From Agarophyton chilense (taxonomy: Eukaryota > Rhodophyta > Florideophyceae > Gracilariales > Gracilariaceae), in assembly GCA_030374765.1 (NCBI GenBank), contig JARGXX010000099.1, forward strand, positions 2,232,001 to 2,296,000: a DNA stretch of 64,000 bases, given 5' to 3'. The translations under genes were made by a program, and so were the position numbers. How positions within the stretch are numbered: position 1 is the stretch's first letter; the number at the start of each line of letters is the position of its first letter. Below are positions 1 to 64,000 of the stretch, in pieces. The notes beneath the pieces were generated by a model. That model ran no database searches, was not told the DNA's origin, and saw only the letters and a program-made list of their open reading frames with translations.

Positions 1-416
1 CGGTGGTCATGTTGGCGTGAGGGGCTGAGAGTATAGGGGTGTGTCCGTTTTTTAGGTGGAGGTAAGGCGAATTATTAGAAAATAAAAGCAGGCTGCGCTG
101 GAAGAACCTGTTTTAAGGATGCGAAACGCCAAAGCCGAGCACCAAGACAGTGGGTGCTTTCGAAGGTGATCTCAGTGGCGCGGGTGGGCCCGCATTCCGC
201 GAAGGGTGGCGGTGGTATAGTAGAGGTGGTTTGGTGGGGGTAAGGAAAAGTGTTTGACGAGAAAGCTCGCTGCGTCAGCCGAAGGCCGTGTGGCGTTGCG
301 GGGCGCGAAGACGGAGCGCCGAGACAGTGGGTGGCGGCGGGAGTGTTTTCAGTGGCGCGGTTGGGGACGCATGGCACGGGGGGTGATAGGGGCGGGCGGG
401 TGGTGGTCAATGGCAT
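1..416. repeat. Diverged tandem repeat, period about 177 bp
   Basis: Two head-to-tail copies can be aligned by eye. The block AGACAG-TGGGTG starts near 145 and again near 322, each followed about 20 bases later by CAGTGGCGCGG and preceded by a related G+A-rich stretch beginning GGTGG..GGTAAGG. The copies are clearly diverged. In the reverse frame the repeat shows as a duplicated THCLGA peptide, which I take as a by-product of the repeat and not as a gene. The left edge runs off the window, so the copy number is unknown. It may be a remnant of a minisatellite or of a mobile-element end. Confidence 0.55.
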
Positions 417-648
417 TGCGCATAAGTTAGAAGCTTGCTGTGAACTTATGTCGAGCCTGATGGGAACCCGCCGGTTGGGAAAGGATAGCAGTTTTCATCC
501 ATTCCAGAAATAATTGGACGTGTTCCTTTTCTTTGAAATGGATAAGTCGTTCGGCCAATAAACGCACTACACGTTTTGAAATAATTGTAATTTGAACACT
601 ACAGATGGAGCTGCTCTAAGGCCGTGAAACACGACTTCCAAAAATTTA

Positions 649-1044
649 TTGCTTTCTCCCAATGTCACGGCAATAAATGACGATAAATGCAAATGCGCCA
701 ACAGTCAGCAATACGAAGAAGTGCGTGAAAGAATTTACAGGTACAATGCCTTCCTTTCCCTCTCTACATTACCAAATGTACGCCGATTATCATTGGAACA
801 AGCCGAACGGCGACAATACTGGGCGTATTGGAAATATATTTCGATTGTCAGATATGTGAGCGGCAATGAAGGAAAGTATTTCGGAATGCGACACTTTCAT
901 GACAACTTCGTTCGACGTATTTGTTTAAAACGCGTTTATCCAGACTATTGTGGAGCCCTTTTCAAGAAAGTTCATCCTGAAGAGCTGCAAACGATTTCTA
1001 GCAGCACACATCACTCTGGTCCCCTACCAAGTAGTAGCAGTTAA
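649..1044 (+). CDS. Hypothetical 131-aa open frame
   Basis: This is an ATG-initiated frame of 131 codons, rich in Arg and Tyr (for example QYEEVRERIYRYN and RRQYWAYWKYISIVRY), with a Ser-rich C-terminus. I recognise no domain, signal peptide or membrane segment. It lies between a degenerate tandem repeat and a decayed LINE reverse-transcriptase scrap, so it could be a remnant of a mobile element as easily as a host gene. Composition is more protein-like than that of neighbouring small frames, but that is the only support. Confidence 0.22.
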   Translation: MLSPNVTAINDDKCKCANSQQYEEVRERIYRYNAFLSLSTLPNVRRLSLEQAERRQYWAYWKYISIVRYVSGNEGKYFGMRHFHDNFVRRICLKRVYPDYCGALFKKVHPEELQTISSSTHHSGPLPSSSS

Positions 1045-2128
1045 CCCTACGAGCGTCTTCTAGTTCTCGCGTTTGCCACAGATCTTTTCAAACTAACTCA
1101 TTACTTACTGTCTCTATCTTATGTTTTCTACTCTTTTCTTTCTGCACGATTACTACTTGATTTCAGAATTAAATCCCTATCACCAAAAGACTAAAGATGC
1201 TCGTCACGTTCTGCAATCTGCCGCGCTTGTTGTCCACTATCATATTCCATTTCCGGACCCATCTCGTCTCCTTCCACCGCCGCGCGGTGGCTGTCCGGTT
1301 GTCTGTTTGTTCGTCGCTTGACTCCGTGTTCGCCAGTACTGCTCGTTTGCTGTATCGCCTTTTGAGGGCGTTTAACTTTGTGGGCTCTGTGAACGAAAGT
1401 CAAAAACGTTCTGCAATGCGCTCTTTAACGATGTTGAGAGACCACTTAGTGGCGGATTTGGAGAAGCCACTCTCATAATCTTTACCGATGACTGGCAATG
1501 TAATGAGTCCTATCTTCTAAATCAACGTCAATGACATGCATACTGTTCAGGACCTTCTCGTTCTCGTTAATCGCCGACTCTCAGGCAGTACTCAGTCACT
1601 TCTCAACCGGATGTATGTAGATGACGTCGTAGTCATCACTGACCCCAACGATGCACGTCGAAAGTACGTACGATGAATATCCGCAGCGGAAGGCGCACAA
1701 ATGCACAACGTGCACGGCGACCCACCATTCGGCATTCCAAAGAGTCATTGGTGGGTAGAACGAAGAAAAAGAAAGCTGATGCCCCAGATAGTTCTTCTTT
1801 TGGACCACTGAGTCTTCAAAATGTCATCGGAAGAGTTATGTATTGCATCAGAAGTGCTACTGATCACGGTCGAGTAAAAAACTCCCCGTACGCTATGGCC
1901 AGTGATTCTATTGTCCTTGTTCATGAAAACGTGTCTAAACATTTGAAATCTCCACCGTCTTGGAAATCGCAAACAGGAACACAAAGCAAGTCAAACTAGC
2001 TTTCATTTGCATTTGTTACTTATTCAAATTGGCTCGCGTCTTTTAAAAAAAATTCTTCTGTATTGTGTAAACAACATAAACCATAACCTCCAAACACTTC
2101 CAACATCACCGTCGTCTATGTATCTTCG
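1045..2128. other. No host gene seen; contains a LINE remnant
   Basis: Apart from the reverse-transcriptase remnant at 1494-1676 I see only short overlapping frames on both strands without recognisable domains (for example 1197-1478 and 1673-1999, both plus strand). The plus-strand frame just upstream of the remnant could be more of the same element, but nothing in it is diagnostic. Confidence 0.5.
1494..1676 (+). pseudogene. Decayed non-LTR (LINE) reverse transcriptase fragment
   Basis: One plus-strand frame reads GNVMSPIF, a TAA stop (1518-1520), INVNDMHTV, then a stretch ending MYVDDVVVITDP. This matches the order of LINE-type reverse transcriptases: the 'QG..LSP.LFN.Y.ND' block, then a hydrophobic segment, then the catalytic Y/F-x-DD box. 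Here the YVDD box sits at about 1614-1625. Spacing between the two blocks is compressed and one internal stop is present. Nothing convincing continues on either side, so this is a short relic. A domestic gene is very unlikely. Confidence 0.55.
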
Positions 2129-2833
2129 TTATCTTCTTCGCTTCTTCCACCCTGATGCCGCTTTTCTTTTCTTGAATGTTGCAAGCGCTACAGAGCGTTC
2201 CTCCGTGTCTTCTATGGCGGATCCGATAACCTCCTCACCTTCGTGCGCTCGATTCGAACCTGATACATGTGCCTGTTTGAAACCCTCCGTATTTCGTTCT
2301 CCTTCTTCGTTTTGTGATGCATTCTCATCCTCCTCAGCCACTGAAGTTCATTGAAAAACGTCGTTAGCGGGCAAAGGATATCCATTTTCGTCCAATTTCT
2401 GCCCAAGTTCCATTGGTTCGTGGTTGTCATCCTCCTTATTTTCTGCTTCTGTTTCTTTAATATCTCCTTGTGTCGCTTGCATTACAATCTCCATCATTTG
2501 CTGTATTGCCAGGCTCCCATGTTCGCCTACTACACGTTTTCGTTCTTTTTCGTTTCGATCAGCTATCTCTCGCAATATTCTTTGGCGGCTTGCTGCGTGC
2601 TTTGCTAATGCTTTGTTTTGATCTCTTTGGGGCCTGTTGTCTGCTATCCGTATGTTGAATTCTTTACACAGTTGTTGCGATTGTTCGCGTTGGATTTGCT
2701 TTGTTTTTGGTGACATGACATTGTTCCGATGTGTGTTCTTCAGAAGCAAAGACGTTTCAAAGATGTTCCTGGTTTTGTGCTCCAAGAAGGCTTGAAGTTC
2801 AGCCTTGAACTGACCAGAGTTACAGATATCCAA
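2129..2833 (-). CDS. Highly charged coiled-coil protein, interrupted by TGA
   Basis: A minus-strand frame runs from 2833 to 2129 with a single internal TGA (about 2348-2353). The upstream part (161 codons) begins LDICNSGQFKAELQAF and continues into an Arg/Lys/Glu/Gln-rich helix-like stretch (RQRILREIADRNEKERKR). The part after the stop is acidic and ends in a basic cluster (FKKRKAASGWKKRRR) that looks like a nuclear localisation signal. A possible splice acceptor (TTTAG) lies just upstream of the first Met, so a 5' exon may exist and the true start is unknown. I do not recognise the family. It may be a gene with one nonsense mutation, a spliced gene, or a shorter protein ending at the TGA. 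Confidence 0.4.
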
Positions 2834-3398
2834 AAACTAAAGCGAAATTATTGAGGAAACCCAAATACTTTTGCACGTCAAAATTGAGCGTACCACACCC
2901 TTCGTACTTCTCTCAAATCCGTTTCCTTTACTCTCTCTCTTATTTACGAGCACACAATTCTAATCACGAAGTAGTGCAGAACGCTTCCGTTCAGTGAAAC
3001 GTTCTCTCACTAGAAAAGCGAGCACACTATCAGGCCATCCTTTACTCTGTCGTCATGGACAATTAATCCTCAGTAGATTCGTCACCCGGAGCAGAACCTA
3101 CCGAACCTTGCAAAGTTTCGTTTGTTGGTCGGTCTCGAATCGAGACTTTCCACGAACACGGTTGGTGTACAAACCAAATTTGTAAGATTTATTTCATTAC
3201 ATGCGTGGGATGCCTGTTTGCTGACTTAACTGTACCAAAATACCGCACCGAAGTCCACAAACTTGAAACCACCGTAGCAGGTCTTATGCCCACCGGTTTC
3301 TTCATGTGAGCTGGAATATGGAAAGCACTCCTCACTTTACAAGCCGATTGAAGTCGAGCTCTGAAACATTTTTGCTGTTTTAAGAGAGCCAATCCAAG
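2834..3398. other. Intergenic, nothing recognised
   Basis: Short unrelated frames only. It would hold the 5' ends of the minus-strand charged protein and of the plus-strand BRR2-like relic. Confidence 0.5.
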
Positions 3399-5554
3399 AT
3401 GGTGGACGAACGCGAGATTATGAAGCAATACTCTTACAAAGCCACTTCGAAGCTGGTCATTGAGAATGAAAAGAGAGGGCCTCGTGAGCAGTCGGCTGGT
3501 ATCACACCGCTGCAATCGTCAAACATGCCTGGCGGCATGGGAGATAAGGTCACAACGTCCCGCCGAATGCAAGCAGTCGTCAATAGAATTGAAAAGAGAA
3601 AAGAACAAGGGTGTCAAGCTGCACAACCTGAATTCATGGATCCATCCTTTCTGGACGTTGCGAAGGAGTTGGATCTCGGTGGAAATGATTATACTTCTAT
3701 TCCAACCACTCGCATTTCACAAAAGGCATTCGAGGTGTTGTTGGCATTTGTTATGTCCAAGCTTGGCGACCAGCCCTATGAACTGCTTCGTAGCGCTACG
3801 AACGAGGTCTTAGTTACCATGAAAGACGACATGATGCAAGACAATGAAAAGAAGAAGTTGGTCGAAGAATTATTCGGCTTGGCCATGAATACCGATGAGT
3901 TTACCACATTGAACCTGTTTTGTTCTCAGGTAAATGACTATAAGACGGATGATGGTCCTACTGAACAAGTTGAATTAAATCCTCACGGCATTCTCCCAGT
4001 TTTGCGGAACATCGATGAAGAGGACGATGACATTGCAGATGAAGTCGTACGATTTGACGCAGAAGGCATTTCATCATCCATTGAAGGAGAAGACCAGGAT
4101 CTCCGCAGGAAAGGACACAGTTCACCCAAAGACACAGGCGTGGAGCCAAGCGGTCTAGAAAGTAACACTGTTGATCCTAAAGATATAGATGCTATGTGGT
4201 TGGAACGTCGGTTGTGTGTCTTCTAGGATGATTCTGAGATGTCGAAACTTATCTAATACGATCCTCGATATTCTTCAACAGCAAGACAAAGGACGTGTCA
4301 TTGAGAACGAACTAACGTCAGTGTTTTATTTTGATAAGCTGTATTTCATATCAATGCTATTGGAAAACAGAAAGTCAATTGCATTCTGTACTAGGTCGGC
4401 GCGAGCGAAGGATTCAGACGAGAAAACCGAAATCAGGGAGGACATGAGAACTGACAAATACGTAGTTAAGCTTCTGGAGTCTCTCAGCCTCGATGGTATT
4501 ACTTGGACCCCAGGTAATGGAAACCAAAAGCCTCGGACGGTGAGGAGAGAACCAAGAAGCGTGAGGGAACAAAATATGTTGCATTCGAGGATGAAACCCA
4601 AACAAACATTCAAGAGTAATCCTAAAGCCGAACTTTCCGCTAAGAAAGCTCGATATCGAAAGTCTCAAGTTTCCAGGAGGAGGGCGACTCATGACCGTAG
4701 GTGACTGCAAGCTACCAGAAGGGTCTGAACATGTGACAAAAAAGGACTATGAAGAGTGGCACACCGCGGCAGTACGAGTGTTACCACGGAAGTTTGTCAA
4801 ACTGATGCCCATTTGGGAAATGCCTCAATGGGCTTATTCAGCCTTCTCGAATACTCAACAATTGAATCGAATGCGGTCTCAAGCATATCCTTGTGCTTTT
4901 GGACCTTATCAAAACATGCTACTATGTGCGGCCACCGGAGCAGGTAAGACAAACGTGGCTGTGCTAACAATATTAAGGTGTGTTGCGAAAAACATACCGG
5001 CAGATGAAAATGATGTTGACAGTATAGATATGGATTAATTCAACGTAGTCTATGTTCTGCCTATGAAAGCACTTGTCGCTGAAGTGGTTGAGAATCTTTC
5101 GAAGAGGCTTTGATCACTGGGGCTTGAAGTCGGAGAACTCACAGGAGATATTGGGATGGAAAAGAAAGAAATTGACAACACCCAAGTCGTTGTGACTACC
5201 CCGGAGAAATGCGACATTCTTACTCGAAAGGGTGGCGAGAGGACATTCTTAAGTCTGGTGCAGTTGTCTGTCATCGAAGAAATCCATCTTCTCCACGACG
5301 AACCCGGGACGGTGATTAAGACTCTCGTGGCTACAACGTTGTGCGGTGTGGAATCCGGAACGGCAACCACGCGTGTGGTCGGCCTCAGTGCAACGCTTCC
5401 GAACTACAAAGATGTACCGCTGATCAACGTCCACGCGCGCCCAATTTCTTCAGTGCTGTACAATTTTCTCCAACAATCACAGGTCAGCCACTGCCACCAT
5501 AAGCTCCATTACGCAGGTGTGTACAAGCTTTGTTTGTATTACAAAGCGGTTTAA
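3399..5554 (+). pseudogene. Decayed and truncated BRR2-like spliceosomal helicase
   Basis: The first frame (3399-4226) starts with the BRR2 N-terminal signature (KQYSYKATSKLVIENE), carries the PWI-like region (about residues 105-185) and reaches the DIDAMWLERRL block conserved in BRR2. The same protein then continues across several frames: DDSEMSKL, then DILQQQDKGRVIENEL, then after another shift near 4660 a frame with MTVGDCKLPEGS and the Walker A box ATGAGKTNVA (about 4930). Two in-frame stops follow (TAA 5036-5038, TGA 5111-5113). The DExH box is present as EEIHLLHD, and the SAT motif region reads VGLSATLPNYKDV. Homology ends near 5440, inside the first RecA cassette, so the rest of a roughly 2,100-residue helicase is missing. 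BRR2 unwinds U4/U6 during spliceosome activation. This copy cannot encode a working helicase, although its first 275 codons are an intact frame. Confidence 0.85.
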
Positions 5555-6302
5555 TTGACGTGGAAATTGCGCAGAAGGAGCCCCTGGACATCCTTCCGTC
5601 AATACAGCATCAAGGTGCCGTCGTCACGCCAACGGTCAGTGTGACCGAATCAGGCAGGTGCCTTTGGTTCCTGTGGGTCTGCCACGGTGCACCGTGTTTC
5701 TGCCGCTGGAAACCATGGTTCTGCCGGGAGCACTTTGGGTCTGCCGCGTCTCACGGTTGCGTCCTTTCTCACAACGACCTCTCGACCAGGGAGGTCATTA
5801 AACCAGCCCAAATGGTCGGTCAGCTTACCTTTCGCCCTCGCGGGCCTGGCTGATACGTCATCAAAAGGCCTCCGTCGAGCGGCACGAACGCAGTAGGCTG
5901 TCGTCGGAAAAAGATCCAATCGCCGTTTTCCATGAATATCCCCTCCAAGTAACAGCTCCAAAGGAGCCACCGGACAGGGCTTTCCCAGGGTTTTTTTCTC
6001 TGAGGAACTTCGCTTGGGTCGGATGGAGATGCTGGTTGCGCGCTGGTTCTTTTACCTGATCTGGCTGATGATATGATGGTTGGGTGGAAAGGACGATGTC
6101 AATGGTTTCTTTGACGGCAAACGTGGTACATGCGAAGCGCCTTGTCGTGGTGCAGCCCACTGCCGATGATCTATAGAGGTTGAATGTAGAGGTACATGTG
6201 AGGAAGAAGGCGACTGGTCACACCTATATAGAGAGTTTCCCATACATGGATTGAACTATCTATCTCGCGAATGAGAGCGAGCGAGCGCCCAGCGGGGGTG
6301 AG
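5555..6302. other. Intergenic, nothing recognised
   Basis: Short frames on both strands without domains. No remaining BRR2 homology is visible beyond about 5560. The right end should hold the promoter of the CCDC90-like gene. Confidence 0.5.
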
Positions 6303-7005
6303 ATGAGTGGCGCGCTGCAGCGCACATTCAGAACCGCTTTCCATGCGCGGCAATTACGCGCTTCGCACCCAACGCTCGTGAACAGACGGCTGTGTTTGAC
6401 GCGTAGCAACACAGCGTTTTCACGAGCGGAACCAGGAGGACGATTGCATACCGATGTGAAGGTGACGACGGAGGATTCGTTGAGGTCACAGCTCTGGGCA
6501 GAGACGGAGCGCGTTGGGTTACACAGTCGTCGTTGATTTCCGATAAGCACAGAGTGCTTGTTGTCAGGTGGCGTTTTTGAGACAAGCCGGGTTCTCACAG
6601 ATACAGAGCGAGGCTATCACAGATGCAGTGGTACGCGTTTCAAAACACGCCAACAGACATCATCCGAACCAAATGGTCAAGAAAAACGAATTTGTATCAC
6701 TTCGTTCCGAGCTCAGCATTCTAGAAGAGGCTGATTTCGCACTCCTCAAAACGGACGTCAACGCAATAGAGAAGCGGATGGAAACTTCAGTGGCCGAGAT
6801 TTACACCATCGCGGAACGGGTGGAGAATTGTGTGATCAAATGGGTGATTGTGGTGGCTGGTGCGATTGGTTTGGCGATTGTTCGATTGAGCACTACCATT
6901 GGCGGGGCATCGTCAAATAAGGTACATCTACCAACTTTAAATCTTGCTGATGAGTGTGATCCGCGTGTTGTTGGAATGGATGAATGGTGCTTTTTGGCTA
7001 TATGA
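6303..7005 (+). CDS. CCDC90/MCUR1-like (DUF1640) mitochondrial membrane protein, two exons
   Basis: The frame ending at 7005 reads FLRQAGFSQIQSEAITDAV, the opening of the DUF1640/CCDC90 family. A heptad-like region follows (VKKNEFVSLRSELSIL) and then a single C-terminal membrane segment (WVIVVAGAIGLAIVRL). The family sits in the mitochondrial inner membrane and includes MCUR1, a regulator of calcium uptake, and a cytochrome-oxidase-linked protein. This frame has no good ATG. A GT..AG intron at 6456-6567 (acceptor TTGTTGTCAG) joins it in phase to an exon starting at ATG 6303, whose Arg/Ser/Ala-rich product (MSGALQRTFRTAFHARQLR) looks like a mitochondrial presequence. The junction HTD|VAFLRQAGF fits the family's 'FDT..lV..L...GF' start. 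The coiled coil is shorter than usual, and a GT donor near 6920 leaves room for another 3' exon, so the C-terminus is uncertain. Confidence 0.65.
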
Positions 7006-8026
7006 TGGTTGATGGTGACGTGTTTTTGCAATGGGCGTGCTGCATAATGGACATCTTTTTGCATAACAAAACCATCGCTCAATACGTTCTCTATGTTTGC
7101 AACAAAGCAAAAAACCTACACGTTATCATCAGCTATGTATGTTCTAAAATTCGTCCGTTTCAGCATCACTCCCGCTTGCCGTTCTGCCGAAGAAATTATC
7201 GAGTGAACCTACGGTTTTCTGTAAAAAGCAACTCTACGAGCTTCAAAAAGCGCGGATACAGCTCAGATTTCACGGCAGATGGTCATAATTCAACCTGTAC
7301 ATAAATCACCAAAGAATGTGATACCTACGGTACTGGAGCCCGCCCGCACTTCAGCGGTGTCAGTTCCATTCTCCCTCCGCTGGCCATGTCAGAAGAGCAA
7401 CGGCAAAACTTCGTGTTAATGCCGTAAGAGCTCTTGTTCGTTGGAAACCGTTGGAAACCCGAAGACAAACATTTTGATGAGATAGGGACATGTGGCTCTT
7501 AGAATGCGAGTCAAGTGAACCTGAAGTTTGATTCTCTTCTTGCTGGTCAGCCCACATTGCAACTTTATCTCTTATCTGCATGAAGCTGACAAGGAAATCG
7601 CCATTCCAAACAGCTTGGCAACCCATACAACCAACAAACTGGATGGGGACAGCAGCAACGACAGCTAAGCTTCGGTCCCATGAGGCTATCCACCGAGATA
7701 CGAAACACGTTCCTCGGTCGTCATTGCCTGAGACTTTTACACAGAGTCTGCACTTTGCGCATATTGTTATTGGGACTTCTGCATCAATTTTTATCGAATT
7801 GGAACATTGTTATGCTCTAAGCGAAGGTGGGATTGGAATGAACGAAGAAATGCCGTGATCATGAAACAGGGGCAGTGCACCGTATGACTGATTGGTACTC
7901 TCTCTCTGTCTCTCTTTACGGTATGCTCGTCTACTTCCTACGTAGCATTGAGCGTTATCTTTGGAAGAAGCGTTGTCTCACGAGATGGACCACAAGCTCA
8001 AGCATAAACTAAGACTCATTGCACCC
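7006..8026. other. Intergenic, only weak frames
   Basis: Contains a plus-strand frame of 92 codons (7580-7858) and an overlapping minus-strand frame (7360-7626), neither with a recognisable domain. A CT-rich microsatellite-like run lies near 7900-7915. I searched the right edge for a hAT terminal inverted repeat partner and found none. Confidence 0.4.
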
Positions 8027-10374
8027 CTATCCATCCAAGACAGCCTGCATTTCGGAAACATCAGGTAGATAAAAATTGGCGTCGCTGATGACGTCCCAGT
8101 CCATTACCTCCTCCAAGTCGTCCTCTTCATCAGAGACATCGTCCGGACCGAAGTACGAAACGTTTGGAGTGTTTGGGAGAGCTTAAATGGTTGCATTTGC
8201 GGTAGTGACAGTCGTGTATGTTCTCTGGGGCTTGGCAGTGGGCACTTTCTTCGACATAAACGAGGAGCTGTTAAAGGCACAAAATATCATCTTACTAACC
8301 TTCTAGGGATGAATGCGATTACGGATAGGGGTTCGTACTCGCCCCTGCATACTAAAACTCCTCTCTACGATGGAGGAGGATGGACTGGTAGACAGAATTC
8401 GTAGAACAAACGCACGCAGCAGAGTTCTGTTCTTAGTTTGTATCCAGTAGACAGTAGGAATGTTTTGGTACGCCAGCAGCACATCTCGTGCATTCTCATC
8501 CTGAAGTTCAGTAGTCCACGATAGTCGCATGGAATAGAAGTCTTCAAAGAGGCACAGTACAGCTCCGCCAACCCCACCCATACTCTCCAGCTTTTGAGTG
8601 GGAGGGAACACGTTTGACTTCACGAACAGGCGCATATGCTTCAAGACGAAAGAGTGATGCATGGTGATTTCATCATCGGCGCTGCGTATGTCGAGACAGT
8701 ATGCAACGAAGTGTATAGAATCCAACAGCGATATCCTTCTTCCAGTTCCCCCTAATCGGCATCTGTAGGTCTTCAGCATCTCATCTGTTCTTGCACCGGT
8801 ACAGAACTGAGTGACAGGAAGCTGCTGAAGCTGCTGCTCGAGCTGTCGCGTAGCGGGGAACACCTCAGAAATCGGTTTGCTTTCATCGTCAAAGACGCGC
8901 AGATACTGCCGAATAACGCGCAACAGATGATATACATCCAGACACTTATCATATGAAGAGTCGTCCTTTACAGAGTACTCAAGAAGTATACGTCTGCTTT
9001 CGTTCCGAGAACCATAGATATTTGGACGAAAATACAGGACAATCCACGAGCTTCTTATAAACTTCCTTACCTTGTAGAAAACATCGCAACATGCTTTCAG
9101 AGCTTTCAAATCTTGTAGTCGCCATTTTTACAGGCAAAACAGCAGTATGCGGAGGAAGTGGTCTGCTGTAAGAGTCAAGCTCCTGGGTGCTCGCCACATA
9201 TCCATTGTTCCGAAGTATGTTGTTGTGGGTGTCCTTCAATTCTTTAAATCGAAAGTACAATTTGGGGCGGTTCCTCAAGTCAGATACGATGGTTGAGACA
9301 GAATTCAAGATCTTTTTGATCCACAGCAGACTACCAATGTCCTGCATGAGAAGGTATGTTAAATGTGTTTGGTCCCGGCAAGGTATCAGAAAATCATACT
9401 GTTCAGCCATTTTTTCTTTCGCTTTCATGCAGAAACTGGTATTGTCGCTTGTTACAGCGCAAATACGCTTCATATCTCTGTATTGTGACATTACGTTTGC
9501 CACCACATTAGCATAGAAAGAAGCTTACACGTCTGGGACCCTGTGTAAACTGATCGAAGAATGAACGTTCTTCTCGACCTTTCCACCCTTGTGATGGATA
9601 AAAAATGATAACAACGGTCTCTGAATTGCCATCAGTACACCCATCAAAGATAAGTGTACCGTAAGACTGCGATAGCCCGGCCGTAATGGAAGATTTTACG
9701 CGATCGCTCACACGCTGATAGTATGCGTCCAAGTTCTTCGCGGACATCTTTGCCACGGTTGGTACCTGTTCCGCTAAGGCCGGGTTCGAAAGATTGATGA
9801 TCTGAAATAACTCATCCTTGCCTTCTCTTCGACTCGGGACCGAAAACGGGAGCATATGGTTGACCACAGGTGATGTCAACAGCTCGTTGAGTTTCGAACG
9901 CTTTCTGTACAAATCAAAAATCTCTTCGCTTAGCGAACCAGTTTCACTTTTTTTTATCTTATCCAACTCCGGATTGTGTTCTGAACTTGCGCCCATTTTC
10001 GGCCGTTTCTGGTGCCTCTTCGGCGTCTGTGGGACACCAAAGCACATGGAAGTGCTTTCGAGCATTCGATAAGGGGCTGCAAAATGCTGCAGCTAAATTA
10101 ATCGCTCTTTAACATCGCTTTCTATCCCCTTGCATTCGAAGAGATGTCTCTCTAATTTCGTTTCATTCGGCGTAGACGAAATAGATGTAAATGAACATTC
10201 CTTGCAGAATATGCGCCTTTTGGGAGACTGACTCCCAGTCGTTGATTCCTTTTCGATAACAGAGTATTTTTCAGTCCACCAGCTTCGCTTGCGGCCTACC
10301 TTCTTCTGCTCAGTACTCAAAGATCCCTGTGAGTTTGCGCAGATGACATGGATACGCCGAGATAACAGTGGCAA
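8027..10374 (-). mobile_element. hAT-superfamily transposase, broken or spliced
   Basis: Pieces of one transposase run right to left in correct order. 10374-10093 has a BED-type zinc finger (CKECSFT, then H and C in LERHLFEC). 10065-9508 has a DUF659-like region with the catalytic-type LIFDGCTDG. 9506-8979 contains CAVTSDN, CRDQTHLTYLLMQDI and ATTRFESSESMLRCFL, equivalent to the hAT 'TRW.S...ML' block. 9109-8303 ends in the dimerisation domain SSSIVERSFSMQGRVR..RNRI. An acidic tail frame (DEEDDLEEVMDWD) ends at 8027, after a possible acceptor near 8182. The parts are in different frames, with one in-frame TAG at 10093-10095. Some breaks could be introns, since ATTTAG at 10093 and GTTAGTAAG after RNRI resemble splice sites. 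I could not find terminal inverted repeats or an 8-bp duplication, so element ends are undefined. Confidence 0.75.
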
Positions 10375-11650
10375 AAGGCAGACGTCGGGCTAGGTTAGAA
10401 GGGGTCTGAGGGTAGACCAAGACGAACTGATTGTGACACAGTCTCAAAGAGTAATCATTTATAAGATAGAGGTGGACACTGCTCGGTTTCTGCAGATCGG
10501 AGAAGGAAAGCCGGCGCGAGACAACCAGGCTTAACTAGAAGCAGACGTGCGGGTTTGGCGCCAGAGACCAGAATTGAACACAATATGCGGTCAGAGGTTT
10601 GTTAGGGGCTAGGTAACATGGGTAGGACGGCTTTGAGGTCTGGTTCGCAGGAAAAGGTGCGTAGAACCCTATAATCGTGCATGCTTGAATGTGCGCCATA
10701 GTTAAGGAAATTACAGCCATGGGCACTCTGCCAGGGAGTTCCTCGGCGCGAGTGTCGCCGCGACATGTTGAAGACCAACGGTTGGACGCAGCGATTTACG
10801 TTTTCGGAAAGTGAGGAGAGGTTGCAAGGAGAAAGAACGTAGGCAATATTTATGGGCTCCATTTTATCACAGGCCAATTCCAGTGACCTGTACTACTTTT
10901 CAATGCCTTTGGGCAAAATGTCACCACGTTTTCGTGGTGATGCTCGTCACGTTAGTGGCAAAAAATTTATTCTAGAGCCCATAAAGTTTCCCAAGTTGAG
11001 TTTCACGGCTCTAAGGATTACCTACTGGACGTCCAGAAATGTGCTGGAGCTGCTGTGAGCAGCGGGCATAGCGCCCCATGTTAGACATCATTGCCAAAAG
11101 CAATGAAAAGTAGGCTCCTATTACTATATTTCCACTCATGGACTACATGACAGCTCCCTACGTTCGTACTATAACGCTTCCCGTTATTACTTAAATTGGC
11201 AAGTTGAAAAAACATCTTGACAACAACATTTCAATTTTTAATACGAAGCCATAGTGTTTTTAAACTACCTCACAATGGCATTCGACCCACTTAACCAAAA
11301 AACAACCAAATCCCAGGCAGCTCACTCCAACTCTCCAAAAACCAATTCTTGACCAAAAATCAATCAAATATCAACATCCAGGTTCACTACTACTATCCAA
11401 ACTAAACTTCATCTTCTGGTATAGGTTCCAAGCTCTAAGTTGATATTCAAGGAGACAGTTTTCTGTTATAACGATTATTTCAGAAAACTGATTCCGAGTG
11501 TCAGAATTCTGCGAGTCTGGTGCAGATTACTGACGAACTGACTGAAAACGAAAACGGTTTTTGGTTTAAGTTTCCATATGGGGATCCAATCACACAGCCC
11601 AATCTGGCGGCGATATGTTGAAAGATGAGTATGCCCTGGTGTAAACCGCC
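10375..11650. other. No gene recognised; contains an inverted repeat
   Basis: Short frames only. The one structured feature is the nested palindrome at 10849-10985. The left part may contain the missing end of the hAT element. Confidence 0.45.
10849..10985. repeat. Nested palindrome / hairpin-forming inverted repeat
   Basis: The outer arms are TTTATGGGCTC (10849-10859) and its exact reverse complement GAGCCCATAAA (10975-10985). Near the centre is a perfect 8-bp stem with a four-T loop, TCACCACG-TTTT-CGTGGTGA (10921-10940). The arrangement is compact (137 bp) and roughly symmetrical. It could be a miniature inverted-repeat element or a structured RNA. I saw no flanking duplication. Confidence 0.5.
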
Positions 11651-11875
11651 TCAAATGACTGACGTTGGGTCGGGGATAATTCTTTGAGCGCTTGGTATAA
11701 TTTGTGTGTATCCATTAAAATTCTTATCACTTTGCCAAAGTCCTCGGTATTTAATATCCTGGTCGGCGAGGCGAGAATAAAGCTTGACGGTAGTCGCTTC
11801 GCCGTACCTAAGCATGTGTAGAGTAATTGCGAACGGAATCCCTAGACGTTCGGCGGCTCTTTGGAGACCGCACAA
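11651..11875 (-). pseudogene. C-terminal fragment of a tyrosine recombinase
   Basis: The 74-codon minus-strand frame contains LHMLRYGEAT, then YSRLADQDIKYRGLWQSD, then NFNGYTQ. This is the C-terminal catalytic order of tyrosine recombinases in DIRS/Crypton-like elements and phage integrases: H-x-x-R followed by a small-residue helix, an I-x-x-RG-x-W block and the nucleophile Tyr. The N-terminal arm and first catalytic Arg are not visible in this frame, and a TGA stop precedes it. It is therefore most likely a relic of a tyrosine-recombinase retrotransposon or Crypton. Confidence 0.55.
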
Positions 11876-12276
11876 CTTCTTTCAAGGAGAGTCGCTCGCA
11901 AAATGACGCTCGCTTTTCGCGGTCTTTTTTGTGTACATCCACCTGCTATCGAGTACGCTACAATCTCTCGTGTAATAACACATTGAGACTGCAACAATGG
12001 GAAGCTTTCATTGTCGGCCTCTTTAGACCACTCTGACTCTCGTTCTTCTTCAAATTTCTTGTTTTGCGTTTCAAGATCCATCATGAAAGCTCCAAAGTTT
12101 TTATTTTCAAATCTTTCATCTCTCCTCCATTCTACAATATCTTTCATGTAGTCACGTGGCTTTACAGGCTTTATAGGCTTCAGAATATGTTTAATCAAAA
12201 TGTGTGGTTTATTGTCGGGCAGTTTTTGTAGAACATGTGACTGCAAAGTCGTGATGTACTTGTAGTATATGTCCAA
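11842..12276 (-). CDS. Hypothetical 144-aa frame upstream of the recombinase fragment
   Basis: This minus-strand frame overlaps the recombinase fragment in another phase. It is rich in Lys, Glu and Arg (ENKNFGAFMMDLETQNKKFEEERESEW) and has no domain I recognise. Its position immediately upstream, and the need for a frame change, suggest it may be an inner part of the same mobile element. Its last third (from about residue 110) probably runs out of frame. Confidence 0.3.
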   Translation of the reverse strand: MDIYYKYITTLQSHVLQKLPDNKPHILIKHILKPIKPVKPRDYMKDIVEWRRDERFENKNFGAFMMDLETQNKKFEEERESEWSKEADNESFPLLQSQCVITREIVAYSIAGGCTQKRPRKASVILRATLLERSCAVSKEPPNV

Positions 12277-13889
12277 ATCTGTTCTTGTAGGCCTTTCAGG
12301 GACATATCCATCTTAAACTTACAAACAGTGTTCTCAATTCGCGTCAAATCGTCGCCTTCCGGCTTGAAACTAGCGCATTTTCAAACACACTCCTGTAGTT
12401 GCTCTTCCGTAACATCCTGTATGGATTTGGTTTTTATTCATTTGTCTGTAATGAATATTCTTAGCAGCGAGTCGTCATTGGATGCCTTGTAGGAAGTAGG
12501 CGTAACGTTGAAACCTGGTTCACAGTTTTTCTCAGCTATTTGTTTATCGTACAGATCTCCTTACCTCTTGAACGCAGTGAAGTGCTTGGTCGCTATCCTA
12601 TGCATCATTTGAGATTCAAAGTTGGTTGCAATTGTCTGGCGGAAAGTTTAATTCTTCGACGGACTGCCCTTGTCTGACATTGTGATAGAACGTTGATCGC
12701 TGTTCGTTTCGAAACGAGAAGTACTGATGCAACTCACGTTCTTACGCTGGCGCTCACCACAGACACAGATGGGCCCAATTTCTCGGCCGTCTTTTCTGGT
12801 TCCCCCGCCAAGCCTTGCCTTTATTCAATGAGCTCTTCTATATGCGCATTATAAAAAGTTTATGTCTTTTCCACCTGATTCTCTCAATTAGATGTCGGCC
12901 CGACTGACACACAGTTAGTAACTTTTTTGCTCCGCGGTGTGCACGTCGCAACAGGTAGGACCTGCTTACGCAATGGGGCAGTTATTCAACCCCCAATGTT
13001 GGCAGTCAATATAAGGGATACAACCAAGAGAGCCAAGAAATGCATTGATAGATATTCTTCGTTGCAGTTCTTCTTTATTTGGGTCTCAAACATCTTTTTT
13101 CTGGATTTCATTTATTATGATTCTGCAAAAGCGCTTCAAAAAGATAAACAATGAGTATTTTGATACTTCAATATAGTTGTCTAGCGCAATAGTCGCAAAA
13201 ATATTAGCCGGCAATCGCATGGGGTCTACGACTTACTGCATCATTAAAATCTACGCTTTCCCGCTCCATTTTTAGGCATCAACAATATATTTTGATTACT
13301 GATGGTGTCAAAGAGACGTCGAAATAACGTTCAAGGCAATCGAAGGCGTCTTTCTAAATGAGAAAAATTGTGCTTTCCACTTGTGCCGAAGTAGTCGCAA
13401 AACAAACTGTTTATTTATTTGTCGAAGTTTCGTTAACAGTTCTTATTCTTTCATACACATAAGTCACTGTTTTTAATATCTGTAATTGGTTGAACTCTTG
13501 GCAGTATAGCTGTACTAATTATGTACAAAAAGTCTCATTGTCACTTCAGTCTATAGGGAACAGGACTATGGTATCATAAATATAAAAAAGTCAACCGTAG
13601 GTTAGGGCAACAGCCATATTTACAACATGTTCTCATTAACTATCTAAAACATACTGAACATATCCGTAGTATGCTATGTTCCGAAAAAATGAACTTAATG
13701 AGAAATGCAGATGTGATTGTTTTCTCTCATGTGCGATAATTAGGCCCTAAGAGCCGTAAAACACCCAAGTTTGACGGCCTCTAGCCCTCTTACGGTCTAT
13801 CCTGATCCAAATCTGAGTTCCCGGCCGAGTTCAGCTGTCTATTTCTGATCTTTCAGGATTTGAACCTTTAAAGTCAGAGCAAAAGTGCC
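12277..13889. other. AT-rich stretch, nothing recognised
   Basis: No frame over 75 codons and no RNA gene or repeat that I can support. A T-loop-like string near 13855 was checked for a tRNA and rejected. Confidence 0.5.
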
Positions 13890-14357
13890 ATGTCTGTTGC
13901 CAAATTACTCCAAGTCTTCCACCTGTCATCCATGCCTTTGGACGATCTTCCTTTGTTGATGGAAGAACTAAATACTACCCATCAAAGCGCTGCAATTGCC
14001 CCAACAGATAACCACCAACAATTTGCTTCGCTTGTGTGGAATGACACTGCAACAGCTCGACAAACACCGCGTCAAGCGACTTCAGAGACAATCGTTCTGC
14101 TTTATGAAGACGTAAGTTTTTATTGACGGCAAACTATACGCGACAGAGGACTAGGAAGAAAACGAAGAGCTAGAAATGCGCGGGAAAGGGTACGAGCAAG
14201 AAAAAGGGCGCGTGAAAGGGGGGGTCCAAAACAGAAATCAAACAAATTCATTGAGGATGCGACACTGAAGACCCCTGCCATAAATTTTCAGGTTGCATGG
14301 CGGATGTTTCAGAGCCAAGAGTTGTTGGAATCAAATGAACAGTTTCCTTCAATCTAG
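13890..14357 (+). CDS. Predicted two-exon hypothetical protein, about 95 aa
   Basis: An ATG frame at 13890 (SMPLDDLPLLMEELN, then a Gln/Thr-rich part) reaches GAAGAC followed directly by GTAAGT at 14112. A TTTTCAG acceptor at 14285-14291 restores the same phase, and the next exon (14292-14357) encodes VAWRMFQSQELLESNEQF and stops at TAG. Exon 1 is exactly 74 codons, so the splice is phase 0. The product has no recognised domain. Support is limited to the quality of the splice sites and phase agreement. Confidence 0.3.
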
Positions 14358-15458
14358 AGCTATCGTCACAAGTTGAACGAAAAACAATCAACCCCGGATT
14401 TTATATTTGATGCGGCTCAGGAGCTACTCAGCTACGCGGATAGTATCCAGCTACAGACTTACAGCTAATATTGAAAACAAAGGCAATTGGAGACAATTGA
14501 TGTTGAGATTTAGCGTTTAATTTCTCTTGCCAAAAAAAGCGATACAGGCTGACTTTTTTTGAACTCTAGTGATATAGTTAAGCTTTGAGTTTCTGTTAAG
14601 GGTCACCACACTGAAGCAATACCATTGAAAAACTGTGCGCTGTGTGGGCAAATCACACAAAGGTATCGAGGACATCGGACTCAATGAAAATGTCAAGCTT
14701 GCTTTGTGCATATTTGCCTTAAGGTAACACCAGGTTTCAGGAAAACTTGTTTCTTCATCTGGCACGCAAGTAAGTTTCTACAGGGGCACAGGATTCTATC
14801 AATAGCACTCTCACGTTCTCAAAGCAGAGAGGAAACAAGTTTCTCAAGATCTATGTCAGGGGGGAATTGGAGTGGTCAGGGAATTAGTTTTTGAAATGTA
14901 CAGAGAATCGTTTAGAAATGGGAGGAAGCTGAAAATAAAAAAAGCGTGCTTGTGGAAATATAAAAAGAAGCTCGAGTTTGGTATCATCGAGATCTTCAAA
15001 ACGACTTTCAGAAGGCTCTAATGCAAGCCGAGGGCCGAATTCAAAAAGGAAAGAAGAAATTGACTATCCAGGGCGAGGTAATTAGGACTGAGGTAGATAT
15101 ATGTAGAAAATTTCTATGTTTGGGTAGCAAAATGGTGTTAGTAAAGTTCAATTTATCGCACATAAGCTATTTGAAAACTGCTTGAGGCAGCTTGAAGAGG
15201 CCAACTTTGACACTCTGTATCTCTTGAACTACTTGTCCAATTACGCCAAAACTTCGCATAAACACGCAACACATGGTTCTAAATAAAGCTATGGGCTCAG
15301 TTTTGCGATGAATCTCAAAGGATATTGAGCACAGAAGCTAGAAATTAATATGCAAAAAGGCCTCAAAATGTTGTACTAGAGATATAAAGATGTGATATCT
15401 GTGCAAATATTGAAGTTTAGATTTCATTTTTCGTAGCACTGCAGAGATGCTCTTCGAT
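14358..15458. other. Intergenic flank of the copia element, nothing recognised
   Basis: Only short frames (for example 14517-14765 minus). The last five bases before the copia LTR are TCGAT, a near match to the TGGAT on the other side. Confidence 0.5.
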
Positions 15459-15546
15459 TGTGAGAGGAAGACTCTACCCGGACCTTTACTTCGAGCTCTT
15501 CTTTGCTTTCCCTAAATACTGGCTATTTCTACTGTAATGTTTGACA
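15459..15546 (-). repeat. Copia 3' LTR, 88 bp
   Basis: Identical base for base to 31359-31446. The RNase H frame ends at 15486, inside this LTR. No clear purine tract is visible next to it (the adjoining minus-strand sequence is GCATTTTTCGGA). Confidence 0.92.
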
Positions 15547-18340
15547 TCCGAAAAATGCGGCGCATCAAGATGTCGGTCATGATGATGTTGGACAGTCCCC
15601 GGTTGATGCGTCGCATTTTTGTTCGGGTTGGGGTGTACTTGGAGCAGGTCTCGTAGTTTCCTGAATCTGTCTCGGTGGAGGGGTTTCGTGAGTATGTCGG
15701 CGGTCATCTCTGCGGTTGGGATTCTGTGTAGGTCGATTGCGTTCTCTGCGATGTGGTGTTGGAGATGATGATGTCGAAGATCTATGTATTTACGTCGTTT
15801 GGTTGGAGCTTGATTCTCGGCAATCTGGATGGCTGATTGATTGTCTATAAAGTGCGGCGTGGGGTTTTCGTTCATCAGGTGTGTTGCTCGGAGGAGATTT
15901 CTAAGCCATTGCATGTGTTGGGTGGCACTGGATGCCACTATATATTCTGCCTCCGTCGTCGAGAGGGCAACGATGTTCTGTTGTTTGGAAAGCCATGATA
16001 TGGGTGTGCCGTTCACTGAGTGAAGTGTTTCTGTGATTGATCGTCGGTTGTTCTCGTTTGCGAAGTCCGCGTCGCTAAACACTGTGAGCGGGGTTCGAGT
16101 GATGTGTTTGGAATTGTATCGCAGCCCGTGGGTTTTGGTGCCCTTCAGATATCTTAGAAGCGTCTTCAATGCTTGCCAATGATGCGCTTGGGGGTGTGCC
16201 ATGTGTTTTGCCAGTCTATTGGTGGCGTAAGTAATGCCTGGGCGAGTGCTGTCTGTTATGTACCTAATTTCTCCCAAGATCTGGCGGTATCTGGCGGCTT
16301 GTTCTTCTGGTAGTGGTTCTGTTTCCGGTAGCTGATCTAACGATTTTTGATTGTTGTATGGTGTTGCAGCTTGGTTGCAGGAGCTCATTTTTGTCTGCGC
16401 AAGGAGGGCCTCGATGGCATCCGGTTGTGCTATGTGCACCGAACCATCGTCGCCGTATGTTATGGTCCAGTTTAAGAAGCGAGTGGGTCTCCCTAGTCTT
16501 TCGATTTTGTATTTCGTGAGGAGTTCTTTGTAGAGTGTGTTGATGAGATCCTGGGTTGAGGCTAGTACTAGAAAGTCGTCAATGGTGGTACTGACTAATG
16601 TGACTCCGTCTGAATTGTGGCGGGCGTAAAGGCATGGGTCGTGTTCGTAGGGTGTGAAGTTCAAGTGGATGAGAAACGACTTTAATTCGTGATTGTAATA
16701 GAATGCCGCCGGCGGGGATCCGTAGAAATTGCCCAAGAGTTGCCCATATTTGCTGTTGTGGGCGTAGCTACCGCTGAAACGTTGCATCTGCCTGACGTAG
16801 ACTGGACGGGTGTGTTGGTATTATTCATGCAAGTATGCTGATGTGATTTCGAAGTGCTCTAATGGCATGTTGTGGCGTGCGTGTAAGGCGATTAACATCC
16901 GCTGGGTGGTTCGGTCGGCGATGTAAGTGGTGATATGCTTTGGATCGAAGTGGAGGCCAGGTTTCATGAGATCGCCTCGGAGGTTGCATCTGGCTTTCCG
17001 TTGGACGATGTGCCCCTCTGCTGAACGTTTGTAACGATAAAACATCATGAGGGGGATGATAGCTTTTTTCGGTGGTGTGAATGTATTTGGGAGCCATTTG
17101 ATGCTGTTGTGTTGGTCTAAGTTGTTCAATTCACGATCATGTGCTTCTTGCCATTGCGCTGCGTCCGGATATTGTCGGGCTTGTGTCAGGTTGGCTGGGG
17201 AGGGTGTATTGATTCGGATTTCCGTGGGGAGGTGTGGTCGCGGTAGGGTCCTGGCCTTGAACGCTGATGTGGTGGTGGCTGTGGGGTCCTTGTATTTGTG
17301 GTATGGATGAAAGTCGTTGGTTCGTATGCTCTGGTATTGGTGTGTCTTGAGAATGAGTACCACGATGTGTTTGTGCAATATTGGGTACATGTACCGGACC
17401 GGATCTGCTCTTGGATTTAGTTTGCTCTTGGGGGCATATATTGGTATTGTGCCGAGCTCCCCAAAGATGAATAGTGTTTGTGGTGGTGGTGGGACCCCGT
17501 ACCATAGGTTGAATGGTGATGTGTTAATTGCGACATGATGGAGTAGATTATACTTGTACACCGTGTCGCGGGCGGCATCTTCACAGTATTCATCGGAGAG
17601 TTTGGCGGTTTGTAAGAGCGCTCGTATCGATTTCATAATTGTTCTGTTTAGCCTTTCCGCGATTGAGTTTTCTTGCGGTTGATGCGGGGTGCGGAGATGA
17701 AGTTGCACCTTGTGTTGCTGGTATATTTGTTGCATAGTTGATGATGTATACTCCTTGGCGTTGTCCGCACGGAAGTATTTCAGCGGGTGTTTCATTTTAT
17801 GGCGTATGTGATCGAGTGTTTGGCTGATGTAGGTGGGAATGTCCTTGCAGTCTTTGACGAAATGGGCAAATGTAAAGCGACTTCGCGCACAGGTGATCAG
17901 GAGTATGTGGTTGTGTCCATGCTTGGAAGTTGGTTTGATTGGTCCACAAGTGTCTGAGCTGACGTATGCTCCCACCTGATATGTGTGGCTTGTTGGTTTG
18001 TGTGGTGCGGGGGCTAGTTGGGCGTGATGACATGCACTGCAGGAGAGTTTGATGTCTGTGGGGAAGGGTGTCGGCATTGTCGGGAGTAGTCTTTGTTTGG
18101 CCGTTAGTGCTAGTTTCCATGGGTGAGCGTGATTCATGCGTATGTGCCAGTCGTGAGCCAGAAAGTGATCGTTTGACTGCTGTTTATGCTTTCTGGGGTT
18201 GGATAGGAGGTGAAGCGAGTGTGTGGTTGTTTTGAGTTGTGCAGCAGGGTTGGTGGGGGGGAGGGGGGCTGCTTGTTGCAATGAGGATGCTGGCTTGCTC
18301 GCTTTGGTTGTGGTTGGTCGTCTCTGGGCTACGGTAGATT
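15486..18340 (-). pseudogene. Copia pol: integrase, reverse transcriptase, RNase H
   Basis: The upstream frame (18281-16822) holds the pre-integrase zinc-binding region (H..H, SCSACHHA) and a rve integrase core: SSDTCGPI, then YFRADNAKEYTS, then QENSIAERLNRT. It reaches the start of the copia-type RT (FEITSAYLHE), where the usual first catalytic Asp appears as Glu. One TAA (16819-16821) interrupts it. The same frame then continues through PVYVRQ, the IDD catalytic pair (TTIDDFLVLAS) and a copia RNase H (VFSDADFAN, ALSTTEAEYI, DNQSAIQIAENQ, and a C-terminal ADILTKPL). The join to protease is out of frame at a run of ten G (18341-18350), probably a homopolymer indel. Confidence 0.88.
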
Positions 18341-19183
18341 GGGGGGGGGGTTGGTTTTGCTTGTTCCCCGTGATTTACGTGGTAATGTTCGGGCTGTGTG
18401 CGCCTGGTTTTGATCTACGAGTGTGCCCTTAACTTGGTATTGCGAGTTAATCCACGGAGCTTGTGCTAGTATTTGGGGCGGGCGGTGATGGGTGTCTATG
18501 ATGTATCCCATGTGTGGTGTGAAGGCTACTAGGCCATAATTTTTTGTGAGATAATGGACTGATAGTAGGTTTTGTTGTATGTGTTTGTTGGCCACTGCCC
18601 TGGTGTGAATGACTTTTTCAGTCTTATTGGGGATAATCTGGATCGTCCCATGATGCGTGCACATTGTCTGGGAGTTGGTGGCAGTGGTGGTCAGTGTGGG
18701 GTGTTTGAGTTTCGTCATTGCGGAAGTTGGTCGTGCGATATGGGAGGTTGTCGCGCCGCTATCGAGGATGAACGTACTTTGGGTTCCATTTCCGGATTCC
18801 GTCTCTTCCCTGTGTGAGGCATTGTACGGCATTGATGCGGAGGCTGCCCCATACTGCTGCTGATAGACTGGGGGCGGGCCATAGGCACGTGGCGGTGGTG
18901 GCGTTTGGGTGTGTGCCATCTGGGCTTGTGTTTTTGGCTGATATTTGGGATGCCTGCGATCTTGACACTCTTCGTCAGTGTGCATCGATGGGATTACGAG
19001 GCTGGTATGGAATTTGCACGGTGAGTACCCTGGGGGTAGGCGTCTTGGAGTGTATGCCGTTCTGCGATATGTGCGATACGGGCGGCGGAATTGGTTTCTG
19101 CTCCTGGCGTAGTAGTCCCCGGTGCTTCTTCGGGGCCCGTAGTCCCCGGGGAACGTTTTGGGTGCAGAAGATTGGGAAGTGGG
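18329..19183 (-). pseudogene. Copia gag C-terminus, zinc knuckle and protease
   Basis: The open frame has a variant zinc knuckle (CKFHTSLVIPS, then MHTDEEC, of the CKFH..H....C type common in copia gag). A Pro/Gln-rich linker follows and then an aspartic protease with FILDSGATTSHI. Reading on to 19183 stays open and is Arg/Tyr-rich, then breaks exactly at the gypsy LTR. It is the continuation of the gag half at 30543-31150. Confidence 0.85.
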
Positions 19184-20002
19184 TGTAGGACAATGCCCCC
19201 AAGGGGGAAAACCTACGAAGACGTCCGGATCTTCCTCTCACGAGGTAACCGGCGCGGTAGAGCCCTCCCAGGGATCGGCGCGCAATGCCGGGTGTAAGCC
19301 GGAGCCGAACCGTCGCGACGGGCGCAGGGAGGCTGAAAGAAGCCGAGAATATCCGCCGAAGCGGTGCTTGCGTATCCTCTGAGGAGGCAAAACCCACGAG
19401 AGTGGCGAGCACGACAGGTGTCAGTGCGAGCCGCAAGAGCGGGGATTGCCCAATGAAGGGGAGGAAAAGGGAAGGAAAATGGGAACGGAGGCAAAAGGGC
19501 GAGGTTGACCACGAGCCGCAAGAGGGGGCTCGGGAATAGCCGGCACTGCCGGGTGTAGCAAACCGTATACACGGGCGGAACCACGAAAGTGGGAATAGAT
19601 ACCCAACACACGAAGGCTGCTTGAACGTCCAAGGGGGTTGGGAAGCCGTGCACCACAGGAAATCCCTCCGTAAGGAGTTGTATATCCGCGCAGGCGGTAC
19701 GACCCAGAGCCAGGATCTGGAAGACCAAGATCACCCTTGTTGGGGAGACTTTACTGGACCGGCAGCCGCGAGGCCGCCGGCCTAAGAACTGTAGTCACCG
19801 TAGAATAGAATAAATAAAGTCTATCCTAAATAGCCAAATGTCCGTCTAACAAAGGGACCAATCTGGCGGCCACGTGTATGGCACCCGGTTTCCGGCCATC
19901 GCCGTGAAAACGGATTACTCCTACTCATAACGAGGTTGCACGCCGGAGGCTCCGGAAAAAACTTAAGTCCCCAAAAACCTCCCTGGAGGACGTTGCTCTT
20001 CA
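19184..20002 (-). repeat. Gypsy 3' LTR, 819 bp
   Basis: Begins TGTAGGACAATGCC and ends GTTGCTCTTCA on the plus strand (TG..CA on both strands). It lacks 45 bp found in the other LTR between about 19870 and 19900, in the CACGTGTATGGCACCCGGT region. Confidence 0.94.
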
Positions 20003-20016
20003 TATCCCCCCCTTAA
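20003..20016 (-). other. Gypsy polypurine tract
   Basis: On the minus strand AAGGGGGGG followed by ATA abuts the start of the 3' LTR. This is the expected position and composition of the plus-strand primer. Confidence 0.7.
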
Positions 20017-20048
20017 GACAGGGCGAACACCTCGAAGAGGAAGTCGGC

Positions 20049-21825
20049 ATGGCAGCTCGTCATGATAAGAGCGCGTCCGACACCGGGTCTCCGGAAACCA
20101 ACACACCTTCACCAAGGATCCCACGCACGCTCTTCGCATCCGATTCCAACCACAGCACACCAACACGCACCATGTCCAACCCCGACCGTCATAACACATC
20201 CGCGACTCCCGCCCTTGGCGGTTCCACCGGCTTCCGGTCCGCGCCCCACCCTGGGGATGTTACCAACCTCGCGTACGATGACCACCGTATTGGCGTCCAC
20301 TTTCGCGGACAGGCGGACCCACCGCAGTGGCCGACCTACGACGCCCTTGTGGGTGCAAATCCGAGAACATCGGCATGGCTCCGCGATGTTGCGGTATGCG
20401 CCTTGGTTTCACCCATTAGCTGTCCGCGACGAGGATTTGATCCAATCCTACACCGATAATTCGGAGATGCTCCCGGGCGACCTGCCCGGCGTGGTGACCA
20501 TGTCCTGGGATTGGCGTAATCGCATCGCCATCCCGGTACACCACATACTCCGCCGACGCAGTGAATCCTCTGCGGAGGCTCAGGCCGCGCTTGTGCGGAT
20601 CGCTTATCTCAGGCACCATCGGGCGCCTTTCGAGTTCCGGATACCCCCAAAGGTCGAATTCGACGTCCACCTTTACCGCACTCGCGGGAAAATGTCGTAC
20701 TGTGACCGTCTTAACGGATTGGAAACCCTCGCTTGGAGGGGCACATTGATCGCTCGGCAAGAAGCCCTTTGCTGGGCACGACCGATTCTTCGGGCAGAGT
20801 TCCGCTACCAACCGCGGCAGTCGCGCTCGAACTTCCTTCAGAACTTCATCCGCGATGAGCGGCGTTGGCGGGCGCGGACCGGGTATTTCGTACCGTACTA
20901 GAACACGGAGATTGAGCGCATCGCGCCTGCTCACCGACGTGGTCGGTATGTCAGTCTCCCAGACTGGTGGTCCTCCTTGGAGGCGTGCTGGGGTTGCTTC
21001 ATTGAGCTGCCTCCAGTCTTCACCTATGTAGGGTCGTCGTTCTTGAACGATCCCCAGTCGGGGTGGTGGTCCGTCGTGGTAAGCGAATGGGCCGTCCGCA
21101 CTGCGGCTTTTATCCTCGCTGAGGCGTACGACAAATACCGATTGTGGTACGTGCCACCGCGTGTGCGGGCTGCGATCCGTCGTTTGGACATGCGCATCCC
21201 CCTCGGGGGCGAGGCGAACGAAGAAGAGATGCTGGGCCTCCTCGACTTTGTGGAGGGGGTCCAGTGGGATGAGGTCCCGCTGGAGAACTCCCAACGCATT
21301 CAACCGCGTCGCGGGTCTGGCCCCGGATTCGGGAGGAATACCGCGCTAGCGGGGGATTTCATCTACTTCGACCCCTGGGATTACCACGAGATCAGCCACG
21401 AGGAAGTGGAAGCCAACCGGCATGCGCCGCGTGAAGTCCCGGCCGACCACCCGCGAGGGTATGTCGACTCGAGCGACTATTACCGCGACTATGCGGATGG
21501 TGACCCGATGGTCGACAACGAACCGGAGAATCCGGGTTACGCTCCGATGGAGGCTGACGAGTCCGGCGAGGCCGGTGAGGAGTCCGTTGAATACGGTGGT
21601 GCGGCTCCATCCGGGGCTGCTGATGCCGTGCGAACGGATTCCTATCCGACTCCATCGGTGGCGGGCCCGCCCGCAACCGCCGCTGGCGCGGAGCGGGGCG
21701 AGGTCATCGCGCGCTTCCTTTGGGAGGTGGGGCTTCGCCCTTCCGAGATCTCGGGTGATGTGGCCGCCATGCGGGATGCCTTAGCCAACCGCCTGGGCGG
21801 GGGTCCACCTCGTGCGGAGGAATGA
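20049..21825 (+). CDS. Antisense accessory reading frame of the gypsy element
   Basis: The frame starts at an ATG 46 bp from the 3' LTR and runs on the plus strand, opposite to gag-pol. It is open to about 20390, changes phase once (a one-base indel near ATGTTGCGGTATGCGCC), and continues to a TAG at 20899-20901. It then stays open in the same phase to 21825, giving about 590 codons with two lesions. The N-terminal 120 residues are Ser/Thr/Pro-rich. The middle is globular-looking and Arg/Trp-rich (MSWDWRNRIAIPVHHILRRR, FEFRIPPKVEFDVHLYR). The C-terminus is acidic and Tyr-rich (YYRDYADGDPMVDNEPENPG). I recognise no domain. Opposite-strand genes in this position are known from plant Ty3/gypsy elements of the Tat/Grande group. 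A competing 295-codon minus-strand frame (21303-20416) exists, but its composition is less protein-like. Confidence 0.6.
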
Positions 21826-22158
21826 CCGGAGCTTCCGGTAGAATGTAGGGCGGCGCCACTAGGGCGCCCTTGCCAGTAGTAAGAAATAAAAAGAAGAGGG
21901 TCGCCTTTCCGACGCCCTTTCCCAAGTCCGCTTCTTTCTTTCCGGAGTACCGGCCTTCTACCGGGGTTCCGGCGTTTCAGGGAGCCAGCCTAGCTGGGAG
22001 TTCCGTGTTTCACGGTGGGCGCTTCGCGCGCGGACCAGGTAACTGGCAAGACCACCAAAGACGTTGGGATAGCGTGAGCGGTTGCTTCCTTCCCCGCGTT
22101 GGGGCATGGACGGAGATGGCGCGTGGCGCAATCAGCCATTCCATTCCGTGTTCACGGT

Positions 22159-25100
22159 TTATCCCTCTCGGGCGTTTACCAGCGTGGCTGGGAGTGCAGT
22201 CCCCGCAAGGCGGTGGTATCGCATTACCGCAGAGCGCGGGAGGTGCTCGATGGGCTCCGGAGTGTCCCACTCCGGCCCGTATCCGTACCAGCGGGTCCGG
22301 TACTGGAGCACCCCGTGCCCATCGTAGCTATGTCCGACGATTCGGTCGAGGACGTACTCCTGCACGTAAAATTGCCGGCCTTGCCGGGTGGTGGTGACCC
22401 GAGCCTCAGCGCCGCGTGGTGCTGGGCTCGTCGTCGCCTATTCCGGGTCACCCGGTCTGTCATTCTGCTCTGCGGTTGTTGCCGGGTTGCCGGGGCTGCC
22501 GTACCGCTTCGAGGAAGTTGCCGGCGCGGCCGGGTTGTGTTTCCGCTGGGCGGTAGGGGCTTTCCTGAAGTCCGCCCTTACCGCGAGTTTGCGGGGGTCC
22601 TTCCGTCTTGGTGACGGTTCGCTGGAGGCCTCCGCTTGATTTGCGGCATGCAACGTTCCCATTGGTAAGCAGTTTCCGCTGTGCGGTGCGCCGTGGGCGG
22701 TGAGTGGTTCACCGTCCCGGCGATCCGCTTCCGCGGGGTGGCTGTCAGCCAATGACCGGGATGCCGGGTGCCCATTGGTCCGATCTCCCGCCCGGGTCAC
22801 GTGACATTGAGGACGGGTGGTCGGGCCGTCGCGGACGGTTGGCTCCGATTGTTCGGCAAGGGAGGCGGTTTTCGACTTGTCGTTGCGCCTCTTTTCCTCC
22901 ACGGGGTTCGTACCGTTCTCAACGGAGTGGCTCGCTAGACCTGCTTGCGCAGCGCCCGCCGGAGTACCGGTATCGACCGAAACGCTCGGTGTGCGACCGC
23001 GAATGTGCGGGGAGCCCTTAGTTGCTTCCACGCGATGCGGAGCGTCCGTAGGGTCTCGCTTCCCGGCTTCGGGTCTTCGAGCGCCTTGGTTTCCCTTGCG
23101 GGGTTGCGTGGCGGTCGGATTGACCACCGCGTCCCGCGGGAGCGGAGTGGCGTCCGGCGACGATGCCGGATGCCCGCTCGGGGGCCTTGCCCGGGGTGTC
23201 CGCTTAAACTTCCGTTGCGACGGCGATGCTTCCGCGATTGAGCGGGTCCCCTCCCCCTCCTTAGACGGAGCGACGGGTGATGGTGGGCTAACTGCATGGT
23301 GGGTATAAATACCGCTGCGCAGCGCCCGTAAGGGTAGCTGGCCGCGAGGGCCAGGTGTTTCTGGCATTGCCGGTGGTTCCGATAAAGTCGGTATATCGGA
23401 GAGACCCCGTGAGGGGTGCGGTACCACGGCGGGGCGTGGTGCCACCGTTGTACCCGTGGTATCCGAGGCCGTTTCGACGGGGGCTGATGCGTTTTCCGCC
23501 TGCGGCGGTGGGGCGGCTACGATGCGGTCTTGTGAAAGACGTTCGTGGTCGCCGTTCTTGTCCACCACAACGGTGCCGGGGAGGGAGGACACGACCCGGA
23601 ACGGACCTTCGGCGACAGGCGAGAGCTTGTGACGCTTGTTGGTCCGGGGGTTGTAGTACTCCCGGCGAACGAACACGTAGGTTCCCGGCTTGGGCGGTGC
23701 CGGTAGTGGTCCGCGTAAGCGGTTATCAAAATCCCGCTTATAGGTGGCCTGGGCACGTTCCATGGACTTCCGGGCGACCGGTACGAGCTTGGTAAGCCAG
23801 TTCTTCCACTTGAGGCGGTATTGCCCCACGGATGGGAAAGAGGTGACCCTGTGTTGGGGTTCGACCGCCACTGGCGGGGGTGTCCTGGAGAGCACAAGCT
23901 CGAAGGGAGTCAGACCGGTTGTCCGGTGAACCTGCGTGTTGTAGGCGTAGGTGATAGCATCAGAATAAATGTCCCACGTCATTGGGTGATCGGATACGTA
24001 GGAGCGTAGCGACGCGAGTAGGGTGCGGTTGAAGCGTTCCACCTGCCCGTTTGTTTGCGGGTGGTAGGTGGTAGTAAACAGGTTCTTGACGTCGAGGAGG
24101 CGGCAGACGTCCAGAAAGAACTTAGAGGCAAACTGCTTACCGTTATCGGATAGAAACTCTATCGGAGGGCCATAAACGAACGCCCAGTGCGTAACGAAGG
24201 CGTTCGCAACCGTGAAAGTGGTGATCTTCCGTAAAGGTACGGTGCGCACCAGGTTCGAAAAGCGGTCAGTGATAACCAGGAGGAACTTGTTTCCCTTGTG
24301 CGTCTTGAGTATAGGCCCGATAATGTCGATTGCGACAAACTCGAGGGGCGCCCTTGCGGGGAAAAGCTTCATCCGTTTGGAGTGCTTCCGGAGTTTCACC
24401 CGGTTCTTTGCGCATTGGGTGCAGAACTGCACCGTAGCGTAGCAATCAAACGCCATAGCGGGTCAATAAAAGTCCCTTCGCAGGGTTAGATAAGGTTTTC
24501 TCCCACCGGAGTGTCCCCCGAGGGTCGGGTAGTGTGGGAGGTGGAGCACCCTGGTTTGCAGGGTGTGCGGGACGACGATCTGGGATCGGTGGTCCACCGT
24601 CCGGACGAGGTAACCGATGTCGTTTACCTCGAACGGGAGGTCCTCTCCACCGTTTAGGCGGGCCCGTATGCGCGTGCAGAACGGGTCGCCGAACTGTTCT
24701 CGGATCATCTCCTCGGTGGAGATGGGTACAAAGGTCCCGGGTACGGGTGTTTCATTCTCGCGCGCTGCGAGTAGCTCATCCATTTCCATGGTGTCTTCCC
24801 CGGTTTCGGGCCAATCCGACCCCGTCGGTGTTTCCCCTTCCAAGGTAAAGCACGGGATCTCGTCGACCTCCGGGTCGGCAAGTGCTTCACCTGTCGTAGG
24901 TAATCGAGAGAGGGCGTCTGCTTGGGTGTTCTGGACACCCTTTTTGTAGACGACCTCGAAGTTGAATTCCGCTAAGCGGAGGCGCCACCGCATTAGGCGG
25001 TCAGAAGGATCTGCAATGTTCAGCAGCCACCTCAACGAGGCATGGTCCGTTTACACGGTGAAATGAACGCCCATGAGGTATGGGCGCAGAGTGGATAGCG

Positions 25101-27438
25101 CCCAGACCACTGCGAGGCACTCCTTCTCGGAGACCGAGTAGTTGCGCTCGTGGACGTTCAGCGTGCGGGACCAATAGCCAATTGGTTTGCGTTCCCCCTC
25201 GGGGGTGGTTTGGAACAGTGCGCAGCCCACCTGGTGGTCACTGGCGTCGGTGTCGATGGAGTAGGGAAGCCCAGGTTTGGGCAAGGATAGGATGGGAGCT
25301 GTCGTAACTGCCTTAATCAAGGAGCGAAAAGATTCCGACTGATCGGTGGTAAATGGCGCAACCTTCGGTGGCTGGCCCTTCCGCAGTAGCGCGTTTAGCG
25401 GAGCGGCGATATCCGAGAAACGCGGTATAAACCGTCGATAGACGTTGACCAGACCTAAAAAGGATCGGAGCTCCGTTTTAGTACGGGGCTCCTTCGCCTC
25501 GCAGAGGGACTTGATACGAACTTGTTCGATCATTTAACCGTCCTGGACGGATGACGTGCCCGAGATACTTCACCGTGTCGGTGAAGAACTCGCACTTCCT
25601 CAACTTTAAGGTTATTCCTGCGTCTCGCAGTACGGTCATCACGTCCCGCACGTGGGTCAGGTGATCGTCCAGGTTTCTGGAAAAGACAATGATGTCGTCC
25701 AAGTAGAGAAGGCACGTGCGCCACTTGAAACGCGACATCAGTATGTCTATTGCCCTTTGAAAGGTGGCCGGTGCATTGGTTAAACCAAACGGCATCCGCT
25801 TGAAACGGTAGGAACCCGAGTGGCAAACAAATGCGGTTTTGTCTCGGTCCTCTTCCCGGACTGGGACTTGCCAGTAGCCCCAGTTAGCATCCAGAGCCAT
25901 AGACACGGTAGCGTCTCAGAGCGAGCCTATACACTCGTCCATGCGCTGAATCGGGTAGGTGTCCCTCACGGTGACGGCATTGAGGCGGCGGTAGTAAATG
26001 CAAAACCGCCACGTACCGTCAGCCTTGAGGGCCAGCACCACCGGTGAAGCCCAAGGAGATTGGGCGGGCTCGATGACTCCAACACGGAGCATCTTGTCCA
26101 CCTGAAATTCTTCCTCCTCCCGAGCTTTCGGTCCCGCCCTGTAAGGGGGTTGTGCAACCGGACGTGCGTCCGGTAGCAAGTCTATCCGATGTTCGGTTGT
26201 ATTGATCTCACCCAGTGAGCCGTCCCACATTGTGGTAAACTCGCGTAGCATTCTGCGTAAGCGGTCCCGGTGTGAGACCGGTACATGACTCAGGTCCAGG
26301 TCCTCGAGGGCCTTGATCGGGTATATCTTATCGTAGCTCGTAGGCTGTGCCCTGTTGTCAGGTGTGGGAACCGACGAGGTCGGAAATGCATCCGTCTTGA
26401 CGGTTTTATCGAGCGCCAACTGCTGTGCCTCCCCGGAGGTTTCTGCACCGGATACCGGGAGACCATCCTCGGTAGAGGGAGTTATTCCGAGTCCTTCGGC
26501 AGCCGTCACATTTGTAGGGAGCATCGCGAGCGGGTGCGGCGTCACAGACCCAATGACTTGGTTCTTTGCCAGCGTCTGGGGAGCCTTTCCCAGATTGGCA
26601 ACCAACACCCTGAAAGGGGAATTCGGCGTGACTTGCACGATTCCGTTCGCAACGGTTAACTGAAATTTCTCGTACAACGAGGGCAAGGGCTGAACAACCC
26701 GAAGACCGTGTTAACGGGAATTGACTGAAACCATAACCTGGCTCTCCGGGGGTATGGTGACTGACGAGGCAACGCGTAGCTTCGTAGAATCCCGGTTCGC
26801 CGGTGTGGGTTCCTGCGCAGCAGGTAGAGGAACGTGTTTCCTCGATGCCCGCTTCAGCGGTTGACGAACAATGGGGACGTTTGATCCGTCCTCAAGCTCC
26901 ACCTGCTTAAGGCGTGGGCGGATGGCGTCGACGAACCTGTCGCAGTAGTCACATCCCAGTATAACTGGCGTGGCCAGCGAGCGGCACAAAATAAAAGTTA
27001 GTTTAACCACCATCCGCCCTAGCCTGACGACCAGGTCGATCACACCAACCGTTTTCAACGGGTTGTTATTGGCGTCTGAGACGTCGGGTACCGTTTCAGA
27101 ACGGATGAGTGACCGCAATGGCGGGGGTAAAACCGATTCCACAATAAAGTTCGGCCCAGCACCTGTATCCAGGACAGTGAGATATCTCACCATAAACTGC
27201 GTGTGCAGACCAAGGTCAGCGTAAACCTTGTAGTTACGCTTGGCCATTACCAAGACTCTATCCGGGATCCGGTTATTTCTAATCCGTATCCATGGTCGAC
27301 GCAAAACACCGAGGTGTTTAGAGTCCGCGTCTGCGGTGTCCTTCCTTGTCAGGATTTTCACCGGGGAGCGAGGCATCGGCGCCTCGGGCGTCGTCAGCCT
27401 CAACTCTGAGGACGCCTCTCCCGAAGGGGAGACTCCCT
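22159..27438 (-). pseudogene. Gypsy pol: protease, RT, RNase H, integrase, chromodomain
   Basis: After the gag frameshift site the frame reads the protease (VLDTGAGPNFI), a TAA (26711-26713) and RT up to DECIGSL. A TGA (25916-25918) sits where Gly is usual. The RT core follows (MPFGLTNAPATFQ, LLYLDDIIVFSR). An extra A near 25534 shifts phase at RPGRL. RNase H follows (IDTDASDHQVGCALFQ), with a TAA at 25051-25053 before TDHASLRWLL. Then come the HHCC finger, a TGA (24463-24465) replacing Trp in FYWP, and an integrase with intact D, D, E (AIDIIGP, LSDNGKQF, QVERFNRT) and a GPF-type C-terminal module. About 330 residues of Pro/Arg/Thr/Ser-rich sequence lead to a TAG (22438-22440). In the same frame lies a chromodomain (EYVLDRIVGHSYDG, YRTRWYGYGPEWDTPEPIEHL), ending at 22159. 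Confidence 0.92.
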
Positions 27439-27451
27439 CTATTCTTTTCCC
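27408..27451 (-). promoter_or_regulatory. Probable -1 ribosomal frameshift signal between gag and pol
   Basis: On the minus strand the last gag codons are CAG GGA AAA GAA TAG, giving the heptamer G GGA AAA (27451-27445) in the X XXY YYZ register of -1 slippage. Five bases later a hairpin can form: GAGG pairs with CCTC outside, and TCTCCC-CTTC-GGGAGA forms the perfect inner stem (27439-27408). The pol frame is exactly the -1 frame and is open across the overlap. Slippery site, spacer and stem are all where the known mechanism needs them. Function is inferred. Confidence 0.65.
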
Positions 27452-29550
27452 TGTACAGGGTCCTGGTCGGGCGAAGGCCCGACTTCCTCGGCAACGAGTG
27501 CATGATTCCGTTGCACGGTAGCTACCGCAGGAGCGGGTTGAGATCCACCAGCGTGGTTTGGCGCTGGTGCGGCGCGTGCCGGCTGAGCCGGTTTGTACCG
27601 AGAATTCGGAGTGTGAGCCAATGCGTTGGGGAAGTCCGTCTTCGCGCGGAGATATGACGTGAGTGGCACGGAGCCCTTCTCCTGCGGGGAGAGGGCTTCG
27701 TAATTATCCACCACTCGCGCCATATCGCGTAGCGATAAAAGGCATTGCGGGGAGGTGTGCCCGCGCTCGTAGCACAAGTGGCACACCAACGTCACTCCCG
27801 CCTTTCGCGGTACAGCATTCCGAGCATCGGTGTATCTTTCGGGTTCCGGGTTTCCAACCCATTCAGGGCGCTGACTTCGTGTCATTCCGTTCGAGTACGG
27901 CATACGGGGGGCCAGCGTGCGGCGGTCATTAAGATAGAAGACCTGCCCGTTCTCCGTGTCCCTTGCGGTTGAGTCAACCGAGCCATCCGTCGTAGACGGT
28001 AATTCCGTTGTCGGAATAGATAAATCAACGTGATGGATGACATTCATATTGTCATAACCCTGTTTGGGGATGCCATCCGTCGCAAATGACAGTGAAGAAG
28101 AGTCCGACTCAAGCAGCAATGCCTTAGCGGCCTTCGACCGGGTTCCCGGATTGCGTGCACGTAGTGCATCTCCCTCTGCGCGGGCAAACTGTACGAGTTC
28201 AAGGTAGGTCACCTTCGGCTCTTGTTCCCTGTAACGGGCGACAAGAGTCTTGATGGCTGGATCCAAACAATCAATGAACATCGTACAGCGTTCCCCAGCG
28301 GGGTATACATTACCACAACGGTGGAAAGCCTTATTCAGGCGTACCGAGTAATCGGTCTCGAGCTTGCCGGAGCGTTGTCGAGTGTCTCGCAAAGCGAGTA
28401 TCGCCGCTTGTATCGCGGAGTTGGTTGCGTAGGAACGCAGGAGGTACTGCACGGCCTCGGGACAGCAGGTCACACCTCCTTTGGAGGCTCGCGACGAGCC
28501 CCGGACCGACAAAAACTGATCTTCAGCGACACCCCGTAGAAAGTAGGGTAGCGCCACGTAGGCTTGTCCTTCGTTCATTCCGAGTATATCGGCTTCTGTT
28601 ACAAAGCGGTGTAGGAAATCCAAGACCAGAATTGGATCATCCCCAGTAAACGACTGGTTACGAAGTGAAAGCTGCATCCGCTTGATGCAGTCTTTCACTT
28701 TACCCTTGTCACGCGGTGTCCGACCTAAAGAGGAATCTTCTAGCCGGTAATACCGGTAGGACAGGAGTGTCCTGTACAGAGGGTTGGTGGGCTTCAAGGG
28801 TTTGAGGCCCGGATGTCGCCGACCCTTAAGGCGCGACCGGATGGCCCCGTAGGTGGCAGAGGACCGCTTTGAGCGGGAAGAGCGCCCATAACGATCCTGT
28901 GGGTCATCGCTCACCGACGAGTTGGAACTCTCCGAGTCACTCGGTTTACCGTCCGACTCAGATGATGAGTCGGACGGGTGTCCGTGCTTACGGTTAGAAT
29001 CCCGGTTCTTCCGGCTCTTCCGGTTCCGCGACTGGGTCTCTCGATGAGAGACAACCGGTCTAGCCGCGTTCGCGGGCGAGGTTAACGTCCTCTCGACCGA
29101 CTCAAGTCGGCTTCGGAAACGCTCGAAGCGATTCTCCATACTTTCTGCGAAGGAAGACGGAGCGCCAAAACACTCGAGTAGTGTATTGACGTCCGACCGC
29201 AATACGCGGATATCCTCGGCTAACTCACTTGGAGGGGGGTTAGCGAGGCTTCTTCGTAAAGAGGTGAACTCCCTCGAGAGGGTATTGTGAGCAGCCCGCA
29301 GGGAGCAGAGCTGCTCTTCCAAGCGTACAATCCGCGCTTGGTCGACCAACCGCGGAGGCGGAGAAACCACCGTTGCGACGGTCGTTAACCCGGAATCGGG
29401 CTGCGGTTCTTCAGTGCCGGTGACCGGTATCTCCCGGGAAGCCGGTGTTGGAGCCAGGGCCTGTGGAACATCAGTGCCCCTGGCATCACCGCTTTGGCGG
29501 GAACGGCTGCGTGTTGCAGGACGCTCCATGCTAGGCGGTTTCCTTGGCAT
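27439..29550 (-). CDS. Gypsy Gag polyprotein, 703 aa, intact
   Basis: The only undamaged gene of the element. The first ATG is at 29550 (MPRKPPSMERPATRSRSR). A predicted coiled coil (residues about 70-170), an Arg/Ser-rich low-complexity block and then the capsid-like region follow (LVLDFLHRFVTEADILGMNE, ALPYFLRGVAEDQFL). A CCHC zinc knuckle (CHLCYERGHTSPQC) lies at about residue 580, and a Pro/Ala tail runs into the frameshift site. The order capsid then knuckle is the standard gag layout; the long charged N-terminal extension is larger than in most Ty3/gypsy gags. It ends three codons after the slippery site. Confidence 0.9.
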   Translation of the reverse strand: MPRKPPSMERPATRSRSRQSGDARGTDVPQALAPTPASREIPVTGTEEPQPDSGLTTVATVVSPPPRLVDQARIVRLEEQLCSLRAAHNTLSREFTSLRRSLANPPPSELAEDIRVLRSDVNTLLECFGAPSSFAESMENRFERFRSRLESVERTLTSPANAARPVVSHRETQSRNRKSRKNRDSNRKHGHPSDSSSESDGKPSDSESSNSSVSDDPQDRYGRSSRSKRSSATYGAIRSRLKGRRHPGLKPLKPTNPLYRTLLSYRYYRLEDSSLGRTPRDKGKVKDCIKRMQLSLRNQSFTGDDPILVLDFLHRFVTEADILGMNEGQAYVALPYFLRGVAEDQFLSVRGSSRASKGGVTCCPEAVQYLLRSYATNSAIQAAILALRDTRQRSGKLETDYSVRLNKAFHRCGNVYPAGERCTMFIDCLDPAIKTLVARYREQEPKVTYLELVQFARAEGDALRARNPGTRSKAAKALLLESDSSSLSFATDGIPKQGYDNMNVIHHVDLSIPTTELPSTTDGSVDSTARDTENGQVFYLNDRRTLAPRMPYSNGMTRSQRPEWVGNPEPERYTDARNAVPRKAGVTLVCHLCYERGHTSPQCLLSLRDMARVVDNYEALSPQEKGSVPLTSYLRAKTDFPNALAHTPNSRYKPAQPARAAPAPNHAGGSQPAPAVATVQRNHALVAEEVGPSPDQDPVQGKE

Positions 29551-29652
29551 TGGCCACACCGTCTCGACGGAAGAATAGAAAGCAAACCGGTGAGACCAGA
29601 GAAAACCCGTTAAACGGAAAACAACCTCAGAGAGGACACAAGCGGTCTTGAC

Positions 29653-29670
29653 TTCTAAGTCGGGAGACCA
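29653..29670 (-). other. Gypsy primer-binding site
   Basis: Three bases from the 5' LTR, the minus strand reads TGGTCTCCCGACTTAG, so the plus strand ends in ...CGGGAGACCA like the 3' end of a tRNA with CCA. I do not assign the tRNA species. Confidence 0.6.
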
Positions 29671-29673
29671 ATT

Positions 29674-30537
29674 TGTAGGACAATGCCCCCAAGGGGGAAA
29701 ACCTACGAAGACGTCCGGATCTTCCTCTCACGAGGTAACCGGCGCGGTAGAGCCCTCCCAGGGATCGGCGCGCAATGCCGGGTGTAAGCCGGAGCCGAAC
29801 CGTCGCGACGGGCGCAGGGAGGCTGAAAGAAGCCGAGAATATCCGCCGAAGCGGTGCTTGCGTATCCTCTGAGGAGGCAAAACCCACGAGAGTGGCGAGC
29901 ACGACAGGTGTCAGTGCGAGCCGCAAGAGCGGGAATTGCCCAATGAAGGGGAGGAAAAGGGAAGGAAAATGGGAACGGAGGCAAAAGGGCGAGGTTGACC
30001 ACGAGCCGCAAGAGGGGACTCGGGAATAGCTGGCACTGCCGGGTGTAGCAAACCGTATACACGGGCGGAACCACGAAAGTGGGAATAGATACCCAACACA
30101 CGAAGGCTGCTTGAACGTTCAAGGGGTTTGGGAAGCCGTGCACCACGGGAAATCCCTCCGTAAGGAGTTGTATATCCGCGCAGGCGGTTCGACCTAGTGC
30201 CAAGATCTGGAAGACCAAGATCATTCTTGTTGGGGAGACTTTACTGGACCGGCGGCCGCGAGACCGGCGGCCTAAGTACTGTAGTCACCGTAGAATAGAA
30301 TAAATAAAGTCTATCCTGAATTGCTAAATGTCCGTCTAACAAAGGGGCCAATCTGGCGGCCATGTGTCGCACGGGCGCTGCGGCCACGTGTATGGCACCC
30401 GGTCCCGCCGGTGCATCGCCGGCGTTCCGGCCATCGCCGTGAAAACGGATTACTCCTACTCATAACGAGGTTGCACGCCGGAGGCTCCGGAAAAAACTTA
30501 AGTCCCCAAAAACCTCCCTGGAGGACGTTGCTCTTCA
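29674..30537 (-). repeat. Gypsy 5' LTR, 864 bp
   Basis: Same ends as the other copy. The extra 45 bp fall in two blocks around 30362-30425, a GC-rich area where CACGTGTATGGCACCCGG is embedded in near-repeats. Whether this is a gain here or a loss in the other LTR cannot be told from one element. Confidence 0.94.
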
Positions 30538-30542
30538 GTGGG

Positions 30543-31150
30543 GGCGTGCGAGGGTTGATACAATGAATGAAGTTGTTTGAAGCTGATGAGAAAAGATTTG
30601 ATCGTGGTTGGTTTTTGTAACAAGATGGATGCAATGATAGGAGTGAGGGCTGTGTTCGTTTTGAGTCCGTTGATTATGAAGTCGACAGTTGTCTCTTCTT
30701 GTTTGATGTTGGGATAGCGTGCCGCTATCATTCTCTGTCGAAAGTCGGTGTGAGCTTTGATGTAATTGTCAATGGTGGTGTCCTGAGTGTAAGTGATACT
30801 TTCGGCTTCGGTTCTCAAGAACTTGTGGTCTTCTTTCGTAGCTTGGTCGATGTGAGATATAATGTCGGTGACGAGGTCGCGTGGTGTCAGTCAATCTTCC
30901 GGAACTAGTAAGAGTCCGAGGATGTCGGATGGTACGCTGCTCAGTATGGCGGAGAGTAATTTGGACTTGTTCTGTGTGTGTCGCCTGAGATCCGCTGGAT
31001 CTGTTGGAAGAGAAGGATTGCTGAAAAGATGTTTTGTGGCGTCGATTGTTGTTGCGTACGTTTCAAGAGCGAGATACCATGGTGCATAATTGGCTTTGTG
31101 TAGTTCTGGGAGCCTGGGTTGTCTTTCGTGCTCCAGTGTGTAATGTTATG
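30543..31150 (-). pseudogene. Copia gag N-terminal part
   Basis: The minus-strand frame shows the copia gag (UBN2-type) pattern: ANYAPWYLALETY, then LLSAILSSVPSDIL, then DYIKAHTDFRQRM-like (here NYIKAHTDFRQRMIAARYP) and VDFIINGLK. In-frame stops occur at about 30892-30894 (TGA, after LLVPED) and near 31145 (TAA). It ends at the gypsy insertion. Subtracting 11,359 bases (gypsy plus one GTGGG) puts this frame in exact phase with the gag/protease frame below 19183. Confidence 0.8.
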
Positions 31151-31330
31151 TTGTGTCTTTGTGTTGATGTGTGTCGTTTGCTTCTTGTGTGGCGTTCCTG
31201 TATAGTTTGTTGATGTGTTCTGCGTGCTGCCGTCTTTGACGGCGGAGGAGTCGGGGATCTGGAGAAATTGTGTTGCGTTGTATGGTATGCGGGTTTGTTA
31301 TGTGTGTGAGATTTAGGGGTGTGTGGGTTT

Positions 31331-31358
31331 GCCGCAGCGGGTGCGTGGGCGCATAACC
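31331..31358 (-). other. Copia primer-binding site, half initiator-tRNA-Met type
   Basis: Directly against the 5' LTR the plus strand reads GGGCGCATAACC, closely matching the anticodon region of eukaryotic initiator tRNA-Met (GGGCYCATAACC). The match continues leftwards over the D-arm (GCAGCGG). Drosophila copia is known to prime from the 5' half of this tRNA, cut in the anticodon loop, and not from the 3' CCA end. The layout here, abutting the LTR with no TGG, is the same. Confidence 0.7.
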
Positions 31359-31446
31359 TGTGAGAGGAAGACTCTACCCGGACCTTTACTTCGAGCTCTT
31401 CTTTGCTTTCCCTAAATACTGGCTATTTCTACTGTAATGTTTGACA
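31359..31446 (-). repeat. Copia 5' LTR, 88 bp
   Basis: Exact copy of 15459-15546. On the minus strand it starts TGTCAAACATTACAG and ends CTCACA. It is very short for an LTR, so zero differences over 88 bp say little about age. Confidence 0.92.
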
Positions 31447-32830
31447 TGGATCACGGGAATACTCCATGATTGGTTACAAAACTAGCGAATCTTTCTGAAA
31501 GTTTGCAGCCATATAGTTTTGTGTTGTAGATATCGCTTTGAGACCAGAGACTGCAAAAAACAACTTTTTTGTTTTTTGGTTAAAACATTGGAAACAATAT
31601 CGGAAGTATGTAGGATTGGTTTATTATAAAAGTGGAGATGATGCTGCAAATACATATGGGTTGCGCTTTAGGATTGGTTGCTCAGAAATGGGGGTGAGCT
31701 GGATCGGACTTGTTTTTTTGTCAAGTTGCTCGGATGTCATTGTGTGTGGTAGTTTAGAAATCCACAGCTTCAAACTAAAGATTGAAAATCGTTGTCAATA
31801 AATCTAATTCTGTCGATACATTTCTTAAAATGCTAAGCGTTTCAGTTCGAGCCTAGCGAGGTGTCATTGAAGTCAAAAGAGAGGAAATGGCCAAAAGAAC
31901 TACATATACTTGTTTAGGTCTGTGCTGTTGACGTTTCATGTCCCTAAAAAATATCTATTGCACAGTAGGAAGCATTACAGTTTACCTGTAGTATTTGTCT
32001 GTTGAGTCGAAAGAACAGGAAAAAGTCTTAATCTCTCGCCCTAGCTAGAAATGTTTCAATGTCTTCAGGGAGCATCACACTACAACGGCACTCATGGAAC
32101 ACGGTTTGAAAGTCATTGCAATGTGGTATTTGCAAGAGAGTACGTGGGGGCTGACGAAGCTCGAAGAGTTGTGTTTCGTTTTATGAGAAATATAGCGGTA
32201 CAACATCCGAAATATGCTCATGTCTACAGTATGACGAAGCCATTGATAAGTGTAGTGGACGAAATTTGTACAGACTCTGCCCGTTACGGAACACAAATAT
32301 CTTTTGTGGAGCTATATGTGATGATCACGTTCAGCGTAACAGTCATTTCGTGGGGTCGTTGTGATAAAAACCTTTTTCTCCTTGGGGGCCCTCTGTAAGT
32401 AGTGAATTGCAGCACTCCAGGCAGGCAGATTTAGGTGGCAGGCTGGAATGCTGAATTCTTCCCAGGTGTAGGTCTATAATTAGTTTTTGTGCACTCTGTT
32501 GCCATTTAAAAAGAAATATAGCACAATAATTGAAAACCCTGCAGGAACGGTGCTATATCTCGCGATGGCACGTACCGCAACCCTGCGCCCAACCCTTGCT
32601 GTCAATCGCAGTTTTAGTTGCTGGTTGCCGTGCGTCTTCGCACACGCCCACCTCCCAGATGTCGACAGAGCCAGTGACGCACCATTTTTGCCGACGTGGA
32701 GGGCTTGCGCTGTCGACATCTGCTACGCGCGTCAACGCTTTCTTAAGCGCTTCGCTTTAGGCCGCACCACCCTTGAATCCCACCACCTCCTCGCGAATTC
32801 AACGGCTGCTGTCGACTGCGCTCCACCACC
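31447..32830. other. Intergenic, weak frames only
   Basis: Holds a plus-strand frame of 87 codons (31538-31801) and one of 115 codons (32051-32398), neither with a recognised domain. The last 300 bases should hold the promoter and 5' leader of the secreted-protein gene; the ATG at 32831 has a good context (CCACCACCATGAG). Confidence 0.45.
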
Positions 32831-33754
32831 ATGAGCTTCTTCTCCGCTACACTTTCCATCGCTCTCTTCGCACTTCTTTGCTCTCCGTCTCAAGCCGCAG
32901 AGGGATTTATAGGGCCTTGTCGTATCAATGCAGACTGTGCCAACGGAAGAGTATGCCGTGAGGTCGATTTTGAAAACATAAGTATACTTTCTGGTTTATC
33001 ATTAGATTCTATCAAGAATGCTGTCAAGGATGATTGTGGCCGTGAGCCTAAGTACTGCGTATGTCTCCCCGAATCCGGAGATTCAGACCTTACTATATGT
33101 AGTGGCAATGATAAATGTCTCGACGTTGAAGTGTGCCGCCGGGACGAAGAACAAGGCATCTGTATTTCGAAGACACAGAATGAAGCTATTTTGGCCATAC
33201 AAGAGAAGGCGGAGGCTGATGAAAGTTCATCAGCTGTATGTGGAACGCTCCTCTCCCAGTGTCCCTCGGAGCGTCAATGTGTTGGTTCACCTGTTGGATT
33301 TTGTCTCGCTAAGCTTCCGCCGCCTTCAGATGCGAATGCTGGAGCCAATGCTGATGGTGGGCAAAGTACTTCGGAGAACGATGCCGAATCTGGTGACCAA
33401 GGAGATGATTCATCCGAGGTTTGTATTGCAGCCAAATCTCTCGCCCACCTTGACCGCAACCATCTCATCTATCGCAATCATGTCAGTGCACGCGTTTTGT
33501 GCGATTCGTTTCAAAGCTGTGCCACCGCCGGCCATATGGTTCGATATCGCGGCAACGTTATGATGATGAAATCTTACTGCCGTTTGATTGGTGGCTGTAC
33601 ACGTTCCATCATGCACGTCAACAGTCCTCGTTATCGTCGTGCGTTGCAAATACCCTCTGATACCCCGCACCTGACTTTCACAGCGTTTGCTGCTAGATAC
33701 GTCACCAGCGCCGAGGAACATGTTCTTCGAACCGCTGTTCGCCTGGGACTTTGA
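32831..33754 (+). CDS. Secreted cysteine-rich protein, paralogue A
   Basis: A 307-aa protein with a clear signal peptide (MSFFSATLSIALFALLCSPSQA). The N-terminal half carries three C-x5/6-C-x5-C modules (CRINADCANGRVC, CSGNDKCLDVEVC, CGTLLSQCPSERQC) with further Cys between them. An acidic low-complexity linker follows. The C-terminal domain of about 110 residues begins VCIAAKSLAHL and contains NHVSARVLCDSFQSCATAGH, VRYRGN, MMMKSYC and SPRYRRAL. The paralogue at 34653-35531 shares this architecture. I do not recognise the family. The signal peptide and paired cysteines suggest an extracellular or wall/vesicle role. It converges with its paralogue, with 0.9 kb between them. Confidence 0.8.
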   Translation: MSFFSATLSIALFALLCSPSQAAEGFIGPCRINADCANGRVCREVDFENISILSGLSLDSIKNAVKDDCGREPKYCVCLPESGDSDLTICSGNDKCLDVEVCRRDEEQGICISKTQNEAILAIQEKAEADESSSAVCGTLLSQCPSERQCVGSPVGFCLAKLPPPSDANAGANADGGQSTSENDAESGDQGDDSSEVCIAAKSLAHLDRNHLIYRNHVSARVLCDSFQSCATAGHMVRYRGNVMMMKSYCRLIGGCTRSIMHVNSPRYRRALQIPSDTPHLTFTAFAARYVTSAEEHVLRTAVRLGL

Positions 33755-34652
33755 TGGCGCACTCACTTCATTTTCCTGCCTCACGCTGTGCTTCATCCAT
33801 TGTTCTTTGTTTCTGATGCTGTATTATCACATTAGCAAATTTAGTTAACTGCAAGAATATGCGTTGGCGTGACATGTGTCGACAGATTACACATTTAAAT
33901 GGAGCGTATATCACCGCTGGCTCAATCAGACCCTCTTTCATCTGTTATCGCGACATTGTTGACTGTCAACGCAATCCTGCAACGGATTGTAACCTTCGGC
34001 GCCCCTAAAACAAGTCAGATAGGCAATCTTCACCAAGTCGCAATACCAACTGGAGTCTCTGACTGTTATAGTTTTCATCCATTGCAATTCAAGCTACTTC
34101 GAGGATTCATCTGAGTCATAGGATGGTTAAGATTCGTTTTAAATTAAGACTAGAAAGTTGGAACTACACACAGTAACACTCGTCTTGGTCATTTGGAACC
34201 AGTGAAGAAGGTAATGTCTTGGTAGACTGCTAGAAAAGCTGCAACATTGCAATCTTGTTTTCGCTTTGCAATTCAATTGAGATCCACTGAAAGAAAAACA
34301 ATCCTCGATTCCAGTTCTGAGGTTGCATTCAAAGCCAATACAATCGATTGTAACTCAAGGCTGATTACACGTCCTGTAGCCCAACTAAACACTACTGGCG
34401 CGGTGGACATGTTTAAGGACTAAAGAAATCAGGGAATATGACTACTTTCAAAGATCTTACCACGTAATCTTGGGCCACAATAATGTCCAATGCTGCGATG
34501 TCCGGAGAAACAACAATGGTAAGCTGTAGAAAACTGTTTCTGGTATCTTTATCAGTTGAGAAGTACATTCCCGTCTTCATCTTATCCAGGCGATCTTCTA
34601 AATGCGAAGCCTTTGCAGTTGATTTTATCTCCATTGCCAAGCATTTCACAAG
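33755..34652. other. Spacer between convergent paralogues
   Basis: Contains only a 71-codon plus-strand frame (33899-34114) and a 78-codon minus-strand frame (34413-34649) without domains. A CAATCGATTGT palindrome lies near 34342. Both 3' ends of the paralogues fall here. Confidence 0.45.
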
Positions 34653-35531
34653 CTAAAACCCAATGCGAACTACAGCCCCAAGAATGTATTCTTCCGCTTT
34701 AGTTCCATGCCGAGCGGCAAATGCTGTGAACGACATGTTCGCCGTACTGGAGGGCACATCCAACGCGAGGCGATACCGAGGGCTATTCACTGCCATAATT
34801 TTTGTACTGCAATTACCAACCAAGGTGCAATAGGACTTCATCATCATTGCTTTTCCACGATAGCGTACAATGTGTCCCGGGGTGGCACAACTCTCGAAAG
34901 AATCACATAATACTCGAGCACTAACGTGATTTTTGTAGAGCAATCCATTAGCGGGTATATGAGTCAGAAATTTTGCTGCAACGCACACTTCTTCAAATGG
35001 ACTGTTATCGTTGTTAGGATTAGTTGAGTTAGAGTCAGGATTAGAAGTACTATTTCCGATAAGGGCTTTGTCCATTTTTGCTAGGCAGAACCCTGCGGCG
35101 TCCAGAACAAACTTTGCGCATTCCTGATTTGATCTACATGCCGAGTTTGAAATACACTTTCTGGCTTCTCCGAAATACTCTTGTTGTTCTTTTGAAACGC
35201 AATATTGTTCAGAAGTACAAACTTCATTGAGAAGACAAGTAGAGGTGTTCATACACTTAAAAACGTTGTCTGACGAAGGCAAACAAAGACAATAGTTATC
35301 GTCCGATTTGCAAGTTGGAGTAATTGAAGATATAAGATTCCCGAGATCAAAACCCTTTCCGAATATCTGCAGGATAGCCTTCCCAATGTCTAACTTGAAC
35401 ACACGACAAGTTCGATTCATGGCACAGTCCGAGTTCATTCGGCAAGGATCTAGGTTTCCACCAGATGCGTCCGCGTTGATGACGAACACACCAGCAAGCA
35501 TTGTGGCAAGAAGAACAGATATACTCAGCAT
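34653..35531 (-). CDS. Secreted cysteine-rich protein, paralogue B
   Basis: I place the start at 35531 because MLSISVLLATMLAGVFVINADA is a good signal peptide; the frame is open further upstream to 35642, but that extension would hide it. The product is 292 aa. As in paralogue A there are three C-x5-C-x5-C modules (CRMNSDCAMNRTC, CMNTSTCLLNEVC, CISNSACRSNQEC), an Asn/Ser-rich linker (several N-x-S/T sites) and the conserved C-terminal domain (NHVSARVLCDSFESCATPGH, VRYRGK, MMMKSYC, SPRYRLAL). The C-terminal domain is much better conserved between the two copies than the modules and linker. Function unknown. Confidence 0.8.
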   Translation of the reverse strand: MLSISVLLATMLAGVFVINADASGGNLDPCRMNSDCAMNRTCRVFKLDIGKAILQIFGKGFDLGNLISSITPTCKSDDNYCLCLPSSDNVFKCMNTSTCLLNEVCTSEQYCVSKEQQEYFGEARKCISNSACRSNQECAKFVLDAAGFCLAKMDKALIGNSTSNPDSNSTNPNNDNSPFEEVCVAAKFLTHIPANGLLYKNHVSARVLCDSFESCATPGHIVRYRGKAMMMKSYCTLVGNCSTKIMAVNSPRYRLALDVPSSTANMSFTAFAARHGTKAEEYILGAVVRIGF

Positions 35532-36895
35532 GATGTGGATGGTAAGGGGGTCAATATCCCTCCAACAAGATAGAAATTTAGTCACTTCCTGCTGAGATTG
35601 TGGAAACGACTCGGCTGCTCCAACAGGGAAGTGGCGAAACATGCTCTCTTCAGCACAAGTTTCATCAATTGCTCAGACCAAGCTGCGGGACACGGGGATT
35701 CCGCTGGTGGCGGCAGATTCATGACAGTTGAAGCACGGCGATCTTGCTTACAAATTATTCTGTTTGGGGGGCTTGGTTGTCGAATGAACAGCGGAAACAG
35801 CCAGGAAGAGCTTTTGTCTAAATACATCAAAATACATATCAAGACAAAGATGAATGTCTGTTGCGTGAAGCGATATAGATCTATGATATGGAAGAAGCAG
35901 GAATGATGCTCACCAAGGCGTACAATGTGGCCACGCTTTCTTGTTGAACATTTCTAGCTAGCGTTCCCGAATCCTCTTCAAGCTGGGCGCGCTGAACAGA
36001 ATCGCTGGTTTTGCAAATGGTTTTCTTCAGCTTCCCTTGCAAGTGCTCTGGAAAGAGGAATCTCGAGAAAACCAATTGGTTTGCTTTCAAGAGAGAAAAT
36101 GTGTTTTGGCAAGAAAATAGGACAGTGTGTATCGCAAATGATAACATTTTCGAAGTATGGTGCAATACTAATCCTTGTTTCTCAGAAGGGCTTCGCGCTT
36201 TCCATTACAAGTTTCGGATGTGAGCGCTTCTGGCTCACTTACCACGGCTTGTGATAGATATCAAGCCTCGAGAAATTGTGATTGCACTGCAGGCAAATAA
36301 GAATGCACGAGAAGTGTGTACGATGACGATACACATTTGTGCGTGGAAAGCTGAAACGGTGCGGAAAGCTATAGCATTCAACAAGTTCTCCGAGGAAGAA
36401 AGGCCACTACCAGCGAGCGAGGAGCGTCCCGACCAGGGGCCTGTCGTGAGTGGTACCGGTATCCTTAAGAGGTAAGAGGTTTACCAACGGTAACTGTGAA
36501 CCGTGGGCGAGGCTTCGCATATATCTATGCATTGTCAATGGCCGCATTGTGCGGCAAGGAGTGATGTTCCTGGCGTCACATTGGCCTTCACAAAATTTAA
36601 AAGGCGCGGCGTAGTTTGGGATTTTCAATCGCTGGGCACCACGTCATACGTGCGTGCAGCGCGCGCGAACTGCTCTTGACCGGAGCAGTGCACACCGCCC
36701 CTCGCTACGCAAGATCACTTCGCGCCTCGCCGATGGCTGCTCATCCAGCGTTCTCGAGTCAGCGCCAATAGTCGAAGCCGTCCTGTTCCTCCGAAATCTC
36801 TGAAGATGAAACGATAGTTCTGCAGAACACCTCTCCTTCCTCAACTCATTCAATTTGCGCCGTAGAACCGCCCCAAATCCTGTACCATAGCTCTA
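35532..36895. other. Intergenic, no gene recognised
   Basis: Several short frames (35598-35906 plus, 35881-36165 minus, 36251-36475 plus) have no domain. The minus-strand one has a helical, charged stretch (FPEHLQGKLKKTICKTSD) but no supporting start or homology that I know. The right end is the promoter region of CWC27. Confidence 0.4.
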
Positions 36896-38134
36896 ATGTC
36901 TTCCGTATACAATCTCGAACCCCCTACTCAAGGGCGCGTAACCCTTCACACCACTCACGGTCCCCTCGACGTTCGTCTGTGGAGCTCTCAGACTCCTCAG
37001 ACGTGTCGCAACTTCGTGCAACATTGTCTGAACGGTTATTACGATGGGTTGGCTTTCCATCGCATAGTACCTGACCTGCTCGTGCAAACAGGCGATGGAA
37101 CCGGCACAGGTCATGGTGGCCATGTCGCCATGCTAGAAAAGGGTGGTATTCCAAAGGAGATCGTTGGACGTCTCAAGTTTCGCAAGCGCGGCTTGGTGGG
37201 CATGGTCGCAGACGACGCAGGACTGGCAAAGTCACAGTTTTTCATAACCCTTACAAAAGCAGACTGGTTGAATGGACAACACACTATTTTCGCCCAAGTT
37301 GTCGGGGATACTATCTACAATGTGCTTAACATCGCTGGGACTGGCGAAAGAAATCAAGTCGACGACGACGCTCCCAGAATTAAGAACGTTACCGTCGATG
37401 TCAATCCCTTTCCTGACCTCACTGCGAAAAAGGACCAACCCACAGCAGCGCATTCGAAAAAAGGGACCGCGAAGAAGGCTGTAAGAAACAAGAGATTACT
37501 CTCCTTCGCCAACGATTCGGACAGTGATAGTGACGATTCAGCCCCTACGCGCATGTTAAAGCCTGGAGAAACAAGACGTAGGATAAGACGTAACTCAGAC
37601 TCTACACTTTTCCTCTGCAACCGCGATCCGCCACCTACAAATAGGGATAAGACTGAACCGCAAACTTCCGCCGTCTCAGATAGAAAGCGTAAGCACCCCG
37701 AGTCAGATCGGTCTGAGGACGTGCGCAAAGCGAATGAAGAGTTCGAGAGAATTAAGGCGGAGCTTGATGGCATGGATAAAAAGGATAAAGAGGATAACGA
37801 CACACAACAATCTCAACCCGCTAAAGAAGAAGACGGGAAAGAGGACGAAACTGAAGCCATGTGTAGAGCAATGGCGGAGGTCACCACTGAGGACGAACGC
37901 GATGATAGGCGAAGGAGAAAACGCCGTCGCAAAGACGAAGGAGAGACTCTGCGAAGATTGAAGGCTTTTGAAGGGAAAGTCGTAAAGGCCCGACGCATGG
38001 GCGACGCAGCCAATGACGGGAAAATGTGGTACGCAAAACGACTTAATCTGGCAACTATGGCTGGTGATGATGAAGAATATGAAGTCCGTATGCCAAACAC
38101 AAAGCGCGGGTCCATGAGGTTGCGAAAAGGATGA
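36896..38134 (+). CDS. CWC27: Spliceosome-associated cyclophilin CWC27
   Basis: A 412-aa single-exon protein. Residues about 10-165 are a cyclophilin-type peptidyl-prolyl isomerase domain. The opening SSVYNLEPPTQGRVTL is the CWC27/SDCCAG10 signature, as is YYDGLAFHRIVPDLLVQTGD. The active-site region is divergent: LLVQTGDGTGTG replaces FIVQGGDPTGTG and SQFFITL is kept. This agrees with the reduced activity described for the family. The C-terminal half is Lys/Glu/Asp-rich with a helical segment (RRRKRRRKDEGETLRRLKAF), as in orthologues. CWC27 joins the activated spliceosome together with CWC22. It is intact, in contrast to the BRR2-like relic 32 kb to the left. Confidence 0.9.
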   Translation: MSSVYNLEPPTQGRVTLHTTHGPLDVRLWSSQTPQTCRNFVQHCLNGYYDGLAFHRIVPDLLVQTGDGTGTGHGGHVAMLEKGGIPKEIVGRLKFRKRGLVGMVADDAGLAKSQFFITLTKADWLNGQHTIFAQVVGDTIYNVLNIAGTGERNQVDDDAPRIKNVTVDVNPFPDLTAKKDQPTAAHSKKGTAKKAVRNKRLLSFANDSDSDSDDSAPTRMLKPGETRRRIRRNSDSTLFLCNRDPPPTNRDKTEPQTSAVSDRKRKHPESDRSEDVRKANEEFERIKAELDGMDKKDKEDNDTQQSQPAKEEDGKEDETEAMCRAMAEVTTEDERDDRRRRKRRRKDEGETLRRLKAFEGKVVKARRMGDAANDGKMWYAKRLNLATMAGDDEEYEVRMPNTKRGSMRLRKG

Positions 38135-38674
38135 GCGTGACCTTTGGGCCATGCGATCTGTATTTGAAGCACGTGTATATCGTGTCATCATCAGCATCTT
38201 GGGCATTGCTGACCTGAGAAATGGCGCACGCTGCTGCTTCTCGCAGATTTTAAACACTGTTAAGATATGGGCTGCCTCAGTCTCTGTGGGAAAGATTCGT
38301 TAACATGACCACCTCACAAGCTCGTCAATGGCACGGTCTACTCAGCCAGGAATTGGACAAGACAACCTGGCCTGAACGAGGGCAGCGTTGTGACTTCTGC
38401 TATCACGAGACTTGACTCTACCTAGCGCCAAAAAATACCGAGTCCCTATCTGCGAACCTTGTTCTGGCTTTTCCAGCACGGTGTAACCGAATTGGCGAGG
38501 CCCATCAGCTGTCCATCACGAAATTACGGAGGATAACCTGAATTTGATGAACAGCGTCTCATGTCACAAGCTATTCAGTTTATATAGCACTTTTGTTATC
38601 CATACCTCCTTGAGCTTTCTACAGTAGCCCTCCCTTCCTTCGAAAACCTCGTATTGAACGGCATCTCAAGCACT
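38135..38674. other. Intergenic, nothing recognised
   Basis: 540 bases between CWC27 and the transporter, with no frame of note. It presumably contains the CWC27 3' end and the transporter promoter. Confidence 0.5.
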
Positions 38675-40158
38675 ATGGCAGACAACATTGACCGTGATGC
38701 TATTTCCGACGCCGCAGAATCGGCAGGCGCTGAAATGTATTCCACCATCCCGTCGAGTGGTGAGGGCACAGCGCTTCTTGCAGATGCGGAAGGTGGCGAA
38801 AGTCCAACCCTGGTTTCGGACAAGACATGGCCGATTCCGGATGGTGCTCCTCCGCCAACAGGCACTATCTTTTCTTCTGCAATGAATTTGGCGGCATGCG
38901 CTTTGGGCGCTTCTATGCTGAGCTTGCCGTACGCGATGATGATTTCCGGCCCAATCGTGGCGATGCAGTTCATTGGAATATTTGCTGTGATGGCATTCAT
39001 CTCGGCTCAGGCTGTCGTGAATGCTGGTTTAAGGTGCAATAAGAGCTCGTATGATGATATCATCAGGCATTACTTTGGTCCCGTGCAGGGTTTGGTGGCA
39101 GAAATTCTTCTCGCTGTCGCTCTTATGGTCGCCGCTATCTCTTACATCGTGGGTCTAGCAGATCTTCTTCCGGTAAGTTATATGGTCCTAAGTAGTAAGG
39201 GTGCTGAACGGCGGGTTTGTGACCGCTATAGAGAACGTGACCAGAAGCACTAACGGCTTTTTCCGTGTATTTCTTGTGTCATTCTTGCTTGCTACAGAAA
39301 ATGCTTCCTATTCCGTCCTGCGTTGGACGTGACAGTCTCATTATCATAACTCTTATCATTCTATTTCCGGTGACACTCATTGGAAATCTGGCGGCTTTTG
39401 GTCCGGCATCTGCCATTGCGGCCGCCGGCTGCTACATGCAAGCAGCTGCACTTGTAATGCAGTTGTTCACCAGCAAGGAGTGGGAATCACCCCCAACAGA
39501 GACATGGGAGTCAGTGAACCTTGGAGGCCTAGTGTACTCCATGCCCATGATTTGCTTTGTTTACGCCTTTCATTATGTGTTGACTGAAACTCTGTGTGAA
39601 CTGAGGAATGCGACTCGCATGCGCATGGCGCTTGTGAACGCGACGACGATTGCAATCCAAATCGGTTGCTATATCCCGGTGGCGCTTGCTGGATTCTTGA
39701 TCTACAGTGGTAAGAACATCACCACGAACGCCGTGGAAGGGCTGCCCCCCGGTTCGATTGCTGGCTTTATTGCCACGTGGTCCATTGGCGGTCTTCTTCT
39801 GATCACGTACTCGCTGTTCATCATTCCGTTGCGTCAGAAGCTGGAGAAGAAGCTGTACGGATCGCTGACTTCATCGATGAGGGATGTGAAGCGTATCGCG
39901 CTAGCTGCAGCACTGAACATATTTGTTGGCGGGGCTGCGCTGTCTTTGCCGGACTTGGGCTTGGCTAATTCGCTGGCGGGAGGATGCATTGCGCTCATCA
40001 TGTTCTTTTTCCCTGGAAGACTGATGGTGCGCTTCCAGAACGAGAAGGAATTCGAAGATCGAGACCCGCTGCGATTGGTAATTGGGGGCACGTTTGTGTT
40101 TTTCGGCGGATTGATTTGCCTCGTCGGTTTGTTTGGCAACCTGGTTTTCGACTTCTAG
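38675..40158 (+). CDS. Amino acid transporter, AAAP/SLC38 family, one intron
   Basis: Exon 1 is 38675-39172 and exon 2 is 39298-40158, separated by a 125-nt intron with GTAAGT donor, CTAAC branch-like site and GCTACAG acceptor; phase is preserved. The 452-aa product has a cytosolic acidic N-terminus. About eleven hydrophobic segments follow, starting with TIFSSAMNLAACALGASMLSLPYAM, the conserved first helix of AAAP proteins. Others include VAEILLAVALMVAAISYIVGLADLLP (split by the intron), SLIIITLIILFPVTLIGNL, VYSMPMICFVYAFHY, and the last helix FVFFGGLICLVGLFGNLVF. These proteins move neutral amino acids with H+ or Na+ across the plasma or vacuolar membrane. I chose the ATG at 38675 because the upstream in-frame TTG is not a normal start. 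Confidence 0.9.
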
Positions 40159-40585
40159 AGAGAGCACATAATATGTAAAAAAAGGATAAGCCTCAGCCCG
40201 TAAAGGGTTAGAAAGCATGGTGGCCCTCTCTCCGAGGGCAAACAAAGAGCTACGAAGGGTACTTTACCAAGGTACGAAGGGCACATTGCTATGGCTCAGC
40301 ATGTCCATTCCTTGTACACAAGAACAATCGCCATGCGACGTGTACACGTCATACGACAGACATGCAAAGCGGCGGCACGTGCGCGCCTCCTCACGAGGGA
40401 AGCTGCTTACAGAGAGCGCGACGGCCAATGAGCGCGTTCCCCCTGTTTACTTACGCGGCTCTGTTTGGCTCGACGGAAGTGCGTCAATGATGCAGCGCAT
40501 ATCTGCAAGCCGCAGCAAATCTCGTTCGCTACGTCGTCTCGCCACGCCGCCTTGCGTCTGCGTCGCCGCTGCCGTGCGCGTCAGC
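40159..40585. other. Spacer between transporter and WBP2-like gene
   Basis: The downstream frame is open back to an ATG at 40217, but residues encoded here are Arg/Ser-rich and low in domain character, and 58 bases would be a very short 5' region. I treat it as leader or promoter, with the longer N-terminus as an alternative. Confidence 0.4.
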
Positions 40586-41152
40586 ATGCAGCGCACCGAC
40601 CCGCGCCCAACACCCGTCCCGGGAGAGAGCGTGCTGTCCACCTGGCCGAACACAAAACTCTTCCTCGCCGCTGGCGACGGCTCAGCCTGGGCCTCTCTTG
40701 CCGCCTTCGACGGCGTCGGCACGCTGCGTCTCACTACCTGCCGCCTGCTTTTCAGTCTTACGCCTCCATCTACTGCTCGCGCCCATCTTTCCATCCCACT
40801 GGCCTGGTTACGTCCTGACCGCTTGCATATTCGTCGCCCGTTCTTTGACAACCAGCACATTGCAGGCATGCTTACGCCATGCGAGTTGCACACGCCTGAC
40901 CCTATCTTCAGCGCGTGTAAAAGAATGCATTTTCGACTGCAGTTGCTGGACGTGCATGTCAATGATGAGCTTTTCCACGCGCTACGCGAACTAATAGCTG
41001 ACCCACAGCGCCTTGCTTTGCACACGCGCGTGCTTCGTGCGCAAGTTGACAACAAGTTGGTGCCCTCTGGCAAGTATTTTGCTTTTGTGGATCCCACTGA
41101 TCGCCGTTACTTGCATCTTGCCACGCAAATGAAGCACCCGGCCTTTCCTTAG
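40586..41152 (+). CDS. WBP2-like protein with a GRAM-type domain
   Basis: From ATG 40586 the protein is 188 aa (311 aa if the ATG at 40217 is used). It follows the WBP2/GRAM pattern: PGESVLSTW (where WBP2 has NTESIL), GTLRLTTCRLLF (matching G.vyLT.yRviF), a predicted strand ending in SIPLAWL, RRPFFDNQHIAGML (matching kqPvFGaNyIkG), and a final MHFRLQLLD. GRAM domains are PH-like folds that bind lipid or protein at membranes. The WW-binding PPxY tail of animal WBP2 is absent. Its stop codon is 19 bases from the stop of the convergent coiled-coil gene. Confidence 0.5.
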   Translation: MQRTDPRPTPVPGESVLSTWPNTKLFLAAGDGSAWASLAAFDGVGTLRLTTCRLLFSLTPPSTARAHLSIPLAWLRPDRLHIRRPFFDNQHIAGMLTPCELHTPDPIFSACKRMHFRLQLLDVHVNDELFHALRELIADPQRLALHTRVLRAQVDNKLVPSGKYFAFVDPTDRRYLHLATQMKHPAFP

Positions 41153-41171
41153 CCCCTGTGTCTCTGTCCTT

Positions 41172-41990
41172 CTAGCTTCTCTCTATCAACTGCTTGCAGC
41201 TTAACACTGCTTCCCGTAACCCGCACAGCGAGTACTGCTCTGAATCTACTCGGATGACCATACTGTCCAACGCCTTCCGCAACGCCTCCACGTCACCTTG
41301 GTCCATTGGCTCCGAGCTCAGCACCCGTTCATCCAGATGAGCCAAAGGTTCTGCACTGGCATAAGAATAGATGGCTATGTGACCACCAGCCGATACTCCA
41401 AGACGACACATACCAAAATGCTCTGCACTTTCCTCATTATCATCATCATCGTCCATTCTCACACGCACTAGTGCGTCTACATCCCCAATCAAGCGCGAAG
41501 GTCGGGATCCTGGCGAGGTCAGCGACGGTGTTCCAAAGGATATTCGCGGACTTGACGCTGGAGAACGTGGACTCATAACATCTTCGTAGATATACGAACG
41601 ATGCGCCTCGTATTGGCGACCACGTCTGATGTTGAATTCCAGCTGCTTGATTTCGTACACCATGTTTGCTGCGTCTCGTTTTGCGTTGAGAAGTTCGGCT
41701 TCGAGAGACTGTGCTTGTTGCTCATGCGAGTTGTCGTTGGTTGTTTGCGCTGCCTTGTAAGCATCCTGCAGTTCATTGTTAGAGCGTCTTCGCCGCACTG
41801 CTTCACTTTTCGTGAGCTCCAAGGCATATGTGAGCGACTGAATTTGCTGGTCGGCTTCAGCCTCTTCGTTTTCTATATCTGAAAGAAAGCTCTCTAGCCT
41901 GGCTATTTCTTGCTTTAGGAGCGGAATTTGAGTGGCCCACTCGGTCTCTGGAGGATCGGCGGTAGCTTCGTGCCATTGCGGCTGCTGCAT
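41172..41990 (-). CDS. Coiled-coil protein of unknown function
   Basis: 272 aa from ATG 41990 (an upstream in-frame GTG would add 37 residues). Residues about 15-125 form a long acidic coiled coil (LLKQEIARLESFLSDIENEE, then ELLNAKRDAANMVYEIKQLE). A Ser/Pro-rich linker (MSPRSPASSPRISFG, with several SP sites that could be phosphorylated) comes next, then a C-terminal globular-looking part with an Asp run (MDDDDDNEE). I do not recognise the family. The layout is typical of scaffold or cytoskeleton-linked proteins, but no specific role can be given. It converges with the WBP2-like gene. Confidence 0.65.
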   Translation of the reverse strand: MQQPQWHEATADPPETEWATQIPLLKQEIARLESFLSDIENEEAEADQQIQSLTYALELTKSEAVRRRRSNNELQDAYKAAQTTNDNSHEQQAQSLEAELLNAKRDAANMVYEIKQLEFNIRRGRQYEAHRSYIYEDVMSPRSPASSPRISFGTPSLTSPGSRPSRLIGDVDALVRVRMDDDDDNEESAEHFGMCRLGVSAGGHIAIYSYASAEPLAHLDERVLSSEPMDQGDVEALRKALDSMVIRVDSEQYSLCGLREAVLSCKQLIERS

Positions 41991-42519
41991 TGATGGGGGG
42001 GTTTTTGATGAAGGATGTGTGAGTTGTGGGAAAAAAGTGGATACCGGTGACGGAGAGAGCGTAGCATGTCCGCCTTCGTTGCCGATGACAGACTGACCCA
42101 CGGAGACTGACGTTACTGGCTATGGACGTGTGATGATGAAGTACGAAGGATAGGGCTCCGTGCCACACTCTCAGACAGAGCACCAGCCACTGTGGAATTC
42201 TGGGCCGTGTGCAGCTGATTCAACGGTTTATCAATTATGCAACTATTCAGGCACAATCTAAATTGCGGTTGTGGGCACAGGTTGCACCTGTGCAAGGATT
42301 CAAACCCTCACTGGTTCTGAAAGACTCGTCATGTGTACAGTAGTATTTCTGGAGAGCAGCTAAGCGATTACTGTTTCTTGTGTACCTTTGTAGATCAATA
42401 CTTTGTAAAGATATGTGTAGCCCAGGCCAACGCTTAGATCTTCGAAAATAGTCGCTAAACTTGAGCGTTCCGCAGAGATATGCAAGAAAACTGTCTCGGA
42501 AACGACGTATCATTGCGGG
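41991..42519. other. Divergent promoter region
   Basis: Lies between the 5' ends of the coiled-coil gene (minus) and the Obg gene (plus). No frame with a domain. A tRNA T-loop-like string near 42297 (GGATTCAAACCCTC) lacks the rest of a tRNA. Confidence 0.5.
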
Positions 42520-43779
42520 ATGGTTGTCCTCTCTTGGAACTTGGCAAGATTGGCGCGTAATAAAACGGCGGACAGTATCGTCCTGGTGAAGAAATCGTGC
42601 ATTGAAAGTGTACTACAGACATCAACAAATTTTTATCGGGTAACACGCCCGTTTTCGAATCGGCTACACTCGTTTGTCGATAGAGTCATTGTCACTGTGC
42701 AGGCTGGCGACGGGGGATCGGGCTGTGCCTCATTTGCCAGAGGTCCAAACCAGGAAATCGCGCCTCCGGATGGGGGACATGGCGGTAAGGGGGGCTCGGT
42801 TTGGTTGCAGGCGTCAACCCGATGTAATTCACTACGAATGTCCTCTCACACCCTCAAGGCGGAGAATGGTCGTCCAGGAATGTCTGCGAAGCGAAAAGGA
42901 GGCTGTGGTGACGATCTGATTGTTAATGTGCCCCCTGGAACCATAGTTCGCGAGTTGCTCTCCCTTCCAAAAGATTTTAACTTGGAATTAGTGGAAGATG
43001 TGGATTACTCTTACGAGAATTTGCTAGAAAGCGAACATGAGCAACCTAGTTCAATTCTTGTGTGTGAACTGAACCAAGATGGACAAAGGGCTGAAATGGT
43101 CAAAGGAGGATGCGGTGGTCGCGGTAATATCGCTTTCAAATCCTCTCGTAACAGATCCCCCACAAACGCGGATATTGGAGAGAGAGGACAGAAGAAGCGA
43201 CTGGAACTTGAACTGAAGACGATCGCTGATGTGGGCCTTGTAGGCTTTCCAAACGCCGGAAAAAGTACGTTTTTGCGCGCAATCTCGAGTGCGAAACCCA
43301 AGGTTGCATCTTATCCGTTTACGACTCTTCGCCCACATATTGGTGTTGTGAACTCAGATTCTGTGAACTGGCAGGATAGACGAAAGTTTACTGTAGCCGA
43401 CATTCCCGGTCTTATTGAAGGAGCACATGAGAATCGCGGGCTTGGACACGAGTTCTTGAGGCATATAGAAAGAACTGCGTTTCTTGTCTATGTCCTGGAT
43501 CTCTCCTCTGACAAAGGGACTGCTGTTCTACATTTTGACATACTGCGTAACGAATTGGAAATGCACGCGTCAGGGTTGTCGGACAGGTTAGGTTGCATTG
43601 TAGCGAACAAAATGGATGCTGGAGAAATTGCGGTAGCCAATTTGACCCATTTACTGGAACATGTCGGAAATCACATGGCGATATTCCCTACGTCTGCGTG
43701 GCATCAAACTGGGATTGAGGATGTTGTAAAGCATATATCAGTGTCTCTCCCGATAAAAACCTCGATGCTGGGGAAATAA
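42520..43779 (+). CDS. Mitochondrial Obg-family GTPase (MTG2/GTPBP5 type)
   Basis: A 419-aa single-exon protein. After a basic N-terminal leader (LARLARNKTADS, likely organelle targeting) comes the glycine-rich Obg fold: FVDRVIVTVQAGDGGSGCAS, PDGGHGGKGGSVWLQA, then KGGCGGRGN. The G domain follows with GFPNAGKST (G1), TTLRPHIG (G2 region), DIPGLIEGAHENRGLGHEFL (G3 and following), NKMD (G4) and TSA (G5). Obg proteins bind the large ribosomal subunit during late assembly; eukaryotic MTG2/GTPBP5 does this in mitochondria, and plants also have a plastid form. The leader does not let me separate mitochondrion from plastid with certainty. The C-terminal Obg extension of bacteria is absent, as in organelle forms. 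Confidence 0.9.
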   Translation: MVVLSWNLARLARNKTADSIVLVKKSCIESVLQTSTNFYRVTRPFSNRLHSFVDRVIVTVQAGDGGSGCASFARGPNQEIAPPDGGHGGKGGSVWLQASTRCNSLRMSSHTLKAENGRPGMSAKRKGGCGDDLIVNVPPGTIVRELLSLPKDFNLELVEDVDYSYENLLESEHEQPSSILVCELNQDGQRAEMVKGGCGGRGNIAFKSSRNRSPTNADIGERGQKKRLELELKTIADVGLVGFPNAGKSTFLRAISSAKPKVASYPFTTLRPHIGVVNSDSVNWQDRRKFTVADIPGLIEGAHENRGLGHEFLRHIERTAFLVYVLDLSSDKGTAVLHFDILRNELEMHASGLSDRLGCIVANKMDAGEIAVANLTHLLEHVGNHMAIFPTSAWHQTGIEDVVKHISVSLPIKTSMLGK

Positions 43780-44209
43780 GCCCGTGGGGTGTATTCTGTT
43801 GGCTTGAGGATGGAACCTGGGCCGCGAGGAAGCTAAAGGCTGAAGAACGATAAGAAACACGCTGGGTAACCTTATCTTCGCATGAGCGACCCGCTCAGTG
43901 TAGACGATGGAGAGACCAGTGATATGGCTGTTTCGGTCATTTTTCCGTTCCATCCAAATCTCGGAGCAAAAAGCATGGATGTGGAATAGCGAAGTGCTCA
44001 AATGTCACCAAGTGCAACTCAAAATCCTTCGCGTTTTAAATTGTTCGTTTAAATTTTGAAGCTGACGGGATGACGTAAACCGGGTGGTTATCAGGGCAAC
44101 AGGTCTCAAGAACATACACCTTTCCAGAATGTTGCTCCCCTCCACCACAGGATACAGGATTATTCAGGACGAAACTTTGAATCAAACTTGAGTGCCCTCG
44201 CACTTCGAA
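43780..44209. other. Intergenic, nothing recognised
   Basis: A minus-strand frame of 87 codons (43738-44001) overlaps the Obg 3' end and has no domain. The region presumably holds the EF-hand gene promoter. Confidence 0.5.
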
Positions 44210-44751
44210 ATGAGCTCTTCATCATCAGCGACCAGAGTTACGTCCGATGATGATGAGAATCTTAGAGCAATCTTTGACGTATTTGATCCGTCTGGAAAGG
44301 GTTAGTTACGAAATGCAGCGAAACCAAACGTGTACACACTGAGGAGCACTAACTACGTTCTCATTTTAAAACATTACCAATAGGTTGCGTCCCGACCGAC
44401 CGCATCGCTAGCATCATCCGCGCTGCGGGCGAATACCCTACAGAGGTAACCGTGAGCGAACTGATAAACAAATACAGTATAAGCGGTGATACGGTTACCT
44501 TCGAACAATTCGTTTCCGCCATTTGCGAAGTGCGGAAAAAGCACAAAAAGCTTTCTACTTCGGAAGTAGAAGCAGCATTTCGAATTTTCGATTCGTCACC
44601 GTATGTTGCTGTTGCTGACTTGAAAAAAACTTTGACACAGTTCGGAGAGAAACTCTGTGAAGAAGAAATTGATCGACTCGTGAATCTTGTGGGAACAACG
44701 GAAGATGGGCGTATTGATAAGAAAGAAATGGCCTTACAGTTAACGTCTTAG
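44210..44751 (+). CDS. EF-hand (calmodulin-superfamily) protein, one intron
   Basis: Exon 1 is 44210-44300 and exon 2 is 44384-44751. The 83-nt intron has a GTTAGT donor, a CACTAAC branch-like site and a TAG acceptor, and splicing keeps phase (FDPSGKG|CVPTDR). The 152-aa product has the two-lobe, four-hand calmodulin layout: IFDVFDPSGKGCV, the short YSISGDTVTFEQFVSAI, AAFRIFDSSPYVAVADL, and LVGTTEDGRIDKKEM. Most loops lack several Ca2+ ligands; only the fourth keeps the D-G-x-I and final acidic positions. It may therefore act as a light-chain-like or regulatory partner with little calcium binding. Family members that look similar are myosin light chains and EFCAB2-type proteins; I cannot choose between them. 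Confidence 0.75.
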
Positions 44752-44769
44752 TGTTCACGTTAATATCGA

Positions 44770-45927
44770 TCAGAACCAGTAGTTGATAGATATTGATGAC
44801 GAAATTGCACGGACCCAGTGCCAGTATTGAGCTGGTATGTATACGCCATCTCCTGGTTCCAAGCGTAGAGTCGTACCGTGCGCTTCTGCAAAGCGAGGAA
44901 ACCTCACGAGATCGGGCTTTGTGATATCAACGGGAGATATGTTATCGTTCGGGTTCGTTTGATAAAGCAGATGGCTTTGATCTGGGTCTATTAAGACTAT
45001 CTCTTTGTGCCCGACGAGCTGGACTAATATGTTATCCGCAGAATCAAAGTGCAGTTTTGTCCCGGTCCCTGATGAACCCATCCACAGGTTAACGAGGTCA
45101 GCCTCCGTCTTTCCGACCACATTTAAGTACTGAGGCGTTCTGACATCGTTTCTCAAGTCCGGAATGTAATTTAGAACAGGGTGCTGAGCCATATATATAT
45201 TCTCCCGAATTTCTGTGTGGGCCTTTCGTGTCATCATGTCTATAACTTCTGCTAGAGAAGAAAACTTCTCTTCCATCCTTCCCGACGGCGATTTGTATTC
45301 TATAGGGACAATTCGATGCCCGTGACGGTTCCCAAGATATTTCGGATCACACCATTTCTGAACAGATGGCCAAGAACAAGCCAGCTTTCTAATAACAATA
45401 GGTTTGTCGTTCTTAAAGAATTCGGAAAAGTCTTCTACACTGAAATGTCCCTCTGTGACTTCCGAGCATTTGGCATTCATGTTCTTCTTCGCGAAACACC
45501 TGCTATCGCTTTTTTCAAAGAACCTGGCCCCCTCTTTAATGATTCGAGAATTGTGCGATAGAAGGTCTTGTTCATTCAAGACTATAAAGTCCAAAAGCGG
45601 CTGCCCTACAGGCATGCCAATCATAATGAGAGCCATATCTGCGCTTCGACAGGCATCTTTGAAGCGTCCTTGCGTGGCATGCAGTATGCATGAACTTGCT
45701 GCAGCCATTGCAAGTGCGCCACTTGCAACAGGCAAATCGTTCACTGCAATCTTTTCCAACTGTTCTGGTTCCGAAAATGGAAGTTGATGGACCATTCGAG
45801 CCAACAGAGAACGCCCGCATGCTCGCAACTCGTCTTCAATGAGCTTTTTTCGGGACACAACGAGTTCGGTAATAAGCTCCACAACAAGTCGGATTCTGGA
45901 AGAGTCGTTTTGCTTGTCCTCTTCCAT
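44770..45927 (-). CDS. JmjC-domain oxygenase, JMJD5/KDM8-like
   Basis: A 385-aa single-exon protein. The C-terminal half (residues about 160-385) is a JmjC domain: ENIYMAQHPVLNYIPDLRND, then LVNLWMGSSGTGTKLHFDSA, where His293 and Asp295 are the first two Fe(II) ligands. VQLVGHKEIVLIDPDQ, LVRFPRFAEA and LEPGDGVYIPAQYWHWVRA follow, with His370 as the third ligand. The order and spacing match JMJD5. An N-terminal helical region (residues 1-150) is also typical of that family. These enzymes use Fe(II) and 2-oxoglutarate; JMJD5 is described as an arginyl hydroxylase or a histone-tail protease or demethylase, so the substrate is left open. It ends 18 bases from the EF-hand gene. Confidence 0.85.
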   Translation of the reverse strand: MEEDKQNDSSRIRLVVELITELVVSRKKLIEDELRACGRSLLARMVHQLPFSEPEQLEKIAVNDLPVASGALAMAAASSCILHATQGRFKDACRSADMALIMIGMPVGQPLLDFIVLNEQDLLSHNSRIIKEGARFFEKSDSRCFAKKNMNAKCSEVTEGHFSVEDFSEFFKNDKPIVIRKLACSWPSVQKWCDPKYLGNRHGHRIVPIEYKSPSGRMEEKFSSLAEVIDMMTRKAHTEIRENIYMAQHPVLNYIPDLRNDVRTPQYLNVVGKTEADLVNLWMGSSGTGTKLHFDSADNILVQLVGHKEIVLIDPDQSHLLYQTNPNDNISPVDITKPDLVRFPRFAEAHGTTLRLEPGDGVYIPAQYWHWVRAISSSISINYWF

Positions 45928-47519
45928 TGCAAGGTAGATATTTCGGAAACCTGATCAACTCTTTAGTTACCAGTCGTGGCAGGGAATGGAGAAGAATTGG
46001 TGCAGATTGGGGCGATAATTTAACCAGCATGCGAGCTGTGCTTTAAGAACAATAAAGGCTCAAAGTTTATCTTCGTGACACGGAGAAGACCCGGGAATGC
46101 ATCAAATTCTTTACATCATATTCGCCGATCATCTTTCAGTTTCAGTGCATAACCGGTTGATGAAAAACATCACCCTTTTTTAGGGGTGAAATCGGTCTCA
46201 GTGTAGGGTGAGATCACCCCCACTCTCACACAGGTCTAAAAACGAGGAAACTCAGTTCGCTGCGGGGATTGTTAACGCTGTACCCTTCGTACATACGTCT
46301 GGCGCCTGGTTCATATGCCTTTTCGCGAAGCAACGGGAGCGTTCTCTTGTCCCGGCACTTGACCGCGACTCTTTCGGCACGCTCTTTGGCGGACGCTCCT
46401 TCTTTCGCCGCAGAATTTTTTGTAAAACAATCTTTTTAGTTTTCTTATGCCTTTCCCAATGACGTGGGAGCACTATCGTCTTGTAGCTTAAATGTCGATT
46501 AAGAACAAAATCTTGTGACGGCAATGCACTGCTATTGACAGATTTGCAATTCCGGCTGAGAGTGCAACTTTGATGGATGACTCATTTGCGAAGTTAAATT
46601 CCTTTTATAACCAGTTAAGGCATTGAAACAGGAGTGAAACCACTGACGAAGTCTTTGCAATATCTCGAGATGGGAAGTCATTGCCTGAATGACTCTGGCG
46701 ACTTAAAAATATTTTTGGGAACACCCAAATTGCAAAACGGAGCAGGACAAGAACGTTTTGTACGCAAGAGCACTATACACGACAGTGTTGCATGGAGTTG
46801 TTTCAAACCATTTCAATTCACCGCCGTGATAAAGACGTGTGTTTTCATGGCGACAAGCTCCCCGCATGGGTTTGGGCCATTTCGCTCCAATGAAATTCCC
46901 CTGCAGACAATCATTCGCGAAACCTGCCATTGGGTTGTATTTGTTGTTATATCAGTTACCACTAGCACTCCATTTATCCGAGACCGAGACATGAAGCTAC
47001 AAAAGACCATGAAATGTATTGCCGGAATAAACGGAGAGATCAATCTCAAAGGTGATGTACGGAGGTAGAGCTGTGACGGGTGGTTGCTACACAAATTGAA
47101 GTTTTTTATTTGGGCGATTGCAGCTCTTGCGGATGTTGATCTTGATTTCAGCGCTGTTCTCGCTTGCCACTATTGCGCTGCACTTCCACGGACCAACAGC
47201 GCCTCGAACTGCTGCGCGTCTGCCCGGCGGCCAAGCACGGTCAAGTGGTAAACTTTGACGCCGCTCCATCTTCGGTACAGTCTTACGGCCTACAAACCTG
47301 TACCCGAAACCTCTTTTTCTGACAGGTTTCCTGCTGTCATTCATTTCTCCAACTATGCCCATGCATGCTGATTGAGCGTCTCACCTGCTGTCACTCGAGT
47401 TGCCTACTCAGACGTCCACAACTCCGCCCACCGCACGTTGACCGTATGCTATTGAATCTCACACACCATAACAAGACAACCTTCTGTTCCTCACAGCTCC
47501 GACCACCAGCATTGAAAAT
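45928..47519. other. Intergenic, weak frames only
   Basis: The longest gap in the gene-dense half. Frames of 80-144 codons occur on both strands (46208-46462, 46634-47068 and 47087-47362) with no domain, signal peptide or recognisable homologue. It must hold the promoters of the JmjC gene (left) and the FANCI-like gene (right). Confidence 0.4.
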
Positions 47520-50500
47520 ATGGCTTCGCCGGATACGGCAGATGTTATCGGTAACGTGGTTCGCACATTTGAATCCGATGCGTCCACCGACGCCGTCGAG
47601 TCCCTTCTCAGGTCCATGCAATCTACCACCATTACATTGATTATTGGATCTATTCGCAACCCTCCGTCTCATATTTCTCCTATCAGGCTTCTGCGCGCTC
47701 TATGGAGTGTTTCTACGCTCAGACCAACCATTCTCACAAACCTGTCTGAGGCAATGTCCCCAAAATTCACTCAAGTTGATGCATCTTTGCTTGAAGAAGT
47801 CGATTTTCTTTTGGTGGCAGATGCGAGAAATTCGAACCGGTCGCATGAAAGGAGACTAAAAGACATTTCCTTGTGCGCTTCATCTATTGCAAAACAGTCA
47901 AAGGAAGTTTATTCACCCGTTTACGGACCACTTCTTGTTTATTGTGCTCGTGCTGCCAGCATGGTAAGTACACTACAAGCACGAGATGTTCGCACCAAGA
48001 TTCTTCAGTTTTTGCTTATATCTATGTGTGATGATGAAAACATTGCCGTGCAGGCGGTCATTGCTCTGCTGGAAAATGAGCTGGGCATCGCCGATGAAGA
48101 AGAAAAGGTCATGATGAACATAATATTGCGTTTTGTTTCCACCAACTGTTTAGATGGTGATCTCCCAGATGTCCTGCGTGCCATTTTGTTCAGTCTAACC
48201 AAAACAAACAGCAGCCATAAGACCTACGTTCTTAGCTGGCTTGTATTTGTCATCATCCGAAGAGCCACTGGAGATGTTCTTGGTGAGGTAATCAATGTCG
48301 TCGACGTAATGGTTTTAGATAGCGAGGTCGTTTGTGACAGAATAGCCACAGCTTTTTGGAGCATCATCACCTACTCAAGTCGTGAAGGACATTCTTCTCA
48401 AAAGCGTTTTCGTTTTAGCCCATCCCATATCGCTGTGTTGTATTGCATTCTTAGCGACGCCTCTACGGAGGCACAACAGGAGTACCTGTATCATATATTG
48501 GAGAGAATACTGTTAGATCCTTCAGTTTCATTCGACATTTCAACCGCTGCGTCGTCATCTGCTTCAGCCGGAGATGTGGAATTTCGGAGAAAGGCCACTT
48601 TTGTCGAGAGCATCAAAATTCCTGGTGTACAGAACAGATCTCAAACCATTGTGGAATTCTATGAAAATCTTCTATGGAAGTCCAAGAAGTTACAAGATTG
48701 GGGCTCTATGATGCTTTTGGAATTATTTGCATGGGTAGCGGAAAGCCGGCGAAGCATACTCAACAATATCTTCGGAACTATTGTACAGACAGAAGCAACA
48801 GATGATGTTGTTAATGCTTTCTGTACCTTGTACGAGAGAATCACTATCACTCCTCGGTCTGCATTTGCACTTCGTGATTGTCAAGGAGTATTGAAAGAAG
48901 CTCTGGAGCTTGTTTCTCTCCTCCCAGCCCCGTATGATTATCGTGTTTTGAAGGCATCTGTACCAATATTTGTAACATGCCCTAATCTAACTGACTTTAT
49001 GCTAATGTACCTACGAAAGGCTTCTGGTTCCAGATCCCGGAAGTTCCAGATTATTGCGTGCACTGGGCTACTAACTATTTTGGAGCAGGATTTCATTTCA
49101 AAAGAAACCGCAGAAGCATGCTGTGCAACATTGAAGCTTATGATGCAAACGAGTGACAATACCGTCAAGTCCTATTTGATCACATATGTTCTCAAGTTTC
49201 TGAGGAGAAAACCACGGCACGCTGGAAGAATTTCCGATTTGAGTGCATTGCTCATGAAACAATTCATGGTTGTGTTGGAAAGGCCTGATGGATCCTCGAA
49301 AGAGAAGGATTGTACTAATCCAATCGATTGTAGTTCAGGAAGACCACATATCTCCCTGAATTTGGCGAATTGTTTCGGCGAAATCTATGGCGAATACATA
49401 TTAAGAGAACCAGTTTCTTTGTTGGCAAAATTCTGTTTTACCTTTTCAGCTAGAGAAGAGAGAATGGACAAGTACATGAAACTTTACATTACGTACTTGG
49501 GAAACCCCAGCGGGGCCCTTTCGGATGCTTGCCTGGTTTCAACATCAAAAGCCCCCATACTTCCAAGAGTGAAGACACTCAGTGAACAGTTTGACGTACT
49601 GTTTGGAACAGGAAGTGTAGCCGTGGGCTTAAGTCATTGTCTGGCGTACGGACTATGTCTGATTATAAGAGATCACTTGGACGGAAGGTCTCCATCGGGT
49701 AAAAGCAACGATGAACGCTCAAAACGAAATTTAGGTCAACCGCCGCAGTTTGCTTCGATGACGGCCCGCGAGGCTGCCTCGAAGTTGCACAGTTACACAT
49801 TGCAGTCCATGTTAACGGAGAGTATTACTTTTCGCGAAAGATTAGAAGCCCTTAAGATCACAGCGAGGATCCAAGATAATGACGAGGTAACGGTTTTTCT
49901 CAAGAAGAAAATTTGCTCCGAAGTTCTTCGAAGACTACAGCTTGACTTAAAAGCAGATCTTCTGGGTGACAGAGAAAGACTTCCAAAAGAGAAAGACGTT
50001 CAAGACATGGTGTTGGTTCTATGCTCGTTGTATTGCGCTAATTGTCCATGGCTAATGCAGCGGGACTCCGAAACAGGTCAAGAAAATATTCCAGATGTAC
50101 GAAGACAAACCGATACAGCAATTTGTTCCACCAACTCTGGATCAAGTGAAGGCGAACAAGACCCACATCGGGTTACTTCATCAATTGTATTCCAGAAGCT
50201 TTTGTCACATTCTCATCTTTCTAATGATATTCGAAGTGTTCTGGAACCGCGGCAATTACTGGTTCTCGGTCCTTCGTTGAGCATAGCTGTCCGCCACTCA
50301 GTATTGAGTATTTTAATCACCTTGTATTCGTATGGATGTCTGAAGAATGAAATGAAAGTATTTGTACAATTATTGCGACCAGTAGCCATAAAGGGTGACA
50401 AGACTTTGAAAGAAGGGCAAAGCGACAAATCCTCCTTGGCTCATCAAAAGGAAGACTTGTCCAATGATGAAATGTCTGCTTCGGTAGAAGACGTTGTTCA

Positions 50501-51920
50501 TCTCGTCTTGAAAACGATTCGTTTGGAGTTCGCGAATAGTATGAGCGTTGGTTTAACTCTTTCGTACCTGGAATTGGTATCGCTCATAATCGAAATCGTG
50601 AGAGGAAAGGGCGAAGCGTGTCTGAAAAGGATTGGAGCACAGGTGTTTACCGCGATCACAGACATTTTACGAGAGTACTCCGTAAGGCATGCTACAGTAT
50701 TACGGGAAATGCTGAGGCTCTGTCTAAAATGTTTGGAAACAAGGGCGGCGATGGAATTCATTCAACGAATACTTGTATGGCTTGGCAACAGCTCGTCACT
50801 TCTGAATTCGCGTTTCTCAGTTGAAGATTTTGATGATAACAACCTGAATGTAGTGGATTTTGATCCAGATATTGTCGCAGAAGGCAGGGCGCTCGATGCT
50901 GAGTTTTCGGATGGTGAAGAAAGGGATGATGCCTCATGCACCCGTCCATCTACATCAGATCTTCAAAATGCTGCCCAACTCGAAACACATACAGCTGAAA
51001 ATCGGGCTTCAAAACCGGAAGATGACGATCGCAGCGAGACAACTGAGGCTGATGCACCACATAGTACACAAGAGTCAGGTTCGTCTATGCCAGAAGGCAA
51101 GTCGGTTACTTCATTATGCCTCGACGAGACAGCGGAAGTAGGTTTGCTATCCATTGTTACGGTTCTAGGGTACTGCCAGGGTATTGTCAATCACGAGGTA
51201 CGAAAGAATCGGATGATCGTCAAAGAAGGCAAAGATTCTGATTCAACCTCAAGCTCTTCCGAACGTTGTTGTTCTGCTCGGATCGCAAGTATCTTACGAG
51301 ATTTTTGCAACACGAGTTTTGCGAAATTAGTGTCACCAAAGCAGAGAGCATGGCCGGATGTGTTAGTGAAGAAAGTCGACTATATACTTCTCGGGCTTCT
51401 CGAGTATGCAGAACTGAAGTTACGGTTTGCGGTCAGGTCTGCACGTCGGGGTTCTAGTGCTGAACGTTGCACGTCGATGTTCCGAGCGGCATTATCTACT
51501 TTACAAAGTCTTTACGATGAATCCGCTTCGAAGTCATCCGTCTTTGCCACAACCAAGGCTATGTCCCGCCTTAACAAAGCCTCTCTCGAGGAAAAGCTGA
51601 AGACGACATCGTTGGAAGTTTCTCAGGTTGTGCGTGAAAAGCCAGAGGCTTTCGACGAAAACACCTCAAGAGATTGGAAAGCCGTCGTGAAGAATTTGAA
51701 CAAAGACAGCAATGCCTCGATAAGCAGAGCATTAGGAACCCTTGGTAAAGAAGGCTCAGAAGGGGTTTCCGAACATTTGCGTGTTTCTCATCCACGAAAG
51801 CGCCAACGTCTTCGGAGTCGAAATTCTGGTATCGATGATTGGTTACAAGACGAACGAGGGGATGATAACTTTGCGGACCTCGAAGACTTTATTGTCCCCA
51901 TGGATGCTATAGACCAATAA
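47520..51920 (+). CDS. FANCI-like helical-repeat protein
   Basis: A 1,466-aa single-exon protein made almost entirely of amphipathic helices, as in FANCI and FANCD2. The best segment is residues about 465-525: SLLPAPYDYRVLKASVPIF, LMLMYLRK-like (here FMLMYLRKASGSRSRKF) and CTGLLTILEQDF. It aligns in order with the FANCI block around its monoubiquitinated lysine (LPLQTVQRLLK.., RK..ARKSAVAGFLLLL). Lys508 here falls at the position of human Lys523. The C-terminal fifth has an acidic Ser-rich loop (residues 1120-1190), then more helices and a basic nuclear-type motif (PRKRQRLRSRN), ending acidic. FANCI pairs with FANCD2 to clamp DNA at interstrand cross-links. FANCD2 is the main alternative. The stop lies 69 bases from that of MSH3. 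Confidence 0.55.
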   Translation: MASPDTADVIGNVVRTFESDASTDAVESLLRSMQSTTITLIIGSIRNPPSHISPIRLLRALWSVSTLRPTILTNLSEAMSPKFTQVDASLLEEVDFLLVADARNSNRSHERRLKDISLCASSIAKQSKEVYSPVYGPLLVYCARAASMVSTLQARDVRTKILQFLLISMCDDENIAVQAVIALLENELGIADEEEKVMMNIILRFVSTNCLDGDLPDVLRAILFSLTKTNSSHKTYVLSWLVFVIIRRATGDVLGEVINVVDVMVLDSEVVCDRIATAFWSIITYSSREGHSSQKRFRFSPSHIAVLYCILSDASTEAQQEYLYHILERILLDPSVSFDISTAASSSASAGDVEFRRKATFVESIKIPGVQNRSQTIVEFYENLLWKSKKLQDWGSMMLLELFAWVAESRRSILNNIFGTIVQTEATDDVVNAFCTLYERITITPRSAFALRDCQGVLKEALELVSLLPAPYDYRVLKASVPIFVTCPNLTDFMLMYLRKASGSRSRKFQIIACTGLLTILEQDFISKETAEACCATLKLMMQTSDNTVKSYLITYVLKFLRRKPRHAGRISDLSALLMKQFMVVLERPDGSSKEKDCTNPIDCSSGRPHISLNLANCFGEIYGEYILREPVSLLAKFCFTFSAREERMDKYMKLYITYLGNPSGALSDACLVSTSKAPILPRVKTLSEQFDVLFGTGSVAVGLSHCLAYGLCLIIRDHLDGRSPSGKSNDERSKRNLGQPPQFASMTAREAASKLHSYTLQSMLTESITFRERLEALKITARIQDNDEVTVFLKKKICSEVLRRLQLDLKADLLGDRERLPKEKDVQDMVLVLCSLYCANCPWLMQRDSETGQENIPDVRRQTDTAICSTNSGSSEGEQDPHRVTSSIVFQKLLSHSHLSNDIRSVLEPRQLLVLGPSLSIAVRHSVLSILITLYSYGCLKNEMKVFVQLLRPVAIKGDKTLKEGQSDKSSLAHQKEDLSNDEMSASVEDVVHLVLKTIRLEFANSMSVGLTLSYLELVSLIIEIVRGKGEACLKRIGAQVFTAITDILREYSVRHATVLREMLRLCLKCLETRAAMEFIQRILVWLGNSSSLLNSRFSVEDFDDNNLNVVDFDPDIVAEGRALDAEFSDGEERDDASCTRPSTSDLQNAAQLETHTAENRASKPEDDDRSETTEADAPHSTQESGSSMPEGKSVTSLCLDETAEVGLLSIVTVLGYCQGIVNHEVRKNRMIVKEGKDSDSTSSSSERCCSARIASILRDFCNTSFAKLVSPKQRAWPDVLVKKVDYILLGLLEYAELKLRFAVRSARRGSSAERCTSMFRAALSTLQSLYDESASKSSVFATTKAMSRLNKASLEEKLKTTSLEVSQVVREKPEAFDENTSRDWKAVVKNLNKDSNASISRALGTLGKEGSEGVSEHLRVSHPRKRQRLRSRNSGIDDWLQDERGDDNFADLEDFIVPMDAIDQ

Positions 51921-51989
51921 TATTGCTATTCCCTTTGTGCTAAACAAGACATGTTCATTTGGCTCACAGAAAATTTGTAATACGAGTCC

Positions 51990-54900
51990 TCAGCATGAGT
52001 CATGACCATCACGAACCAGCTGTAGAAGATGTTGTACAACATTGGGCTCACCCCAGAGTTTGGTGCCAAGGAGGTATGCCATTTTCCCGTCCTCTTTCTG
52101 CGATTCAAGAGCTGTCTCAAGTTCACTTGCCTTAGAATGAGCTTCATCTACTATTTCTTCCGGAATTCCTGCGAGTCGAGCGACGTTCAGACCATAACTG
52201 CTGGGTGCAACCCCATCTGTTAACTTGTAAAGAAAAACAATTCTCGACTTCTTTGTTTGTTTTTCTCCCGGTTCATGAGACAGAGAAAGACGATCTCCTT
52301 CCGGGAAACCATTCGCTCCCTTCTCTTGTGCTTCGATGTAATTCATATACGAAGCTCGGACGAGACGAGGATACTCGGATCTTAGAGAGGCTAAGATCGG
52401 GTAGTGCGTTACGAAAATTGTCGTACAACCGATGTCAGCAATAAGATGGGAAAGAGTTGCGTAGGCCACGGCAGTTCCATCATGTGTGGATGTTCCTCTT
52501 CCAAGCTCATCCAAGACAACTAGCGATCTGGAGGAAGCATGGCTAAGGATGCGGGATGTTTCAGCTAGTTCCACCATAAGCGAACTCATTCCCTTTGATA
52601 TTGAATCAGAAGATCCCATTCGAGCGAAGATGGAATCATATGGACAAATAGTGGCCGCTGTAGCTGGAACAAAAGAGCCAATTTGGGCAAGAATAACAAT
52701 GAGCGCGGTCATCCGGGCATATGAAGACTTGCCTCCATAATTTGGACCACTGATTACTAAAGCAATCTCATGTTCAGCACTTGCGAGACGAATATCATTC
52801 GGAACATATGACTGACACGAAGGAAGTAGTTCAGTAAGAGGATGACGAGCGTTCTCTGCAATTACACCCGCAGGTTTGCAAGGGTCGCTTTCGATTTCTG
52901 GTTTTGAGTAACCGGGCATGTTGGCAACCTGTGCAAGTGATGAAAGACAGTCGACATCTGCAAGTATTCTGACGAGGGCACGAAGAGGGAGAGCAATTTC
53001 AGCGAACAACCTTAGATAAGATTGCCAGCATTGCGCCGATACCGCATCTCTTCTTTCTCGACAGCAAAGGACTTTCTCGTATCCACTCATAGCTTCCGGA
53101 GGGCGAAACCGCTTCACGGCCTTTGTCTGACTTACTATTGTCCAGGACCTCGGCAAAGTCGAAACACGAGTGGTAGGAACCTCTAAGAGATATTCTTCAT
53201 GTGCTACCTTTTTCCACTCCCATTTTGGTTTTGAATGCTGTTCTCGAAGTCTTCGTAAGATCTTGTCCATATGCCTTTCGGCAACCTTAAGATTCTCCGA
53301 GGCAGATAGTAGTTCCATTGCAATGGTAATGAATTCATCTTTTGTTTCTGAATTTCCGAGAATGTCTGCCAGATGCTCATCCTGATAAAACAAGGTGTAG
53401 TACTGATCCTTTGACGCTGCCTCTTGGTTTAGTATTCGAACAATTGGGTTGTCCATTATGCCTCTTATACTTGGTGCAGTCTTTACTAGCTTCACCAATA
53501 GATGTGGAAGATTGGGCTGTTCGCTAGTCAGTCGCAACTTCTCGAACGTTTCGCCTGCTTCATATACAGCCAGTAGAATTGAGTTAAGTTCAGATGGAGT
53601 GGATTTGTGACAAGCAACTCTCGTCAGCCCTTGATCTAGATCAGGGACTTTGTGTAGATTTCGGATGAGAACTGACAATGCCCCTCCAAAAGAATCTGTT
53701 TGATTGTCTATCTCAGATTGGTCACTGATCAGACGAGAGATGTATTCCACGGCATTGAGTCGGTTGATAATTTCTGTTCCGTTCACGAGGGGATGTGAAA
53801 TCCATTGTCGCATTAACCGGCTTCCAAAAGCCGTTCGCGTTCTATTGACGAGGCCTACCAAGGAACCCTGAACCGAACCGTTGTTTGAGTTTCCAAAGAC
53901 CTCAAAGTTCTTCAAAACGTCTGCTCCGATCTTCATATGGCGTTTTGTTTGAAATTCTTTGTACTCTACTGCACTTGTTACGGAAAGCTCAAGCTTAAAC
54001 TGCTTCAAATATTCGACAAGGGCACCAAGGCACGATATAACGTGAGGATCTAGAATAGAATCACTACCATCTCGCATTTTAGATTTCATGGCTTTCTTGG
54101 CTGCTCCAAGTTCAAATACACCGTCATTCATCCGTTCAAGTCTCGAACTCATGCTCTCACAAAACCCTTTCACCACAAGCTCAGTTGCACGAGAACACCG
54201 ACCCTTGGGCATCAAAATCTCTACTGGTTCGATGGCAACAAGTCTTGATTCGAGATCCGACCGCAACGCATCATCCGTGAAGGAGTCATAGAAAACTTCT
54301 CCGGATGCAGAGTCCACAGCCGCAAGCGATATTCTCTTCATGAAATCTTTTTCTTTCAGAGATTGAGTTTCAAGGATGGTCATGATGTAGCTAGCGGACT
54401 TCACTCCACCATTTCCGCCGACTGCAGCGCTTCCTAGAGTTCCATCTGCCGCAATCGTCCCTTTTGTGTAGACTGCGGAAAGGCGCCGCTCAAAAAGCCC
54501 TGACTTACAGTTTGCCCTTTTCAATGCGGCAGTCTCGCTCTGTGAAACAACACCCACTTTGAAGCCAGCTTCGGCAAGACGTCGCACATGAAAGGCGAGC
54601 CGATGAGTCGGAAAACTAGACGTTAAGAAGTTGTGATCGAAGAATGACGCAATTCGCAATACTTTGGAAGCAATTGAGGCGTCTTTGTCAAACAGTCTGT
54701 ACTTGTAACCGCATTCAACGACGAGTACCATATCTGAATACAGCTCTCGAAGCTTAATGATTTGCGACTCTAACGGTGTATACTTGGTCGCCTTCCTTGT
54801 TTCGTGCTTCTCTTCCACGGGGGCACCACCTCCGCCAGTGCGACGAAGGAAGAAGCTGTTCTTTTCAAGACGACCAATCTTCTGAGTAAACTGCTTTCTT

Positions 54901-55691
54901 CGTTTAGGGTCGCTCACTATTTTGTTCAGTTCGGCCTCTCGACTGAACTCGAAAGAAGATAATGCTTGTCGAGGTTTTCTCGTCAGAGTACGAGAGGTTT
55001 CTTCCTCAGGCTCTGAATAATCCTTAGACTGGCCTTCTTTCAAGAGGTCTTGAGACGCGACGAGATCAATATCTCCTTCGTCATTTTCCGATTGCCCATC
55101 ATCGTGTTCTGCCTGAAAGTCGGGGTCGTCACTCCTAGTGCGCTTTTGTTGCGGCTCCTCGTCACTTTCTATTTCCTCGTCGTCCACCACGATGAAGCGC
55201 CGTCTGTTTCGTTTTCTGGGCGTTCTGCGCAAAGGTGATGGCGAAGCTGTTTCTTCATTTTGGGAGGGGGAAAAAAGTACTGCCGTAGTGGGAGTATCTG
55301 GCTCTGGTGCTCCCGAAGCTTCATCATGTTTCTCAGAAACTCCAGTGTCATTCTCACTGAAAAATATCCCTTTGGGTTTCTTCTGTGGAGTCTGCTCCTT
55401 AAATGGACTGTTTTCTCCGTTCGGTTTTGGTTCTAACACTTCAACTGGAGAGGTTTCTTCTTGGGGTGTTAGCAATTCCTCAGTCATAGGCGCAATAGCT
55501 AAATCCTTCTCCGCGATGAATTCATTATCTTTCACGGGCGTATTTTCAGCCTGTTTACGAACAGGGTCGGACTCTGGGGATTGTTTGGGCACAGCGGGCG
55601 AAAAGAAACGAGATATCAGCAATTGCTGACCTTTGGACTTGTGCTTCTTGGGGGTTTTTCTTTTCTTCGGGATGTGACTTTTTGTCGTCAT
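51990..55691 (-). CDS. MSH3: DNA mismatch repair protein MSH3
   Basis: 1,233 aa from ATG 55691; the frame is open 45 codons further, but MTTKSHIPKKRKTPKKHKSK is the natural basic start. A PCNA-binding box (QQLLISRFFSP) follows at once. After an acidic disordered region with nuclear-type basic clusters comes the MutS domain I of the MSH3 branch: YTPLESQIIKLRELYSDMVL, then VECGYKYRLFDKDASIASKV, then FPTHRLAFHVRRLAEAGFKV. The clamp and lever regions lead to the ATPase: Walker A GPNYGGKSS (residues 982-990; Tyr where Met is usual), then VVLDELGRGTSTHDG (Walker B) and the TIFVTHYPIL switch. With MSH2 it forms MutS-beta, which recognises insertion/deletion loops. Confidence 0.93.
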   Translation of the reverse strand: MTTKSHIPKKRKTPKKHKSKGQQLLISRFFSPAVPKQSPESDPVRKQAENTPVKDNEFIAEKDLAIAPMTEELLTPQEETSPVEVLEPKPNGENSPFKEQTPQKKPKGIFFSENDTGVSEKHDEASGAPEPDTPTTAVLFSPSQNEETASPSPLRRTPRKRNRRRFIVVDDEEIESDEEPQQKRTRSDDPDFQAEHDDGQSENDEGDIDLVASQDLLKEGQSKDYSEPEEETSRTLTRKPRQALSSFEFSREAELNKIVSDPKRRKQFTQKIGRLEKNSFFLRRTGGGGAPVEEKHETRKATKYTPLESQIIKLRELYSDMVLVVECGYKYRLFDKDASIASKVLRIASFFDHNFLTSSFPTHRLAFHVRRLAEAGFKVGVVSQSETAALKRANCKSGLFERRLSAVYTKGTIAADGTLGSAAVGGNGGVKSASYIMTILETQSLKEKDFMKRISLAAVDSASGEVFYDSFTDDALRSDLESRLVAIEPVEILMPKGRCSRATELVVKGFCESMSSRLERMNDGVFELGAAKKAMKSKMRDGSDSILDPHVISCLGALVEYLKQFKLELSVTSAVEYKEFQTKRHMKIGADVLKNFEVFGNSNNGSVQGSLVGLVNRTRTAFGSRLMRQWISHPLVNGTEIINRLNAVEYISRLISDQSEIDNQTDSFGGALSVLIRNLHKVPDLDQGLTRVACHKSTPSELNSILLAVYEAGETFEKLRLTSEQPNLPHLLVKLVKTAPSIRGIMDNPIVRILNQEAASKDQYYTLFYQDEHLADILGNSETKDEFITIAMELLSASENLKVAERHMDKILRRLREQHSKPKWEWKKVAHEEYLLEVPTTRVSTLPRSWTIVSQTKAVKRFRPPEAMSGYEKVLCCRERRDAVSAQCWQSYLRLFAEIALPLRALVRILADVDCLSSLAQVANMPGYSKPEIESDPCKPAGVIAENARHPLTELLPSCQSYVPNDIRLASAEHEIALVISGPNYGGKSSYARMTALIVILAQIGSFVPATAATICPYDSIFARMGSSDSISKGMSSLMVELAETSRILSHASSRSLVVLDELGRGTSTHDGTAVAYATLSHLIADIGCTTIFVTHYPILASLRSEYPRLVRASYMNYIEAQEKGANGFPEGDRLSLSHEPGEKQTKKSRIVFLYKLTDGVAPSSYGLNVARLAGIPEEIVDEAHSKASELETALESQKEDGKMAYLLGTKLWGEPNVVQHLLQLVRDGHDSC

Positions 55692-56393
55692 CTTGAATAG
55701 GGAATGATCTGGGATGAAAGACGGAGGGGGGGTGAATAGGGAGGAGAGGGGGTGGGGGGGTGAATACGATGTGGTCGCCCAATGTCTCATGCGCCTTGCG
55801 TTACGGCATTGTATATTTGGCGCCAAGAAGATTTTGGCGGATTGATCCAGTATCTGAGTTTTAGTAGCCTCTCAACACTTCCCGCCAAAAATAGGCCAGA
55901 AACGTTGACGTCATTTGGTTTTCATAGAGACAGTACTGTAGATGCCAATGTTGCGCGCATTGTTGCCGCTGCGAACACTTGGTTTCGATCTACATCGATT
56001 CTTCGCCAACAACCTCGCACGCAGACTCTTACATTCGAGTTCTCCGTTGTGACTAGCACATGAAAATCTGTTACACCGCACCGAGGCTCACTTACGGTTC
56101 GGGCGATATGTGTGAAATCGTAGAATGCAGAATCACTGCCAGAACAAAACACTGTTAACCAATTTCAGGCAAACTGGGTGAACAATGTTTCGAACATGTG
56201 TGTTTCGAAACAAGCGTGATGTACAAATTGTTGTGCATACTAACTATAGCCTTTCGCCAAAATCTTTGTGGATTACTTTTCCAAAATGCACAATGCTTAG
56301 AATTTGCAAAGGTTGGTGAATAAACGATTATTAGAACAACATCAGCAAAATAGTTTATATAGTCAGGTATTTTCATTTGTGTTTCATGTTATG
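55692..56393. other. Promoter of MSH3 and 3' flank of SET1
   Basis: Includes TTTGGCGCCAAGA near 55817 and TTCCCGCCAAAA near 55880, which resemble E2F/DP sites (TTTSGCGC). Such sites would fit S-phase control of a repair gene; this is inference. Otherwise there are only short frames. Confidence 0.4.
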
Positions 56394-59300
56394 TCAATTA
56401 AGGTACTTGCGACAGGTTGCCGCTCCACACATGCAAGGGATCTTCTTATCCTCCGCCTCATAGTCAAACTTGTAATCATAAGTAAGTTCTTCACCGATAC
56501 TGATTGCCCTCTTGCTGTAGAAAGCAATCGTGCTTCTTCCGTCAACCGTGATCTTGCGAGCAATTACATTAGGATCACAGCTGTGATTAATAAACCGTGC
56601 AATTCCACCCCTTCGAGTTGCATCAATAACCGTGTACGAGTTGAGCCGAAATAAATAGCTATCCCCCATTCCTTGTCTTGTGTACTCCTTTTCACGGAGA
56701 TCCGCAACCGTTCTACGAATCAAGTCCCCAATGTACTCGATCACAAATTCATCAGGTTCAATATTCTCCTTCGCGTACAAGCCCATTCCATGAATCTGTG
56801 AACGATCAAATTGTACTTTCTTCCATCTTTGCTGCAAACTGTTCAAGTTTATAAAGTTATCGTTCTTGGGTTTGATCTTGCTAACCCCTTTGCGGTATAA
56901 GCGCTTTTCCTGTCGACATTGTCGAGAAGAGAGTGTCGATTTGACCGATATCGATTCAAGATGAAGTCTTTTTCGCCGTTTGTTCTTGTTTTGGCCTCGA
57001 ATGTATATTTCAGTTCGAGCACACTTACCCTCTCGTTCATCCTTATTCGTTTCCATACGGCCCACATCGTTCTCAGTATTCGATTTTGCGTTTTCCACAG
57101 CCAGTGGTTTCAAACCATCTTTAGATAAAACTTCCCCCGACTTGGCGGCTTCTTTTCGAGAGATTTCTGTACCTTGCCCTGCGCCATCACTAATATACAA
57201 TTCAGATTGGTCACCATTGGGCAGACATGCAGCAATGGGTGTGTTGGATTTCGTTTTTCTTGGCTGCAAACCAGTACCACGCCTCGATTTTCTTTCTCGC
57301 TTTATCTTGTTTGGCTTCGTGTTTTTTCGGCTTTGCTTCTTAGTAGGTACGTTCGCCTTGACTCCTTTCGAGGGAACAGTATGCCCACTTCTCGTGATCG
57401 CTTTTGATCGTCTTTGTTGCTTATTGTGTCCAGGAAGAGGCAAAAGTCCCGAGTCTATTAGATCTAATGGCGCCTCCGGCGTTGACGTTGATGGCGGGAT
57501 TGTCTCTGAAGGTAACTGGCGAGAAAAAAGTCCCAACGAGGGCAGTCCGGACTCAGTGTGCAAACTCATAAGTAGTGAAGATTTAGAGTGACGATGAGTA
57601 GTTTTGCTCTCGATTACTTTGTCCAGCTCAATGACACTCGAGCGAGTTTTCAAAGGAGGCTCCTGTTCGAACGGCTGCACGGAAAGGGAAGAAGCGTTGT
57701 TAGTTTCGAGGGGTGATTTCGGTACAATTTCCTTTTCGGAGCTTTCTAAATCTGAGTTTGCAGGGTCGTTGTCATCAAGAGAATGTTTCGAATCCTTGTT
57801 TTCTTCAGAATAGAGGGATACTGACTTTGCCCGGTTTCTGGCGTTTGGAATTTCTTCTATAATCGTAGCCGCTTCTTTGCTCTTTGAAATGTCTCCAGTC
57901 TTCTGAGATGACTTCACGACAGTAGGGATAGCCACCTCTGACTCATTCAAAAGAACTGGAGGTACCTTCTTCTCCAAAACATTATGGATCCTTTGTCTCA
58001 CTTTGGATAGTGAATCAAGCGTGACAGCTGCCCCTCGCTTAGTCTCGGAACGCGGTTCAGACAGTTTCTTTTTGCTCTTGAGAAGAGAAGTACCTGTATT
58101 GCACAAGGCATCTGAAAACCGACTCTTACGCAGCCTTTTCCGAGCTGATCCTTCGTCTTTCATAAAACGCTCTCCATCAAAGACTGGAATCTTGCGCTTC
58201 TTCGGACTGTCTTTTGTTTGAAAATCGTATTTTGGGGCAGAGAACGCTTTCGCAGAACGAGGAACGCGATGGATGCTGTCCGTCTTGATGGCGCTTTGCT
58301 GTAGGTTATTCTTCTCAGCTTTTTTCGTAGAGACAAAGTCAAAAACTGACCGAGCTACAAGCGCTTCATATCTCCTCGTCTCTAATTGCGCATGCTGCTT
58401 TGAAACCCTGTCAATTGTGTGTCGCAAAACTGCATCAAAAAGATCATCTTCTGTTTCGAATTGGTTTTCAGAGCAATGGTTCTTACTAATGGAATGCTCC
58501 TTTTCTTTCACAGCGTGAGGGTCAGAACCTACCACCCCTTTCTTGACCCCGCTTAACCCTTGAGGCATTAAAGGTGGCTTCACTGTGTCACCAAGAGAAG
58601 GAGTTTTGGTTAATGTTACAGATTTGTGTCCAATTGCAGTTCTTGCAGTACTCGAACTTTGAATTTTCCTTCCGCCTTTCATATCACATTCTGCAGATCT
58701 GACACATTCGGAACCCATGTTCTGATTTGGAGCTAGAGACTCTGGCGAGTGACGCAAGCGGGTTCTTACCCTTTCATCGACGTATCGAGGAATCGCTTCT
58801 CCACAATTAGGAAGAGTTAGCATCGAAGACGTTTTAACGACATCTGAAGATGAAGAAATACGATTCTGCCGTTGACGATCAACAACAGTCTCAAGCTGTC
58901 GCAGTTTACCTGATTCAGGAGTTTCCACGCGTTTTCGATCTTCCGAATGACGGGAGTAGCGATACGGAGAAACGTGACCGCCATCAGATTCTGTACGTGG
59001 GGCGGAAGATGGAGTGGTGTATTTCTTTGAAATGCTATGCCGGTCAAATCTTGTCAAACACAACTCTGGTGTGATTCTCACTCCACTGAAAATAAAACAA
59101 CCGTACCGCAAAGCAATATCTCTGTCTTCCATACAGGAAAACAACACACTGACCGGTCCAGGGGTGTACTTTTTCTGAACATGAATGGCGTGAAACTCTT
59201 TGAATGATGCGCTAATATCGTTCAAAAAAATATCAGAAGGAACACCGCGCAAGACTATTGCAGGATAATCCCTCGGAGACAGATCCAGGTTTTCAGAGCT

Positions 59301-60422
59301 GTAGTCACGATCGCTTTTGTCGCTTGATCTGAACGGAAGTGGCCTAGATTTTCTTCCAGATGATGCATTGTATGTCCTTGAAGCGTCATACGGGCGATGG
59401 TCTCGGTATTGATTTTCAGAACGCCGTCGAGGAAGCCAATTTTCTCTTCGGGATTTTCTGTGAGGTTCGTCCGCGTAAGAACTATATCTGTGATGTCTAT
59501 ACCGAGTCGAAAACACTTCCTGATCTGCATTGCGACCTCGAGCAATAGATGGGGAAGCCCAAGAGCGCGAAGAGCAAGTATGTTCCCGGGAAAAGCTTGG
59601 ACCAGGAGGATTCCTTGACTGCAATTGTCGACGAGATTGAGAGAAATGGGTAGATCGCTGTTCATCATTGAATGAGCGAGGGAATGATGCTGCAGTATAA
59701 CAGTTTGGGGTAGCATTGGCTGAATGACGATGAGAGTGTTCTTCAGCCAGAGAGGGTCTTTTTAATCCGACATTGTGGCCGAGGTCTTCGCCTTCAAACC
59801 GAGGCCTTGGTCTCTTTCTGGAATGCGAACGATATGTTTTTCTGACATCCTCCCCAACAGAAGAATGAGGTGCTGCAACACGACGGTTAGGACTATACGG
59901 TATTTCTTCCTGTTCGCTTTGTGATGCAAGAGACCAATTCGGAGAATTTGAGTCCGCTCGAGTATCTTTGGTCGGTGGAGTGCTTTCGTGATTTGATGGC
60001 TTCATTGGGTTTTGCTTGAGTTTCAAAGCGTTTCGAAATTTCCTTGCATCTAGATCAGGTTCAACTGAAAGCTTCATGCCGAACATGGAAAATCCGTCGA
60101 AGTGCGAGACAAAACGTTGGGCGTCAAATTTGGAAGGGAGTAGGACGGAAGCAATACCGGCGCTGCGGCCATCGATAGTGGGAATCTTTAGGTTTTGAAT
60201 GGTGTCACACTGAGAGAGCTCGCTTTTCAGAATGCTCTCTGTGACATTGTCGTTTAAGTTAGATATGAAAAGAAAAATAGTTGAAGTACGCTCTGATGCA
60301 TGACGGCGCCCCCAGCGTAAAACCTTTAGCGGGAGGGTGGTTCTTTCACGCATTTCTTGAAGTGCGGAAGCATTTCCTCTCGCCAGTCGAGGGTCTCGGG
60401 GTTTGCTTGATGAGGAAAGCAT
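56394..60422 (-). CDS. SET1: Histone H3K4 methyltransferase SET1 (COMPASS)
   Basis: A 1,342-aa single-exon protein. An RRM near the N-terminus (residues about 45-125; STIFLFISNLNDNVTESIL, then AGIASVLLPSKFDAQRF) and a second RRM-like region at about 385-460 (IVLRGVPSDIFLND) are followed by long Ser/Arg/Lys-rich disorder. The C-terminus has the n-SET (NFINLNSLQQRWKKVQFDRS) and the SET domain: IHGMGLYAKENIEPDEFVIE, YLFRLNSYTVIDATRRGGIA, RFINHSCDPN and EELTYDYKF. A post-SET Cys cluster (CMCGAATCRKYLN) ends the protein, as is universal in SET1. SET1 is the catalytic subunit of COMPASS and methylates Lys4 of histone H3 at active promoters. The RRM plus SET combination distinguishes it from Trithorax/MLL. 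Confidence 0.92.
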   Translation of the reverse strand: MLSSSSKPRDPRLARGNASALQEMRERTTLPLKVLRWGRRHASERTSTIFLFISNLNDNVTESILKSELSQCDTIQNLKIPTIDGRSAGIASVLLPSKFDAQRFVSHFDGFSMFGMKLSVEPDLDARKFRNALKLKQNPMKPSNHESTPPTKDTRADSNSPNWSLASQSEQEEIPYSPNRRVAAPHSSVGEDVRKTYRSHSRKRPRPRFEGEDLGHNVGLKRPSLAEEHSHRHSANATPNCYTAASFPRSFNDEQRSTHFSQSRRQLQSRNPPGPSFSREHTCSSRSWASPSIARGRNADQEVFSTRYRHHRYSSYADEPHRKSRRENWLPRRRSENQYRDHRPYDASRTYNASSGRKSRPLPFRSSDKSDRDYSSENLDLSPRDYPAIVLRGVPSDIFLNDISASFKEFHAIHVQKKYTPGPVSVLFSCMEDRDIALRYGCFIFSGVRITPELCLTRFDRHSISKKYTTPSSAPRTESDGGHVSPYRYSRHSEDRKRVETPESGKLRQLETVVDRQRQNRISSSSDVVKTSSMLTLPNCGEAIPRYVDERVRTRLRHSPESLAPNQNMGSECVRSAECDMKGGRKIQSSSTARTAIGHKSVTLTKTPSLGDTVKPPLMPQGLSGVKKGVVGSDPHAVKEKEHSISKNHCSENQFETEDDLFDAVLRHTIDRVSKQHAQLETRRYEALVARSVFDFVSTKKAEKNNLQQSAIKTDSIHRVPRSAKAFSAPKYDFQTKDSPKKRKIPVFDGERFMKDEGSARKRLRKSRFSDALCNTGTSLLKSKKKLSEPRSETKRGAAVTLDSLSKVRQRIHNVLEKKVPPVLLNESEVAIPTVVKSSQKTGDISKSKEAATIIEEIPNARNRAKSVSLYSEENKDSKHSLDDNDPANSDLESSEKEIVPKSPLETNNASSLSVQPFEQEPPLKTRSSVIELDKVIESKTTHRHSKSSLLMSLHTESGLPSLGLFSRQLPSETIPPSTSTPEAPLDLIDSGLLPLPGHNKQQRRSKAITRSGHTVPSKGVKANVPTKKQSRKNTKPNKIKRERKSRRGTGLQPRKTKSNTPIAACLPNGDQSELYISDGAGQGTEISRKEAAKSGEVLSKDGLKPLAVENAKSNTENDVGRMETNKDEREGKCARTEIYIRGQNKNKRRKRLHLESISVKSTLSSRQCRQEKRLYRKGVSKIKPKNDNFINLNSLQQRWKKVQFDRSQIHGMGLYAKENIEPDEFVIEYIGDLIRRTVADLREKEYTRQGMGDSYLFRLNSYTVIDATRRGGIARFINHSCDPNVIARKITVDGRSTIAFYSKRAISIGEELTYDYKFDYEAEDKKIPCMCGAATCRKYLN

Positions 60423-61086
60423 TGGACCAACGAATGAATAGACCGGTGGCCAGGGCAGCCGATGGAATGGACGAGAAAGGACGGCAGCATACGGTAGCAG
60501 ACAGAGCAGCTCTTACCTAGTCGCGGGCGTCCGTCGACGAAAACAGTAGAATCAGTCGCAAGGACGGAGCGCAGGTGGAACTGCTGGTGGAGGGCACACG
60601 AAGAGGAAACGAAGTAGCAAAGAGTTGGCATGGAAAAGCATTTGCCGCCAAAGGCAAGGCTCATCCTGTCATGCATTAATTGGCAGCTGCCTGCGAGTCC
60701 GCAACCGCCGGGCGTGTCACACACCCCTGTGCAGTGCTCAGTGGACGCCAACTGCGAGTCGCACATCACGCCAATGACCCCCGCCACGCATACCACGCGT
60801 CACTGCGAGCCTGCCCTCGCGCCCGTTCTCATTGGCTGCCGTTCAAAACGAACACCTCGCCTTGCGGGGTGCTCGCGGCAGTGCTTCACATTCAAAATCG
60901 AGCACTTTCAAAACGGTGTGTTCCCGCCATTAGAAAGTGCCAATCAAACTCTCCGCTTCCTTCTTGTGCCACCGCCTTCACTTCAGCCCATCCAAACCTC
61001 TTCCTTCATCGACCCACTCCGCCTTCCGGCTTACCCCTTTCCCATCTTCCTCCCTCTTCACCAGAGCTGCAGTTCACACCCTTCCA
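60423..61086. other. Divergent SET1-MPS1 promoter region
   Basis: 664 bases between the two start codons. The MPS1-side frame is open up to an ATG at 60937, but its residues (SLFTRAAVHTL and similar) look like translated leader, so I start MPS1 at 61087. No clear TATA box. Confidence 0.5.
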
Positions 61087-63957
61087 ATGGCCAACCGCAA
61101 AGCATCCCCTCTCCCCTCTGTAGTCAATGAGGGTGTCCCCAAGTGGCACTCCGACCTAACCGAGGCCTCTAAGGCCATCCGACCGCGCCGCGTCAACGAT
61201 GACTCTCTGCGCTCTCGCTCTGTTCTCCTCCGTGCAGTCAAGACCAAGCCGGCCCAAACCTCTGCCTGGCAGGACTATCTATCCCTTCTAAATACGGAGC
61301 GAAAGCGACACATGGAAGACAAAACCCTTTCCGTTACCGCCGCCCGCTCAATGCGTACCGCGCTCCTCAACCTATACGACCAAGCCATCAACCTTATCCC
61401 ACGGACATCTGCGAATCGCCACTCTCCACTATATCTGCAAATCTGGCTTGACTTCATTTCATTGCGAGCGGAGCTCGACGAAGACCCCTTCGTAGTTCGA
61501 GATCTCTTCAAGGCCCTAAAAGCGCAGCGCATTGGTATCACCAATGCCAATTTCTGGAACTCATGGGCTGACCACGAAGAAAAGCTTGGCTCAACGGAGA
61601 AGGCCGCTAAGTTACGTGAGGAGGCCCACGACCTGGCCAATGATTCCTCTTCTATATCGCTCCCTTTCAAGCCTCCGCAATCCTTGGTACGCTCGGCATC
61701 AAGAAGACCACTCCCACCACCTCGGCGACTTATTCCGTCTTCATCCAACAACTCAGGCGGACACAATGTAACCCCTAAGCCCGTTTCCACCCCTTCGCTT
61801 GTATCCAAAAGCCTCCCTCCGCACGCTGGGTCTGTCAATACCAAATCGGCCGGCAAGTGGATGCCGTCTAAACCGAGCCCTTCTCCCCATCTCAAGTACA
61901 CACCGACAGCTTCTATTCCAAAGGCCACATCTCCCATTCGTTCTCCTGAATTAATCAGGTCTGACTTGAAAAGGGTTCAACAACAGCAATCTCCAAATAT
62001 ATTTTCTCCTCCCAGCAGTCCACCGCAGAAAAGAATTGCTGGAGGTGACGATGTCAACCAAAACCAAAATATTCGACCACAAGGGTCGAGAGTGCAAGAG
62101 CCTAATAAGCAGTTCCCAAACTCATATGAGCAAAATCGGAACACATCATTAGAAGCTGTACGAAATGCACACCAAAGACGAGCCGATGACCTCGAGCGAC
62201 ACCGCTCCAAAGAGCGGTATGGAGAAGAAGTTCTACGAAGAGACCAGGAAGAGCGTAAACTGCGGCGAGAGATTGAGCGAAATCAACCATGGGAACGAGC
62301 TGGCCAACGCAGTATTGGTCAAAGTCGCCAGGATCAAGGACAATATTGCAACGAAGACCGGGAGAGGTCACACGCGAGGCTAGTAAGTGAGCGCGAGCTG
62401 GAAAGACAAATCGCAATTCAAAGAGAACGGAACCTAGAAATGGAAGCACAGTCTAGAAGACTAGAAGAAGAGCGTCAGGCTATATATGCCGGGAACGATT
62501 ATATTGGTGACAGGTACCGAAACAGGCGAGAAATGCAAGACGGAAGTCGTTCGAAGACAAACTTTGGTGCAAATGATAGTCGTCCTCAACGGCGTCACCG
62601 AATAGAACGATCTTTGCCGGAAGATTTCCATAGAAACAACCAGAACATTGGCAATCCTATTCTTCGTTACTCACATAATCCAGGTACAACGTCTTCTCCT
62701 CGCCGAAATTGGCCTTCTTCGCATATAGAATCCCCGAGGACACGAGATACGCGGTTCAACACCATTTTTAGCAGGGATGCTCCTCACTGTGTAGTGAATG
62801 GAAATCCGTATATTGTTTTAGAGTCCATTGGAAAAGGAGGAAGTTCAGTCGTCTACAAAGTCATGGACCAAAACATCAAAATGAGGGCCTTGAAACGAGT
62901 CAAAGTCGAGCATTCTTCGTCTTCAAGAGTGATGATGGATTCCTACGTCAACGAAATTGCCCTTCTGAGGAAACTTAGAGGGTCTTCGAACATTGTACAA
63001 TTGTACGACTCAGAAGTTGACTATGAACGTGGCTTGATCCAACTCGTAATGGAATGTGGGGAAATGGACTTGAATGTGTGCCTCGGCAATTTCAATATGG
63101 AGTCGAAAGAGATTGACTTTGGTTTTATTCGAGAGAAGTGGAAACAAATGCTAAAAGCAGTACAAGTGATACACGAAGCGAGAATAGTGCATGGTGATTT
63201 GAAGCCGGCGAACTTCATTCTTGTCAACGGTACTATGAAACTTATTGATTTTGGCATAGCAAAAGCAATACAAACAGATGATACAACAAAAATAGTTCGA
63301 GACGTGCGGATTGGAACTCCGAACTATATGTCTCCTGAAGCAGTCATGGAAGATGAAAGTCTCCATTCCCCTCGCAGTCATAAGCAAAGATTCCGAATTG
63401 GTCGTGCTAGCGATATATGGAGTTTAGGCTGCATTTTATACCAGATGGTCTATGGGCGTCCTCCATTTGCTCACATCAAGAAAGTATCGCACAAGATGGA
63501 ATGCATTCAGGATGTGGACTACAAAATTACATACCAGCCAGTGGACGATCCATTCTTGATAGATGTCTTGCAAGGATGTCTCCAGCGAGATCCTGCAGAG
63601 CGAATGAGCATACCGAATTTGCTAAATCATGAGTTCATGAGACAACGAAACCCGAACCAGTCCGATTTTGGGAGACGAGGGAGACAACAGTTGGTTAGCC
63701 TTGACAGCTTTGAAGAATGTGTTGCGGAGGTTCGGTTACATAACGGTACTTTTGTACCGGCCAGACCCGGAAACGTGTTGTATGAAAAGTTGTGGTCAAA
63801 GTGTTCAATACCATATAGGTCCCAGGAAGACGAAGTTCAGAACGGGAATTTTCTCGCCTCTAACCGAGAATGGAATCCAACAGAATCAGGGGTAACGTCT
63901 AAAACGGGTACAAGAACCACAAACGCCAGCTACACCAATACCAATTCAAGATTCTGA
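61087..63957 (+). CDS. MPS1: MPS1/TTK spindle-checkpoint kinase
   Basis: 956 aa from ATG 61087 (MANRKASPLP). Residues about 55-185 form a TPR-like helical region (AWQDYLSLLNTERKRHMEDK, then LYLQIWLDFISLRAELDEDP, then FWNSWADHEEKLGSTEKAAK), as in TTK and the related BUB1/BUBR1 N-termini. A 350-residue disordered Arg/Glu/Gln-rich part follows. The kinase domain starts near residue 570: GKGGSSVVYKV (P-loop), Lys603 in ALKRVKV, the catalytic HGDLKPANFIL with Asp704, LIDFGIA with Asp721, and the Mps1-type activation segment (TTKIVRDVRIGTPNYMSPEA). MPS1 phosphorylates kinetochore MELT motifs to recruit BUB1 and start the checkpoint. The last 43 bases of the window are 3' flank. Confidence 0.92.
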   Translation: MANRKASPLPSVVNEGVPKWHSDLTEASKAIRPRRVNDDSLRSRSVLLRAVKTKPAQTSAWQDYLSLLNTERKRHMEDKTLSVTAARSMRTALLNLYDQAINLIPRTSANRHSPLYLQIWLDFISLRAELDEDPFVVRDLFKALKAQRIGITNANFWNSWADHEEKLGSTEKAAKLREEAHDLANDSSSISLPFKPPQSLVRSASRRPLPPPRRLIPSSSNNSGGHNVTPKPVSTPSLVSKSLPPHAGSVNTKSAGKWMPSKPSPSPHLKYTPTASIPKATSPIRSPELIRSDLKRVQQQQSPNIFSPPSSPPQKRIAGGDDVNQNQNIRPQGSRVQEPNKQFPNSYEQNRNTSLEAVRNAHQRRADDLERHRSKERYGEEVLRRDQEERKLRREIERNQPWERAGQRSIGQSRQDQGQYCNEDRERSHARLVSERELERQIAIQRERNLEMEAQSRRLEEERQAIYAGNDYIGDRYRNRREMQDGSRSKTNFGANDSRPQRRHRIERSLPEDFHRNNQNIGNPILRYSHNPGTTSSPRRNWPSSHIESPRTRDTRFNTIFSRDAPHCVVNGNPYIVLESIGKGGSSVVYKVMDQNIKMRALKRVKVEHSSSSRVMMDSYVNEIALLRKLRGSSNIVQLYDSEVDYERGLIQLVMECGEMDLNVCLGNFNMESKEIDFGFIREKWKQMLKAVQVIHEARIVHGDLKPANFILVNGTMKLIDFGIAKAIQTDDTTKIVRDVRIGTPNYMSPEAVMEDESLHSPRSHKQRFRIGRASDIWSLGCILYQMVYGRPPFAHIKKVSHKMECIQDVDYKITYQPVDDPFLIDVLQGCLQRDPAERMSIPNLLNHEFMRQRNPNQSDFGRRGRQQLVSLDSFEECVAEVRLHNGTFVPARPGNVLYEKLWSKCSIPYRSQEDEVQNGNFLASNREWNPTESGVTSKTGTRTTNASYTNTNSRF

Positions 63958-64000
63958 TGAGGTTTGAGCGAGATGCCTTCAAGAAACACGAGCACGCCTC

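What the first reader, a model, noticed from the sequence alone, without database searches (positions are those of the whole stretch)
20049..21825. Large opposite-strand gene inside a gypsy retrotransposon, no recognised family
A plus-strand frame of about 590 codons lies between the chromodomain and the 3' LTR of a minus-strand gypsy element, with only one frame change and one stop. Pol, of undoubted function, has five stops and a shift over about 1,750 codons, so the damage rate is alike and both look like genes that decayed together. The product has a globular middle and an acidic, Tyr-rich tail, and I know no match. Antisense accessory genes occur in plant Tat/Grande elements; one in what looks like a red algal chromovirus would be new to me.
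Basis: partly seen in the sequence, partly recalled or inferred. Interest (0 to 1): 0.78.

Follow-up and report, generated by a model that had tools for sequence, protein, structure and literature searches.

The report
Conserved reversed gene in algal retrotransposons
Some jumping genes of a red alga carry an extra protein gene that runs backwards next to their end repeat; related jumping-gene families share it and natural selection has kept it, although its protein matches nothing known.

Summary
The plus-strand frame (20049-21825; 591 codons in unbroken copies) lies between pol and the 3' LTR of a complete minus-strand Ty3/gypsy element (19184-30537). The window copy has one frame change and one stop; of the 74 best-scoring copies in the same genome 49 have no stop. 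A sister family (B), reached through its reverse transcriptase, has a homologous antisense gene in the corresponding place, 42% identical over 389 residues. A third (E) has it opposite a related integrase. Two more (D, F) have the gene, element context not shown. In all six pairs of A, B, D and E, second codon positions are 63-78% identical, third positions 34-41%; the opposite frame is 21-33% identical in amino acids. Within family A the core has pN/pS 0.37 (95% 0.27-0.51), the opposite frame 0.84 (0.58-1.27). So it is a protein-coding gene under purifying selection. No usable match in Pfam, PDB, PHROGs, NCBIfam, viral or prokaryote contigs. Antisense genes at this place are known in plant Tat elements and a fungal element; a red algal lineage with an unknown protein is a new variant. 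Function is inferred: an accessory regulator read from the 3' LTR end.

The parts
20049..21825 (+). antisense accessory gene (one frame change near 20370, one stop at 20899-20901 in this copy); conserved core about 20400-21290
19184..20002 (-). 3' LTR of the gypsy element
   Evidence: 694 bases at 97.0% and 113 bases at 100% to the other LTR
29674..30537 (-). 5' LTR of the gypsy element
20003..20017 (-). polypurine tract (read on the minus strand), between the 3' LTR and the ATG of the plus-strand gene
   Evidence: sequence printed
29657..29670 (-). primer-binding-like site next to the 5' LTR (fit to a tRNA end inferred, no tRNA compared)
   Evidence: sequence printed
19179..19183 (.). target site duplication GTGGG, left copy
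   Evidence: sequence printed
30538..30542 (.). target site duplication GTGGG, right copy
   Evidence: sequence printed
25481..25915 (-). pol piece: reverse transcriptase (PF00078)
22441..24462 (-). pol piece: integrase (PF00665) and proline-rich tail
22215..22355 (-). place of the weak chromodomain match, carried over by offset from locus L023

Best explanation
The frame is a genuine antisense accessory gene of a group of related red algal Ty3/gypsy elements. It encodes a soluble protein of about 590-620 residues: a variable N-terminus, a conserved Arg- and Trp-rich core of about 300 residues, and a variable acidic tail. It starts 46 bases (family A) or about 81 bases (family B, LTR edge inferred by likeness) inside the 3' LTR and points towards pol, so its messenger must begin in or next to the 3' LTR, apart from the sense RNA (inferred). 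The protein most likely regulates the element's own life cycle, for example as a nuclear factor acting on transcription, nuclear entry or escape from silencing (inferred). Shown: coding, constrained, present opposite pol in three families. Inferred: antisense promoter, translation, regulatory role. I put coding and selection at about 0.97 and the regulatory role at about 0.5.
For: Homologue in family B, 42% identical over 389 residues, E 7e-80 and 2e-78 in two copies. Family E: 51% to A over 394 residues, with integrase (66%) on the opposite strand downstream. Six family pairs over 244-246 codons: plus-frame amino acids 44-59% identical, positions 2 and 3 63-78% and 34-41%, opposite frame 21-33%. 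A-B core pN 0.385 against pS 0.72. Within A, all 30 distinct copies, broken ones included: pN/pS 0.58 (95% 0.47-0.73) whole, 0.37 (0.27-0.51) core; minus frame 0.93 (0.73-1.22) and 0.84 (0.58-1.27); pol for comparison 0.72 (0.59-0.90) on 6 copies. Variants shared by 3 or more copies in the overlap: 20 of 35 at plus third positions (p 0.003), N:S 16:19 against 182:91 for single variants (p 0.023).
Against: No RNA or protein evidence was available. The MK-like test is modest: variants found in two copies (30:16) look like single ones, and outside the overlap shared variants show no excess of silent changes (10:4). Single variants also lean to third positions (108 of 273, p 0.018). In B the core contrast is weaker (0.55 against 0.89, five copies). 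Whole-gene bootstrap intervals of plus and minus frames just touch, and they ignore shared ancestry. The regulatory role rests on analogy; both structure models were meaningless (pLDDT 37).
Confidence: 0.6

Rival explanations
1. Chance open frame, or shadow of a sense-strand gene: composition or constraint on the minus frame keeps the plus frame open.
For: A 411-codon minus frame is open in most fetched copies, and its translation matches family B at 24% over 322 residues with E 4e-17.
Against: The plus translation matches far better (42%, E 7e-80). Third positions of the plus frame are nearly free and second positions held in six of six family pairs. The minus frame has pN/pS near 1 in A and B. 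In the two B copies the opposite strand has only 171-180 codons open.
Confidence: 0.02
2. Only the antisense RNA matters, for example as a partner of sense RNA in silencing; the protein is incidental.
For: The review PMC7264820 (parts 1 and 2 read) names this possibility for antisense transcripts of LTR elements.
Against: Amino acids are conserved while silent sites are nearly saturated, which RNA function would not cause.
Confidence: 0.04
3. A host gene or another mobile element's gene was captured, and its relatives live on outside gypsy elements.
For: Degenerate patterns found the motif in more multicopy families (29 and 113 places against 0 for the reversed control). No pol match lies in the 2.5 kb after the D copy or within the 2.2 kb F stretch.
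Against: No single-copy host relative was seen, but the searches score only the best copies and could hide one. The D and F copies are decayed, so loss of pol is an easy reading. In A, B and E the gene sits opposite pol, and A and E are nearest in both gene (51%) and integrase (66%), which fits descent with the element at least since their ancestor. Capture before that ancestor is not excluded.
Confidence: 0.2
4. An envelope-like or other structural part of the particle.
For: Its place, between pol and the 3' LTR, is that of env in retroviruses (PMC7264820).
Against: It is on the opposite strand, and no 19-residue window exceeds a mean hydropathy of 1.17 in A or 1.06 in B, below the usual 1.6 for a membrane span (cut-off recalled). 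No fold was obtained, so a soluble structural part is not excluded.
Confidence: 0.1

Closest known systems
Antisense accessory genes (aORF-3R) of plant Tat-lineage elements: Grande gene23, RIRE2, Retand
   Same: Antisense gene between pol and 3' LTR, kept in many copies and in sister families; function unknown (PMC7264820, parts 1 and 2 read; PMC11963269, passages).
   Different: No TRP28 domain (PF04195), which 97% of Retand clusters carry: absent in 12 of 12 A and B members scanned. Host is a red alga; pol ends in a weak chromodomain match, while Retand is a non-chromovirus lineage (PMC11963269).
brtn of Boty-like elements in Botrytis
   Same: Antisense additional gene in a gypsy element outside plants (named in PMC7264820; title in the reference list of PMC8365987, passages).
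   Different: Protein not compared here; fungal host.
HBZ of HTLV-1
   Same: Works alike at most: an antisense gene read from a promoter in the 3' LTR (PMC7264820, PMC11963269 passages).
   Different: No relation claimed; protein not compared.

Membership tests
Antisense aORF between pol and 3' LTR (as a kind) | lies between pol and 3' LTR, opposite strand | tested here: met
   A. B: (LTR edge inferred). E: opposite integrase, LTR side not examined.
Antisense aORF between pol and 3' LTR (as a kind) | present and conserved in many copies and in sister families | tested here: met
   (best-first lists)
Antisense aORF between pol and 3' LTR (as a kind) | transcribed from its own or an LTR antisense promoter | not testable with these tools
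   no RNA data; a TATA search upstream found none in 9 family A copies, a TATATATA run in one B copy
Retand / Tat antisense gene | TRP28 domain PF04195 | tested here: not met
   12 of 12 members without it at E up to 10 (HMMER filters drop most weak matches)
Tat lineage | RT phylogeny within Tat | not tested
   no reference RT set was aligned
Ty3/gypsy | order RT, RNase H, integrase; LTRs; PPT | tested here: met
Chromovirus | chromodomain at the C-terminus of pol | tested here: inconclusive
   PF00385 at E 0.0003-0.009, below cut-off, in 4 of 4 family A pol frames that reach the end; no match in one B and one E frame
Envelope-like gene | sense strand and a membrane-spanning segment | tested here: not met
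   strand; hydropathy:

The most novel reading that the evidence does not exclude
The antisense protein is a selfish accessory factor that serves mainly the copy that encodes it. Derivatives that lost the integrase (9 of 20 copies compared, one shared pair of breakpoints at 23435/24733) or RT to integrase (3 of 20) still keep the frame (unbroken in 7 of 9 and 3 of 3), with core pN/pS 0.32 and 0.29 against 0.34 in 6 full-length copies; 2 of 20 could not be typed. An element that borrows the enzymes of others yet keeps this protein would point to a cis-acting regulator or anti-silencing factor of a new protein family. Caveats: the 20 copies were chosen by their antisense gene, and recombination between copies is likely (full-length L037 is nearer to some deleted copies than those are to each other), so part of the constraint may predate the deletions.
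Probability: 0.25. Interest if true: 0.75.

Novelty: new variant of a known kind. Interest (0 to 1): 0.6.

Why it matters
Antisense genes next to the 3' LTR are described mainly from flowering plants and have no settled function. A distant lineage with an unrelated protein would suggest that such genes arose more than once and answer a general need of LTR elements. Several families of different age in one compact genome, with full-length and enzyme-deleted copies side by side, make that need open to comparison.

Tried and rejected
Pfam, PHROGs, NCBIfam and PDB searches of the protein, and Pfam and PDB searches with an A plus B alignment, gave nothing usable (best chance matches DUF3905 E 0.17 in 2 of 12 members and WW E 3.7 in 1 of 12). 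IMG/VR and GTDB contigs gave no relative: 37 and 38 pattern matches, none confirmed. Two window pieces were folded without an alignment; both models are meaningless, so no fold search was run. Openness of the frame in copies was rejected as evidence on its own, since the copies are young and the lists best-first. No tree was built. For pol, only 6 of 20 copies could be compared over the whole piece.

Full report
What is there. The window holds a complete minus-strand Ty3/gypsy element, 19184-30537, with LTRs at 19184-20002 and 29674-30537, GTGGG on both sides, a polypurine tract inside the 3' LTR and a primer-binding-like site inside the 5' LTR. The LTRs differ at 21 of 807 aligned bases, besides a length difference (distance 0.026). 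It appears to lie inside a copia element (RVT_2 matches; identical 89-base repeats at 15459 and 31359). Pol pieces are on the minus strand.

Host. The genome (79.8 Mb, 135 contigs) has 15 phycobilisome matches, 14 of them on one contig, so it is most likely a red alga. No species was determined.

Copies. A DNA search scored 40 of 382 candidates. A protein search scored 74 of 1901; 49 of 74 have no stop in the match. Of 40 stretches with the gene (L001-L040) 30 are distinct, and 21 of 30 have the unbroken 591-codon frame. All these samples are best-first.

Other families. I took 20 reverse transcriptases from the 150 scored (of 3134 candidates). Nineteen belong to one family (B), 80-84% identical to the window's longer RT piece and 66-75% to the shorter; one (C) is 37% identical. 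Two B copies and one C copy were read downstream of RT. Both B copies have an antisense frame homologous to the window's, 42% identical over 389 residues. The C copy has none in the 6.2 kb read. A search with a 408-residue B piece scored 102 of 1651 candidates; 69 of 102 have no stop in that piece. Degenerate patterns made to avoid A and B codons found 29 and 113 places against 0 for the reversed control; two of the 29 are mutated A copies by place (compare). Three of the 29 were fetched: D (40% to A, 44% to B), E (51% to A, 39% to B) and F (40% to A over 167 residues, 42% to B over 192; broken). E has integrase on the opposite strand downstream, 66% identical to A's. No pol match was found in the 2.5 kb after the D copy or in the F stretch. 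Lists for E (107 scored of 1710, 26 without stop, 83-92% identical apart from the query) and D (19 rows at 70% or more before the B rows, only the query itself without stop) show older, decayed families. So the gene has passed through bursts of different age.

Selection. Between families, all six pairs of A, B, D and E over 244-246 codons show the coding pattern in the plus frame. For A-B core, silent sites are near saturation (pS 0.72) with pN 0.385; the opposite frame has pS 0.44 and pN 0.47. The RT piece is saturated at silent sites too, with pN 0.12-0.13 over 91 codons against three B copies, so the accessory protein changes about three to four times faster than RT. Within A (30 distinct copies) pN/pS is 0.58 for the plus frame and 0.37 in the core, 0.93 and 0.84 for the minus frame; pol has 0.72 on 6 copies. 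Within B (5 unbroken copies) it is 0.47 against 1.04, in the core alone 0.55 against 0.89. Shared against single variants point the same way with modest significance (p 0.023 in the overlap, 0.037 over the whole gene; minus frame 0.55). Against this: variants in two copies look like single ones, shared variants outside the overlap show no constraint, and single variants lean slightly to third positions.

Deleted copies. Of 20 copies compared with the window, 6 have pol through to 26322; 9 lack 23436-24732, which holds the integrase zinc and catalytic domains (one of them, L021, has a second deletion); 3 lack about 23273-26811 with 0.9 kb of other sequence in its place; 2 could not be typed. 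One deleted copy (L036) keeps RT, RNase H and the chromodomain match in one open frame. The antisense frame is unbroken in 6 of 6, 7 of 9 and 3 of 3. Because these copies were chosen by the antisense gene, and because recombination is likely, I use this only for the bolder reading.

Protein. No usable similarity to anything searched. Family A core: pI 6.4, 14 Trp and 35 Arg in 298 residues; tail pI 4.5 with 34 acidic residues and 9 Tyr in 178.

Mechanism. The ATG lies 46 bases inside the LTR edge in A and about 81 in one B copy, where the edge is inferred by likeness. The messenger has to start in the 3' LTR or in that short stretch. In B a TATATATA run lies just before the ATG; in 9 A copies no TATA box of the sought form was found within 330 bases. 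By analogy with Grande gene23, which has its own promoter and a nuclear product (PMC7264820, parts 1 and 2 read), I take a regulatory accessory protein as most likely.

Literature. Seven full-text searches of the held library were answered. None of the titles and abstract starts listed names an antisense accessory gene in a red algal element; the listed papers were not opened except PMC7264820 (parts 1 and 2 of 3), PMC11963269 and PMC8365987 (passages). The library is open-licence only; Repbase and subscription papers were not searched.

Noticed in passing
window 15459-31447: A minus-strand copia element (RVT_2, rve, Pol_BBD matches) appears to be split by the gypsy insertion; its identical terminal repeats are only 89 bases long.
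   Followed up: partly
L021-L040: Non-autonomous derivatives of family A: 9 of 20 share one integrase deletion, 3 of 20 lack RT to integrase and carry about 0.9 kb of other sequence there; two of these three (L022, L025) are only about 81.5% identical to the window in the next stretch, as if chimeric.
   Followed up: partly
G000 C68:3138181-3158347 (L012-L014): Three identical antisense genes 9,197 bases apart, as in a head-to-tail array of elements; the spacing fits the integrase-deleted form (10,490 in the window).
   Followed up: no
G000 contig C39: Phycobilisome matches recur about 185.7 kb apart with the same scores, as if the plastid contig runs past its own start.
   Followed up: no
window 47472-63957: Four open frames of 1007 to 1482 codons on both strands, not examined.
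   Followed up: no
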